Assembly: GCA_037783545.1 (NCBI GenBank)
Contig: JBBELK010000297.1
Span: 1,922,001-1,986,000 of the forward strand
Length of the DNA stretch: 64,000 nt
From: Henricia sp. BOLD:AAB3569
Lineage: Eukaryota > Echinodermata > Asteroidea > Spinulosida > Echinasteridae
Direction of reading: 5' to 3'
This document shows, one piece after another, positions 1 to 64,000 of this stretch. The first letter of the stretch is position 1; each line of letters opens with the position of its first letter. The position numbers and the translations under genes were made by a program. The notes below the pieces were generated by a model. It did no database searches. It was not told where the DNA came from and worked only from the letters and a program-made list of their open reading frames with translations.

Positions 1-173
1 TACTTTCAATACTTGTTTATGAAAGAAATCGATATATATGGCGCCAAACCGAGAAATTCCGACCAATCAACCAAATTCTTCGAAATCAGACGGCAGACCA
101 TAGTCTTGAGCGCGAGATCCAAGTGCAGTTTTTACGTTTCGGTGTAGCCGCGCGAGACTGCAAGTCCCGGGGC

Positions 174-279
174 GCGTTCAATAGCGCAATACGTATGCAT
201 ACCGACAATACCTTCAACGGTGAAGGTATAGGAAAATATCCATACCGGCGTACGTATGTATTGTGCTATTGAACGCACC
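174..279. mobile_element. Short foldback element
   Basis: GCGTTCAATAGCGCAATACG with ATGC at 174-200 faces TACGTATGTATTGTGCTATT + GAACGC ending near 279, with about 45 bp between the arms. Typical of a small hairpin MITE; no target duplication is clear. Confidence 0.7.
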
Positions 280-648
280 CCCGATCTCACTTCGGCAATC
301 TTCGGACGTTCTGTACACGTATGTATTCCGTCTCTGATTGGTTGTTGCCATTGCGACATCGAAATTTGGCCAATGAAAAATTACGTCTCATCGGTGTCTG
401 CCTGTCATGCAATGATGGCAGACGTGAAAACGATTTGAAGACGAAAACGTAAGAAAAGTCCCGATTTCCCAAATTTCGTCCACTTTATAATGAAACCAAA
501 TCGTAAATAGAATACTAAAGAAACCGTAAGAGGTTTTCATATGAATTTATGGACTGGTGATAATAAAACGTGGTATTTGGCCATGACTCTGATTAATCCG
601 AGTCGTGTCTCACTCGCATGCTGTCCTTATATTATATGGGGGCAGCAT

Positions 649-1209
649 ACCCCTAGAACTATGGGGGATACAGTATCCCCCATAGGTTATGTTGTTTTTT
701 TCCAATATGGCGGCGCCTGAACTTTAAGATCGGACCGATACGGTTTAAGCTAGCGCAATAATCCGCTCCCCAATCGCCACCAAACTCCGTCCGATAGTTC
801 TTGAGACACTCACCTTGCGTGTGTCTACGGAATTTCGGTACCATTTGTCCACTAAATTCTCCGAAAATAATGTTGGGAAATGAACGGGAACATGTGCGAT
901 GCATCCACATGCATGATTGAGGCATTCGGTAAAATGCATGTGGATGCATCAGACATGTTCCCGTTCATTTCCCAACATTATTTTCGGAGAATTTAGTGGA
1001 CAAATGGTACCGAAATTCCGTAGACACACGCAAGGTGAGTGTCTCAAGAACTATCAGACGGAGTTTGGTGGCGACTGGGGAGCGGATTATTGCGCTAGCT
1101 TAAACCGTATCGGTCCGATCTTAAAGTTCAAGCGCCGCCATATTGGAAAAAAACAACATTACCTAAAAAAAACTATGGGGGATACATTATCCCCCATAGT
1201 TCTAGGGGT
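649..1209. repeat. Near-perfect 560-bp palindrome
   Basis: Two arms of about 265 bp (649-917 and 938-1209) are inverted copies with only a few differences, around a spacer of about 20 bp. Both outer ends carry CTATGGGGGATAC...GTATCCCCCATAG, itself a palindrome. Both arms encode the same 70-odd residue frame (FPNIIFGEFSGQMVPKFRRH...) and a donor-like GGTGAGTG, so the arm may have been a duplicated 5' exon. Could be a foldback transposon. Confidence 0.93.
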
Positions 1210-1365
1210 AGGGGCAGCACATACATTGTCTATGTACCCCTCGGGTACCTGTTTTTCAAAATAATAAATAATGAAAAAAAGCCTGATCATGTGTTTTTGA
1301 AATCTTCCGGACGGTATTCTAATGACTTTCATTCCGATGGCCTAACTTCAGTCCGGGAAAACTCC

Positions 1366-1467
1366 GAATAAGGAAACGTTTCCGAATAAGGAAACCTTGA
1401 GTTTCCGAATAAGGAAACGTTTCCGAATAAGGAAACCTTAGAGTTTCCGTATTCGGAAACTCTTGCG
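1366..1467. repeat. 18-bp hairpin repeats, locus 1
   Basis: Four to five units of TTTCCGAATAAGGAAACG. Each unit is a self-complementary stem (GTTTCC/GGAAAC) with a 6-nt loop. The flank CAGTCCGGGAAAACTCCGAA is shared, inverted, with the 9.0-9.4 kb locus. Confidence 0.88.
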
Positions 1468-1888
1468 TTTAACTCCCAAAAGGGAATCGAAAAAGGCAAG
1501 TTTGGAATAGTGAAAACTATAAAAATGTGTTCAACAGTTCCTTACCCAAGTTTCTATCTGTGCAATTCAAAAACCTATCTGTGCGTTTCCTTGTAAATGG
1601 CTTTTGAAAATCAACATTCCACAATTCTCAAGGACTGCAAATAGCGACTCCATCTTGACTACCCTCGATCAGTGTTAGTAATTTTGTGCAAATATTTTTT
1701 ATAAATAATATTTTGAAATGACACTGGGATAATTATAAAATAAATTAGATAATAAAATATATGTTATTAGTTTTTTAATTGGATAGAAAAATTAGCACTA
1801 AATGAATATTGTAAAAAGTATTATTTTATACGTAGTGACGTGCTACCAATTGCGCGAAATACTTAGAAACGCGGGAACTTCGCGATGT

Positions 1889-3150
1889 CGGTCACTTCGC
1901 CCAAAAACCACTTCGCCCTGAACCACTTCGCCCTGAACCACTTCGCCCAAAAGCCACTTCGCCCAAAAACCACTTCGCCCAAAAGCCACTTCGCCCAAAC
2001 GCCACTTCGCCCAAAAACCACCTCGCCCAAAAACCACTTCGTGCGAAAGACCCAACGAATTAGTCAACTTTCCTACTGTTTTTGCCCGCTGATTGAGTTC
2101 ATGATCGTGACACTTTTCGGGTTCACAAATGACAAGGTAAAAACAAACATGGTAGCGCGCAAGCACGGTGGCGCTGTGGTAGTGGCGCGGTATGCAGTTT
2201 CTGTCGAGTGGGCCCTGTATTCTATAGTTACTCCGCCTCTTTTTTAAATGTCGATATTCTCTTTTGGTTTGCCAGCTTATGTGGCTAGCATGTAAGTAGT
2301 AGGCTACATGTAAAATGATTTAGAAGTAGGAATTTCTTTTTTTTTCTTTCATGAATTTGGAAAGGAATTCGGAAAACAAGCATGGATATACACATTCGCA
2401 AACTGTTGAGGTGTTTTCAAAGGAAAACTTGACATTTTCTCCTTGCTAAAATAATGTTTCTAACCAAATTTACACTTGGTTCATTACCATGCATGGACAC
2501 CCAGGATTTTACTTTTCAAGAATGTTTTTAAAATGTTACCAAAATAACGTCTTTAGCCTGCACAGTTTTAACATTTTCACAACATTATAAAAATGTTATA
2601 GAGAAAATGTTTTCAATTAGACCACATTTTAACGTTTTAAAAATGTTATTTTACGTTAGTTTCACAATGTTTTGCTTACAACCTTTCAACAATGTTTTTA
2701 AAATGTTATGTGTTTGCTGGGAAGCTGCCGGGAGGGAGTGGTGACTGGAGGTGTCACCGCCGACAGCGGCTCGCGTGCCGACAGTCACCGCCGACAGCGA
2801 CCCGGAGGCCGCGCCGACCAGCGTTCTGTGTGCGAGCGAGCCGACACTGACCGGCCGGCTGGGGACGCGTCACGCCGTCGCTGCATTGGCTTCTCTGTTT
2901 TGCATTTGTATAGTCGAGTTGGTTTGCGGTCGAGTTGCTACGCGGAAAAGACAAGTCGAGTTTGTATTCGCAAACAATGAAGCGGTATTTCCCGTCATTT
3001 TCTTTCGGAAAATTGACAATACTACCATGGAGGAAGGAAACTAGCCAAGACATGCAATATAGGAATTGTTTGGGCGAAGTGGTTTTTGGGCGAAGTGGTT
3101 TTTGGGCGAAGTGGCTTTTGGGCGAAGTGGTTTTTGGGCGAAGTGACTGT
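1889..3150. mobile_element. Foldback element with tandem-repeat ends
   Basis: The left end is about nine 17-bp units of CACTTCGCCCAAAAACC with CTGAA variants (1889-2045). The right end is the same unit inverted, GGGCGAAGTGGTTTTT (3063-3147). Outermost words are GGTCACTTCGCCC and GGGCGAAGTGACTG. The body has an AATGTTTTTAAAATGTTA-rich part (2480-2710) and a GC-rich part (2710-2950) with no recognised gene. This resembles FB-type elements whose inverted ends are built of short tandem repeats. Confidence 0.82.
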
Positions 3151-3449
3151 AAAGCGAACTTCGAATCGTGATTTTAGAGGAAGCACAAACATGTCAAATA
3201 GACTCGATATGCTGAAAGAAGCTGAGAAAGAGAAAAAAAGGCGCAGACACAAGAAAAGCATGAATATCACGACGCCTATAGTAATCGTTGGACTTGCTAT
3301 CACATGGGATAATGCGCTATGAATGGGCAAGTACGAGGACCCTCAAGATCGAGCGAGCTGTCCAAAAAAGTACATGTCATGTATGATTGTGTGCATGTAC
3401 ACATCATGTCTTGTAAACTGGTTCCATAAGGCAGTGCAGAAACTAGTCT

Positions 3450-3650
3450 TGTCACAAGACCGTATTTTGGTTCCCCCTTCCACGCCCCGCCTACGCGCTA
3501 CCCACTACCGATAGAGGGCGACATTCACACTTCCACCTTCCGAATGCTTTTTGTTGGTCTTGTATGCTTCGGCAGGGTCACGTGCACGGTTCCCTGAAAA
3601 TTCCATGCACATTCCAAGCGTACCGAGCGCATACCAATGACGTGTGTAAG
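3450..3650. repeat. Inverted dispersed repeat, left copy
   Basis: AGTCTTGTCACAAGACCGTA through CACGCCCCGCCTACGCGCTA to GTACCGAGCGCATACCAATG is repeated inverted at 7205-7390. Within it, ACAAGACCGTATTTTGG and its complement bound a MITE of about 110 bp. The flanking sequence is conserved too, so more than the MITE was copied. Confidence 0.88.
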
Positions 3651-4727
3651 GTTATGTATGGCACCCAGACGTCTTCGTGTTGCGTTCTAGTTTCGCCGCG
3701 CTGTACTTTACATGCCCAATTCTTTATCGATCAAAATTATATTTTTGCCAAGATTTGTGATCGAGAACTACACAGAGAAGTATGGGGGATACATATCCCG
3801 TAGTTCGAGGGGTAATCAAGAACTAGACTAGAAGAACAAAAACAGCCATTTCCTCCGTGGGGGCGATTCTCCGGCGAGCTGTCTGTAAATTGTTTTCCCA
3901 CCGGTATCGGCACAAGCGAGCCTGAGCTGGTCATATGGTCATCATGACAGTACACATGTATTTGGTAAGTTGCCTCGGCCATGGAGGAAGAGCCTCGGCC
4001 AAGTAGGCCTATAATAAACTGCGTGGTAGGCAAGGTGATTGTGAGAAATTATGGGCCAAAAATAAATTGTAATCTCATCACACGCCGTACTAGTACTAGG
4101 CATAGGCCTACATGTTTTGTTTTCATGATGTACGTTACAATACGTGTATGTCGGCCTACATGGCATGATAAAGTGCAGACAGTAAAAGAAACATGTTAAA
4201 TATGACCTGCATGCAGTTTAATATGTACCGGAAAAAATATTTTGGAGAGGTTTTACTGTCATACCTGCACTCGGGACCATGCAATAAAGAAAATACATGT
4301 CTATCGAAGGTATTGAAGTCAAGTCTTACAAACATTTAAAAAAATGTTTAAAGAGTGGTAACGATTCTAAATTTTGTTAAACATTTGTTTACCCTAGTTT
4401 TGTTTCAAATTTCGAATTTGATCCCAAAGATGAATCACTGACCATAAATCAAGGTGGTGTCCATCAGCTAATTATGAAAATTGTAACTTGCGCAACCATT
4501 ACAAATACTTTTTTTACAATTACTGTACTTTCATCTAATTATTGCAGATAGTTGCACAGCTTTTTGCAGTCTTTTTTGTTTTGTTTTTCATGTACAGGGG
4601 GTGTTAATCTTCCACAGAAGGTGCAGCATTTCGCATGTGTGACGGCCAACTTGGAGAGTGACGCTCCTTCTGAAAGTCATCAACACCTGTTGCCTTGACA
4701 GCCAAGAGGAGACGAGGGGAAAATTAT
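3651..4727. other. Intergenic, no gene
   Basis: GTATGGGGGATACATATCCC at about 3780 recalls the ends of the 0.65-kb palindrome, but no partner end was found. Otherwise ordinary A/T-rich sequence. Confidence 0.45.
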
Positions 4728-4928
4728 AATGAATTCTGTTTACTGGTCGCCCCTTATTCTCCTTAAAATGACTTCGAAACCACCGAAAATTAAAAAACAT
4801 TTTAAAGGAAGTGATTTTAGGAGTGAAAAACATTCAACAACTTCCTTGAAAATACGTCAACTTTTTCTGCCCTGTTTCATAGACTTAACTCACGGCGTCT
4901 TAGTGGCGACCAGTAAACGGAATTCATA
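4728..4928. mobile_element. TIR element of about 200 bp
   Basis: ATGAATTCTGTTTACTGGTC + GCC at 4728-4751 faces GGCGACCAGTAAACGGAATT + CAT at about 4903-4928. The apparent frame across it is a by-product. Confidence 0.8.
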
Positions 4929-5211
4929 CCAAAAATTACCATGTACGAACACCCACTGGGACCTAATACGCACAAATTTTGAATTTTTCCTTAAGCTCCT
5001 GTCGCATACGTCGCAGGACGGGGTTACGACAGGCCTATGACAGAAAATAGGGCAAAATCCTGCGATAGTCGTGTGACTGTCCTACGATATTTGGGTGTCC
5101 TGCGACGAAAATTGCGTCGTAGTGGACTGTCGTAGGGTTTTAGTCTGGACCAAAATAAAAAGGTTGTCGGATTTGTTTCGCTTGTGGCCATGTCGTGGCA
5201 CAATCGTACGA

Positions 5212-5302
5212 CTGTCCTATGACATGCGTACGATTATCGTACGATTTTAGGGTCTTCAAAGGCCCTCAAAATCATACGATAATTGTATGCATGTCGTAGG
5301 AC
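5212..5302. repeat. Foldback of CGTACGATTATCGTACGAT words
   Basis: GTCCTATGACATGCGTACGA at the left and TGTATGCATGTCGTAGGAC at the right form an imperfect hairpin. It lies in 5000-5440, which is filled with variants of TCCTACGACA and TCGTACGATT. Confidence 0.75.
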
Positions 5303-5493
5303 AGTCTTAGGATTATCGCAGGATGGTCCTGCGATGCTCGTACGATTGTTGTTTTGTCTTGCGACAATGGTACGACAATAAAACAAATGTAGGACAGTCG
5401 CAGAACAATTGTACGATTTAACTATGATAGTGCCCATTTTTTCCTAGTAACTACGGATCGCACGACATGATTTTCCTTTGTGACTGCGGCTAA

Positions 5494-5644
5494 AGCGGGC
5501 CTCCCACTGTGCGATTTTGGCCACGAATTTCCTACGAATTGGTACGATTATCGGAGACTGTCTATAGACTCTACACACAATCGTACCAAATCGTACCCAA
5601 TCGTAGGAAATTCGTGACAAAAATCGCACAGTGGGAGGCCCGCT
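5494..5644. mobile_element. Harbinger-type MITE with TAA target duplication
   Basis: AGCGGGCCTCCCACTGTGCG begins the left arm and CGCACAGTGGGAGGCCCGCT ends the right arm; arms run about 60 bp. TAA is repeated at 5491-5493 and 5645-5647, as expected for PIF/Harbinger transposition. Confidence 0.9.
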
Positions 5645-6365
5645 TAAGATTGTAGCCTAAGATGCTTCTAGCATCGTAAGAGCCCACCCCAACATTGTGG
5701 CCCAAAACATTTCGTACGATGCAAAATATCCTTTAGTAAAACCATGACTTTTTTCTCTTAACTTTGTGTTTTTTATCATCAAACTAACATTTTTTTCATG
5801 GTTTATAGATCATAAAAGGGCAAATCATGGATGTCCGAGCATGGTAATGAACCTGAAAATAAGGATTTGCAAAAGAGTGGACCATGAGATCGAGCAGGAT
5901 TAACGCAAGGGAAAAAGATGATCTATGTTGGAATTGGATAATTTCTTGGACACTTATTACTTAGAACGTTTTTAAAACTGTTTTAAAAAAGGCTTGTTTT
6001 TATTTACTCTTTATTCTATGGTTTATGTCAATAACAATGGCCAACAGCTGCCGTTGACCGGCCCACCTTCCATGGTTGAATTGTGTATAATATATAAAAT
6101 AATGTGCATGTAAACATAATAAAGTTAGTCATATCACTTATATTTAACCTGAGATGATTAAAAAGCTATCAACTGCAGTAATTAAGCAAATTGGTATACA
6201 TGTACATGTATTACATTCCATGGACATGACACCTCCCCTGCCCCCGCCCCCAAGATTTTAACCAGCCGATGTACGGTTGTTTTTCCCCATCTTTCCATGT
6301 GACATGACATTAAAACCTTGACATGTTGCACAAGACTAGACAGTTAACAGATTTTAGGGTGGTAG

Positions 6366-6635
6366 AAATGCACCTATCAATTGTTTCCCCGCCCCCCACC
6401 TCATCCCCCTCCCCCCGCGCTGCCCCACCCCCTAGGTGGGGGTTTGGTCATATTTTTCATGCCCCAGGGTGGGGCATTCGACCCATTTTCTGTGTATTTT
6501 TTTTCGCATGTTTTGCACCCGAGGGTGGGGATTTCTGTCTCCTAAATGTTGCCCTAGGGGTACGGGTGGGGACTATGTCACCTATTAGGTGGGGTAGCCC
6601 AGGGGGAGGGGGGAGACAATTGATAGGTGCATAAC
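6366..6635. mobile_element. GCACCTATCAATTGT-type MITE, copy 1
   Basis: Left ATGCACCTATCAATTGTTTC and right GACAATTGATAGGTGCAT are inverted. The G/C-rich interior has several TAGGTGGGG and CCAGGGTGGGG words. Confidence 0.85.
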
Positions 6636-7204
6636 TGTCTAAGGCGGCTTGAGTTCAACAATACATGCAATTAGTTCATCCCAAAGTCACTTCTCTGCTC
6701 TGTTCGACTGCAGCTTGGTAAAATCATGGGTCAAATAGACCTGTTTTGGTGCAGTGGACCTTTGACATGTATAGACCAGTTCCTACTTCATAATCCTATC
6801 GCTTATTGCAGAACGCCATCTACTCGGGAACCAATCTTTCCCCATGCTACAATTAATGCATAAAATAACTGAGAAAACCATGGTTACAAAACTCAAAAGG
6901 CTGTTTTTTTTTACAGTCCGAGTACTTAGTACGGTACGAAAGTGATTTATTTGTACACACGTTCATACCGCCGTCTCAAAATGGGTTTCCTTACGCTTGC
7001 GAGTGACAGTGCAATGGGCAATTTAGAAGAATCCTTGGTATGATTACCAGACAGAAATAATAATAGCAGGCTATGCACTAGGCCCGTGAACAGGGCTTCG
7101 GAAAATCCTTTTTCCGAAGCCATGTTCACGGGTCTAGCTATGCACAGGCGCTAGGCAAGACGCCAGTCTGCTTACTGCCTGAACGCTGCGACTGCGCCTG
7201 CGTA

Positions 7205-7390
7205 TTGAATGATGTCATTGGTATGCGCTCGGTACGCTTGGAATGTGCATGGAATTTTTAGGATACGTGCCGAAGCATACAAGACCGTATTTCGGAAGGT
7301 GGAAGTGTGAATGTCGCCCTCTATCGGTAGTGGGTAGCGCGTAGGCGGGGCGTGGAAGGGGGAACCAAAATACGGTCTTGTGACAAGACT
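7205..7390. repeat. Inverted dispersed repeat, right copy
   Basis: Inverted copy of 3450-3650. Here the MITE is bounded by ACAAGACCGTATTTCGG at about 7281 and CCAAAATACGGTCTTGT at about 7366-7382. The pair faces inward across 3.5 kb and could be TIRs of a larger element, but nothing coding lies between. Confidence 0.88.
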
Positions 7391-8467
7391 ATGCAGAAAC
7401 TAAACCAACATTTTTGCATCCGTATCCAAATTGGAGATTGTAAATTTACCGTTTTCTATTCGTTGTAGTGTTTTGGGGAGGCATGTTAACATGGTTGTTT
7501 GGTTAAAACGAAATACATTTTTCTGAGCGCTCCTTTAAGTAAAGCCCAATTTACACGATCATACTTTTGTTCAAGAACTCCATTCAACATTTGTATGACG
7601 ATGTTCACACTTAAACTTTAGAAGGCCCAGAGATTGTTCATGAATGTTTTGTGGATTTTCTGGCGACCTGCAATACCATGTCATGATGTGAGCCAATTCT
7701 GTAGGGCCTAATCTGGTTGGTTTTAATAATAGAGCTCCATTAACATGTTCTCGAACATCGTCCAACATGATCAACCTTGTTCAAGCTTGTTCGCAGATGT
7801 TTAAATTCCCATATACACGATAGAACATTTTCCCCCGAACATCATCATACTAGTTGGAAGATGTTCTTAAAGTTAAAAGGTTGAAAGATAATGAACAGAA
7901 AGAAATCTTGTGATCTGGATGAAGGGCTATATATAGGGTCTTTTAAGTTTTAGTTTTACAGTAATACCTCCCAATCAATCGGTGTAAAGTGTTGTTTTAA
8001 ATAATTATAACTGCAGTTGAAAGTTGATAATTTATTTCTCTTCTTTTTCCGACATGTTAATTTAAGAGGCTTAATTAACAATCAAAGTGAACAGTATAGT
8101 ACAATTGTGTTTCACTTGTTTCAATTGTAGGTGCTGAAAAATAAAAGAAATACGAACCCACTCTGACAGAAAAAAACACCAATTACACCACTTTACCATG
8201 TTTACATTGCAGTTGTTATTCAATGTTTCTACATGTATGTTCTGCATTACTAGTTTACAAACAAGGAGACAGGCTAAATTAAAAAGTAATACAATATTAA
8301 ATGTATAATCATGCCTTTAAAAGAGCTGTATAGTGATATTTAATCAGAAAACAGTATGAAATAAAAGTTATTTTAAATATAAAATAAACAATTCATGTTT
8401 TGCTTTTACATTTTTAAAATGTTAAAGTCATACCTATTGCCTGGAAATATTTTTTTCCAAAATGTAT
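7391..8467. other. Intergenic, A/T-rich
   Basis: Scattered GAACAT/ATGTTC words at 7560-7870 suggest a decayed repeat (TTACACGATCATAC at the left, ATACACGATAGAAC at the right), not firmly bounded. Nothing else seen. Confidence 0.45.
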
Positions 8468-8770
8468 TAATGCACCTTTGAATTGTTCCTCCAACGTGTG
8501 CTGCTCCACCCCTTAGATGGGGATTTGGTCACGTTTTTCATGCCCCAGGGTGGAGAGTTTGGCCCACTAAAGTAATCATGTCTGTGCCTCTCATGATCAA
8601 CCGGTAAGACTAAGAGCTACAAGCGCATTTTACACCCGTGGGTGGGGATTTTTTTCACCTAACTTTTGCTCCAGGGGTGGGGTTTTTGTCACGTGAAAAG
8701 TGACAATCGCCTCTTCTTTGGGGTAGCCCGGAAATCCTGGGTGAAACAAGTGATTAAGGTGCATAACAAT
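8468..8770. mobile_element. GCACCTATCAATTGT-type MITE, copy 2 (diverged)
   Basis: Left TGCACCTTTGAATTGTTCC and right ACAAGTGATTAAGGTGCATA are degraded TIRs. The interior shares ATGCCCCAGGGTGG and GTGGGGATTT with copy 1. Confidence 0.75.
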
Positions 8771-8784
8771 CACTAAAGCCGCCT

Positions 8785-8895
8785 CACCCTCCCCCGCAGT
8801 TAAACCACACCCCTAAACCCCCATATCCCAAACCCTCCAACCCAACCCCACCTCACCCCACCCCAACCCCACCCCACCCCACCCCAACCCATGCA
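8785..8895. repeat. C-rich simple repeat
   Basis: Runs of CCCCACCCCAACCCCACC with almost no G. Confidence 0.9.
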
Positions 8896-9035
8896 CACCA
8901 CGAACCCCAGGACACTGCCACTTGACCCATCATCAAACTTACCACTGGGCATGGCAACACAACTCCCAAACAAACTCTAATCGGTAAGTTTCAGGATGTT
9001 TCTTTGTGCAATATCGCCATATGCACATTTACACC

Positions 9036-9195
9036 GGAAGTTTCCTTATTCGGAAACGTTTCCTTATTCGGAAACGTTTCCTTATTCGGAAACGTTTCCT
9101 TATTCGGAAACGTTTCCTTATTCGGAAACGTTTCCTTATTCGGAAACGTTTCCTTATTCGGAAACGTTTCCTTATTCGGAAACGTTTCCTTATAA
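9036..9195. repeat. 18-bp hairpin repeats, locus 2
   Basis: About nine copies of GTTTCCTTATTCGGAAAC in tandem, near perfect. Each unit is a 6-bp stem with a TTATTC loop, and the junctions AAACGTTT are also palindromic. Because 18 is a multiple of 3, all six frames stay open (FPYSET, NKETFP repeats); these are not proteins. Confidence 0.96.
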
Positions 9196-9366
9196 GCCAG
9201 TTCGGAATCTCGCGCGAGCAATGAACGTCTATGGGATTGTGTCAAGGTCATTTGAGATAAACACAGGTCATTTGAGATAAACACAATGCCTACCGCTTTG
9301 TTTATCTCAAACCAAAGTCGGGAGACGCATGCGCAGTCGAGACTCCGAACTGGCTTATTCGGAGTT
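9190..9366. mobile_element. TIR element next to the hairpin array
   Basis: TTATAAGCCAGTTCGGAATC at the left faces GACTCCGAACTGGCTTATT at the right. A 20-bp tandem duplication (GTCATTTGAGATAAACACA, twice) sits inside at 9246-9285. Confidence 0.75.
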
Positions 9367-9779
9367 TTCCCGGACTGACTTTAGGGCTACTTCTGTCCCT
9401 ACGGGAAATCCCGTAGGGACATAATTATTCTGTCTAGAGTTATGGGAATCTCAAAGCACTAACGTACGTGAATTGAATATTCCCCCACTCTTTTTAGCAC
9501 GATTCGTGCGATTTAAACCTTGGAAAAAACTTACCATCTGTCGTCGATGTGGGCGCCGCCATGTTGTTTCACGTGTACAGGAAACGATAGAATATTGAAC
9601 GAGTACTTCATTCAAGTTAGATCAGCAACGAAATTACGTTAACTCGTTCTACACATGAACTATTCGTATATATATTTTACTGATCATAGTGATGCAATCT
9701 TTTCTACGGTGCCCTCAAATTTCCGTTGCGCAACGGTCCTGATTCAGTCAGCTCAGCCCATCCTGAGATCTCAGGGAAT

Positions 9780-9870
9780 TTCTACTCTGCAAAGCGACGT
9801 GACAATACCTAGTCTGGTACCCGGACCAAAAATTATTTGACTAGACTGAATTTAAGGTCCGGCAGCCGTC
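9780..9870. repeat. Dispersed repeat, inverted match at 20.27 kb
   Basis: CTGGTACCCGGACCAAAAAT...GACTAGACTGAATTTAAGGT recurs inverted at about 20272-20325 (ACCTTAAATTCAGTCTAGTC...GTCCGGGTACCAG). Confidence 0.7.
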
Positions 9871-10443
9871 AATTTCGCCATTTTGAAACAGGAGGAATTC
9901 CTCCTTTTTCCGAAGGTTCCCGAAGTTACCCGAATGCACGTCCGGTCGTTACCGTTAATCGTCGGGTACAATTCGTCATTGTTTCGAGAATTTGAATTGA
10001 CATCGCGTGCACGTACGCGTGCCGCTGCGTGTGTATTTATGGTGATGCCACGGATTTAAAACTACGCAATGGCTATAGTTACGGCATGGAGGAAGAAACA
10101 AACAACCGTTTAAATGGCTATAGTTACGGGATTGCAACAGCAGATTAAAACTCATGTACAATATGGAGCTCACTCGGTGATGCAGACAAGGTTTGAATTT
10201 TCTAGAATTTTCTTTTTGATGCTAGCCTACATGATTAAAATGGGCATATTTAATATTTTAAGGTTAATATATTAAGTTTGTATTGGTCAAATATAGAATA
10301 ACCCCTGTCAAATTGTTGTACACTCATGCCATATCGCGCAGCGCGCGCGCTTTGAAAATTAACGGTTATGTGCTCCTAAAAATAAATGCATGACGTAATG
10401 CTTAAAGTGCTATTTTAAACACGACAGTAGCCGGTCCTCATAT

Positions 10444-10897
10444 TCAGTCGTTGTAATATGTGGAGCGGGAACCAGTCTAGACAATACCCTGAGGAAATAC
10501 ACGCAAATCTGTGGAGCGAGCCGGCTGTTGTCTTGAGCCAACTCACGCCCGAGTCATTTTGATGTAATTTAATCAATTCGGTCATGTTATGCCGAAAAGA
10601 AACAATTTCTATACTTTCCAGAAATTGTATTGGGTTCCGTTCCTTATGACTGTCCCATTCCTACCAAACTTTCAAACGACGAACCTTATTTACTCCGCAG
10701 TTTTTCAAATTAAAAACAGGGATGCATGCTGACGAATGTAATGCTTTAAATAGCAGCCAATCGCCGACGCGGACAACGGCCAGCATTACCGAGTATCACA
10801 TGCATATTACAATCTGCGCGCGTTACATTTGAATGCATGCAATCGTGCTGCATAGACTGGTTCCCGCTCCACATATTCCACATACAACGACTGAATT
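10444..10897. mobile_element. TIR element of about 455 bp
   Basis: ATTCAGTCGTTGTAATATGT + GGAGCGGGAACCAGTCTA at the left; the right arm at about 10855-10895 is its complement with a small indel. No coding frame inside. Confidence 0.88.
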
Positions 10898-11017
10898 AGT
10901 CTTGGCCCAAGACTACTCTAGTCGATATTGGTTTGTGTACGCGTTGGCCATTCCCAGTAGTGCGCCCTCTTGCGGCACTAACGGGCCAGCCCTTTGCTCA
11001 CGAGAGTAGTCTTGGGA
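10897..11017. mobile_element. Small TIR element; word shared with 62.85 kb
   Basis: TAGTCTTGGCCCAAGACTAC + TCTAGTCGATATTGGTTTGTG is repeated in the same orientation at about 62851-62891. Its CCCAAGACTACTCT end is mirrored by AGAGTAGTCTTGGG at about 11003-11017. Confidence 0.7.
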
Positions 11018-11596
11018 ATCTCTCCCGGAAGTTCAGCATTGGGGGCGGTACCGTTTTATGTAAATAGCTGAAGAGGGTTTTATGATGGCACACAAGGGAC
11101 ATGGCATACCACAGATATCTTTGCAAATATTTGCAATGTCGCAATTATCTAAATAAACAAATGTATTTTGCCATACGCCTTTGCAAACATGTTTGTAAAT
11201 ATATTCGCAAACATTTGCCAAGAAACTTATGCCACCGAAAATATTAGCAACGATAAAACGGTCAAATATGTTGCAAAGAGGGAACCCCATCCAAGAAATT
11301 TTGAATCCAATTCCCCTTTATTTTTTGCCCCTTCCTATAATTTTTTCTTTAAAAAAGGCGTTTGTTCGCAACGGGGATTACAATTAATCAGTAATCGATT
11401 TAGCTTGCGTCGGGGAGAATGAATCTTAGGGTTTGTTTTTGCCCTTACCCGACGTATATTAGCACTGGAATTTGGAACATTATGGTTTGTTACCTAAAAA
11501 GTCAGGTTTTCTCTAACTTTTTTAATGAATTTCCGAAAATTAGGGAGACACTTGTGTTTTGTTTTCAATTGTTTATGAGTGGTTTTTATTTGTATG
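11018..11596. other. Intergenic flank of Gypsy
   Basis: Contains TTTGCAAACATGTTTGTAAA and CGCAAACATTTGCC words and short random frames. No gene supported. Confidence 0.5.
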
Positions 11597-12468
11597 TGTA
11601 AGCCACATGGCCCACATCGGGGTCAACACACTTCAATCAGAAAGTTAGGCAAATCACCCATCTAGAAGTAAATGTGGAAAGTGTCAAACTTTAATTAAAA
11701 AACATGCTCAAGCAGAACTTTAACAATAAATCAGCGCTGACTGAATAAACTTAAAGTAGGCCTATAGGTTTTATCAAACTACTTCAAGAAAAACCTTTTC
11801 TCTTTCACAAAAAAAAACAATACCGGTACATGTATACACACATTTCTTTTGGGCCCTAAATGTTCTCGAGTAAGGATATGAACTCTTGATTTCGCTCGCG
11901 ACAATCCAGTTCCAATCCAAATGTTTATCGATTGACTATAGTCAGATCAGTTCAGTTCACTAAGCCAGCTCAGTTTACGTACTCCCCATCATGACACAGC
12001 AACAGTGCAGATTCCGAGGAGTAACTTGATTCCAGACGGCTGTCCTAGTCCGAGTAACTGGGAATGGCTGTCCCCTGGACAGGTGAACTTGAAAGTTAGT
12101 GTCGACTCTGTCGAGTCCTATCTCCGCCAGCTGTCGGCACTGTTCTCCGAGAGAATACAGTTCACGTGGATCCAACAATCGATGGATCCGGAAGTATCCA
12201 AGAATATCTGGGGGTGGTACCTGAGGCCGGTACCTGAGATGTACTGAGATGTACCTGAGATGTACCTGAGATGTACCTGAGAGCCACAAGCTGCAAGATT
12301 CTTAATCAAATCGGGACCTGGCAGTCAATTCTAGAAAGGAATTTGGCCTTTGTTTGCACAAATCTCGCCAAACATGTGCGGAAACATGGCGCTCTCCATA
12401 AACGTTTCACGAACGTGTCTTCCGCGATCGCATGAGGGCGCGCTTCACCGTACCGCGCGGGCTACACA
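11597..12468 (-). repeat. 3' LTR of Gypsy element
   Basis: 872 bp matching 18945-19814 almost base for base. Differences seen are an A-run length change near 11810, one indel near 11840 and single substitutions. It carries a short tandem run of GAGATGTACCT at 12237-12285. Confidence 0.95.
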
Positions 12469-12477
12469 TCCCCCCTA

Positions 12478-15243
12478 CTAAACGTGTTGCAGCGTCCCGA
12501 TGCAACTTTTCTTTGCAGTGAGAAATGTAGGAATGACAAAATCTGGTATCCAGTGGCTCCAAGTGTTCGCATGCAACTGATGAGTCACTGGCTGGCCTAG
12601 CACCTCGTAGGTAAACCGCCTAGGGGGTCTCCGCTCTCTCGAGGACCTGAGCCCTTTCACTTCACTCTCACTGCCGGGTTCAGTTATACCAGTTTCCCCA
12701 GGAGGGTACTCAGTGGGGAGTTCCGTTCCTTGTACACGAGGTTCAGCTGAAGATAAATTGCTATCAGGTAGCGGGCTACAGCTGCCAACTTCAACTTCAG
12801 CACCAATATCCAACTCGCTACCGAGCTGAGGCGTCAGTTTATCAGCACAGGGAAAACCACTGAGTATAGTGCTGGGACACTCACTCTGGGTCACACTATT
12901 TGTGGTTGGCGGCAGGCTGCTTTCCTTAGCTCCAATACTGGGAGCTGCTTCCATTCGGCAGTCTCCTAGCTCTCGAGGCAGCTCAACGGGTAGTTGGGTT
13001 GCCCTGGTTACAGGTTCAGGTTGCCGTTTTGACTCAGGTGGGTCATCCGCAGGTAACTCTGCATCACCATCCTGTGATGCAATCCCATCTGATTCAAGAT
13101 CGTCCTTCAAAGCAGACGGACTGGGAACAAATGTCTCAGCTTCAGGATCCAACTGATGGGGACAAGGTGATGCGACTCTCTCTCCAGTGTTCTGTATAGT
13201 GAGCATACTGTCATCGTCCTGCTCATCTGACTGGGTGTATATTATGCTTGCCACTTCATGGTCAACCACAGGCAACGGTGATACTGGTAAGTCACCTCGG
13301 TCACGGGGCCAGATAGTAATGATGTTGTGATCATCATGGTCAGAGCCATCGTCATCATCACTGCCGTCAACGTCACATGAGGACAACTGACGAGGGTGCG
13401 AGAAAGACTTTTGCTTTGCTCGCTGTCTTGTCATTGGCTTCTCTGTAGGTTTTTTAACCGATGGGGACTCATCTCCAGTCAGACTTCCAATGGGCAGCAG
13501 CATATTGCGATGCAGTGTCCTCATCGCACCATCCCCTGTCTCTGGTTTCACTCTATAAACCGGTATACTGTCACTCGGGCGATCCACAACACAGTACACG
13601 GTGTCTTTCCACCTATCAGCCAGCTTGTGAGCACCCTTGAAACCAACATTGCGAAAAAGAACTCTATCCCCGGGTTGCAACTCACTTCCCCTCACTCTTA
13701 GATCATAACGTTGTTTGTTCGATGCTGCCAACTTTGCTGATTCTTTTGCTGCCAAGTTGTACGCATTTTCCAAGCTGCACCTGAGCTCAGACACATATTT
13801 AGTGTGGTCCTTATTGGTGACATTATCAGGCGTTGTTCCAAAACGGAGGTCAAGAGGCAGTCTTGCTTCTCTCCCAAACATTATGTAATACGGGGAGAAT
13901 CCCGTACTGTCATTGCGGGTGGAGTTGTACGCATGTACCAAAGGTGTAACGAACTTGCCCCATGTCTCCTTCTTATCTCGAGGAAGGGTGCCAAGCATGC
14001 TTATTAGTGTACGGTTAAACCGCTCCGGCTGTGGATCCCCTTGTGGATGGTATGGGGAAGTTCGCGATTTCTTTATCCCCAACAGACTTGTCAATTCCTT
14101 GATGAGATTGTTGTCAAATTCTCGGCCCTGGTCCGAGTGTATACGCTTGGGTAGACCATAGTGGAGGAAGTATCTCTCCCACAGTATCTTGGCTACTGTG
14201 CGCGATGATTTGTCCTTCGTAGGAAAAGCTTGCGCATAGCGTGAGAAATGGTCTGTGGCAACAAGAATGTACTGGTGGCCACTGCGGTCTTGTTCCAACT
14301 TCAAGAAGTCTATGCAGACCAATTCCAGGGGGTATGTCGTAGTGATGTTTACCAAGGGAGCAGCCACCTTCTGGGGCGTCTTGAAAGACACACACCGGGC
14401 GCAGTTTGAAACCCAATTCTCAATGCGAGTCGCCATCCTCGGCCAATAGAACCGCTGACGAGCTAAAGCCACACCTCGCTCGGCTCCCAAATGGCCCAAA
14501 TCATTATGTAGTCCGATGATAGCCCTCTCTCTGAAGTGGGTAGGGAGCACCAGTTGGAACAACTCCTTCCCTTTGGCATCAAGAACACGACGATACAATA
14601 CTCGTTCCCGTAGGGTAAGTCGATTAAACTGGCCCAACATCAGTCGAACTTCCTCAGGTAAAGTTGAGATCTGTCTAGGCTTTTCGCCCGCTTGGACAAA
14701 TTCGATAACCTGCTTGATGTTCTCATCTGCGGCCTGTTCGGTCTCCCAATTCACTGCATCTTCATCAACATCTGTTGTTAGACTAGGGGTTGCGTAGTCT
14801 GGAGGGATAGCTTCTGCACCAAAAGCCATGGAGTGGATAAGAGGATCTGGTTCCCTTCCAGTGGTACTTGGAACGTTTCGTCCCCCAGAGTCCACAATAT
14901 GCTGGAACGAAATAGCATCAACCATCTCCCCTTGGAGAGTTGAAGTGGGCTCCTCTACCTCGCCCTGAAGTCTGGCTTCCAGAATATGCATCTTTTCGAT
15001 CTGATCCCTCTCTGATGACTGCGTGAGCGAATCACTGTGTGGTCGGCGGGAAAGTGCATCCGCATCTCGGTTGCTGTAACCGGGCTTGTAGTGAATGGTG
15101 AAATCGTAAGTTGTCAGAGCTGCTAGCCATCGATGTCCGGTGGCGTCCAGCTTGGCAGAAGTAAGGACGTATGTTAATGGATTATTGTCGGTGAATACCT
15201 GGGTTCCTCTGGCTGTATACAAGTAATCCTTGAACTTGTCCAC
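12478..15243 (-). CDS. pol: Pol part 2: RNase H end and integrase, long C-terminal tail
   Basis: It continues RNase H (VFTDNNPLTYVLTSAKLDAT, HYKPGYSNRDADALSRRP). The integrase zinc domain is HNDLGHLGAERG ... CARC (HHCC), then catalytic Asp in CIDFLKLEQ and HSDQGREFD and Glu in QPERFNRTL. After the core come about 330 residues, acidic and Ser/Pro/Glu-rich (DDDDGSDHDDH near the middle), much longer than a usual integrase tail and without a chromodomain I can recognise. The first codon shown is not an ATG; this is the downstream half of pol in another frame. It ends 10 bp before the 3' LTR. Confidence 0.92.
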   Translation of the reverse strand: MDKFKDYLYTARGTQVFTDNNPLTYVLTSAKLDATGHRWLAALTTYDFTIHYKPGYSNRDADALSRRPHSDSLTQSSERDQIEKMHILEARLQGEVEEPTSTLQGEMVDAISFQHIVDSGGRNVPSTTGREPDPLIHSMAFGAEAIPPDYATPSLTTDVDEDAVNWETEQAADENIKQVIEFVQAGEKPRQISTLPEEVRLMLGQFNRLTLRERVLYRRVLDAKGKELFQLVLPTHFRERAIIGLHNDLGHLGAERGVALARQRFYWPRMATRIENWVSNCARCVSFKTPQKVAAPLVNITTTYPLELVCIDFLKLEQDRSGHQYILVATDHFSRYAQAFPTKDKSSRTVAKILWERYFLHYGLPKRIHSDQGREFDNNLIKELTSLLGIKKSRTSPYHPQGDPQPERFNRTLISMLGTLPRDKKETWGKFVTPLVHAYNSTRNDSTGFSPYYIMFGREARLPLDLRFGTTPDNVTNKDHTKYVSELRCSLENAYNLAAKESAKLAASNKQRYDLRVRGSELQPGDRVLFRNVGFKGAHKLADRWKDTVYCVVDRPSDSIPVYRVKPETGDGAMRTLHRNMLLPIGSLTGDESPSVKKPTEKPMTRQRAKQKSFSHPRQLSSCDVDGSDDDDGSDHDDHNIITIWPRDRGDLPVSPLPVVDHEVASIIYTQSDEQDDDSMLTIQNTGERVASPCPHQLDPEAETFVPSPSALKDDLESDGIASQDGDAELPADDPPESKRQPEPVTRATQLPVELPRELGDCRMEAAPSIGAKESSLPPTTNSVTQSECPSTILSGFPCADKLTPQLGSELDIGAEVEVGSCSPLPDSNLSSAEPRVQGTELPTEYPPGETGITEPGSESEVKGLRSSRERRPPRRFTYEVLGQPVTHQLHANTWSHWIPDFVIPTFLTAKKSCIGTLQHV

Positions 15244-15260
15244 AATCGCCCACTTGAGTG

Positions 15261-17447
15261 CTAAAAATTCAAGCTTGTGCGCTGGATAATTTTTTTCTCC
15301 GATGGAGTCAGCCCACGGCTGGCGTAAGCAACTGGTCTCAGCCTACCCTCAGACTCCTGGCACAAAACACCACCAAGACCATCCCTACTAGCGTCCACAT
15401 GCAGTACAAATGGACGATTCATGTCCGCAAAGGCCAAAACCGGGGCTGAACACAACTTGTCTTTTAACTCCTGAAAAGCCTGCTGGCACTTGGGTGTCCA
15501 TTGTTGCGCAAATGGCACTTTCAAACCTCTACCTGGATCCCTATTACAGGTCTGACCTCTTGCATAGTTACTTTGAAATTCAGCAGTCAACTCATGTAAG
15601 GACTTTGCAATCTTTGCATATCCATCAATAAATCGCCGATAATAACCGGTCAGTCCGAGGAAAGACCGCAACTGTCTTGCATTAGTCGGGGATGGCCATG
15701 ACTTAATTGCCTCCACCTTCTGTGGGTCTGTTCTTACGCCCTCTTCTGAAACTACATGTCCAAGGTATTTGACAGAAGTACAGCACAACTGACATTTTTC
15801 AGGAGCAATCTTTAGCCCATACTCGGCTAAACGATCAAACACTCTGGCCAAACGCTTCTCCATCTCCTCTAAGGTAGGGGCAAAGATGATGACATCATCC
15901 ATGTACACTAGTACCTCTGCCAAGTTCAGGCCTGCCATACATCTCTCCATGAGTCTTTGGAAAGTAGCTGGTGCCCCTTTGACGCCTTGAGGCATCCGCT
16001 CAAATTGGAAAAATCCAGCTGGACAAATAAAAGCAGTTTTGTCCTTGTCGGTGGGTTTCATCGGTATTTGATAGTAGCCTGACTTTAGGTCGATCACAGA
16101 GAACCATTTGCACCCATGTAAACAATCCAGAGCCTCCTGCACGATGGGAACCACGTACTGATCGGGTACAGTCCTGGCGTTCAAAGTACGATAGTCCACA
16201 CAGAGGCGCATCTGCCCATTCTTCTTGCGTACTATAACTATGGGCGAAGCATATCGGCTTTTGGACTCTGTGATCACCCCAATGTCCAGTAGGTGCTGAA
16301 GATGATCTCGTAGGTCTCGCAGGTCGGCTGGAGCTACACGACGTGACCTCTCCCGAAAGGGAGTCTCGTCAGTGATTTTGATGTCATGATATATTTCCTG
16401 AGTCAAACCAACATCCCACTCATGTCTGGAGAAGATTCCTGATTGCCCATAAGCCAATTTGAGGATCCTGTCTCTCCACTGTTTGTCTATGGGACCCCAA
16501 GCGAATGGTAGTTTCCCAAACTCTTCCTTGGTAATTGGCGAAGATGCTTTCTTCTGCGATGAGCTACCAGTATTTTCAGAACTAGCACTGGTTGTTCTCA
16601 TCTGTGCTGATGTCGTTGCTGAGGAGACGGGTCTATCCTGCGATCCTGGCTGTACACTACTCACTGAAACTGGTAGGAAAGCTTCGGCCAAAACACAGTT
16701 CTTTGGTAAGTGCAGGTCCACATCAGTCTGATTCTGCACACACACCTTCACCTTTTGAAAACCAGTTCCAATCTGTGCCAGCGAGCAAACTGTGTTGATA
16801 CCAGTGGGTATTTTACGCAGGTGTGGGACATCCAGTAGAGCAGTCACTGGTCTCCCCAATCCATTTCGAACAGTGCCCGAAATGTACTTAAGCGAGTTGG
16901 CAGGGACTATCACCTGATCTCTAGTACGACATGTCACAAGGCCAATCTTTCCTGCTGGTCCTGCCTTCCGTGAAACTTCGAAATCTTCATAGATTCTCCG
17001 ACATGCTGCACTGATGCCAGAGTCATTCCATATTTTCCCTTTCTGGTGGTCGAAGAGATGTTTGTAGCAACTGCGGAAAGCTCCTGAATTTGTACCCACA
17101 ACTAGTTGGTACGGTGTTGCATCACGACAATCAGGAACAACCAAAACCACCGTGGGAGATGACTGACTTGTGCCACAGAATGCTGGATCAAACCCAATGG
17201 TCAATCTGGTCCAACCTAAATATGGTATCTGTCCACCTCCACCATGCCAAAGCACTAAGTCTTCAAGTGGACACAAGGGCTTATTTAGGCGTCGAAAAAA
17301 GCTTTCGTATATCAAAGTGACCTGTGATCCTGAATCCAACAGACACTTGGCCCAGTTGCCATCAATGCAACAATCCTCCACCAAATCCCCTCCGACAAGC
17401 CCCACAGGAATGTCAGTTCCAGTATAATAATTAACATCGGGCCTTAA
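15261..17447 (-). CDS. pol: Pol part 1: protease and reverse transcriptase
   Basis: The frame is open from the gag end, in the -1 frame relative to gag, so Gag-Pol probably forms by -1 frameshifting; there is no ATG at the start. The aspartic protease motif is LLDSGSQVTLI near the N-terminus. RT runs from about FRERSRRVAPADLRDLRD, with RLCVDYRTLN, SVIDLKSGYYQIPM, the LVYMDDVIIFA active site (YMDD at 15894-15905) and FLGLTGYYRRFI. The start of RNase H (FVLHVDASRDGLGG) follows. The frame stops just after a seven-A run at 15290-15296, in the middle of RNase H. Confidence 0.93.
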   Translation of the reverse strand, partial: LRPDVNYYTGTDIPVGLVGGDLVEDCCIDGNWAKCLLDSGSQVTLIYESFFRRLNKPLCPLEDLVLWHGGGGQIPYLGWTRLTIGFDPAFCGTSQSSPTVVLVVPDCRDATPYQLVVGTNSGAFRSCYKHLFDHQKGKIWNDSGISAACRRIYEDFEVSRKAGPAGKIGLVTCRTRDQVIVPANSLKYISGTVRNGLGRPVTALLDVPHLRKIPTGINTVCSLAQIGTGFQKVKVCVQNQTDVDLHLPKNCVLAEAFLPVSVSSVQPGSQDRPVSSATTSAQMRTTSASSENTGSSSQKKASSPITKEEFGKLPFAWGPIDKQWRDRILKLAYGQSGIFSRHEWDVGLTQEIYHDIKITDETPFRERSRRVAPADLRDLRDHLQHLLDIGVITESKSRYASPIVIVRKKNGQMRLCVDYRTLNARTVPDQYVVPIVQEALDCLHGCKWFSVIDLKSGYYQIPMKPTDKDKTAFICPAGFFQFERMPQGVKGAPATFQRLMERCMAGLNLAEVLVYMDDVIIFAPTLEEMEKRLARVFDRLAEYGLKIAPEKCQLCCTSVKYLGHVVSEEGVRTDPQKVEAIKSWPSPTNARQLRSFLGLTGYYRRFIDGYAKIAKSLHELTAEFQSNYARGQTCNRDPGRGLKVPFAQQWTPKCQQAFQELKDKLCSAPVLAFADMNRPFVLHVDASRDGLGGVLCQESEGRLRPVAYASRGLTPSEKKIIQRTSLNF

Positions 17448-18691
17448 TTCTCGGGTTTGGGCTTCTGGATGGCCCTCTCCAGCCGCCCTTTTCCGTTTCC
17501 CTGAAGGAAAGAAATAAGTTGGTCATTTACCCTCTGTAGGTTCTCGGACTTCTCACACTTTGTCTTGTAGTGGCCGTCTTCGCCACATCGGTAGCAGAAT
17601 CTTGGGCGTGCATCATATTGTCTACGCCTGACTGGCTTTTCGGCAACTTGCGTCCGACTCTTGGCCTGCTTGGGGTTGGCTTCGAACACACCGATGTCTC
17701 TTTCTCCCCTCCGGCTCATCTTAGCCTGTTGTTCCGCTTCCTCTCTCCTCACCATCTGCAACAATGTCAGGTAAGTAGGCGGATTATTCCTGAGGTCTTT
17801 TAGTCTTAAATTCACCAGCAGAATTTCGTCGAAAAGCACTCCTTTTGTAAACTGCTCAAGTAATAGTGTGTTTGACTTCTCCCGTTGGGCTGCACCCTTT
17901 CGTACCAGCTTCCTCAGTATGCCCTGCAATCGAGTCAAAAACTCTGATGGCATTTCACCACGATTTTGATGCGTAGAGTGAAACAGCAGGCTGAGCTTCT
18001 CAGGTGACTCTGTACTTCCGAACGCTAGCTCCAGAGCGGCGAGGTATTCATCGGCCGTCGCTTGAGGGCGCTCTCTGCGGAGGTCGGTGATGATACTGGC
18101 AGCAGGGGGGCGAAGAGCATCTCGCAATCGTCGTCTCTTTTCCGAGTCCTCTCGTTCCTCTTCGAGCTGCCCCTGGACAAGTTCTATCCAGGTATCGAAA
18201 CTGTCCTCGTCCTTGGCTGGAGATTTCAGTCCGGAGAAAGGACGTAGCTTCCGTCCACCAACGGCGCATAACGACATAGCTTGGCTCAAAGAAGTCTTTG
18301 GTGCCTCTGTTTCTTGGGGTCGAGATCCACCTTGATCTCCCAAAATGTCCCTGACTAAGACGCGACTCTTGAACTTCGCTGTAGCATTTAGTCGGTATAT
18401 TCGCAGCAACACTTCATTTCCATCAATGGGGACGGCAAAGGTACCCGAACTAGGGAGGGTCACTTCGCCAACTTCACATTCAAACTCACACAAGAGAATA
18501 GTCTCCCCTTGCCATTCTTGACGGGACACGCCCACTAGGCGGTTGACCTTCTTAGCCAGGCTTCTAGTAACGGACTCTGTCGAAGAAGACAACGGTTCCT
18601 CACTGCAAAGAAGAAGAGCGCAGGCCGGACGAATATCGTCTTTCTTGCACCAATCGCGCCCGAACTGCAAAATCTCACCACTGTCCGCCAT
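17444..18691 (-). CDS. gag: Gag with PNMA-like domains and CCHC knuckle
   Basis: 415 codons from the ATG at 18691 (MADSGEILQFGRDWCKK); the open frame extends 10 codons further without an ATG. The N-terminal 110 residues resemble the RNA-binding-like N-terminal domain of vertebrate PNMA proteins (the RDWC motif then a hydrophobic strand). The central part, from KLRPFSGLKSP through SFDTWIELVQ, EKRRRLRDAL and ALELAFGSTES to LLQMVRREE, follows the PNMA capsid-domain pattern. The C-terminus has CYRCGEDGHYKTKC, a CX2CX4HX4C nucleocapsid knuckle. It forms the particle and packages RNA. Homology to PNMA is by eye from family knowledge. Confidence 0.88.
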   Translation of the reverse strand: MADSGEILQFGRDWCKKDDIRPACALLLCSEEPLSSSTESVTRSLAKKVNRLVGVSRQEWQGETILLCEFECEVGEVTLPSSGTFAVPIDGNEVLLRIYRLNATAKFKSRVLVRDILGDQGGSRPQETEAPKTSLSQAMSLCAVGGRKLRPFSGLKSPAKDEDSFDTWIELVQGQLEEEREDSEKRRRLRDALRPPAASIITDLRRERPQATADEYLAALELAFGSTESPEKLSLLFHSTHQNRGEMPSEFLTRLQGILRKLVRKGAAQREKSNTLLLEQFTKGVLFDEILLVNLRLKDLRNNPPTYLTLLQMVRREEAEQQAKMSRRGERDIGVFEANPKQAKSRTQVAEKPVRRRQYDARPRFCYRCGEDGHYKTKCEKSENLQRVNDQLISFLQGNGKGRLERAIQKPKPEN

Positions 18692-18921
18692 GTTTAGCGC
18701 AAAATTCAACGCGCACAACAAAACTCAAAAACGCACTCTTCAAAAACGCTAGCATGAGCAAAAAAAATGTAAAATCTCAGCTTATGGCTCTCAAAAAAAT
18801 CCTACAGTAGTTAACCAGTCACTGCATGGTGATTCATCCATCAATCTGACAAAAATGTGTATGTGTGCCCTGTTAACTATTGCCAAATGAAAACAGACCA
18901 AGCCCCTTTAAATGTTACGCC

Positions 18922-18939
18922 GTCCTGGCAAGGTCGCCA
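18922..18939 (-). other. Candidate primer binding site
   Basis: In minus orientation, TGGCGACCTTGCCAGGAC begins 5 nt after the 5' LTR. It starts with the expected TGG (complement of tRNA CCA). I could not name the tRNA. Confidence 0.6.
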
Positions 18940-18944
18940 TGAAA

Positions 18945-19814
18945 TGTAAGCCACATGGCCCACATCGGGGTCAACACACTTCAATCAGAAAGTTAGGCAA
19001 ATCACCCATCTAGAAGTAAATGTGGAAAGTGTCAAACTTTAATTAAAAAACATGCTCAAGCAGAACTTTAACAATAAATCAGCGCTGACTGAATAAACTT
19101 AAAGTAGGCCTATAGGTTTTATCAAACTACTTCAAGAAAAACCTTTTCTCTTTCACAAAAAAAACAATACCGGTACATGTATACACAATTTCTTTTGGGC
19201 CCTAAATGTTCTCGAGTAAGGATATGAACTCCTGATTTCGCTCGCGACAATCCAGTTCCAATCCAAATGTTTATCGATTGACTATAGTCAGATCAGTTCA
19301 GTTCACTAAGCCAGCTCAGTTTACGTACTCCCCATCATGACACAGCAACAGTGCAGATTCCGAGGAGTAACTTGATTCCAGACGGCTGTCCTAGTCCGAG
19401 TAACTGGGAATGGCTGTCCCCTGGACAGGTGAACTTGAAAGTTAGTGTCGACTCTGTCGAGTCCTATCTCCGCCAGCTGTCGGCACTGTTCTCCGAGAGA
19501 ATACAGTTCACGTGGATCCAACAATCGATGGATCCGGAAGTATCCAAGAATATCTGGGGGTGGTACCTGAGGCCGGTACCTGAGATGTACTGAGATGTAC
19601 CTGAGATGTACCTGAGATGTACCTGAGAGCCACAAGCTGCAAGATTCTTAATCAAATCGGGACCTGGCAGTCAATTCTAGAAAGGAATTTGGCCTTTGTT
19701 TGCACAAATCTCGCCAAACATGTGCGGAAACATGGCGCTCTCCATAAACGTTTCACGAACGTGTCTTCCGCGATCGCATGAGGGCGCGCTTCACCGTACC
19801 GCGCGGGCTACACA
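18945..19814 (-). repeat. 5' LTR of Gypsy element
   Basis: Near-identical partner of the LTR at 11597. It would hold the promoter for the minus-strand transcript. The same GAGATGTACCT run is present at about 19584-19632. Confidence 0.95.
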
Positions 19815-19881
19815 TGCACTGTTACACAATCTTTTGGACTTCAATCAATAGACTGCCGAAGTGAATACGCCACCTTTTGTT

Positions 19882-20001
19882 GGTTGCCCAGGCAATTGGA
19901 TCTAAATTAAAAACCACGTACTCAACCGTGTCTTAGTGTTTTTCCAATGGTACTTTTCCCGACGGCCATGATAATTTAGATCCAATTGCCATGGCAACGC
20001 A
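19882..20001. mobile_element. Foldback MITE next to Gypsy LTR
   Basis: GTTGCCCAGGCAATTGGATC + TAAATTA at about 19882-19908 faces TAATTTAGATCCAATTGCCA + TGGCAAC at about 19973-20000. Arms of 27 bp with one indel. Confidence 0.9.
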
Positions 20002-20838
20002 CGTCACACTTCGGCTGTCTATTTATTGAAATGCAACCCGAAAGCGTTGATGCCACAATTAGTATACCAGTACACTGCAATGGTTGTAATGCTATTGCAT
20101 TGCGGATATGGATCCACCATGTAGCCAGCGCGCTATGGACACATATACATGTACGCCACGTGGGCGTATCATGCACTTTGGATCATGCATAATACATGAC
20201 TGAGGAGAGCGAACCAACCAGAGGCTTCAGTTAGGGTCCATAGCGAATATGTGGTACGGAAAGAAAATCGCCTACCAGACCTTAAATTCAGTCTAGTCAA
20301 AAAATTGTTAGTCCGGGTACCAGACTATCGTGCTGCATTGCACTGCAAGCGTCCTGATTGGTCCAGCAGGGGCGACAAGATTTCTGTCGCTTGTCCCACC
20401 ACCAAATGGGGTCTTTTTCAACAGGGCCACTGTACGCAGGAGTTAGGGAGTACGTTAAAGGAGCACTGTTGCAAGAGGATGGCTCAGCCATACTCAATGG
20501 GACCTGTAGGCCGTACGGTGTGAAGTGTTTACTTCTTGGTTCGTTCCAACTCAACGGGTCTAGGAGAACTCGGTGTTGTAGACACAGTAATAACCGAAGA
20601 ACATTGTTCCGAAAAGTTCTCCAAAATAGCATCAGTCAAATTTGAGAATTTGAACGATCAAAATCGGCACTATAATAGACAGCGACGGAGCACTCTTTAT
20701 AGTTGTTATGCGGTGGCGCTTTACAAATATATGCGCATCGGCAGCACGTGATGCAGATTGCCCAATCATAATCCGGGATTCGGCCGGTCAAAGGTTAGGC
20801 AACTAGGCAACTGTTGCCATGCCGTGTACAGTGTGAAA

Positions 20839-21309
20839 ATGGCGTCCACCGACACGACCGACGTGAGTTTGCCGAAATGTCTGATCCATCTACATTCGGT
20901 AACGACAGAGAATCCGCAGCTTTTATCTGAAGTACGTTGGTCAAAAATTGTTGAATGCTCCAAAAAATGGATCGATTTTCGCGGAAGTGATAAATTACTC
21001 GCAGAAAAGTTGGACAGTTTAGGTCACTTGGACGTTTCGTTTGTGGACGCTCGCCAGAAACAGCCAGACATGGGGTTTCACCCAACGTGCTATCGCCGGT
21101 ACATCGATTCCAAACGGCTCAGGGCTGCAGAAAAACGATTCCAAGAAGAAAGTGCACCATTAGCAGAAGCACACTCGCCTCCTAAAAGACCTCGGCTCCG
21201 GGCAGCGTCTTCTTCGTGCGGGTCGCTGATACAGATGAAGAAGACTCAATGGAAGAAGATGTATGAATCAAAACTTTTGACAAACAAGTGGGCCAAATAT
21301 TCCTTGTAA
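20839..21309 (+). CDS. Hypothetical protein, likely first exon
   Basis: I do not recognise this family with certainty. The ATG at 20839 (gtgaaaATGGCG) opens a 156-codon frame. It has CLIHLHS near residue 15, WSKIVECSKKWIDF, a basic/amphipathic segment and FHPTCYRRYID near residue 90; the spaced Cys and His residues could bind zinc. A KRPRLR patch looks like a nuclear signal. Near 21220-21260 the +1 frame becomes strongly acidic (VADTDEEDSMEEDV) while the reading frame becomes Lys-rich, which hints at a frameshift. A donor-like GAT/gtatga lies at 21260/21261. Similar proteins in marine invertebrates are often transposon-linked. No downstream exon found. Confidence 0.5.
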   Translation: MASTDTTDVSLPKCLIHLHSVTTENPQLLSEVRWSKIVECSKKWIDFRGSDKLLAEKLDSLGHLDVSFVDARQKQPDMGFHPTCYRRYIDSKRLRAAEKRFQEESAPLAEAHSPPKRPRLRAASSSCGSLIQMKKTQWKKMYESKLLTNKWAKYSL

Positions 21310-23020
21310 ACAGAAATTATCTCCAGGCAAATTATCATTTCATTGAAGAGTTGATCGATTCCATTTGAATATGCTTTGCCGGTCAAATTTTGGATGAAAT
21401 GACGCCTATAATCAACCAACAAAAAAGTTTTGGGGGATGCGTACATCATATCTTTATCACTTCGGTTACTGTTGAGCTTTCCATTTTCTGAAGGCTTCCA
21501 TCAATCTTGGAAAAGATTTAATCATTCGGCTGGATGCTTAAGGCAATTATATATTTTGTTCGCGGACTGAAATGTAAAATAAATGGAGTATCAGAACTCA
21601 CTCTATATTAAAGTTAAGAATGGATGTTCAATCAAAAAATTTAAAATATTGTTACTAATTGGATATAAATATCATCCTAATGTCAATATTTGCCACGTTC
21701 TGACTTCCCTGACATAAGAATGGGATCACGAGAGGACAGCTGCGCTGGTGATTGGATGGGCTCAGTGTCACCCCTCGTCACCCGGAGGTATGCGGACCTG
21801 AGAAAAGTACCTGGTGAGGGCCTTGTGGTCTCACTTGGGAAACGGCCGGCCTTGCGGGACCCTCTAGCTGTGACATTGTCGTCCAGAAGATTACCAGTGC
21901 TCCTCCTTCCCTGTACATACGATTTTTCCATTTTCTTTTATTTCAATTTGTGGGGGGATGGTGCCAGTCAGGTTTTTTTGTATTACCAGTCAACCCTGTA
22001 TACATTTTATTGAGCATGCATGCACCACTAAATAAAAAAATACGGATGTCTGAAGAAATTCTTCCGAACTTGATTTCTGACGTGCAATTGCATAACAATG
22101 TAACTAGAATTGTGTTGCCACATTTAAAGTCTTTCCCAAACACTCTGAATAAAAACAAAACTTCACTGATGTGAACAAAAAAATCATTGTTGAGGAAATT
22201 TGTTTCATCCAAAATACAGCAGTGATTTCTGCTAGGGCCAACTGATCTATTCGAACAAAGTAGCTCCAATGGTAATTTGACATATTTTCTGTTTATCCTG
22301 TAAAAGGGATCTCGGAAAACTTTTTTGGTTTGGTTTTTAGCCCGACACGAGCTGACATCTGGATCTACGTGTCTTCTAAATAGCACTAGAAGCGTCAGGG
22401 AGTCACTTGGGCTCTTCAAGCAGAGTGGTGCATTCTTCTTCAGCAGCTGTTATGAAGGATGGTACAGCCTTCTTGATCAGAGTGTAATTTGCATCATTTC
22501 TTTTGTTTTTCCTTTTTTCCCCTCTCTTTCTCTTTAACCATCAATTTGCATATAAAACTGTTAAAGAATCCGTGCGTGACGTACATGCAGTCACATGCTC
22601 ATAAATATTCACGAGTTGCCTTGATTAAGTTGAAATGGTTTCCCACAGCAGTAGAACTAACATTCCATCGCCGTCCTACAAATCTATTCAAATTAACGCG
22701 GAACCACTCTTAAACAACTGACGTGGTGCAGAAATACCTTTTTTTACTTTGTCCAATATGCAAATTTGACTGGAAAATTTGCGGAGAACTTTTAGCATAG
22801 CAATGAATATGCATTTATTTGCATATTTACGCGTCCAAAAAGTAGACCCATTGGGTTGGAACGAAAATCATTTTTCAGCTTTCTTTTTTATTACACCTTA
22901 TGGCCTAAGGGGATGATGACGTCAACCATGCAACGACTACATGGATGACGTCTTTCCCGACTCCATACGCCATGAGTCAGTTTGTAAAAATATGTTGTGT
23001 CCCGACTTACGCCCTCTTAA
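21310..23020. other. Intergenic, no supported gene
   Basis: Frames of 80-158 codons on both strands (for example minus 21943-22419) lack recognisable domains, codon bias or splice context. A/T-rich with no clear repeats. Confidence 0.5.
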
Positions 23021-23025
23021 AGAAA

Positions 23026-23137
23026 GAGGCTCGTTAATGCATGCGCGCGATGCCAAATTCGTGCCACGAAATACGCAGCTCCATGCCTTTGCTGTGGAGC
23101 TGCATTTATTCCGTGGCACGGCATTGACGAGCCCGTG
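23026..23137. mobile_element. Foldback MITE
   Basis: GAGGCTCGTTAATGCATGCG, TTCGTGCCACGAAATACGCA and CTCCATGC in the left arm face GGAGCTGCATTTATTCCGTG and GGCACGGCATTGACGAGCC in the right arm, with a short loop. Confidence 0.85.
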
Positions 23138-23139
23138 CC

Positions 23140-24400
23140 TTTAGGTCCGAGCGCCAAACTGCAAACGATAGCAACTAAATACATAAAGCGTACATAGTTA
23201 ATAGGCTATTTTTTATGTATACCCTATGCAAGTACTGTCCCTACTTTAAGACGAATTCAATGCGTCCTAATTAATTCCCATACCAATGTCCCAAGATAGA
23301 GTGACCCTTCCCGAGACGTATCTTAGCGCTTTGTAAAATCGGCCCCAGATAAAGTCTCGCAAGTTACATGAAGTAAAAATGATCAACTAGTCACTGAGAC
23401 GGTTGGTTATAAATTGCTAAGATGTAGACCCTCATTCTCGTCATTTATTTGTACAAAATATTATCAACAAAAAAACAAAACTAGAAGTTATCAAACAACA
23501 CTGTTTCGGTCATTTTTTTCAAAAACTGTTGAACTGCTTTACTCTGTAGAACAGGCATGCATTTAAAATACAGATTGCAGTGTAACTGTAACAAGTTTGA
23601 CCATGTGTTGACATATCTTTTTAGCCAAGAAACCTGATCCTCTACAATAAACCCATTAGGGGTCGTCTCTAACGTTGTCAACAAATTGGACTGCTACAAT
23701 TTGATACCCTTGAAGTTCTTTTTTTGATAAACTTGGCTGGGTGTATGTTTGACCGGTTATATGGTCCCTTTAAGGCTTCTATTCGTTTCCTCTGTCTTAT
23801 CAGGAAAACATTCCTGGACATCACATTATCAATTGCGTCAGTTTTTTTATGAAGTAAAATTTAAAAAAAATACTTGATATAGAGCATTATCTAAATTAAG
23901 AAATACCAAGGCCAACTATGGACATTTGTTTTAAAAACGTATAGTTTACGGGTTTGAAAATCCTCAGAACTTCACTTTCCACTAAAACAGACAAATATTT
24001 AACTTTGGCACAATTTCGTTTCATTCTGGTGCGCCGGTACCGTGTGAATGAATTCGATACAAATGTGGACAAATGTCCATACGAGTTTGGGAAATCTGGA
24101 TGCAGTGAAATGCAAATTGACTCCATAATGTTATTATTAAGTACAAAGACTGTGTACACAGAATATGGAAATACACACACTGTACGAAGCAGAGTAGTAA
24201 TTTTTTAAAATGCAAAACGAACGACACAGGGTGTCGCTTTAAATTCTGGGAACAGGAGTCAAATGTTGCCAGGCGGCGCTTTTAAAAACACATCGATATA
24301 TAATCACTGGGTGAAGTATGCAATAGCAGTTGGCTATACGAGAATTGAAGCCATGCGCTGACGCCATTGTACTCCCCAAATAATGCTTTGCCTAGACTGC
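23140..24400. other. Intergenic, nothing recognised
   Basis: A/T-rich sequence without coding signal or clear repeat structure. Short frames on both strands look random. Confidence 0.5.
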
Positions 24401-24404
24401 TCCC

Positions 24405-24665
24405 CGGTCCATGCGATCGCTTGCATTCCACTTAAAGGCCCTGTATATGATCCGTTTTTGAGCGATTCTGCAAATAAAACCATTATAAATCAAAAGAAAG
24501 ACATCAACAAACTCATTTGAAGAAATTTCAGCTTTGTCAAATGTACCATGTTTAAAAAAAACCATGAAAATATGCGTTTTTCTGATCTTGGCGGGGTGTT
24601 TCAAATATTCGTTCTCAGTTGATCGGGTACTACGTGCTTGCGTCATGCACTCATCATATACACGA
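24405..24665. mobile_element. Partial copy of the 57.4-kb dispersed element
   Basis: TGATCCGTTTTTGAGCGATT, CTGCAAATAAAACCATTATA and AAATCAAAAGAAAGACATCAA then GGCGGGGTGTTTCAAATATT and TTCTCAGTTGATCGGGTACTA match 57.37-57.56 kb in the same order. Confidence 0.8.
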
Positions 24666-24814
24666 ATCCGGTTGCTAAGGACTCCTTCCCTGCAAGTCCG
24701 CCATTACTAGACGACAGTAGAAAAGTGGGGGTACGTGCATACGTACGGGGGAAAAGTTGCGTACGCGGAGCGCGCAGACCCGTGTCGCGAGCACAGATTT
24801 CCATTCAAAATAAA

Positions 24815-24885
24815 CGTTTGGAAGGCGTGTGCGCGTAGCGCGTTTTGTGTTCGAACATAACGCACGATGGGCGCGGACCAGGCGC
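24815..24885. repeat. GCGTGTGTTATGTTCGAACA-type short repeat
   Basis: GTGCGCGTAGCGCGTTTTGT + GTTCGAACATAACGCACG is found inverted at about 28378-28450 and 31245-31335 with variations. Origin unknown. Confidence 0.6.
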
Positions 24886-25546
24886 GGACCACTTGACAGC
24901 GCCCTCCACGTTCAGGAATACGGCCTATTGCAGTGCAATTTCCACAACAATTCAACACAAAACATGTTTTTGCAGAATCTTTTTTCATATGCTATCATTT
25001 AAAGTCAGTTTTTACACAAATATATAATTATATAAATATAAATGTACACCTGCAGCAGATTTCACGAAAAATTGCGAAGTTTGCGCAACTTTTGAAAATG
25101 GCATAAGCCCCATAGGCCTGCGTGTAATTATCACCGGAATGTTGCGCAGCTTATGCAATAAAAAGTTGAAATCAGCTGCTGATCATGGAATTGCCATTTT
25201 ATTATTTGAATCACGAAGGAAAATGAAGTCGGTGCAACGACAAAGTATAGTTGCCCTAAAGGTATCAAAACATTCTGTTATAAAATAAGTTCAAATATAA
25301 AAATAGATCAATTTGTACACTAAGGCCACGTCCAAAATTGTCAACATTTTCAGGGTTCTCCAGAGCGTAGTATTTTTCAAGTCCCCTTCACCCAAAAGGC
25401 TACATGGGTCTGTCCACAGTAAAGGCCTATTCACACTGAAGAGCGGTAACGGAAAGCGGCAACGAAAAGCGGTTTGCCGCGCGGTATTACCCGTTCATAC
25501 AGAGCGCGGAACCCGTGCGGTATATGCAAATTACTCCCATGAAACA

Positions 25547-25681
25547 ATGGCGTCCCACGTGAAAAATCGCCGGTGCGTTGACGAAGCTCTGTTACTTCTG
25601 ATATTGGCGAAAAGGTTACGTGCCAAAGAAAAGAAAAGGCGAAGAATTTGTGTTCATGAAATCCTTCAAAAAAGGGCATAG
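25547..25681 (+). pseudogene. Harbinger transposase N-terminal remnant
   Basis: 44 codons, MASHVKNRRCVDEALLLLIL then a basic run and VHEILQKRA. The Leu-rich helix followed by a poly-Arg/Lys stretch and VHxIL is how HARBI1-like nucleases begin. The frame stops right after, so the nuclease domain is gone. Confidence 0.7.
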
Positions 25682-25794
25682 GCCTATATATGTACATGTA
25701 GTACGGTACGACTGTGCACGTGCAACGTTACTACACGTACAGCGAGGCATGATGTGGTACTGCAAATGATCCCAAATCCTTGTTATTTTTTTAC

Positions 25795-25912
25795 CTGGCA
25801 TGTCCACTCTCACACTAACAGCCTCCCAGATGTCTTGTTTTTTAATAGCATCTTTGTAAGCTTCCAAACTCGTGTCATATAACTGTGGATATTTCTGAAC
25901 GTCTGGGATCAA
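25795..25912 (-). pseudogene. MADF (Myb/SANT-like) domain remnant of Harbinger
   Basis: The frame reads IPDVQKYPQLYDTSLEAYKD and KKQDIWEAVSVRVDMPG up to a donor CCAG/gtaaaa at 25794. YPQLYD plus W-E spacing is the first helix pair of a MADF DNA-binding domain, the accessory protein of Harbinger elements. No second exon remains. No ATG was identified. Confidence 0.72.
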
Positions 25913-25935
25913 ACTCTTGGTGCTGTTGCTTGCTT

Positions 25936-25978
25936 ATAAAAAAATGGCGTCCTATAGGACGCCATTTTTTTTTACAGC
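25936..25978. repeat. Perfect hairpin inside Harbinger remnant
   Basis: AAAAAAATGGCGTCCTATAG and its complement meet with no loop. Confidence 0.9.
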
Positions 25979-26194
25979 TGGCCTCGGCCAGTGCGTGACA
26001 TCATACCCAACGCGAACGCTGATTGGCCACGACGCCCAGTCTCAGCGCGGTACTATTGTTGAAAAAAATCGCTCTGGTTTCTAAACGCCGCGGTTTACCC
26101 GCTCTCAATGTGAATGGTCCAATAGAAAACCACGTAGTCTATATTTGTTACCGCGCGGAATCCCGTTACCGCTCTCCAGTGTAAACGGGCCTTA

Positions 26195-27000
26195 ATGGGG
26201 TACATTTGAAAAATAAGTCAATAATTCCTGTCAGATGTCTTTAGTTTATCTTAGAATTGTCTTTGTTTTGTTCTCAGGAGATAACTTTTGCCCAAAAAGG
26301 TAAGAAATTGCTGCCACAACATACATTTTTGAAAAGCAAGTGTACAAATTTTCCTATAACACAGGTAACGTGGACAGACAAATAAGACAATTTTGTGACA
26401 TTTTTTTCCGTCTTTGTTACATGCGTAATAGGAAAATTTGTGCACGAGGTTTTCATAAATGTATGTTGTAGGACTATTTTTCTTACTCCTTGGTGAAAAA
26501 GTTATTTCCTCAGTTTAGCTTGATAATTTAAAGATAAAATTAAGACATTTGATGTGAACTGGGACCTAAGATATTGAATGTTACAGAAATGTACCCCATT
26601 ACTAACTGTGGAAAGACCCACATACATGTACACTATCATGAAATGTCAACAGTGCATGAAAGTTGGATGCAGCTCTCGACATCCCATCCCATCCCATCCA
26701 AATAAATGTGTACAGGTCATCATTTCTACTGAGTAATGAATTACTACAACAATGATTCACACAGTATCGAGTCTGTGCACCAGGGTTGAAGTCGAGTTCA
26801 TCACGAGTCATAACAAGCCTTTATCACAAGTCCACCACAAGTCCACCACAAGTCCACCACTAGTCCACCACTAGTCTATAGGTATCAATTCAAGTCACAA
26901 GCTATTGAGATGAACTCAACAATGGCATTCTTTTGTGCATGTTCATCCTTTGCTTCTTGTTACTGGACTTGTGATGGACTCGACTACAATCCTGTTGTCC
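26195..27000. other. Intergenic downstream of FLAD1
   Basis: A/T-rich; contains CATCCCATCC at about 26685-26700 and a short array of AAGTCCACCACA units at 26825-26880. No gene seen. FLAD1 polyadenylation may lie here or in the array above. Confidence 0.5.
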
Positions 27001-28112
27001 AGTTGATATAACAGAGCACAGTGCTAGGGCAGGCCAGAATCAGTCTGGTTTACAGAATGCTTGCATCCAGTCCGTTCATCTGTACATCTTGTAGCATGCA
27101 CACTGGGTGGAATCGAACCTCTCCCCTGCTGTTGATATAACAGAGCACAGTGCTAGGGCAGGCCAGAATCAGTCTGGTTTACAGAATGCTTGCATCCAGT
27201 CCGTTTATCTGTACCATCTTGTAGCATGTACGCTGGGTGGTATCAAACCACCCCCCTGCTGTTAATATAACAGAGCACAGTGCTAGGGCAGGCGACCAGA
27301 ATCAGTCTGGTTTACAGAATGATAGCATCCAGTCTGTTCATCTGTACCATCTTGTAGCATGTACGCTGGGTGGAATCGAACCACCCCCCTGCTGTTGATA
27401 TAACAGAGTACAGTGCTAGGGCAGGCGGCCAGAATCAGTCTGGTTTACAGAATGCTTGCATCCAGTCTGTTCATCTGTACCATCTTGTAGCATGTACGCT
27501 GGGTGGTATCGAACCACCCCCTGCTGTTGATATAACAGAGCTCAGTGGTAGGGCAGGCCATGAGTAGAGTCAGTCCGTCTGACAGAGCGCTTGCGTCCAG
27601 TCCGTTCATCTGCGTTGGTTCTCCCAAACAATCGTGGACGTTTTAGGGAGGTCTAACAAAGAGAACAATATCGTCCGCGATTGGCAAGCGAACGTCCGCG
27701 ATTCGCTCCTGTACAAAACCAACGAGAGTAAGGAAAAATAGACCAAACAAAAGAGGAACAAAAGGACGTCCGCGATTGGAGGTCGATTCACACCTGTATG
27801 TACCATGCATCTTGTAGCATGTACGCTGGGTGGAATCGAACCACCCCCTGCTGTTGATATAACAGAGCTCAGTGCTAGGGTAGGCCATGAGTAAAGTCAG
27901 TCCGGGTGACAGAGCGCTTGCGTCCAGTCCGTTCATCTGTACCATCTTGTAGCGTGTACGCTGGGTGGAATCGAACCACCCCCTGCTGTTGATATAAAAG
28001 AGCTCAGTGCTAGGGTAGGCCATGAGTAAAGTCAGTCCGGGTGACAGAGCGCTTGCGTCCAGTCCGTTCATCTGTACCATCTTGTAGCATGTATGCTGGG
28101 TGGTATCGAACC
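27000..28112 (-). repeat. 130-135 bp tandem array derived from FLAD1 exon 12
   Basis: The word CTTGTAGC recurs at 27088, 27218, 27351, 27484, 27811, 27946 and 28081 (plus-strand starts). That gives units of 130-135 bp and one interval lengthened by an insertion near 27.62-27.80 kb. The copies nearest the exon are 135 bp and most alike; distal ones are 130-133 bp and more diverged. In minus orientation each unit carries sequence homologous to the [20 protein letters not shown] part of exon 12. Units are joined by an acceptor-like CAACAGCAG/G. Confidence 0.9.
27617..27790. mobile_element. Possible small TIR insertion in exon 12 array
   Basis: About 190 bp interrupts one array unit. The ends carry inverted CAATCGTGGACGT and ACGTCCGCGATTG words, and GTCCGCGATT is repeated inside. 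Boundaries and target duplication are not clear. Confidence 0.4.
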
Positions 28113-28184
28113 TCCCCCCTTTTGTCGACGTAACGCAGTGCAGGGTTGGGGTCTGTGCCTTCTTGACTGCCCACTGACGTATAA
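28010..28184 (-). CDS. FLAD1: FLAD1 exon 12 (C-terminus and stop)
   Basis: 175 nt including the stop. The acceptor cttttgttcattcactcag has a good pyrimidine tract. It encodes [20 protein letters not shown] and then [17 protein letters not shown] before a divergent tail and TAG. The 3' two thirds of the exon match the monomer of the 130-135 bp array that continues to about 27.0 kb, so the 3' UTR must begin inside repeats. I saw no clear AATAAA on the minus strand between 27.0 and 28.0 kb. Confidence 0.92.
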
Positions 28185-31100
28185 CTGAGTGAATGAACAA
28201 AAGATGAAATCAAATAACACTGCCTTATACATGTACCATAAAATCCTGTGTATTTAAGGCGCACAATGTGCCTTATACGTGGTATACGGCGCAGGCGTAC
28301 ACATGTATAGACGGAGTGACCTTTGTTTACATCTAAAGCTAAATCTTGCCTGCCATTGTGTGCACGCATTATGCTTTGCATATTTGACGATTGCGTGTGT
28401 TATGTTCAAACACAAAACGCGCTACACGCGCACACGTTCCAAACCGGTTACTGTGATGTGCCATTTAATAAGAGTCGTTTCTTATCTAGCTTTTAATATA
28501 AATATGTGCCAGGGATACATTATCTAAATTTATGCACAGCAAGATGCGTACGCACAGCTTCAGACACACCCCCAATGTTTTGACACCTGCCGTGACATCA
28601 AGACGCACCCCAACTTTTGATTTTTTGCCATGTTGAAAAAAGAGCGCTGATACACAGGTTTTTACGGTAACTCCTTTAAAGGTAGAACACATGATTGGTA
28701 TCTCAAAAATCAGAAAATGTTTACACAATATAAACATGTTGACGGTAGAAACCTTCCCTGAAATGGTTTTGTCTGAAGTGCTATAGTCTTTGACGATTTT
28801 TGTCTCACGAGACAAATTATTTTGCTCCAAAACCATTTCGCCCCGGACCACTTTGCCCAAATGCCACTTTGTGCGCAGACCGTAGTTCAGGGCGAAGTGG
28901 TTCAGGGCGAAGTGACTGTAACACAGTTTTTGACTGTTTTCTCAAAAGTTAGATGAAGTACGTACGGAGCTGACTTTACTCAGGTTGGTTTTAATCATGC
29001 ATATCTTCAATCACACAGGGAGATAAAACTATTTGTAGGGGTTTACCAATCATGTGTTCTACAACATTAATTCCATAAAGACTGTTTCTACAACATGGAT
29101 ATCATTACCTGCACATGCAGAACTTCATTAAAACCTGGACAGGTGTAACTGCACCTTCTTATTTGCAGTTTTGGGAACTTCATTACTATACTTTTTGGCT
29201 CTCATTTGCCTGGTTATGGGCACCTCACTTGCCTGGTTTTGGGCAAACCATTTGCATGGTTTTTTGCCTGGTTTTGGGCACCTCACTTACCTGGTTTTGG
29301 GCACCTCACTTGGCTGGTTTTGGGCACCTCACTTGCCTGGTTTTGGGCACCTCACTTGCCTGGTTTTGGGCACCTCACTTGCCTGGTTTTGGGCAAACCA
29401 TTTGCCTGGTTTTGGGCACCTCACTTGCCTGGTTTTGGGCAAACCATTTGCCTGGTTTTGGGCACCTCACTTGCCTGGTTTTGGGCACCTCACTTGCCTG
29501 GTTTTGGGCAAACCATTTGCCTGGTTTTGGGCACCTCACTTGCCTGGTTTTGGGCAAACCATTTGCCTGGTTTTGGGCAAACCATTTGCCTGGTTTTGGG
29601 CACCTCACTTGCCTGGTTTTGGGCACCTCACTTGCCTGGTTTTGGGCACCTCACTTGCATGGTTTTGGGCACCTCACTTGCCTGGTTTTGGGCACCTCAC
29701 TTGCCTGGTTTTGGGCACCTCACTTGCCTGGTTTTGGGCACCTCACTTGCCTGGTTTTGGGCACCTCACTTGCCTGGTTTTGGGCACCTCCCTTGCCTGG
29801 TTTTGGGCACCTCCCTTGCCTGGTTTTGGGCACCTCCCTTGCCTGGTTTTGAGCACCTCACTTGCCTGGTTTTGGGCAAACCATTTGCCTGGTTTTGGGC
29901 ACCTCATTTGCCTGGTTTTGGGCACCTCATTTGCCTGGTTTTGGGCACCTCACTTGCCTGGTTTTGGGCAAACCATTTGCCTGGTTTTGGGCAAACCATT
30001 TGCCTGGTTTTGGGCACCTCACTTGCCTGGTTTTGGGCAAACCATTTGCCTGGTTTTGGGCACCTCACTTGCCTGGTTTTGGGCAAACCATTTGCCTGGT
30101 TTTGGGCACCTCACTTGTCTGGTTTGGGCAAACCATTTGCCTGGTTTTGGGCACCTCACTTGCCTGGTTTTGGGCACCTCATTTGCCTGGTTTTGGGCAC
30201 CTCATTTGCCTGGTTTTGGGCAAACCATTTGCCTGGTTTTGGGCACCTCATTTGCCTGGTTTTGGGCACCTCATTTGCCTGGTTTTGGGCAAACCATTTG
30301 CCTGGTTTTGGGCACCTCACTTGCCTGGTTTTGGGCACCTCACTTGCCTGGTTTTGGGCACCTCACTTGCCTGGTTTTGGGCACCTCACTTGCCTGGTTT
30401 TGGGCACCTCACTTGCCTGGTTTTGGGCACCTCACTTGCCTGGTTTTAGGCAAACCATTTGCCTGGTTTTGGGCACCTCACTTGCCTGGTTTTGGGCACC
30501 TCACTTGCCTGGTTTTGGGCACCTCACTTGCCTGGTTTTAGGCAAACCATTTGCCTGGTTTTGGGCACCTCACTTGCCTGGTTTTGGGCACCTCACTTGC
30601 CTGGTTTTGGGCACCTCACTTGCCTGGTTTTGGGCAAACCATTTGCCTGGTTTTGGGCAAACCATTTGCCTGGTTTTGGGCAAACCATTTGCCTGGTTTT
30701 GGGCACCTCACTTGCCTGGTTTTGGGCACCTCACTTGCCTGGTTTTGGGCACCTCACTTGCCTGGTTTTGGGCACCTCACTTGCCTGGTTTTGGGCAAAC
30801 CATTTGCCTGGTTTTGGGCACCTCATTTGCCTGGTTTTGGGCAAACCATTTGCCTGGTTTTGGGCACCTCACTTGCCTGGTTTTGGGCACCTCATTTGCC
30901 TGGTTTTGGGCAAACCATTTGCCTGGTTTTGGGCACCTCACTTGCCTGGTTTTGGGCACCTCATTTGCCTGGTTTTGGGCAAACCATTTGCCTGGTTTTG
31001 GGCACCTCATTTGCCTGGTTTTGGGCACCTCATTTGCCTGGTTTTGGGCACCTCATTTGCCTGGTTTTGGGCAAACCATTTGCCTGGTTTTGGGCACCTC

Positions 31101-34100
31101 ATTTGCCTGGTTTTGGGCAAACCATTTGCCTGGTTTTGGGTACCTCATTTGACTGGTTTTGGGCACCTCATTTGCCTGGTTTTGGGCACCTTCCCACTGA
31201 AATACACATAAAACCTTGTGCAGATGCACTTTCTAAAGGATTGTGACAATCATGCGTGTTATGGTCGAACAAAAAACCCGCTAAGCACGCACACGAATTA
31301 TACCGACCAATAACAGTTACGGTGGTGTGCTAACACACTTGACGCTTATCTGCCTAATATTGGAAATCTGTGATTGTAGCTCAGTAGAAACATGTTCTAC
31401 AACATTTAAAAAGCAAAGTATAAAATGAGTGATAGATCACAGACACCTACGACATGACAAGAGTTTGGTTCTTACCCTTTGTCATACAGTCGACAGTACG
31501 GCACTGACAGCGTTCGTAGGAATTCCCACACATCATGATACGTCCATTGCAGCATGGGATTGATTCGCATGTACTGCGGCCAATCACTGTCTGTCATAGT
31601 GAATGCACTCAGGTCATCTGCCAAATTAATTCAGACAAATTTATCTGTCAATTAATGGCTTACAAACACTACAAAACATCTGTGTTACATATTGTTTTAC
31701 TAAACAGTTTGCACCAAATCAGCCTTATACATGTACGTTGCTACCAGTCCTGACAAGTCCATAAGTAGTTTCCATGAAGAAATTCGTTGTGTGCCAGGCA
31801 GAAGGGCATATAAGCGCTCTGGTGCTAAAAGTCAGGGGTGGATTGCAATGTAACCGTCTTAAGTCTAAGCCCTGGGTCACACAAATTCTTAAGTCTAAGG
31901 CCGGGGTCACACGAATTACGAGATCCAATATATTGTAGTATTATTATAGTACATTACAAGATTTTGTCCTTGTGACCCCAAATATATTTTAATACAATCA
32001 CAATCGTATCACAATAGAATGGCAAAACATGCGTGTGACCACATCTTGTAATTAATAGTATTTGAATCCATCCCATAAGCCCCTGCTTGAAAACGACGCT
32101 GGAATGTTTTGCGTGGCATGGGCAAGCATTGTATTGACGTGCCGCTCAATCCACATTGAGCATTCAGAGCGTCAGACGGTTTACGTGCAACGCTCAACAT
32201 GCATGTTTGTCTGGGCCACAAGTCGATTACGACCTCGTAATTTGTGTGACCCCACTTTATTGTAATACAATTACAGTCCGATTATGGTAAGTTTGTCGTG
32301 TGACCCCACTTTGTTTTGGGTTGTGTGACCACACTACTCACAAAAAGTTTAGGATATTTTGGGGTGTACAAATATATTCTATTGAGGGTATGCACTCCGC
32401 TTGAATAATTTTGAATATGATTAGACAATTGTATCTGCATGACAGATGCAACTTGTCACAGGAATAGGTCAAAACAGTCATTTGAACAAATCAAAAAAAA
32501 AAATCCAAAAACACAACATACTGTACATGTACTAATATCCCTGCAAGTCCTCACTTTTCAAGAGTAGTGTATCTCAATGTTTAGGCTGAAGACACTTGTA
32601 AGCTTCATGCAATTCAGCCTATGGCCTGCAAATTGAAGGTCATTAAACCCATTAAATAAAAACAAAAAAACATTTAAAAATTTGACCCAACCTTTGCAAC
32701 TTCAAACTCATTTTTCAAGAGCGGCAATGCACCATCAATTGTTCCCCCCCCCCCCCTCCCCCCAGGCTACCCCGCCTAAGAGGTGGGGATTGTCACTTTT
32801 AGCGTGACAAAATCCCTACCCCTGGTGCAACATTTAGGCGACACCCTCGGGTAGTGCAAAACATGTATACAAATGTAAAGAAAATTTTATTTCAAAGAGT
32901 CAAATGGGGGGTGGGGCAGTGCGCGGGAGGGGGGAGGGGACAATTGGTAGGTGCATAACAAATACCTGTATACGGATCCGACCTCCTTGTGCCCATGAAG
33001 ACAGCTTGGATATCTGGATTCTGTTGCTTCAAGACTTCAAGACCCTTTTTAATCGGACCAGTCACTCGTAAAACCTTCAAATTGTACCTGGGATGGAAGC
33101 AAAACTGTTTTTTCTGAGATTTTCTCACCTCAGGATATTTTATGCAGTGTTCTCCAACTATAAAATTTAAAGCATGGTGGCAGGGTACCGAACATGATTG
33201 CACATGTACATGTATGCACATGTATATACACATGTATACACACGCATGTTACATGTAAATATATATGAAAATACATGTATGTACATGTATATACATGTGC
33301 ATACATGAAAACATACATGAAAAATACATGTATGCACGTGTATGTGGAAGGAAAAGTATCCCAAAAATGGGGTAGGGGAAACTTTTTTCATCTCGGCAAA
33401 CTGCCGGCGGTCAAATCACCGCGTGATTTCGACAAAGATACAGGGCTTAAAAACCAATTTAATTTTAAATAAGTACACTATGTACCTTTTTATGAACGTG
33501 GATAATTAAAAGAATATTAAAACATGATCATCGGAAATGACGGCGGGCCAACAAATAACATGTTTTCCAAGGCTTCACGACAGCGGCGCGGCCGGCCGAT
33601 CATTGGAGCCTCGCCGGACCGTCACGCACAAGACACGGTAAGCAGGTAAGCTAGATTGTGCATGGCTGCAGTTTACATGGCTGGGCGACTAGACTTGCAC
33701 GAGTCCATGCTGCGCTTCGCGACTTGCTATTTCAAACGCGCGGTTCTTTTAGTTTTATTCAACATTTTTACACGTTATTTTTTAATAATTTTATGTTACC
33801 TATACATTTGAATAAAAATAGCATTGCGGTGGCTTTTACTTTTTCAGCTTTCTATTTCGTAAAAACCCTGGTTAAAAACTAAACTGTTGAACCTCGGCCG
33901 GAAGAGGGCGCCCTTCCATGCTAGATTCTGCGAGTTTTACGACTTTGGATAGCGCTAGTCGATCATGTTCTAGATCCTGTGCGGCTAGCTGCGCCCGGCC
34001 GTACGATACACCACCTGCACCGTATCCGCGTACCGGCCGATCAAGCTGCCAAGGTATTTTCGTATGATTCGTAAAACATGCTGTCCGTTGTTACGGCTGC

Positions 34101-37100
34101 GTATTAGTGCTTTGAACTTCGGCATTTCGGATGCACTTGTGCTTTAGTTATTAAACTGAGTGATTTTTCGTAGCACGGCAGTGACTTTTTTAGCATGGCG
34201 GCGAGATTTTAAGCATGGCGGAATTCCGATTTCAAAAATTAAGCATGGCGGGCCGCCATGCTATTTTATGCACTTGGAGAACACTGTTATGGGTACAATA
34301 ACATGATCTAAGGCCGGTCTACATTGAGAGTACTGTCTGGATCTAAGGCCGGTCTACACTGAGAGTACTGTCTGGATCTAAGGCCGGTGTACACTGAGAG
34401 TACTGTCTGGATCTAAGGCCGGTGTACACTGAGAGTTTTGTCTGGATCTAAGGCCGGTGTACACTGAGAGTTCTGTCTGGATCTAAGGCCGGTCTACACT
34501 GAGAGTTCTGTCTGAATCTAAGGCCGGTCTACACTGAGAGTTCTGTCTGGATCCCAGGCCGGTCTACACTGAGAGTTCTGTCTGGATCTAAGGCCGGTCT
34601 ACACAGAGTTCTGTCTAGATCTAAGGCCGGTCGACACTGAGAGTTCTGTCTGGATCTAAGGCCGGTCTACACTGAGAGTTCTGTCTGGATCTAAGGCCGG
34701 TCTACACTGAGAGTTCTGTCTGGATCTAAGGCCGGTCTACACTGAGCGTTCTGTCTGGATCTAAGGCCGGTGTACACTGAGAGTTCTGTCTGAATCTAAG
34801 GCCGGTCTACACTGAGAGTTCTGTCTGGATCTAAGACCGGTCGACACTGAGAGTTCTGTCTGGATCCAAGGCCGGTCTACACTGAGAGTACTGTCTGGAT
34901 CTAAGGCCGGTCGACACTGAGAGTTCTGTCTGGATCTAAGGCTGGTCTACACTATGAGTACTGTCTGGATCTAAGGCCGGTCTACACTATGAGTACTGTC
35001 TGGATCTAAGGCCGGTCTACACTGAGAGTACTGTCTGGATCTAAGGCCGGTCTACACTGAGAGTTCTGTCTGGATCTAAGGCCGGTCTACACTGAGAGTT
35101 CTGTCTGGATCTATGGCCGGTCTACAATGAGAGTTCTGTCTGGATCTAAGGCTGGTCTACACTGAGAGTTCTGTCTGGATCTAAGGTCGGTCTACACTGA
35201 GAGTACTGTCTGGATCTAAGGCCGGTCTACAATGAGAGTTCTGTCTGGTTTTAAGGCCGGTCTACACTGAGAGTTCTGTCTGGATCTAAGGCCGGTCTAC
35301 ACTGAGAGTACTGTCTGGATCTAAGGCCGGTCGACACTGAGAGTTCTGTCTGGATCTAAGGCCGGTCTACACTGAGAGTACTGTCTGGATCTAAGGCCGG
35401 TCGACACTGAGAGTTCTGTCTGGATCTAAGGCCGGTCTACACTGAGAGTACTGTCTGGATCTAAGGCCGGTCTACACTGAGAGTTCTGTCTGGATCTAAG
35501 GCCGGTCTACACTGAGAGTACTGTCTGGATCTAAGGCCGGTCTACACTGAGAGTTCTGTCTGGATCTAAGGCCGGTCTACACTGAGAGTTCTAGATCTGT
35601 CTGGATCTAAGGCCGGTCTACACTGAGAGTTCTGTCTGGATCTAAGGCCGGTCTACACTGAGAGTTCTGTCTGGATCTAAGGCCGGTCTACACTGAGAGT
35701 ACTGTCTGGATCTAAGGCCGGTCGACACTGAGAGTTCTGTCTGGATCTAAGGCCGGTCTACACTGAGAGTACTGTCTGGATCTAAGGCCGGTCGACACTG
35801 AGAGTTCTGTCTGGATCTAAGGCCGGTCGACACTGAGAGTACTGTCTGGATCTAAGGCCGGTCTACACTGAGAGTTCTGTCTGGATCTAAGGCCGGTCTA
35901 CACTGAGAGTTCTGTCTGGATCTAAGGCCGGTCGACACTGAGAGTTCTGTCTGGATCTAAGGCCGGTCGACACTGAGAGTTCTGTCTGGATCTAAGGCCG
36001 GTCGACACTGAGAGTTCTGTCTGGATCTAAGGCCGGTCGACACTGAGAGTACTGTCTGGATCTAAGGCCGGTCTACACTGAGAGTTCTGTCTGGATCTAA
36101 GGCCGGTCTACACTGAGAGTTCTGTCTGGATCTAAGGCCGGTCGACACTGAGAGTTCTGTCTGGATCTAAGGCCGGTCTACACTGAGAGTACTGTCTGGA
36201 TCTAAGGCCGGTCTACACTGAGAGTTCTGTCTGGATCTAAGGCCGGTCTACACTGAGAGTTCTAGATCTGTCTGGATCTAAGGCCGGTCTACACTGAGAG
36301 TTCTGTCTGGATCTAAGGCCGGTCTACACTGAGAGTTCTGTCTGGATCTAAGGCCGGTCTACACTGAGAGTTCTGTCTGGATCTAAGGCCGGTCTACACT
36401 GAGAGTACTGTCTGGATCTAAGGCCGGTCGACACAGAGTTCTGTCTGGATCTAAGGCCGGTCTACACTGAGAGTACTGTCTGGATCTAAGGCCGGTCGAC
36501 ACTGAGAGTTCTGTCTGGATCTAAGGCCGGTCGACACTGAGAGTACTGTCTGGATCTAAGGCCGGTCTACACTGAGAGTTCTGTCTGGATCTAAGGCCGG
36601 TCTACACTGAGAGTTCTGTCTGGATCTAAGGCCGGTCGACACTGAGAGTTCTGTCTGGATCTAAGGCCGGTCGACACTGAGAGTTCTGTCTGGATCTAAG
36701 GCCGGTCGACACTGAGAGTTCTGTCTGGATCTAAGGCCGGTCTACACTGAGAGTACTGTCTGGATCTAAGGCCGGTCTACACTGAGAGTTCTGTCTGGAT
36801 CTAAGGCCGGTCTACACTGAGAGTTCTGTCTGGATCTAAGGCCGGTCGACACCGAGAGTTCTGTCTGGATCTAAGGCCGGTCTACACTGAGAGTACTGTC
36901 TGGATCTAAGGCCGGTCTACACTGAGAGTTCTGTCTGGATCTAAGGCCGGTCTACACTGAGAGTTCTAGATCTATCTGGATCTAAGGCCGGTCTACACTG
37001 AGAGTTCTGTCTGGATCTAAGGCCGGTCTACACTGAGAGTTCTGTCTGGATCTAAGGCCGGTCTACACTGAGAGTACTGTCTGGATCTAAGGCCGGTCGA

Positions 37101-40100
37101 CACTGAGAGTTCTGTCTGGATCTAAGGCCGGTCTACACTGAGAGTACTGTCTGGATCTAAGGCCGGTCGACACTGAGAGTTCTGTCTGGATCTAAGGCCG
37201 GTCGACACTGAGAGTACTGTCTGGATCTAAGGCCGGTCTACACTGAGAGTTCTGTCTGGATCTAAGGCCGGTCTACACTGAGAGTTCTGTCTGGATCTAA
37301 GGCCGGTCGACACTGAGAGTTCTGTCTGGATCTAAGGCCGGTCGACACTGAGAGTTCTGTCTGGATCTAAGGCCGGTCGACACTGAGAGTTCTGTCTGGA
37401 TCTAAGGCCGGTCGACACTGAGAGTACTGTCTGGATCTAAGGCCGGTCTACACTGAGAGTTCTGTCTGGATCTAAGGCCGGTCTACACTGAGAGTTCTGT
37501 CTGGATCTAAGGCTGGTCTACACTATGAGTACTGTCTGGATCTAAGGCCGGTCTACACTGAGAGTTCTGTCTGAATCTAAGGCCGGTCTACACTGAGAGT
37601 TCTGTCTGGATCCAAGACCGGTCGACACTGAGAGTTCTGTCAAGATCTAAGGCCGGTCGACACTGAGAGTTCTGTCTGGATCTAAGGCCGGTCTACACTG
37701 AGAGTTCTGTCTGGATCTATGGCCGGTCTACAATGAGAGTTCTGTCTGGATCTAAGGCTGGTCTACACTGAGAGTTCTGTCTGGATCTAAGGTCGGTCTA
37801 CACTGAGAGTACTGTCTGGATCTAAGGCCGGTCTACACTGAGAGTTCTGTCTGGATCTAAGGCCGGTCTACACTGAGAGTTCTGTCTGGATCTAAGGTCG
37901 GTCTACACTGAGAGTTCTGTCTGGTTTTAAGGCCGGTCTACACTGAGAGTTCTGTCTGGATCTAAGGCCGGTCTACACTGAGAGTACTGTCTGGATCTAA
38001 GGCCGGTCGACACTGAGAGTTCTGTCTGGATCTAAGGCCGGTCTACACTGAGAGTACTGTCTGGATCTAAGGCCGGTCGACACTGAGAGTTCTGTCTGGA
38101 TCTAAGGCCGGTCTACACTGAGAGTACTGTCTGGATCTAAGGCCGGTCGACACTGAGAGTTCTGTCTGGATCTAAGGCCGGTCTACACTGAGAGTACTGT
38201 CTGGATCTAAGGCCGGTCTACACTGAGAGTTCTGTCTGGATCTAAGGCCGGTCTACACTGAGAGTACTGTCTGGATCTAAGGCCGGTCTACACTGAGAGT
38301 TCTGTCTGGATCTAAGGCCGGTCTACACTGAGAGTTCTGTCTGGATCTAAGGCCGGTCTACACTGAGAGTACTGTCTGGATCTAAGGCCGGTCGACACTG
38401 AGAGTTCTGTCTGGATCTAAGGCCGGTCGACACTGAGAGTACTGTCTGGATCTAAGGCCGGTCTACACTGAGAGTTCTGTCTGGATCTAAGGCCGGTCTA
38501 CACTGAGAGTTCTGTCTGGATCTAAGGCCGGTCGACACTGAGAGTTCTGTCTGGATCTAAGGCCGGTCGACACTGAGAGTTTTGTCTGGATCTAAGGCCG
38601 GTCGACACTGAGAGTTCTGTCTGGATCTAAGGCCGGTCGACACTGAGAGTACTGTCTGGATCTAAGGCCGGTCTACACTGAGAGTACTGTCTGGATCTAA
38701 GGCCGGTCTACACTGAGAGTTCTGTCTGGATCTAAGGCCGGTCTACACTGAGAGTTCTGTCTGGATCTAAGGCCGGTCGACACTGAGAGTTCTGTCTGGA
38801 TCTAAGGCCGGTCTACACTGAGAGTACTGTCTGGATCTAAGGCCGGTCTACACTGAGAGTTCTGTCTGGATCTAAGGCCGGTCTACACTGAGAGTTCTAG
38901 ATCTGTCTGGATCTAAGGCCGGTCTACACTGAGAGTTCTGTCTGGATCTAAGGCCGGTCTACACTGAGAGTTCTGTCTGGATCTAAGGCCGGTCTACACT
39001 GAGAGTACTGTCTGGATCTAAGGCCGGTCGACACTGAGAGTTCTGTCTGGATCTAAGGCCGGTCTACACTGAGAGTAATGTCTGGATCTAAGGCCGGTCG
39101 ACACTGAGAGTTCTGTCTGGATCTAAGGCCGGTCTACACTGAGAGTTCTGTCTGGATCTAAGGCCGGTCTACACTGAGAGTTCTGTCTGGATCTAAGGCC
39201 GGTCGACACTGAGAGTTCTGTCTGGATCTAAGGCCGGTCGACACTGAGAGTTCTGTCTGGATCTAAGGCCGGTCGACACTGAGAGTTCTGTCTGGATCTA
39301 AGGCCGGTCGACACTGAGAGTACTGTCTGGATCTAAGGCCGGTCTACACTGAGAGTTCTGTCTGGATCTAAGGCCGGTCTACACTGAGAGTTCTGTCTGG
39401 ATCTAAGGCCGGTCGACACTGAGAGTTCTGTCTGGATCTAAGGCCGGTCGACACTGAGAGTACTGTCTGGATCTAAGGCCGGTCTACACTGAGAGTTCTG
39501 TCTGGATCTAAGGCCGGTCGACACTGAGAGTTCTGTCTGGATCTAAGGCCGGTCGACACTGAGAGTTCTGTCTGGATCTAAGGCCGGTCGACACTGAGAG
39601 TTCTGTCTGGATCTAAGGCCGGTGTACACAGAGTTCTGTCTGGATCTAAGGCCGGTCTACACTGAGAGTACTGTCTGGATCTAAGGCCGGTCGACACTGA
39701 GAGTTCTGTCTGGATCCAAGGCCGGTCTACACTGAGAGTTCTGTCTGGATCTAAGGCCGGTCGACACTGAGAGTTCTGTCTGGATCTAAGGCCGGTCGAC
39801 ACTGAGAGTTCTGTCTGGATCTAAGGCCGGTCTACACTGAGAGTTCTGTCTGGATCTAAGGCCGGTCTACACTGAGAGTTCTGTCTAGATCTAAGGTCGG
39901 TCTACACTGAGAGTACTGTCTGGATCTAAGGCCGGTCTACACCGAGAGTTCTGTCTGGATCTAAGGCCGGTCTACACTGAGAGTACTGTCTGGATCTAAG
40001 GCCGGTCTACACTGAGAGTTCTGTCTGGATCTAAGGTCGGTCTACACTGAGAGTACTGTCTGACAGACACAACACTCTTTTTGTTTGATATTGTTCGACT

Positions 40101-43100
40101 TTGTCTGAGGACTTCGTCCACACTATCAGACAAGTATGATGATCTTTGATGATTTTGTTCAATCGTGTGGGCACTAGCTCAAAGGTCACCTGTTATCAAA
40201 CTGTCTATTGATTGGCTGTTGTTTGTCCAGACTTAAATGACTTGAGACTTTTGTCTGAATTGCATGTTCAATCTTTTGACAGACAAGTCTGATGGTGTCT
40301 GACAGTGTCTGATGGTGTCTGACGCGCAGTCCACTACGTGATTTGTCTGACAAGACAGAGTAATGTTTGCGATAATCACCAACATTTGTATGAATGTTTC
40401 TAGCTTGGGGAAAGCTCTCTTGGTGTCAACATACAGAATCTGCAATGATTCGTTTTGATGAAGAACAAAGTCAGATTGACGTCTTCTAGACAGCGCCTTT
40501 TGTGATGTTTGCGATAATCACCAACCTTTGTATGGATTCCGTAATGAATGTTTCTAGCTCGGGGAAAGCTCTCTTGGTGTCAACATACAGAATCTGCAAT
40601 GGTTCGTTTTGATGCGGGAATTTCCTGTGAATTAAAAGATAAACAAAAAATATTAACAGACCGACAACAAACATCTGCAGCGCGATATGTGACAGAGGGC
40701 ATCCCCCCCTTCCCTTCTATTGTTCTCCCATTGTGCGTCAAACATCTAAGGAATTTTAAAGGAATTCCTTTCAGTTTTTAGGGGGTAGTGCGTTAACCCT
40801 AACTTCCCAGGGTGTATGTCAAATCATATTTGGAGGATTGAGGAGTGATGTTAGGGTTAATAAAAGGGAATAATGTATTGAGGTATAGGGGCGTTAGTGG
40901 AGTCCCGTTAGTGGTATCACATAAAGGCCGAGTGGGATATGGGACGCACACGCACTACATGCCGTATTCCACAAGCACGATAACAAATTTATCTCCAAGC
41001 AAACTTAACGCACAAATGCGTGGGTCAGTGCACAAGTGCCACAACCCGTCACGGCCCGGAATCGAACCCACATTCTAGTACTGGCACAGGAACTTGAGTT
41101 CGACGCACTAGACCGCTTGGCCATTACGCCCCACACGCGCATAACAAGCAGTTTAATAATTTGTGTTCTCTCTTTAGTTACCTCTTAATAACAGCATATA
41201 CTAGATGCAACAGTGCTGTACAGTCCTTGCCACCATTAAACCCAAGGCAAATACTAGACAATGGATACTTGTCCAGTGCCTCCTCTATTATGCCGACAGA
41301 GGGGCCAACAAACAGTGCAATATGTGCTGATTCAGGGGCCACGAGTAACTTCTCCAATTTCTCTACTGAGTTGCCGGCTGGATCTTTGTCGTAACTCACA
41401 ATGAACTCTGGTGATTGGAAATAATGGAAATGAATTCACATTGATGAGAATCAATGTACATATGCATGTACCATGCAACCCAACTCCCGAGGGTGTGTGT
41501 AAAGTCATATTGATTTTGGAGTGTTGAGGAGTGTTAGGGTTAATGCTTCTTAATCATTAGGTCTGGCTAAAATATATCGACAATTGATAAGTACAAAAGC
41601 TGTGTTATATAGGTCCGTTTTTAACCTGTTTTGAGTGCATTGCACTCGTCCGGCTGTATTGGTCTGTGGAGCGACTCAGACGCAAACGGATAAAAAACAG
41701 ACCCAAGGAGAGCCACCTTTACTCGCTTTTATAGCAACTACATGTAGAAAAGCTCAAATATATCGACAATTGATAAAGAGAGACTAATGTACAAAAGCTG
41801 AGTTATATAGGTCCGTTTTACAATTGTATCACAATCGAGTCATTACAAGAATTTTCTCGTGTTCCATCCTTAGTCTTTAGAGTGCTACCTTCTCAATTAA
41901 TTTTTGTTGTGATTTTGTACACAGAAAAGAATGAGAAATGGTAACTTAAAAAACACTCTTGGCATTAACAAAACAAACATGAGGTAAAATGACAAAAATG
42001 TAATCACAGATGTGCTTGTCTCAGGTCGGGTCAGTTCAGGTGTGGGAGCATGTGCCGCAGCGGCACTCCACCGCGTTCACCCTCTTTATCCGGTCTCCTT
42101 ATAGTGATCGATCAGGACTGCGCCAGACCCATCCCCCGCCCCTCCAAGTGGTCCCCTAGCTGCGCCAACCACGACGCACGGGGTTGAGCAACAGGTCGCT
42201 CCCACCCCGCCCCCCTAGGGTACTTGGATCCGATCGGATTTCAAAATTATCTTGCTTGTCTCCCATGAGGGAAACTTAACAATTTATAAAATTCTTGCTT
42301 GTTTTTTTTTAATAAACCAAGTATAAAGGAAAATAAATAAATATATACATCTACAAATATTCTCGGGTCTTAAGAAGCCACATTCGCAGTCATTGGTTAT
42401 AAGTTAGTAAGATTTGAGGCTATGCATGGTGGAACACAATGGGCGCGTTTTGTTTCATCACAGATACGAATCCAGATCCCAAGATGTTTCACAGCGCGCA
42501 AACAAAAGAAACTGCTCGAGGATCTCAAAATAGCTTTTTATTAACAACATTTGTCAAGTTTCTGTGCCAAATTTCACCCACGACATTCATCGTAAATAAA
42601 CAAGCGGTCTCAGTTTGTTTGCAATGTGTGTGTTATCACTGACAATTGAAATGACACGGTTTACTCAGACAAAAATCTTTTTTTGGATCTAGCACTAAAC
42701 CATCTTTCGAGGATCACTGATCTCAATCAGGATCTGCACGAAGTGAACAAGTTCACTTTAGATCTTAGCAGATCTGGATCTCGATCCATCCGAAATGAAC
42801 ACGCCCAGTGTGTGAATGGTTTGCAGTTGCACTATATGAACTATCTCTTTTGAAGATGTGACAAGTAACAAGCAAGTTCTTGAAGATTTCTCACCATTTG
42901 GCATGATCTCAAGTAACTCAGCATGGGCCTTATCAGCAGTTTCTTGGCTGTTTGTCTCTAACGTTAGCTTCACTTTGTAGTAACTGTCAGGAAGAGCACA
43001 AACATGTTTCATCATCTGCCTAGTATGCAGGAGGTTGTGGGTTCGAGTCTTGCCCGAGCACACTATGAGTTTTAGCGTGTCCTCGGGAAATGCACTTAGT

Positions 43101-46100
43101 ATATAGTGCATACCGCGTCGTGATGGGCACAAACATGTTTCATCATCTGCCTAGTATGCAGGAGGTTGTATGGTTCGAGTCCTACCCGAGCACACTGAGT
43201 TTTAGCGTGTCCTCGGGAAACGCACTTAGTATATAGTGCATACCGCGTCGTGATGGGCACAAACATGTTTCATCATCTGCCTAGTATGCAGGAGGTTGTG
43301 GGTTCGAGTCCTACCCGAGCACACTGAGTTTTAGCGTGTCCTCGGGAAACGCACTTAGTATATAGTGCATACCGCGTCGTGATGGGCACAAACATGTTTC
43401 ATCATCTGCCTAGTATGCAGGAGTTTGTACGGTTCGAGTCCTACCCGAGCACACTGAGTTTTAGCGTGTCCTCGGGAAACGCACTTAGTATATAGTGCAT
43501 ACCGCGTCGTGATGGGCACAAACATGTTTCATCATCTGCCTAGTATGCAGGAGGTTGTGGGTTCGAGTCCTACCCGAGCACACTATGAGTTTTAGCGTGT
43601 CCTCGGGAAACGCACTTAGTATATAGTGCATACCACGTCGTGATGGGCACAAACATGTTTCATCATCTGCCTAGTATGCAGGAGGTTGTGGGTTCGAGTC
43701 CTACCCGAGCACACTATGAGTTTTAGCGTGTCCTCGGGAAATGCACTTAGTATATAGTGCATACCACGTCGTGATGGGCACAAACATGTTTCATCATCTG
43801 CCTAGTATGCAGGAGGTTGTGGGTTCGAGTCCTACCCGAGCACACTATGAGTTTTAGCGTGTCCTCGGGAAATGCACTTAGTATATAGTGCATACCACGT
43901 CGTGATGGGCACAAACATGTTTCATCATCTGCCTAGTATGCAGGAGGTTGTGGGTTCGAGTCCTACCCGAGCACACTATGAGTTTTAGCGTGTCCTCGGG
44001 AAATGCACTTAGTATATAGTGCATACCACGTCGTGATGGGCACAAACATGTTTCATCATCTGCCTAGTATGCAGGAGGTTGTGGGTTCGAGTCCTACCCA
44101 AGCACACTATGAGTTTTAGCGTGTCCTCGGGAAATGCACTTAGTATATAGTGCATACCGCGTCGTGATGGGCACAAATTACCTTTTGGACGGACGCAATA
44201 AATTCCTTACTTAATGTAAATTACAGTCGCCCACTGTAGGACCATCGAACCTGCCATTCGCCATCGGCATGCCCAGTGGTCGAGTAGTTAAGACGTCTGC
44301 CTTGTTTGCAAGAGGTCGTGGGTTCAAGTCCCACCCGAGCACGCTATGAAGTTTTTTCACAGTGTCTCGGCAAAGCACTGAGTAGTGTTAATAATTATGT
44401 CGGGTAAGGGCAAAACAAACCTTAATTAATGCAGAACAAGTTTCATCCCTGGTTCTACCTTTACCGTACCTATGACTCAATTCAGGATATGATCCCAGCG
44501 TCACAGAATCCTTGTACGTAGCATTGAATCTGTTGAGAATATCAGCAACATCCATCTCCCAACAATTGATGTAGATCTCTCGCATGTGGAATGAGGTAAA
44601 GTGGGAACTTGTAAAAAGCTCACCCTGGAAACAAGGAAACACAAATCATTTGTGCCAAGTAGAGCAACCCTGTGAGTAACGCAATGCAGGGGCAGATCCA
44701 GGATTTTCCAAACGGGGAGGCGTGAAATGTACGTAGTGCAAAGCCCTAATGGCGTGGGGTCCGGGGCTCGCTTAAAGGCCCAGTGTTACTGAATCTACAC
44801 TAAAACCAGTGAACTGTTTCCCCTGCGCAGTAGTATGGACGTTCAATTCAATCTGGTTTATTCAAAACACTTTCGTAGCAGCCCGAAGGCTGAATTAAGA
44901 AAGCTTACAAGATACAATATGTTAAGATATCAATATTTTGTTCGTAATAAAAAGCCACATTACAACGTCGGTACGACTGCTGTGACCGTGGACGGCTGCC
45001 ATCTTGACAATGTATTTTGGCTGACAATCCATTCGACATATTGAGCAAACGTTGGCGCCAACATTAAAGGACCTATGACATGCTAAGCAACATTTTGCCT
45101 AATCTTTTCTTCATATGATGGATTACTTGTTCAGCAAGACATGCTATTGTTCGTATGGATGTAAAATCAATAAAAGGTAGCCTTTTTCAACTTTGAAGAT
45201 TTTATTGCAATAAATCACAGACAGAGGGCGCTGTTTTGAGTGCATCACATAAGGAAGACAGAAGGGAAAAGTTAAGAAAAAACATAAGACTTCAAGTTGG
45301 ACTTGTGGTAAATTGCTGCAGTTTCTACCCCCAGTTTTGTCATGGCTTACAGCAGGCAACATGTAAAACAAACTCAAACAGCCATGGATTACAAAAGTTT
45401 CAGGAAAATTGAGAAAAAAGTGGAATCTTTTGTGCACAGTTCAATGTGATTTTCCTGTGTTTGCCTCTTGTGACATCGTGACCTTGGTCATGAATATGCA
45501 TATTTGCATTAGCATACAAACTAAAAACCTTTGTTTTAACCCCCAAAGCAAGCTCCAAATAGGATTTTTATGACTTTAACTGAGTAAAGTGGTTTTAAAG
45601 CATAGATTTCATTGATACAAATCCTAAATAAGGGGCCCTTTAAAGGCCCAGTTAGTGTATCATTTGCAATGACCCCAAAAAGTAATCGTCGAGTTTACAG
45701 GGGAAAAGTTCTGAAAGTAAAGATTGGATTAATATAGCAACTATCCATTAAAAGGTTTTTGCTCAAAATGATATAATTTTACCAGAAAATAATCCGTAAA
45801 GATGAAATTATTTAGATCGTTTGCAAACGATTTACTTATTTTTGGTTCACATCTACGCGGTCTAAAATGCATGCATGGGTGAAGTGTACTCCATGTGCGT
45901 GTTCCAACGCGATGCATTTTCATGAATCGCGCGCATACGCAGTATGTGCGCCACAGAGTGCATGACGCAAACCACATAGTATCCGATCAACTGAGAACGA
46001 ATATTTGAAACACCCCGCCAAGACCAGGAAAACGCATATGGATTTTCGTGTTTTTTTAAAAACAGGGTACATTTGGCAAAGCTTTCTTTTGATTTATAAT

Positions 46101-49100
46101 GGTTTTATTCGCAGAACCGCTCAAAAACAGATCATCTACAGGGCCTTTAAGGGACCCGGAAAGCGTTGGATTGTAAATGCTCTGTGGTGCGATCTTAGGC
46201 AATATTTAACCACTTTAAGCAGGGAAAAGTGTGATGTCATATGAGGCAGATACCCCAACAGTTGCGAAAATTTTTTTAGGGGAGGGGTGGAGGGGGATCT
46301 GCCCTTGAAATGAGAGCTACAATTTTCTATGGTAAAGGTTTGGAATAGTAGTTCTGGCTAAATTTATCCCAGTTGGTCAAGTTTAAAAATAAACTTATGT
46401 GAACACACACCAAGGGATATGGGATGACTACTCCTACAAACCTTAAGAGACTTGAATGCCCTTCTCATGAGCTGAGGAATACCAGGGAAGATGTACACAT
46501 TAAGGACACACACCAAGGGATATGGGTTGACGACTCCTACAAACCTTAAGAGACTTGAATGCCCTTCTCATGAGCTGAGGAATACCAGGGAAGATGTACA
46601 CATTACGGACACACACCAAGGGATATGGGATGACTACTCCTACAAACCTTAAGAGACTTGAATGCCCTTCTCATGAGCTGAGGAATACCAGGGAAGATGT
46701 ACACATTACGGACACACACCAAGGGATATGGGTTGACTACTCCTACAAACCTTAAGAGACTTGAATGCCCTTCACATGAGCTGAGGAATACCAGGGAAGA
46801 TGTACACATTACAGACACACACCAAGGGATATGGGTTGACGACTCCTACAAACCTTAAGAGACTTGAATGCCCTTCTCATGAGCTGAGGAATACCAGGGA
46901 AAATGTACACATTAAGGACACACACCAAGGGATATGGGTTGACTACTCCTACAAACCTTAAGAGACTTGAATGCCCTTCTCATGAGCTGAGGAATACCAG
47001 GGAAGATGTACACATTAAGGACACACACCAAGGGATATGGGTTGACGACTCCTACAAACCTTAAGAGACTTGAATGCCCTTCTCATGAGCTGAGGAATAC
47101 CAGGGAAAATGTACACATTACGGACACACACCAAGGGATATGGGTTGACGACTCCCGTTTTATCATTCACACCATAAAGTAGTCTTGCCGACTTTGGAAC
47201 CTGGACAAAAAATAATAATTGGAGAAAAACATTAGCCCAACAAAACAGACAAAATACTGGGAAAAAGGAAGAAGGATTCAATCAAAACGTGGATAATTGT
47301 TGTGAGTTTGGGAAATCCAGATGCAGTAAAGAGATAACTTGGCTCGGCTGGGATTCGAACCACGAACCTTCTGCTTAAAGATCCAGCTGCTCTTACAGTC
47401 CCAGAGGGTGGAGGCTCATTATTTATGCAAGCTCGCCACAGTGTGTTTATACATTGCTAGGCTAATTGAATTACGCGCGCGCTTAGTTGTGTGGTGTTGT
47501 ACATGTATGTTGTTTGTACCAAAGAGTTCACATACGGTCAATTCAACCATCTATATGACACCTTCCTGAAGCAAATGTGACCATATCTGTAATATAATGT
47601 GAATATGGCTGAAACTAAATGTCATGAATTTACAAAAGGTGTGTTTTCTGTGATAAATATTTTATTTTAAAAAGACACACCCTATTTGAAGAATGGACGA
47701 GGCTATTAGCCTGCACCATGGCCCTAGTCTGGGACTGTAAGTGCGGCTTCCAGGGTAAGGTATGGAGCGCGGTGAAACTCGTGGTACAAATTTGTCTGTC
47801 GTACATTGACGAGCCACCGTCTTTAACATGCAGATATCCTACCAATTAAGCTACATGTATAAAGCCAACTGGTGGTCTCCAAACACGGTATTGTAGTAGT
47901 TGGAGAACAATGTTAGTCCAACAGTGGAGATAAACAAAACAAAACATACAAACATTACGGGGGGAGGGGGAGGAGTGGGGGGGGGGGGGGGGAGTGCATG
48001 GAAATGAGAAAAATAAAAAATAAAATATAAATTTCACTTTCCCGAAATGAATAATTTAATTTAACACAGTTGTCTTATTTAAAAGATTTTGGGTTTTTAA
48101 GTTTCAATGGCACTGATAAACAGGGTTGTAACGAATCTCCCTCTGCTCAGGTCCCAAGTCAAGTCAAACTGCCTTAGAGTCCCAAGTCAAGTCAAGTCAA
48201 GTCAAACTGCCTTCGAGTCCCAAGTCAAGTCAAACTGCCTTAGAGTCCCAAGTCAAGTCAAGTCAAGTCAAGTCAAACTGCATTTGAGTCCCAAGTCAAG
48301 TCAAGTCAAACTGCCTTCGAGTCCCAAGTCAAGTCAAACTGCCTTCGAGTCCCAAGTCAAGTCAAGTCAAACTGCCTTGGTACATTAGTTGCCACCAGTT
48401 TATAAGACTAACCTATACCCTTTTCCCACGACAAACTGCTTAACCCGGTGATTTGCCGCCCTGGGTTAAGCTTTTCTTACCCCGGGGTTCGTTAACCCCG
48501 AGTTCTATTCCCATTTGTTTCGTTTACCCGGAGTTTCGACAAACCCGGGGCGAGCTTGCCCCGGATTAAAGCGGTGTGGTTTCCCACTACACGCGGCCTG
48601 GAAATGACGCAGTGCGCGAGCTGGTCCCGCAATTGTTTTGCACTGGCTTGTCGCCAAGCAAAAGAGTAGTGGGAACGCTCACGCGATATTTCGCTGCCCC
48701 GGGGTATCTCGGGGTTAAGGATTGCCGTTACCCCCGAGTTAACTTGGAGATTTTGTAGTGGTAAAGGGGTACTAAACTGCCAGCCTTGGTACATTACTTT
48801 CCATAACCCTACCTAACCCCAACACTAATCAAAAGATAACTTACATGAGCCATTTTCAGTTCTGGTGAATCCAAGTCTCTATCTTGACCATAGTAGTGTT
48901 GACAAATCTTCACCAATTCTGGGTGTGGATGTAGCGACTCGTTAAATGCCATGGCAACACCTAATAATTACACCATAATGCACTAGCTTTAGATTAAACC
49001 TTAATGTTTCAGGTCTGTGGCAGCCAGCGAAGGTTTTATCAGCAACGCGGACCATCATGGATCTCTTCCGCCTACTTCCAAATACTGAAAGCCACCCAGA

Positions 49101-52100
49101 CCTCTCTGGGTGGCTTTCAAGAACAGCACTTTTTTCCCATCAAAATCATGGCTCAAAATGGAATCTTTAGGAAGGTCATTTTACAGGAAATTGAAATTTT
49201 TTGGTAAAATCAAAATCTCTACACGTTCTACATACCTCAATGGCCGTAATTTTCTCAAAACTTACGTACACACCTCCGTTTTAAACAATTTGACGATCGA
49301 ATTCAACTTCATCAACTCCAGCTCGTGGCATCATTACTTTCAGAGTACATTGCCGCGCCTGCGCAATGGCGCTCGCCTCTAACAATTTCAAGCACCAGAC
49401 CAGACCCAGCACGTACCATTTTCGGTCGAGGGGGGATTTGTTTTAGCGTGCCACTGTGTGGTCGGTGAATAAAGGATTCACGTCAAATGACTTTTTACTC
49501 GTAAGGTTGCCACGCGGGTCGATTTGACAAAAAGCCGTTTGGTGGTAATTTGACGTGAATCCTTCATTCACCGACCACACAGTGGCACGCTAAAACAAAT
49601 CCCCCCCTCATCCAAAAATGGAACGTGCTGGGTCTGGTCTGGTAAGCCAATACAAAAGGTGGTCAAATCTCCCGCACTTTGTCAGCGGGTATCACTTCCA
49701 ATAAAAGGGCACAATTTAGACCTCCGTAGATCGGTGCTGTTTTGAACGTGGACCATCATGGGTCTCTTCCGCCAATCCTCCGTGGTCTCGACACCAGCAT
49801 CGGCTAAAAGGGCTTTGACGTACATGTAGGTCATCCTAAAAGGCAATGCCTTGTTAGCTTATTGTTGAGAGCATCACATCATAACCCAATGTATTTTGGC
49901 TTTTTAATTGTGAAACTTTACTGCATTTGGGTCTTTCTATAAATTAGGGGTCCAAAAGTGTGACATTTAGTGTCCCCCGTTACACCTGATATGTGTTATT
50001 TTTCGTACAAAAACAATTAAAATGGCTTTTAAACCATTTTGTATGAATTGTACTTTATGTACTCACTCTTTGAGATGGAAAGTATTTAAAGAATGTGTCC
50101 TGTCACGGGGGACACCAACATTGGACCCCTAATTTATAGAAAAACCCATTTATAACACCCGTAATTTATTAATAGTTTGATTCTCCCCTACGTTTAATAC
50201 CTTCAAACGTGATGTCATCATGTGTTGGGCCGATGCCACCAGATGTGACAACGTGATGGAACTGAGATGAAAACTTGGCAACTTCAGCTGCTATAGTTGC
50301 TAAATCATCTCCCACAACTAGCACCTGAAAGGGAAAGAATCAAGTAAACATACATTATCAGAAAGATTACCATGAATGGACACCCACTTGGACCCAATAC
50401 ACTAAACCTATGGGACAACTCTCAAAAAAGTTTTTCCTTAGTAAATTCATAACAATTTTCCCTCCTAGTTTTGGGTTTATATCATGGGGACGGGTGTAAA
50501 GTGAAATGTCACAAAATTCACTGCTATTGTCATGCAGTGCATTTCCCTTTTGCTTGGAGGATGGGAATGTGTCAATACACTTGTTGACAATAGCAATGCT
50601 TTTTGTGACATTTCACTTTATATTCCGCTATACTGCACATCCCCCAATTGCTTAATCATAACAAATGACACATCATTGTAAAGAGGAATAACAGGGTTTT
50701 CCAATGATACCAAATTCAAGTTAATTTACTTGGTAACGAGAGAAATTGTCAGTCAAACTTGAGTTTCCAAACCTTTTTTGAGAAGTTTAAATTATTGGCT
50801 TCCTAAAGTGGAAGTTTAGACAATCCCAACAATTCTAATGAAAACACAAATACACCCAACAAAACAGAACAAAAACAAATAAATTACCCTTTCAACTTTG
50901 ACCCCTAGGTCATAGAGTTCCTTGCATAAGAAGTGTGAGTTAGTATCCTGAGTTTGTCCTTTTAATATCTCATCACCAATTACTGCAAAACAATAATGAA
51001 GGCAAGTCAAGTTTAAAGATAGAACACATGATTGGTAAACAGTTTCAAATAGTTTCATCTCCCTGTGTGGTTAAAACTAACCTGGCTAAAAGTCAACTCT
51101 GTTTTTCATCTAACCTTTAAGAAAACAGTCACAGACTGTGTTATGTACAGTCACTTTGCCCTGAACTACGGCCTGGTTTTGGGCAAAGTGGTTCAGGGCA
51201 AAGTGGTTCAGGGCAAAGTGGTCAAGGGCGACGTGGTCAAGGGCGAAGTGTTCTGATTTTTGAGATACCACCTCTTGTGGTCATCTTATTGTATGACGTC
51301 TTTGCAATTATTAATTAATCATCATATCTCGCTCTTCTCTCCAGTTTGCTGAAAAATGTAAAGAAAAATTACGTTGGACTATTTTTTTTTCCTGTTTAGA
51401 AGAATCTTTGGGGAAAACGGACCAGTGCACAGCATTCTTGAGATTGGTGGGACCTCCATGGTATGTTTTTCAATGTTTAATTTTGACTGTAAGGTGAAAT
51501 TTTAGTTTGGTGAACGGCGGCCATTTTGATCGTGCAGCCATGGCAAATATTTTGCTATGGACAATAAAACCTGAACAGCTAAAAGTGATTCATAAAGTCC
51601 CAATGTAAACATCAGAAAATCACTTTTAGCCTTTAAAAGTAACTTTCGTGCTTGCGCATATTTGATTTGGGGCGAATAGCGTGTATTTTATATAGGGTTT
51701 TCAGTTCTATTGTACGAGACTGACGAGCTCTGCACACACAGCGCACCAAAATCTTACAATTTTTCATCTAAAAAATTCATCCACTTTTACCTGTCGAAAT
51801 CTAACGAGCAACAATTCATTAGAAAGCTTAGAGTTTCAGCCATTCACTAACGTACATGTTCATAAAACAGCCGTCGGAGGTATGACCGACAGCCTAGGCT
51901 TAAAACCTTGCATGAAAATCTCACCTGAAACCCGGATGTCGGAGGTAACCCGGAGGTAGAATTTGTTGTGACCGTGTAGTACATGCTACAACCTACCTCC
52001 GGCTTGTTATTTTAATACTGCGTAGCTCCGGGTCACCGCCAACGCACCAACTACACGTTAGCAAAAACAATCTACCTCCGGGTACCTTTGGGTACCTCCG

Positions 52101-53187
52101 ACTTTTATAAATTTCCCTAAATTTTGCCCCACGATTTCACCGAAACTAGACATCGGATCGATGCATACTCTTCACCTTCGGCATTAATATATCGTTGGGG
52201 CGAGTGCACCTATTGAGCAAATATCAGAGCCAAGGGTCTGAAGGGACAAATTTTATTTGCGTAACTTAATTTTGCCACAGATTTGGGGTTGGAAACAGCG
52301 CCAGGGCGAGGGATACGACGACGACCTAGCTGTTCACGGCCACGGGTCTATAGTGATGTCCCCTAACTTGGCGCACTTCGACAACTCACTGGAAATCCGC
52401 TCACCTTATAGCAAAACCCTCTAGCAGAATTAGTTGAAACTTACACACCTTGTAGTATACATGTAATTCATAGGCTCCAAGAAAAAGTAATACTTTAATA
52501 TTTTGACTCATCAACAAGTACAAAATAACACAAACAATCAGGACAAAACGATGAACACTTTTTTCCCGAAATCGCCCGGACTATCCCGTAACGTGGAGCG
52601 CGTCGCTGATTGGCTGAAACGGTTTGATGCATTACTACGATGGCCCACAAAGACCACTTGCACGCACACACTGTGACACTGTACACAACGCCAGTATGCC
52701 TGGTTTTATTCACGTGAAATGCCTATTACAGGCTTCCGTGTATGGTGTCATGACAACCTGAAGCAAACGGCGATGCCTTTACATTCCGGTGAATTTCTAG
52801 TAACTGAATGATTCTTCTCCGTATTTCAGTTTTATAATTTATGAAGGTACTTGAGAACTTTATTTCTATTTAATGCCAAGTGCAACAGATTGTTTATTGC
52901 GCCAAGAGAGAACGGAAAGTAAAGCCCGCCACGTTAGGGGCCGCGCCACGTTAGGTGACATCAACAATACGCATAGTATTAGTAATCATAGTGCACACGT
53001 GTCCGAAAACTGGGCAATACAATTTCGGACGTTTATCTTTCATTAACATACTTAAAATTCCTGCCGTTTGCCTAGAATTGTTGGCCATTGTAAAGCTGAC
53101 AGTTCTCTTTGCTTGTATATAATTAACGTAAACAAGAAGTCGGCGAAAACTTGCGGCATTACTGAGAAGCCGGACGCAACCACTCAT
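28010..53187 (-). CDS. FLAD1: FAD synthase (FLAD1), 12 exons, complete CDS
   Basis: FLAD1 adenylates FMN with ATP to give FAD and pyrophosphate. I placed 12 exons, all with GT/AG introns and matching phases: 53187-53052, 50982-50888, 50324-50201, 48960-48845, 47200-47060, 44624-44470, 42983-42895, 41407-41182, 40624-40526, 33087-32966, 31617-31476, 28184-28010. They total 1620 nt, 539 residues plus stop, close to animal FLAD1 lengths. The N-terminal MoaB/CinA-like domain shows [13 protein letters not shown] near residues 48-60 and [11 protein letters not shown] at 104-114. The C-terminal PAPS-reductase-like domain shows the P-loop [14 protein letters not shown] at 341-354, MGTRRSDPY at 425-433 and [14 protein letters not shown] in exon 11. 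The start is the first ATG of an Arg-rich, acid-free leader (mitochondrial presequence-like); a second in-frame Met at 34 (MANNSRQ) would give a cytosolic form, as known for mammalian FLAD1. Introns run from 557 to 7438 bp and are filled with repeats. Exon assignment rests on family knowledge and phase consistency; no transcript was available. Confidence 0.95.
28683..29061. mobile_element. MITE with 18-bp TIRs (FLAD1 intron 11)
   Basis: Perfect inverted ends TAGAACACATGATTGGTA (28683-28700) and its complement at 29044-29061. The interior holds short GGGCGAAGTGG-type repeats in both orientations. Related partial copies lie at 51.0-51.27 kb and 55.79-55.96 kb. Confidence 0.85.
29205..31190. repeat. 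23-bp minisatellite, about 86 copies (FLAD1 intron 11)
   Basis: Monomer TGCCTGGTTTTGGGCACCTC + ACT, with a second common form ending CAAACCATT and a third ending CACCTCATT. Since 23 is not a multiple of 3, all three plus frames stay open with a 23-residue period ([12 protein letters not shown]...), giving false frames of up to 648 codons. The core GGTTTTGGGCAAA also occurs in the GGGCAAAGTGG element at 51.15-51.25 kb, suggesting that family as the source. Confidence 0.96.
31476..31617 (-). CDS. FLAD1: FLAD1 exon 11 (RINP motif)
   Basis: 142 nt, phase 1 in, phase 2 out. Acceptor taatttggcag, donor gtaaga. It encodes [20 protein letters not shown] and [20 protein letters not shown] through CRLYDKG, a highly conserved block. 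The last Gly codon is split GG/T with exon 12. Confidence 0.96.
31893..32256. mobile_element. TIR element (FLAD1 intron 10)
   Basis: Inverted ends GGGGTCACACGAATTACGAG near 31900 and CTCGTAATTTGTGTGACCCC near 32235-32254. The body has no coding signal. A further GTGTGACCCC word follows to about 32.31 kb, so the right boundary is approximate. Confidence 0.7.
32727..32960. mobile_element. GCACCTATCAATTGT-type MITE, copy 3 (intron 10)
   Basis: The left end GCACCATCAATTGTTCCCC and right end GGGGACAATTGGTAGGTGCA are inverted. The interior shares the TGGGGAT...GTCAC and AGGTGGGG words with the copies at 6.37 and 8.47 kb. The right end comes within 6 bp of FLAD1 exon 10, covering its donor side. 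Confidence 0.75.
32966..33087 (-). CDS. FLAD1: FLAD1 exon 10 (GTRRSDPY motif)
   Basis: 122 nt, phase 2 in, phase 1 out. Acceptor cttccatcccag, donor gtattt. It encodes [20 protein letters not shown] and [12 protein letters not shown], the substrate-binding loop of FAD synthase. A TIR element with a TTATG target duplication begins only 57 bp upstream of the acceptor. Confidence 0.96.
33145..34286. mobile_element. TIR element with TTATG target duplication (intron 9)
   Basis: Ends begin CAGTGTTCTCCAA and finish with its complement TTGGAGAACACTG; both are followed inside by AAAAT and GCATGGNGGC words. The 5-bp TTATG is repeated directly at 33140-33144 and 34287-34291. CAG-start TIRs with a 5-bp duplication suggest a hAT5-like non-autonomous element. 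No transposase frame was seen in the 1.1-kb body. Confidence 0.75.
33200..33345. repeat. ACATGTAT-rich microsatellite
   Basis: Degenerate runs of ACATGTAT, CATGTATGCACA and ACATACATGAAA inside the left part of the 33.1-kb TIR element. Low complexity, no coding sense. Confidence 0.8.
34305..40062. repeat. 35-bp minisatellite, about 164 copies (FLAD1 intron 9)
   Basis: Monomer GGATCTAAGGCCGGTCTACA + CTGAGAGTTCTGTCT (35 bp). Two sites vary in blocks: TCTACAC/TCGACAC and AGTTCTG/AGTACTG. A longer unit containing TTCTAGATCTGTCTGG recurs near 35590, 36260, 36963 and 38897, showing a higher-order repeat of roughly 670-700 bp. The monomer resembles the TAA-flanked terminus of Harbinger-type elements in this window (TAAGGCCCGTTTACACTGG at the right end of the 25.4-kb element). 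Confidence 0.97.
40362..40460 (-). pseudogene. Decayed duplicate of FLAD1 exon 9
   Basis: Minus-strand sequence repeats exon 9 almost exactly ([20 protein letters not shown]). It has lost the acceptor AG and the GGAATTCC start, carries a 12-nt deletion near the 3' end, and reads caaat/gttggt where exon 9 has caaag/gttggt. The intron bases after the donor are also duplicated, so the copy arose by a local tandem duplication of about 140 bp. It is unlikely to be spliced. Confidence 0.88.
40526..40624 (-). CDS. FLAD1: FLAD1 exon 9
   Basis: 99 nt, phase 2 on both sides. Acceptor cttttaattcacag, donor gttggt. It encodes [20 protein letters not shown] and [13 protein letters not shown], the strand and helix after the P-loop. 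A degenerate second copy lies about 140 bp further 3'. Confidence 0.94.
40855..41135 (-). mobile_element. tRNA-derived SINE (intron 8)
   Basis: In minus orientation: A-box-like TGGCCAAGCGGTCTAG followed by B box GGTTCGATTCC (plus 41058-41068), then a non-tRNA body running to about 40855. The tRNA-like head resembles a long-variable-arm class, but no cloverleaf was verified. Confidence 0.7.
41182..41407 (-). CDS. FLAD1: FLAD1 exon 8 (P-loop of FAD synthase domain)
   Basis: 226 nt, the largest exon, phase 1 in, phase 2 out. Acceptor ccaatcaccag, donor gtaact. It encodes the interdomain linker and [17 protein letters not shown], the PP-loop-like ATP-binding motif of the PAPS-reductase-type FAD synthase domain. 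Confidence 0.96.
41565..41825. repeat. Direct repeat pair in FLAD1 intron 7 flank
   Basis: AATATATCGACAATTGATAA followed by TACAAAAGCTGNGTTATATA and GGTCCGTTTT occurs at about 41570-41625 and again at 41756-41820, separated by about 130 bp. Possibly the ends of a small insertion or a local duplication. Confidence 0.6.
42437..42812. mobile_element. TIR element (FLAD1 intron 7)
   Basis: The left end CAATGGGCGCGTTTTGTTTC is mirrored by CGAAATGAACACGCCCAGTG on the right. GATCTGGATC and AGATCCAGATC words near the inner edges extend the imperfect inverted repeat. Confidence 0.6.
42895..42983 (-). CDS. FLAD1: FLAD1 exon 7
   Basis: 89 nt, phase 2 in, phase 1 out. Acceptor cttcctgacag, donor gtgaga. 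It encodes [20 protein letters not shown] and LLEIMPNG, the end of the N-terminal domain. A SINE-derived tandem array starts about 14 nt upstream of the acceptor, so the branch point and part of the pyrimidine tract must lie in repeat sequence. Confidence 0.92.
42997..44171 (+). repeat. 129-131 bp SINE-derived tandem array in FLAD1 intron 6
   Basis: The word CACAAACATG recurs at 42997, 43128, 43258, 43387, 43517, 43648, 43779, 43910 and 44041, nine units with few changes. Each unit contains GGGTTCGAGTCCTACCCGAG, a tRNA B-box/T-arm word, followed by a tail that matches the tail of the tRNA-like SINE at 44.26-44.41 kb. The array is therefore an amplified SINE 3' part. Confidence 0.88.
44262..44412 (+). 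mobile_element. tRNA-derived SINE (intron 6)
   Basis: An A-box-like AGTGGTCGAGTAGTTAAGACG sits near 44275 and a B box GGTTCAAGTCC at 44321-44331, with CCCACCCGAGC closing the T arm. No complete acceptor stem or CCA is seen, so it is a SINE head and not a working tRNA. It is the likely parent of the adjacent array. Confidence 0.75.
44470..44624 (-). CDS. FLAD1: FLAD1 exon 6
   Basis: 155 nt, phase 0 in, phase 2 out. Acceptor ttccttgtttccag, donor gtacgg. It encodes [20 protein letters not shown] through [11 protein letters not shown], matching the family's conserved LGSYP turn. Confidence 0.92.
44770..46165. mobile_element. Composite dispersed element with nested insertion (intron 5)
   Basis: The outer parts (44770-45062 and 45650-46160) match an uninterrupted copy at 57.36-58.16 kb in opposite orientation, including CCTGCGCAGTAGTATGGACG and TCGTTTGCAAACGATTTACT. 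The middle (about 45063-45650) is absent from the other copy and is bounded by TTAAAGGACC and CCTTTAAAGGCCC, so it is a later insertion near a TTTAA site. Confidence 0.75.
46403..47155 (-). repeat. 103-bp tandem array derived from FLAD1 exon 5 and its donor
   Basis: The word CCTACAAAC recurs at 46433, 46536, 46639, 46742, 46845, 46948 and 47051, spacing exactly 103 bp. In minus orientation the monomer is 96 nt of exon 5 (GGAGTC to CTTAAG, 32 codons) plus the first 7 intron bases gtttgta. There is the true exon, six complete further copies and one truncated head. Every copy keeps the GTTTGT donor but has only gtttgtag in front of it, with no pyrimidine tract. Confidence 0.93.
47060..47200 (-). 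CDS. FLAD1: FLAD1 exon 5 ([11 protein letters not shown])
   Basis: 141 nt, 47 codons, phase 0 on both sides. Acceptor attttttgtccag, donor gtttgt. It encodes [16 protein letters not shown] and then [16 protein letters not shown], a conserved strand-helix of the N-terminal domain. The last 96 nt and the first 7 nt of the intron are the monomer of the adjacent 103-bp tandem array. Only the most upstream donor gives an open protein: reading on into the array meets a stop in about 15 codons. Confidence 0.93.
47285..47750. repeat. Dispersed repeat with tRNA-like word (intron 4)
   Basis: It holds GGCTGGGATTCGAACCACGA (complement of a B box) near 47347. From about 47511 to 47730 it matches 62060-62330 kb in inverted orientation: TTTGTACCAAAGAGTTC, AAAAGGTGTGTTTTCTGTGA and GACGAGGCTATTAGCCTGCA. 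Probably a SINE or MITE family. Confidence 0.65.
47958..47993. repeat. Poly-G tract (intron 4)
   Basis: A nearly pure G run of over 30 bases broken only by a few A and T. A likely replication or assembly weak point. Confidence 0.85.
48150..48385. repeat. AAGTC micro/minisatellite (intron 4)
   Basis: Units of the form GAGTCCCAAGTCAAGTCAAA + CTGCCTT, with the AAGTC pentamer repeated 2 to 6 times per unit. Confidence 0.9.
48412..48774. mobile_element. TIR element (intron 4)
   Basis: Left TACCCTTTTCCCACGACAAA is mirrored by TTTGTAGTGGTAAAGGGGTA on the right. The interior is rich in CCCCGGGGTT/AACCCCGAG words that also form internal inverted pairs. Confidence 0.7.
48845..48960 (-). CDS. FLAD1: FLAD1 exon 4
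   Basis: 116 nt, phase 1 in, phase 0 out. The acceptor (ggtgtaattattag) has a weak pyrimidine tract; the donor is gtaagt. It encodes [20 protein letters not shown] and a linker ending PELKMAH, aligning with the helical segment after the GGIGPTHDD loop. Confidence 0.93.
49394..49643. mobile_element. Foldback MITE (intron 3)
   Basis: Arms of about 90 bp: ACCAGACCAGACCCAGCACG at the left and CGTGCTGGGTCTGGTCTGGT at the right, continuing through GGGGGGATTTGTTTTAGCGT and GTGTGGTCGGTGAAT with few mismatches. A possible AAGC direct duplication flanks it. Confidence 0.9.
49927..50153. mobile_element. MITE with 27-bp TIRs (intron 3)
   Basis: GGGTCTTTCTATAAATTAGG + GGTCCAA at the left, complement at 50125-50153 with one mismatch. 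A second inverted layer is GTGTCCCCCG/ACGGGGGACAC. It lies less than 60 bp from the exon 3 donor. Confidence 0.9.
50201..50324 (-). CDS. FLAD1: FLAD1 exon 3 (GGIGPTHDD motif)
   Basis: 124 nt, phase 0 in, phase 1 out. Acceptor tttccctttcag, donor gtatta. It encodes [18 protein letters not shown] and [17 protein letters not shown], the conserved nucleotide/pterin-site loop of the MoaB-like fold. Confidence 0.95.
50486..50632. mobile_element. Short foldback MITE (intron 2 flank)
   Basis: AAAGTGAAATGTCACAAAAT and CACTGCTATTGTCA at the left, with TGACAATAGCAATG and TTGTGACATTTCACTTTA at the right. Confidence 0.85.
50888..50982 (-). CDS. FLAD1: FLAD1 exon 2 (GDEILKG motif)
   Basis: 95 nt, phase 1 in, phase 0 out. 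Acceptor is a pyrimidine-rich ttgttttgcag; donor is gtaatt after GAAAGG. It encodes [20 protein letters not shown] and the following helix, the signature start of the molybdopterin-binding-like domain of FAD synthases and CinA. Confidence 0.95.
51017..51274. mobile_element. Truncated copy of the TAGAACACATGATTGG MITE (FLAD1 intron 1)
   Basis: It starts at TAGAACACATGATTGGTA, contains tandem GGGCAAAGTGGTTCA units and ends CTGATTTTTGAGATACCA, inverted relative to the 28.7-kb copy. The distal TIR is lost. Confidence 0.75.
51861..52112. mobile_element. TIR-like element (intron 1)
   Basis: ATAAAACAGCCGTCGGAGGT at the left faces TACCTCCGACTTTTATAAA at the right. The interior repeats TACCTCCGGGT and CCGGAGGT words in both orientations. 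Confidence 0.55.
53052..53187 (-). CDS. FLAD1: FLAD1 exon 1 (start codon, presequence)
   Basis: 136 nt ending in phase 1 at donor gtatgt. It encodes [20 protein letters not shown] and on to TAGIL, with Arg at 6, 15, 16 and 28 and no acidic residue before the second Met at 34. That is the composition of a mitochondrial targeting peptide. TAGIL followed by the split Ile from exon 2 joins directly to the GDEILKG motif, which is the argument for this being the true first coding exon. Confidence 0.88.
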
Positions 53188-53337
53188 TTCGACAGCAAAA
53201 ACATACTTGCATATGCAAGAGACTGGCGATCCCGGATCCCGGGGCCACGTGCTGAAATTACGGTCGGAGACTGGGAACTATTCCTACAAATTGCGTGAAG
53301 AGCGGCCTCACGCGGCGGATATTATCCATGCACAAGA

Positions 53338-53482
53338 GTCGTGTTTGATTCGCTCGTACCCAGCCCGCCTTAAAGTACAGTAAGGGGGGCTGGGTACGAG
53401 CGAACGTGTTTGATCGCTCGTACCCAGCCCGCCTTACAGTAAGCTAGGCGGGCTGGGTACGAGCGAACGTGTTTGATCGCTC
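53338..53482. repeat. Two tandem hairpins just upstream of FLAD1
   Basis: CGCTCGTACCCAGCCCGCCT and its complement form a hairpin at about 53351-53406, and again at about 53416-53467. Each hairpin is bounded by the direct word CGTGTTTGAT, present three times. The spacing puts them 150-290 bp upstream of the FLAD1 ATG, in the likely promoter or 5' UTR. Probably a foldback MITE duplicated in tandem. Confidence 0.9.
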
Positions 53483-53659
53483 GGTGATGGAGACGCTTGG
53501 TGGCAGCAAACATAATGGTCCGCGTGCGCATTTTTAGCGTAAAGGGGAGTTCACATAATCGCTGAAAAAAAAAGCGTGTACGCTGTGCTTACCGCATTGC
53601 ATGAGCTCCCAATCGCCGATCTTTCCAAAATAGAACTCTCCCTCTGGTAACAGTACCTC

Positions 53660-53725
53660 ATTGGCTGCGCGTTGGTATGGTTAGCACGGACGTATATATA
53701 ATTTCTGGACTCGCAATGTGCCCGA
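53660..53725. repeat. Short dispersed repeat, inverted match at 57.2 kb
   Basis: ACGGACGTATATATAATTTC + TGGACTCGCAATG at 53690-53722 occurs inverted at about 57205-57246, with the flanking word GGTTAGC also shared. Confidence 0.75.
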
Positions 53726-54929
53726 AACGTCGAAGTAAAACCCGAGCCAGACTACCGCCATTTTACTGTGCCTCCGTTCGACAAATATTTGCACGGCGGG
53801 CTATGGGCACGGTCGCTTTTCGACGAAGATTTTCCCGATTTTGAAGCGATCCTTTTGGTTTACTTTCCACATTTTGCAACCTGCCCAGTGTTTCCGCCTT
53901 GCTGTTTTACATAGGGGAAATAAACTCGGTAAGTTTAGAATAAAAAAACGTAATTTTAGCGTATTTTTAAAACTTGGTGTTGTGACTTTCGAAATCAACA
54001 ACACTGTAGGCTAGTGTAGCCTACTCTGTAGCATTGAATACCGCGAAACGGGTACGTCATCTCGTCCGCGAGTCATCAACTCGCCTCTGCCTAGCTGGCC
54101 TGGGTAAATTCGCCCCACAAAACTGATACCCAGGTTAACTCGTCCCAGGGTCAAGTTGTCCCCAGGTCATCTCGTCCCCAGTATACAAGTACATAAATAT
54201 TCCTTTTATTTTTTTTGGAAAGAATTGAGAAATATTTATATGTTTAACCGGCGTTATACTCATCATGCTCATAGGCCTGTATAGCTGACATGGGGATGAG
54301 TTGACCAAGGGACAAGTTGGTCCGGGGATAAGAGGACCCATATTCGTACAGTATGTACATGGGAAGCGAAGTCGTGAATGAGTTAGAAAGGGGTGAGTAG
54401 CTGGGGAGGGGAAACTCGGCCAGGGAGCGACTTGACCTGATTCCCACCTGGCCAGATGCACACAATTTGTAATGCATGGACAATCATGACAATATGGACA
54501 AGTCGTTAGTTTTCATCGGCGAGTATTACAAATGTTTAAAAAAATTATGCTGGTTTTGCGGGAAACAAAACATGTAACGTAAATGTTGACATGTATACAT
54601 GTAGTTGCCAGGTCCGTGAGGCGACTATATGCCGACATTTACGTTACAGCATGTAATGCTCAGTTTAGGGTAAACATTGGAGAAAAAATAATGACATCTC
54701 AATGTCATTCACAATTTAGGGTCAGCGTATTTACAGTCAAAAAATGTGTGAAGTAGCGATGTGGGAAACTGATGACATGGGGCTAAAAAAATGACCGACA
54801 TGTATTCCAAAGTATTACCATTGTCCTGAAAGCCATGTTGTGTCCATATGCGCTGGATTGTCTGATGATGGGGGTTTCCATTTAACGACATGAACAGAAT
54901 TTTTTTTCAATCTAGGTCCTGACTGTTTA

Positions 54930-55175
54930 TTACCTGGTAATTCTTAATCTTTCAATTATCTCATTCAATCTCCCCAGATAGTTCCTTGCCAGCTTTAACA
55001 TGTGACGGGCATCCACAAATTTTCTACGTCGGAAATGGTGAATCTGTTGTTTGGACTTGCTCCGAGCTCTTTCTACATCAGCAGATGGCTTGTCACATAA
55101 AAGTGAGAGAAACAGGGTATTGTCCAGTTTCCATTTATAGCCGCATGTGAAGACGATGCTACTAACGGCAATCAT
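54930..55175 (-). CDS. Possible single coding exon, unknown protein
   Basis: 82-codon minus frame from an ATG. The C-terminal part is Arg/Lys-rich (DVERARSKSKQQIHHFRRRK, then ARHMLKLARNYLGRLNEIIE, helical). The frame ends exactly at CAG/gtaata, which is both a plausible donor and the stop, as a real exon might. It lies upstream of FLAD1 on the same strand. No family recognised; chance is possible. Confidence 0.25.
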   Translation of the reverse strand: MIAVSSIVFTCGYKWKLDNTLFLSLLCDKPSADVERARSKSKQQIHHFRRRKFVDARHMLKLARNYLGRLNEIIERLRITR

Positions 55176-55398
55176 GTCTCATTTTATTGTGATTGTTTTC
55201 CTAGCAAAAAGTTTGGGCTGCTGACCCAGTTCTTTTTGGGCTAGTCCTATTGTTGGGAAAGCTGTGACAGTAAGTTAGGACTGTTGTCATAGTTGGGGCA
55301 TATTAAAACTTTATCAAATTATCATCTCCCTTTGTTTACATAACATGTTGTCATGACTAATGTTTACTTCCTTTTTTTTCCTTAACCTTTGTCTGCAG

Positions 55399-55554
55399 AG
55401 CTCAGAAAACTACCTGACTGACGCCAGGAGATCTGCCAAGCTTACAGTACAACTTCCATGCCATAGAGGGACTCGCATTGGCAGAGCAAGCACAGTTTAT
55501 GCAGTACATGTACTATTGGAGGAAAGCATGTCGTATGTTAAGAATGGAAAATAA
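55399..55554 (+). CDS. Possible terminal exon, unknown
   Basis: After an acceptor-like ccttaacctttgtctgcag at 55398, a 51-codon frame SSENYLTDARRSAKLTVQLP ... SMSYVKNGK runs to TAA. No upstream exon or family was found. Confidence 0.2.
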   Translation, partial: SSENYLTDARRSAKLTVQLPCHRGTRIGRASTVYAVHVLLEESMSYVKNGK

Positions 55555-55784
55555 TTTTAAATGTAATTTGTTAGCCGAAAACATGATAAATCCTGATATC
55601 GTACTGAGGTAAAACCCGAACCCACAACGCCTTGCATGGAAACAAACTTCAAAAATCCGCATTTGAAATTTACGGTAAGAATGAAATAATTAAACACGTT
55701 TGACCCCATAATGAGCCAGGGTCTTCCAGTGCGATTGTATGCTTTATGTTATGTACTAAGCTTAACATTGCAGTTTATCAATGA

Positions 55785-55965
55785 TGATTTTTGGGCGAAG
55801 TGACCGTGAAGCTTTCGGGAGAATAACGACAGTTTTTGAGTGTTTTCTCAAAAGTTAGATAAGGTATACAAAGCTGATTTTCTCAGGTTGGTTTTAATCA
55901 TGCACATCTTCAGTCACACGGGGAGATGAAACTATTTGTAACGGCTAACCAATCATGTACATTAT
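55785..55965. mobile_element. Partial copy of the TAGAACACATGATTGG MITE
   Basis: From TTTTTGGGCGAAGTGACCG through CTCAAAAGTTAGAT, CAGGTTGGTTTTAATCATGC and GGGGAGATGAAACTATTTGT to CCAATCATGTAC it follows the right half of the 28.7-29.06 kb element. Confidence 0.75.
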
Positions 55966-57356
55966 GACTAACTTTTAAGATTGTGTAGGCGAAAGAAGCG
56001 TGTAACAACATGTACGTAAAAATGTCTCAAAGCAAGTGTCTCGAGGACAAAATTTGTTTGCTTTTAAAAAAAATGGGTTAGCAGTCAAAATTGTACGTTA
56101 ACTTGTGTTCTTAGCAAAAATAGCAAAACACGAGTCAATTACAATATACATCACATGAGACTTTGACATGACTGGTAACTAATTTTTATAAAGCAAATTA
56201 ACCAATTTTGCATGAAATTGGTCCCTGGTTATATGTACATGTATATAGGAAATATGTGCACTCTGTGCATGTTTTTTTTGTTTAAGTACATAGAGAAATA
56301 ACCTGAATATTTGAAAAGATGAAAGTTATTGTAGATCTGCTCTTGGTCAACAAACCCTGCCAGTATTGTGGCAGACAAGTACTGTGTGAAGTTGCACTTC
56401 ATGGGTTAATGAAATAAATTCAAGTTTATTTTTACAGGTACTTGATGTAGTGTCACTGACTGTTTTGTTACAGACCGTTTTAATCATAATTTTGAGTGTA
56501 AAAGTATTTGACATCTTCCAAAAAAGTTTTCTTAAATGTCCCGGGTGGAGTGTTAGAAGTGGGCAGCCGTTTGATTCCATCAATTTTTTAGAGTGCAATC
56601 CCAGTTTTATAAATACTTCCCCAAAATACTCAACATCCGTGGGAAAAATTGGTGGGTCAAAAATGTCATCTGGTCATCATTTATTTATTTATTCATCACA
56701 TCCAACAGCGGAAGGACCGCCAATTACAGGAATAAAAGTTCATGACAAATCAATGACTGTAATAAACTTGCATGTTTGAAATTTGGATTGCACTTTGAAT
56801 AAAATCAAATTTTTGGGAGTTTGCTTTGCAAGGGACTTTCCACTTGGAGCAGGCCAAAATCCGTGCAGAGCTACATGGTTCTTCGTGCAAAAAATCAATG
56901 TTTTTTCGAGTACGTTGTTCAAATTTTTCCACCCAAAAATCATCATTTTGTATCCGAATTTCACTTTTCGGTGGTTGATAAGCTTTAATAAGTTAACTGC
57001 CCTGCAGGTATTAAAGTAAAATATTACCGAAATGAGCTCGGCGAAAACGCAATTTGACAACAAAAACATTTGTTTAGCACGACTACGTATACGCCACGAG
57101 GCACGCAGGACGAGTTTGTGCATTTTCACACATGTCGCGGTGTTTACGCACGTTTCAATAGGCACTGTAAAATGGCCGCTTGGCTTCACGCACGACCACG
57201 GTAAAGCATGTGCATTGCGAGTCCAGAAATTATATATACGTCCGTGATGGTTAGCCCATCGCGGTCAAAGTTCAACAAGTTTGAACTTTGACCCAGCTCA
57301 AAACGTTTTGCGCGTCGATCGCGATAGGCCGCGCACACTGAGCGGCAAACCTGGGC

Positions 57357-58162
57357 TGCGTTCCAAACAATGATCTGTTTTTGAGCAATTCTGCGAATAA
57401 AACCATTATAAATCAAAAGAATGACAACAAACTTATCGGAAGAAATTTCAGCTTTGTCAAATGTACCACGTTTTAAAAAAAACATGAAAATCCATATGCG
57501 TTTTCCTGGTCTTGGCCGGCGGGGTGTTTCAAATTTCGTTCTCAGTTGATCGAGTAGGCCTACTATGTGGCTTGGGTCATGCACTCTGCGGCGCACATCA
57601 TATACTGCGTGTGCGCGCGATTCATAAAAATGCATCGCGTTGGAACACGTACACGTACAGCGCCCATGCATTCTGGACTGCGTAGATGCGAACCAAAAAT
57701 AAGTAAATCGTTTGCAAACGATCTAAGTAATTTCATCTTTACGGATTATTTTCTGGTAAAATTATATCATTTTGAGCGAAAACCTTTCATTGGATAGTTG
57801 TTATTAATTCAATCTTTACGTTCAGAACTTTTCCACTGTAAACTCGTCGATTAGTACTTTTTGGGGTCATTGCAAATGATACCGTAGCTGGGCCTTTAAC
57901 GTTGGCGCCAACGTTTGCTCAATATGTCGAATGGATTGTCAGCCAAAATACATTGTCAAGATGGCAGCCGTCCACGGTCACAGCAGTCGTACCGACGTTG
58001 TAATGTGGCTCTTTATTACGAACAAAATATTGATATCTTAAAATATTGTATCTTGTAAGCTTTCTTAATTCAGCCTTCGGGCTGCTACGAAAGTGTTTTT
58101 AATAAACCAGATTAAATTGAACGTCCATATTACTGCGCAGGGGAAATTCAGTAACCTTGGCA
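57357..58162. mobile_element. Dispersed element, uninterrupted copy
   Basis: Inverted relative to the intron 5 copy at 44.77-46.16 kb. Shared landmarks include GATCTGTTTTTGAGCAATTC, CGTTTGCAAACGATCTAAGT, GTTGGCGCCAACGTTTGCTC and GCAGCCGTCCACGGTCACAG. It lacks the 590-bp middle insertion, so it shows the empty site. Confidence 0.8.
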
Positions 58163-58831
58163 ACGCACAAAGGGTGACGTGTTCACTTTAGCACTCTATA
58201 TTACCCGTCTTTCTAGGGATTGTGCCCCAACTTGCCCGTAATTGACAGTAGATCAACTCTTCAATTCAATTTCAATTTATTAAAATACAAGCTCCTGAAA
58301 TAATATTGATTTACCTTTTATCTTATACATTTTGAGCTGCTTATCGTCTAGCTTCCGATCTGTCGACATTTAAAAATGTTCCTTTGATGTAAATACACTT
58401 TGGGCCTTTGCGAATGTCGTGGGTTGAAGAGACATCGAATTGTGCATGGGGTTGGTAGGCGTCAGGGCAATGTCTATCATTGTATTGTCTTTAATTCAGG
58501 AACTAGCTTGTTTAGCTCAAATTTATTACTGCGGCACTGTCCCAATGTTAAATTAATTCCATATATCCCTTCAAAACAAACATACCAAAACAAACAAAAT
58601 TTTAAATCATAAATTCACTGGACGACGCGTGACGCAATCAAACCGCCACCAAATACTGCAAATTACAGGGTGAGATGCCGGTTCTCCGCTTCTTCTAGAG
58701 TAATTACAATTGTGGTGATTAGCAACGGTTATCCCCATATGTGTAGGCCTAAATAAACGATTCGTTGTCATTCTGATAAATGGCACCATTAGTGTTGTTG
58801 TTCTCGAGACATGGCTATTAGCATTACGTGT

Positions 58832-58982
58832 ATAGACCGTATCAAATAGCCGCCATTTCGTGGGGCACCGTTTGTTACTTAAACCGTTCAACAATGCAAG
58901 CACAATATGTGCAGCCATGCATGTCCTCAAGGAACAAAGAAACTGCCCCACGAAATGGCGGCTATTCGATACGGTCCATATC
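58832..58982. mobile_element. Foldback MITE
   Basis: GACCGTATCAAATAGCCGCC + ATTTCGTGGGGCA at the left faces TGCCCCACGAAATGGCGGCT + ATTCGATACGGTC at the right. Arms are about 34 bp with one or two mismatches. Confidence 0.92.
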
Positions 58983-59398
58983 GGGCCGATTTGTGGGGTT
59001 CTTGCTTGTCATGGTTCTAGGAATTATGATATAGGTTTTCCCGGCCAATTTCAGCAAAGAAGCGGGCAATTTGATCACGGCGTCATTCTATTTGGCGCGA
59101 ATTCGAATGCTGCACGAAATCAGCATTCAAATTATTTTTATAAATTCGCAATTCCACTCCTGCGTCAAACGATTTAAGTGAAAACCTATGAGGTCAGTGG
59201 TCGCGACATTGGTAAGCAAGCATAATGTGTTGTGTGGTGGAGTAAACTCGACATTGGTAAGCAAAGGGTTAATAAAAATAAAAGTCCGATTTAACAACTG
59301 CATCGATCAGCATTCAAATTCGCAGGAAATTTTCAAACCACACACTTCGTCATTCGTATTCATCTATGGGCAGACATTTGTGAAATTAAAACACTAAG

Positions 59399-61470
59399 GC
59401 CCGCTTCAAACGTCGCGCTTGTGCCATGTCGAATTAAATTTAACTTGATTTTTTAAATTCGACACGGCACAAGCACGACATTTGAAGCCATTTGGCTCGG
59501 CAAAATGAGTTCGACACGGCAGAAGATTTTAGCTCGACAGGGTTTGCCGTGCTAACTCAATTTAGTGCGGCACAAGCACGGCTTGGCTTCAAACGTCGTG
59601 CTTCTGCCGTGTCGAATTTATTTTCAGTTCGAAGTTGGTCCGCAATTTCGTTCCAACTAGGAATGCGCATGCTCACAGCGCGTATGTGAGTAAAGAAATA
59701 ACCAACAAACAAGTGCATCAAAATAATAAAATGGCGACGTACAATGGACAGAATGGAAAATGCACGTGCACAACGTCCATGACGTGCACAATACTCATCC
59801 GCCATGTTGGATGTATTTAAGCTCGACTGGGAGTTTGCAATTAAGTTCGACGTTTGAAGCCACTGCTGTGCTAACGTCGTACCAACGTCGTGCCAAGTTA
59901 AATTCATTTCGACACGGCATAAGCGCGACGTTTGAAGCGGGCCTAAGGCCCGCTTCAAACGTCGCGCTTATGCCATGTCGAATTAAATTTAACTTTTTTT
60001 AAATTCGACAAGGCACAAGCACGACGTTTGAAGCCATTTGGCGCGGCAAAATGAGTTCGACACGGCAGAAGATTTTAGCTTGACAGGGTCTGTCGTGCTA
60101 ACTCTATTTAGTGCGGCACAAGCACGGCTTTGCTTCAAACGTCGTGCTTCTGCCGTGTCGAATTTAAATCCAGTTCGAAGTTGGTCCGCAATTTTGTTCC
60201 GACTAGGAATCGAATGCGCATGCTCGCAGCGCGTATGTGAGTAAAGAAATAACCAACAAACAAGTGCATCAAAATAATAAAATGGCGACGTACAATGGAC
60301 AGAATGGAAAACGCACGTGCACAACGTCCATGGCGTGCACAATACTCATCCGCCATGTTGGATGTATTTTTAGCTCGACTGGGAGTTTGCAATTAAGTTC
60401 GACGTTTGAAGCCACTGCCATGCTAACGTCGTACCAACGTCGTGCCAAGTTGAATTTATTTCGACACGGCACAAGCACGACGTTTGAAGCCATTTGGCTC
60501 GGCAAAATGAGTTCGACACGGCAGAAGATTTTAGCTAGACAGGGTCTGCCGTGCTAACTCAATTTAGTGCGGCAGAAGCACGGGTTGGCTTCAAACGTCG
60601 TGCTTCTGCCGTGTCGAATTTAATTCCAGTTCGAAGTTGGTCCGCAATTTTGTTCCGACTAGGAATGCGCATGCTCGCAGTGCGTATGTGAGTAAAGAAA
60701 TAACCAACAAACAAGTGCATCAAAATAATAAAATGGCGACGTACAATGGACAGAATGGAAAACGCACGTGTACAACGTCCATGACGTGCACAATACTCAT
60801 CCGCCATGTTGGATGTATTTAAGCTCGACTGGGAGTTTGCAATAAAGTTCGAAGTTTGAAGCTACTGCTGTGCTATAACGTCGTACCAACGTCGTGCCAA
60901 GTTGAATTTATTTCGACACGGCATAAGCGCGACGTTTGAAGCAGGCCCGCTTCAAACGTCGCGCTTATGCCGTGTCGAATTAAATTCAACTTGGCACGAC
61001 GTTAGCATGGCAGTGGCTTCAAACGTTGAACTTAATTGCAAACTTCCAGTCGAGCTTAAATACATCCAACATGGCGGATGGGTATTGTGCACGTCATGGA
61101 CGTTAATTGTCCACGTGCGTTTTCCATTCTGTCCATTGTACGTCGCCATTTTATTATTTTGATCCACTTGTTTGTTGGTTATTTCTTTACTCACATACGC
61201 GCTGCGAGCATGCGCATTCCTAGTTGTGAACAAAATTGCGGACCAACTTCGAACTGGAATTAAATTCGACACGGCAGAAGCACGACGTTTGAAGCCAAGC
61301 CGTGCTTGTGCCGCACTAAATAGAGTTAGCGCGGCAGACCCTGTCGAGCTAAAATCTTCTGCCGTGTCGTACTCATTTTGCATAGCCAAATGGCTTGAAA
61401 CGTCGTGCTTGTGCCGTGTCGAATTTCAAAAATCAAGTTTAATTTAATTCGACGTTTGAAGCGGGCCTAG
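59399..61470. mobile_element. Cluster of nested/tandem TAA-type MITEs
   Basis: Starts at TAA/GGCCCGCTTCAAACGTCGCG and ends at TTGAAGCGGGCC/TA. A full unit of about 545 bp is 59399-59944 followed directly by TAA and another start at 59948. The inner block (GTGAGTAAAGAAATAACCAA ... ATGGCGACGTACAATGGACA ... CGCCATGTTGGATGTATT) occurs three times on the plus strand (near 59690, 60236, 60686) and once inverted (near 60960-61195). Frames such as MATYNGQNGK repeat with the block and are not genes. Confidence 0.92.
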
Positions 61471-61479
61471 ATGTCAAGT

Positions 61480-62050
61480 TAACTTGAGGAGGGGCCATCA
61501 AGAAGCTAAAGACCGATGATGTTTTGAACTGCAGTCAACAACCAGAAACATCGCTGAAAGTCCCCTTCTCTTGGGAACAAATAATGTGCACACCACACTG
61601 GATCTACAGCTTTGCATGCCATCCGAAGGATGAAGAAAGTGTGATTAAAAGCTTAAATTGCCAAGTGTATAGCTCCATTATTTAAGGGACTCTAGTAAAA
61701 AAAAATAGAACAAATTGAAATAATCGAATAGATGCCATCTTGTGGAGCAGTTTCTTTGTTCATTAAAGACATACCTCGTGTTGAAAAAACTCTGTAAAAT
61801 GTCAGCCACATATGAAGTACCTTAGAAAACATGTAAAATCAATTCATGGCTTTTGTGTTGTATTGAATGGTTCTAAAAGTCTTTTGCACAATATTTTTTA
61901 GAAAACCACCTGCAGTTAATTTTGTGTTAATTTCTCACACAAATTACCATTTTTTACTGAAATAAAACCATGTGGTGTTTGGTACCATTGTTATTAACAC
62001 ATTTAGTAAGTTTTTTTTGTCAACTCGTGAACAAAAATGGGGTCACTGCA
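61480..62050. other. Intergenic, nothing recognised
   Basis: A/T-rich, no repeat partner seen within the window and no coding signal. Confidence 0.5.
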
Positions 62051-62059
62051 AATAATGTA

Positions 62060-62330
62060 TACTACCTTGCCCTGGCAGCCGCTCTTACGGTCACAGAGGA
62101 TGTAGGGCCATGGTGCAGGCTAATAGCCTCGTCCATTCTGCAAATAGGGTGTGTATCTTTTCTAAATCAAATATATATCACAGAAAACACACCCTTTGTA
62201 AATTATGACATTATTCATATTATAAGAAGGTGTATAGATCGATGGTTGAATTGACCGTATATGGGAACTCTTTGGTACAAACGACATACATCAACGAACG
62301 GATACTGTGGTCGAGTGGTTTGGGTCATGA
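62060..62330. repeat. Second copy of the 47.5-kb dispersed repeat
   Basis: Inverted match to 47511-47730, sharing TGGTGCAGGCTAATAGCCTC, GGGTGTGT and GAACTCTTTGGTACAAA words. Alignment is about 200 bp with indels. Confidence 0.65.
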
Positions 62331-62334
62331 CACA

Positions 62335-64000
62335 ACATTTCGTGATTTGCGCGGCGCCCGAGTAAACCAAAAACTATGGGCGGCAAATTCACCTCTCGGT
62401 ATAGGAATTTTACGCACAGTCGAACTGTTCCAGTCAACAAATTGTATGAAGCCATTTTTAAACTTTAACAAAAAATCCTATGTACTAACTATGCTCATGT
62501 AGATTACAAATTGTTCGGTTTCTGTGTGAATAATGAAAAAATTAAGCGATTTTCAGACAAACAAATATTTTTTTAAAAATTTCAATCCTCGCATGCGCTT
62601 TCAGTCCGCTTTGCGCGCGTATCACTTCGGAAATGCCCTGATCTTTCAAACAAAGTCAACCTTTTCCAATGTCACTTTTTGTTGGTTTTTCTTCTGAGAT
62701 ATCCTACAAATACTGCCAATACGATTGGCGTACGTCTTAATTTCCAAGTGAAGTACAATAGGGTAATGCGGCAGTGACCGTTTGTTGCCGAGCGATATGA
62801 CACGTGAGTGAACTGCGCACGCAACATTATTCACTTCACGAGTCACGACCTAGTCTTGGCCCAAGACTACTCTAGTCGATATTGGTTTGTGCCACAGACA
62901 TAAAGAACCTATAGACGAGCAAGAGGGGGCGCGCGACTGTAATTTCAATGGAACCCAAAAACCATGGGCAAATTTCGCGAGAGGGCGTGCTCGCCCATTC
63001 ATTTACACGTAAACCTACAAATGTACGCTTTGACACTGTACTCTCATGACAAGATTCTACTGTTCTATCGGATCTTGAAGAAATAAAAGCCTCAAACAGG
63101 GATAGGCTAGTTTGATATAGTATCGTAACTACTGTTACTAGAATTATCGATTTGTGGTTGATACCAGAAATAAGTAATTCGTCGAATTTTACGAGCCGAA
63201 GCATGCAAACCGAGAACTTCACAGACGCAGCTGGGCTAGGCCTGCCCGCGCCATTGCAAATAAATACTAACTTTGTCATGGTTGTGCGTAGGCTAGGCCT
63301 ACTCTCTTTGTCTAGCCTTGACCATGTTGACTTGTGCCAACCCTGGCCCTGATGACCACCGGATATGATCATGCTGTCCCAACCAACATCGAGAAAGGTC
63401 AGTAGGCCTACTATGGTTTTTAAAAAAATTAGGACTAGGTTCAAACTTCAAACAACCCAACTTCAAGCAGAATAATTTTGAGAAAACCATTTTTCCCCTC
63501 ATTTCAGTCACACCAAAACTTTTTTCTCTCTAGAAATGACTGAAGTACCAATATGTGCAGATTTAATGGAGCAAAGTGAAAACAAAACTGAAGGTTTTTA
63601 AGGGAAAAAAAACTCTACTACATGTATTTTCAAAGTATTTTCAAAGAAATTGTAGGCGTACTTTGGCCTATTTAGTATTTTAACTATTTTTCATACAAAA
63701 TGGTGGCACTCATAAGTCTGCACTCGTGTATCCCAATGTACTTTGTTTCTTGAGGAAACTTTACCCAATATTAAAGTAACGCTGGGTTACTCAAGCTTTA
63801 ATAAATGATGTACATTGTACATGTATGTAATCCAATGTAGAGAGAACAGGACTTCCTTGTATTTGTATTGCATATCTGGTCTGAAGACTCTTTTCCTTTC
63901 TTTTGTTTTTGGACAGAAATTAAAGTGATGTAGAAATGCCTCGAACCTGCAGTGTTATTCATCACGTGACTTCAGGGGCAACAGATAGCCGAAGACAGGG
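62335..64000. other. Intergenic with a short dispersed word
   Basis: The only clear repeat is the 62851-62891 copy of the 10.9-kb word. A 190-codon minus frame (62872-63444) has no recognisable domain and begins in that repeat. At the right edge, CCTCGAACCTGCAGTGTT could begin an exon, but it is cut off. Confidence 0.4.

Follow-up and report, generated by a model that had tools for sequence, protein, structure and literature searches.

How does a conserved enzyme gene live with a tandem array that starts inside one of its own coding exons and carries the splice donor along in every full unit? The window (the whole stretch of DNA analysed, 64,000 nucleotides) raises this question in a gene that a preliminary description had taken for FLAD1, with the array at exon 5. 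Both assignments are upheld by the domains of the product, by its match to a solved FAD synthase (8ron_A, 8.8e-145) and by a 12-exon model. What we take to be the human FLAD1 sequence served as the query for first locating the exons. All introns of the resulting model are GT-AG, and its frame, intact across the 12 exons, encodes MoCF-like, FLAD1-middle and PAPS-reductase domains, with profile matches to PF24102 (FLAD1_M, 1.1e-24), PF00994 and PF01507. Introns 4 and 5 measure 1,644 and 2,435 nt in this version of the locus.

28010..53187, minus strand: FLAD1 coding span, 12 exons, 539 amino acids (gene model with domain and structure matches)
47060..47200, minus strand: FLAD1 exon 5, 141 nt, phase 0/0, acceptor TTTTTTGTCCAG/GTT, donor AAG/GTTTGTAGG, the slash marking the splice junction (gene model and homology)

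TRF places the array at 46403-47155, with a period of 103, 7.3 copies, 97% match and 0% indels. A chance origin is ruled out by the 103-bp unit, the fixed spacing and the 97% identity. Read in register on the minus strand, the array consists of seven full 103-bp copies and a 32-bp partial eighth, each unit comprising the last 96 nt (32 codons) of exon 5 and 7 nt of intron (GTTTGTA). The unit, its spacing and the six extra full copies are thus as first described. That description had also called the array exact and had run it from 46403 to 47200. The spacing is indeed exact and the start stands; the copies, by contrast, are about 97-98% alike, and the array ends at 47155, the exon bases 47156-47200 lying outside it, unrepeated. 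Six positions of the unit vary (6, 11, 34, 35, 48 and 73), the mean pairwise difference among the seven full copies is 2.4%, and only two of the seven, copies 2 and 7, are identical. As a head-to-tail repeat with a unit of tens of base pairs or more (here 103 bp x 7.3), the array is a minisatellite, its unit standing at the long end of that class.

47053..47155, minus strand: copy 1, the true 3' 96 nt of exon 5 and 7 nt of intron, with the only donor predicted to be productive by reading frame
46950..47052, minus strand: copy 2, decoy donor
46847..46949, minus strand: copy 3, decoy donor
46744..46846, minus strand: copy 4, decoy donor, with an in-frame TGA (AGA to TGA)
46641..46743, minus strand: copy 5, decoy donor
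46538..46640, minus strand: copy 6, decoy donor
46435..46537, minus strand: copy 7, decoy donor (copies 1 to 7 from array alignment and donor/frame analysis)
46403..46434, minus strand: partial copy 8, 32 bp, no donor (array alignment and comparison with the second version of the locus)

The same usable-looking donor, AAG/GTTTGTAGG, is kept in 7/7 full copies, as had been claimed, and the array starts in the exon edge, which gives it the anatomy of a donor-bearing exon-edge minisatellite of the IFI6 type. It had further been proposed that only the most upstream donor keeps the frame. By length alone this fails, as donors 4 and 7 keep it too; in practice it holds, as donors 2-7 all lead to one and the same stop, at codon 219. 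This is the 15th codon past the normal junction, in line with the roughly 15 codons first estimated. From the stop to the exon 5/6 junction the predicted distances are 61, 164, 267, 370, 473 and 576 nt for donors 2, 3, 4, 5, 6 and 7, respectively. GTTTGT is not a strong donor, having 6/9 consensus matches.

A search of the assembly (740.7 Mb, 2104 contigs) located the unit twice: in the window, on contig C297, and at C501:1624270-1624476. The array on C501 has two copies, the first ending AAG/GTTTGTAGG and the second AAG/GTTAGTAGCTCGAC, after which the intron continues; copy 2 there probably retains the original intron start GTTAGTAGC and the right flank GTTAGTAGCTCGAC. FLAD1 is intact on both contigs, at 539 amino acids each, the two coding sequences differing at 22 of 1620 nt (11 synonymous, 11 within 10 amino-acid-changing codons), and introns 4 and 5 on C501 measure 2,225 and 485 nt. 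A processed or dead gene is ruled out by the 12 exons, intact in both versions. The window's partial copy 8 runs straight into TCACATAAG, a sequence that on C501 sits about 70 nt past the GTTAGT donor; the last copy of the window version has thus apparently been truncated at its end. The two versions do not decide which base at donor position +4, A or T, is the older. Copy number, put forward earlier as a check on the array, does differ between two versions of the locus within one assembly: it is 7.3 in the window and 2.0 on C501, the two contigs probably being haplotypes.

We think it likely that the array is an exon-edge minisatellite, variable in length and probably neutral, whose decoy donors are mostly silent. 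Its founder would have been one tandem duplication of a 103-bp segment, running from ...AAAAC[AG]GAGTC to ...GTTAGT[AG]CTCG, with a 2-bp AG microhomology; a simple event of this kind is suggested by the two-copy version on C501, which shows both flank and junction. Comparison of the two versions suggests that the window version subsequently expanded, by slippage or unequal exchange, to eight copies or more, and that a later deletion took most of the last copy together with its downstream donor. The exon-5 acceptor most likely still pairs with the nearest donor, that of copy 1, because the donors do not differ in sequence, the introns on both sides are long and the site closest to the exon is the one favoured under exon definition. 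Copies 2-7 would then leave with the intron, the array would be near neutral, and no more than a minor fraction of transcripts would end at codon 219 and decay. Nearly silent decoys would explain how the array has survived in a conserved enzyme gene.

The case for silent decoys leans on minigene work. According to the excerpted text of PMC9225289, the splice sites that lie nearest to each other across the exon are favoured when the introns on either side are long, and minigenes in which two identical strong donors competed, with 365 nt of intron on each side, used the upstream one exclusively. When both donors were weakened, larger exons were mostly skipped and smaller ones kept the upstream preference (PMC9225289). 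The same excerpt gives a downstream preference of about 60% for alternative-donor events taken without a strength filter, and cites classical competition experiments (Reed and Maniatis) that favoured the intron-proximal donor. These last two results, like the skipping of larger exons, count against silent decoys. The weak point of our explanation is donor strength, given the modest match of GTTTGT and the decoy on C501, whose GTTAGT pairs with U1 slightly better than the real GTTTGT (-8.3 against -7.6 kcal/mol). Of the two versions, the two-copy one is the more likely to leak, if leakage occurs at all.

Poison exons couple alternative splicing to nonsense-mediated decay, for which the usual rule asks for a stop at least about 50 nt ahead of an exon junction. 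The predicted products of donors 2-7 would fall within that rule, at 61 to 576 nt, and in this they resemble poison-exon products, with a premature stop well upstream of the junction. The FLAD1 array differs from a poison exon in not being a separate cassette exon, and its decoy isoforms are putative. A poison-exon style switch on FLAD1 level had been suggested for this locus. In such a scheme the decoys would be partly used and the codon-219 products degraded, so that copy number or donor strength would lower or regulate FLAD1, and would do so allele-specifically (two copies with a stronger decoy against seven equal donors). The upstream exonic context is nearly the same at every decoy, the decoy on C501 pairs better than its real donor, and repeat units in IFI6 do serve as donors, all of which would suit such regulation. 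Against it, equal-strength minigenes under exon definition used the upstream donor exclusively (excerpted text of PMC9225289), and there is no sign of donor-specific selection, the donors being conserved only as much as the unit as a whole. We consider regulation through the decoys unlikely, and the suggested switch is unsupported. The mostly silent decoys of a neutral minisatellite remain our preferred reading.

An array with a unit of about 12 bp lies at the 3' edge of an exon in human IFI6 (6-16, G1P3), the closest precedent for this locus. That minisatellite contains several donor sites for splicing (Turri et al. 1995, cited in PMC4526556); two of its downstream units act as donors, and three mRNA species result (PMC4526556, as excerpted). 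The likeness lies in repeat units with donors in tandem, here predicted; unlike in IFI6, the FLAD1 unit is 103 bp long and holds 32 codons of a conserved exon, and the frame closes past donor 1. Minisatellites at exon-intron boundaries are also known from human segmental-duplication genes, including PRDM7, where the internal tandem repeats vary in copy number and can alter splicing (PMC2812944, in its excerpted part). Those repeats have units of about 30 bp on average, in about four copies, and belong to primate-specific paralogues, whereas the FLAD1 array lies in a conserved metabolic gene. In potato, a new intron that is spliced out arose when an intron-exon boundary was duplicated in tandem (PMC4974935, as excerpted). 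There, as here, a boundary-crossing duplication carries splice signals along; unlike there, the real FLAD1 exon can splice as before, and a possible 73-nt intron can be read from the letters only. The array had been called unusual, and in view of IFI6 and the excerpted PMC2812944 cases, and of further exon-edge duplications in the same genome, this is true only in a relative sense. Among the matches listed for the open-licence literature, seen as titles and the starts of abstracts, we found no long-unit exon-edge array of this kind and no FLAD1 array. What is added to the known cases is a long unit from a conserved coding exon, a two-copy version close to the founder, recurrence within one gene, and a mirror array on the acceptor side.

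The difference between 7.3 and 2.0 copies could also be a divergence between two loci, if C501 were a recent paralogous segmental duplication. Among the matches listed, none fell on C501 for L007:1-3000, about 220 kb left of the window (best 40 of 3380 candidates scored), or for L010:1-4000, about 210 kb right of it (best 40 of 7288 candidates scored). L010 also matches 37 kb along C297 itself at 99% (C297:2200001-2204000 and 2237221-2241214), and a segment of C501, 1720001-1726000, recurs at 90-91% on two other contigs, C754 and C3. These points would suit a paralogue. However, C297 and C501 are collinear in 28 blocks that total 32,211 bp, at a mean identity of 96.4%, across 84 kb of C297. 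More blocks, at 94.6-99.8%, follow rightward to C297:2,013,191; the same C501 segment matches C297:2086463-2092413 at 97%, and additional pieces reach 2,103,290. In all, about 190 kb of C297 is collinear in this way; identity is uneven, at 90.6-99.8% by block, and there are large indels, a pattern like that between haplotypes. The order of CCT gene exons is likewise repeated across two or three contigs, as if both haplotypes had been kept in the assembly, and the unit itself was found at only two places. We therefore hold a paralogue to be improbable, and the versions on C297 and C501 are probably two haplotypes.

It is far less probable that the copies act as a ladder of in-frame microexons, inserting 10-residue repeats through a cryptic acceptor, TTCCCTGGTATTCCTCAG/CTC, within the unit. 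Donor n together with the TTCCCTGGTATTCCTCAG/CTC of copy n+1 could remove a 73-nt intron and add 30 nt in frame, and splicing of this kind would join AAG to CTCATGAG across copies. The candidate exon has 30 nt and phase 0, and the pyrimidine content of its acceptor, 0.81, equals or exceeds that of 10 of the 11 real FLAD1 acceptors. Yet the inserted residues would lie where the first domain (residues 43-203) ends, copy 4 holds a TGA, the real exon 5 reads through the same candidate acceptor, and very short exons such as these are spliced poorly. Misassembly is frequent in tandem repeats, but an inflated or invented copy number is hardly credible here, because the copies carry different variants, in mixed order, and the duplication recurs, junction included, on a second contig.

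Is exon 5 then the only exon to have been duplicated at its edge? An exon-by-exon self comparison found 3'-end duplications in 3/12 FLAD1 exons, namely 5, 9 and 12.

40526..40624, minus strand: FLAD1 exon 9 (gene model, self comparison)
40360-40460, minus strand: one extra tandem copy, downstream, of the 3' 89 nt and donor of exon 9, at an offset of 154, its donor degraded (pair 40360-40614; self comparison)
28010..28184, minus strand: FLAD1 exon 12, the last coding exon, with a TAG stop (gene model)
27002..28118, minus strand: exon-12 array, about seven copies of a 133-135 bp unit that combines the 3' coding end, the stop codon and the following sequence (TRF, self comparison)

The exon-9 duplication is found on both contigs. 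The exon-12 array is older, with copies about 81-97% alike and a break of some 200 bp filled by other sequence, and its copy numbers by TRF are the same on both contigs (4.6 and 2.3). Set against uniform placement of the founder units, 3'-end duplications in three of 12 exons exceed expectation (post hoc P of 0.004 for the whole window and 0.015 for the gene span), which counts, with the uncertainty of a post hoc test, against the neutral explanation. Placement of whole long-unit arrays gave post hoc P values of 0.07 (window, six arrays) and 0.23 (gene span, five arrays), and with short-unit arrays included 0.30 (window, nine arrays) and 0.81 (gene span, eight arrays). Any preference of tandem duplication for exons is accordingly weak and uncertain.

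Beyond the window, long-unit tandem arrays are common: ten 10-kb samples (100 kb), of which six came from C297 and two of those six from directly beside the window, contained 10, five in a single sample, at a TRF coverage of 9.7%. In the CCT family no regular array was seen by eye in 67 matches (87/87 candidates scored). In the Ras family one was seen by eye among 150 matches, the best 150 of 343 candidates scored; it accounts for seven of the matches and lies on contig C58, in a gene that we take, from its peptide, to be Rab14-like.

C58:412225-413514: array in the Rab14-like gene, 171 bp x 7.6, acceptor and exon (TRF and sequence reading)

Each unit consists of an acceptor, the exon and a junction AAACACA/GTTATTC, the last copy alone having AAACACA/GTGAGT. 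There are seven near-identical acceptors. When the frame at the upstream exon's end is carried forward, acceptors 1-6 all hit stops, and acceptor 7, the exon-proximal one, is alone open into the next exon (120 nt read). As far as these predicted reading frames go, the array mirrors that of FLAD1, with the putative productive site nearest the exon and the decoys on the intron side in both.

Seven identical 9-nt donors in near-identical context, together with a two-copy version and a seven-acceptor mirror, amount to a natural experiment on the choice between exon definition and intron-proximal splicing, so far studied with designed minigenes. The locus also displays a likely route from exon edge to minisatellite, with the near-founder state still visible. 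It is tempting to speculate that this genome repeatedly turns exon edges into minisatellites, at donors (FLAD1 exons 5 and 9) as well as at acceptors (the Rab14-like gene), that purifying selection keeps only those arrays whose productive site is exon-proximal, and that the arrays, varying in length between chromosomes, form a heritable copy-number dial on the splicing and decay of housekeeping genes. We give this broader proposal only a slim chance of being right.

Several other repeats accompany the gene. A 131-bp array at 42996-44177 was considered as exon-seeded and ruled out, as it resembles an adjacent tRNA-Thr gene.

44270-44342, plus strand: tRNA-Thr (TGT anticodon) in FLAD1 intron 6

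This tRNA-like array (131 bp x 9) adjoins the tRNA-Thr gene and stops about a dozen bp short of the first base of exon 7; its TRF copy number is nearly equal on the two contigs (9.1 vs 9.2). By the same measure the contigs differ in the exon-5 array (7.3 vs 2.0) and in a short-unit array of intron 11. The latter is a 23-bp minisatellite of 84 copies at 29264-31191 (TRF), with a C501 counterpart of 4.2 kb. Most of intron 9 is occupied by a 35-bp minisatellite of 164 copies at 34305-40062 (TRF), whose C501 counterparts, among the matches listed, cover much less sequence. At 59394-61480 lie several copies of a unit of about 450 bp, some inverted and with AAGGCCCGCTTCAAACGTCGCGCTT-like ends, which by eye look like nested palindromic elements.
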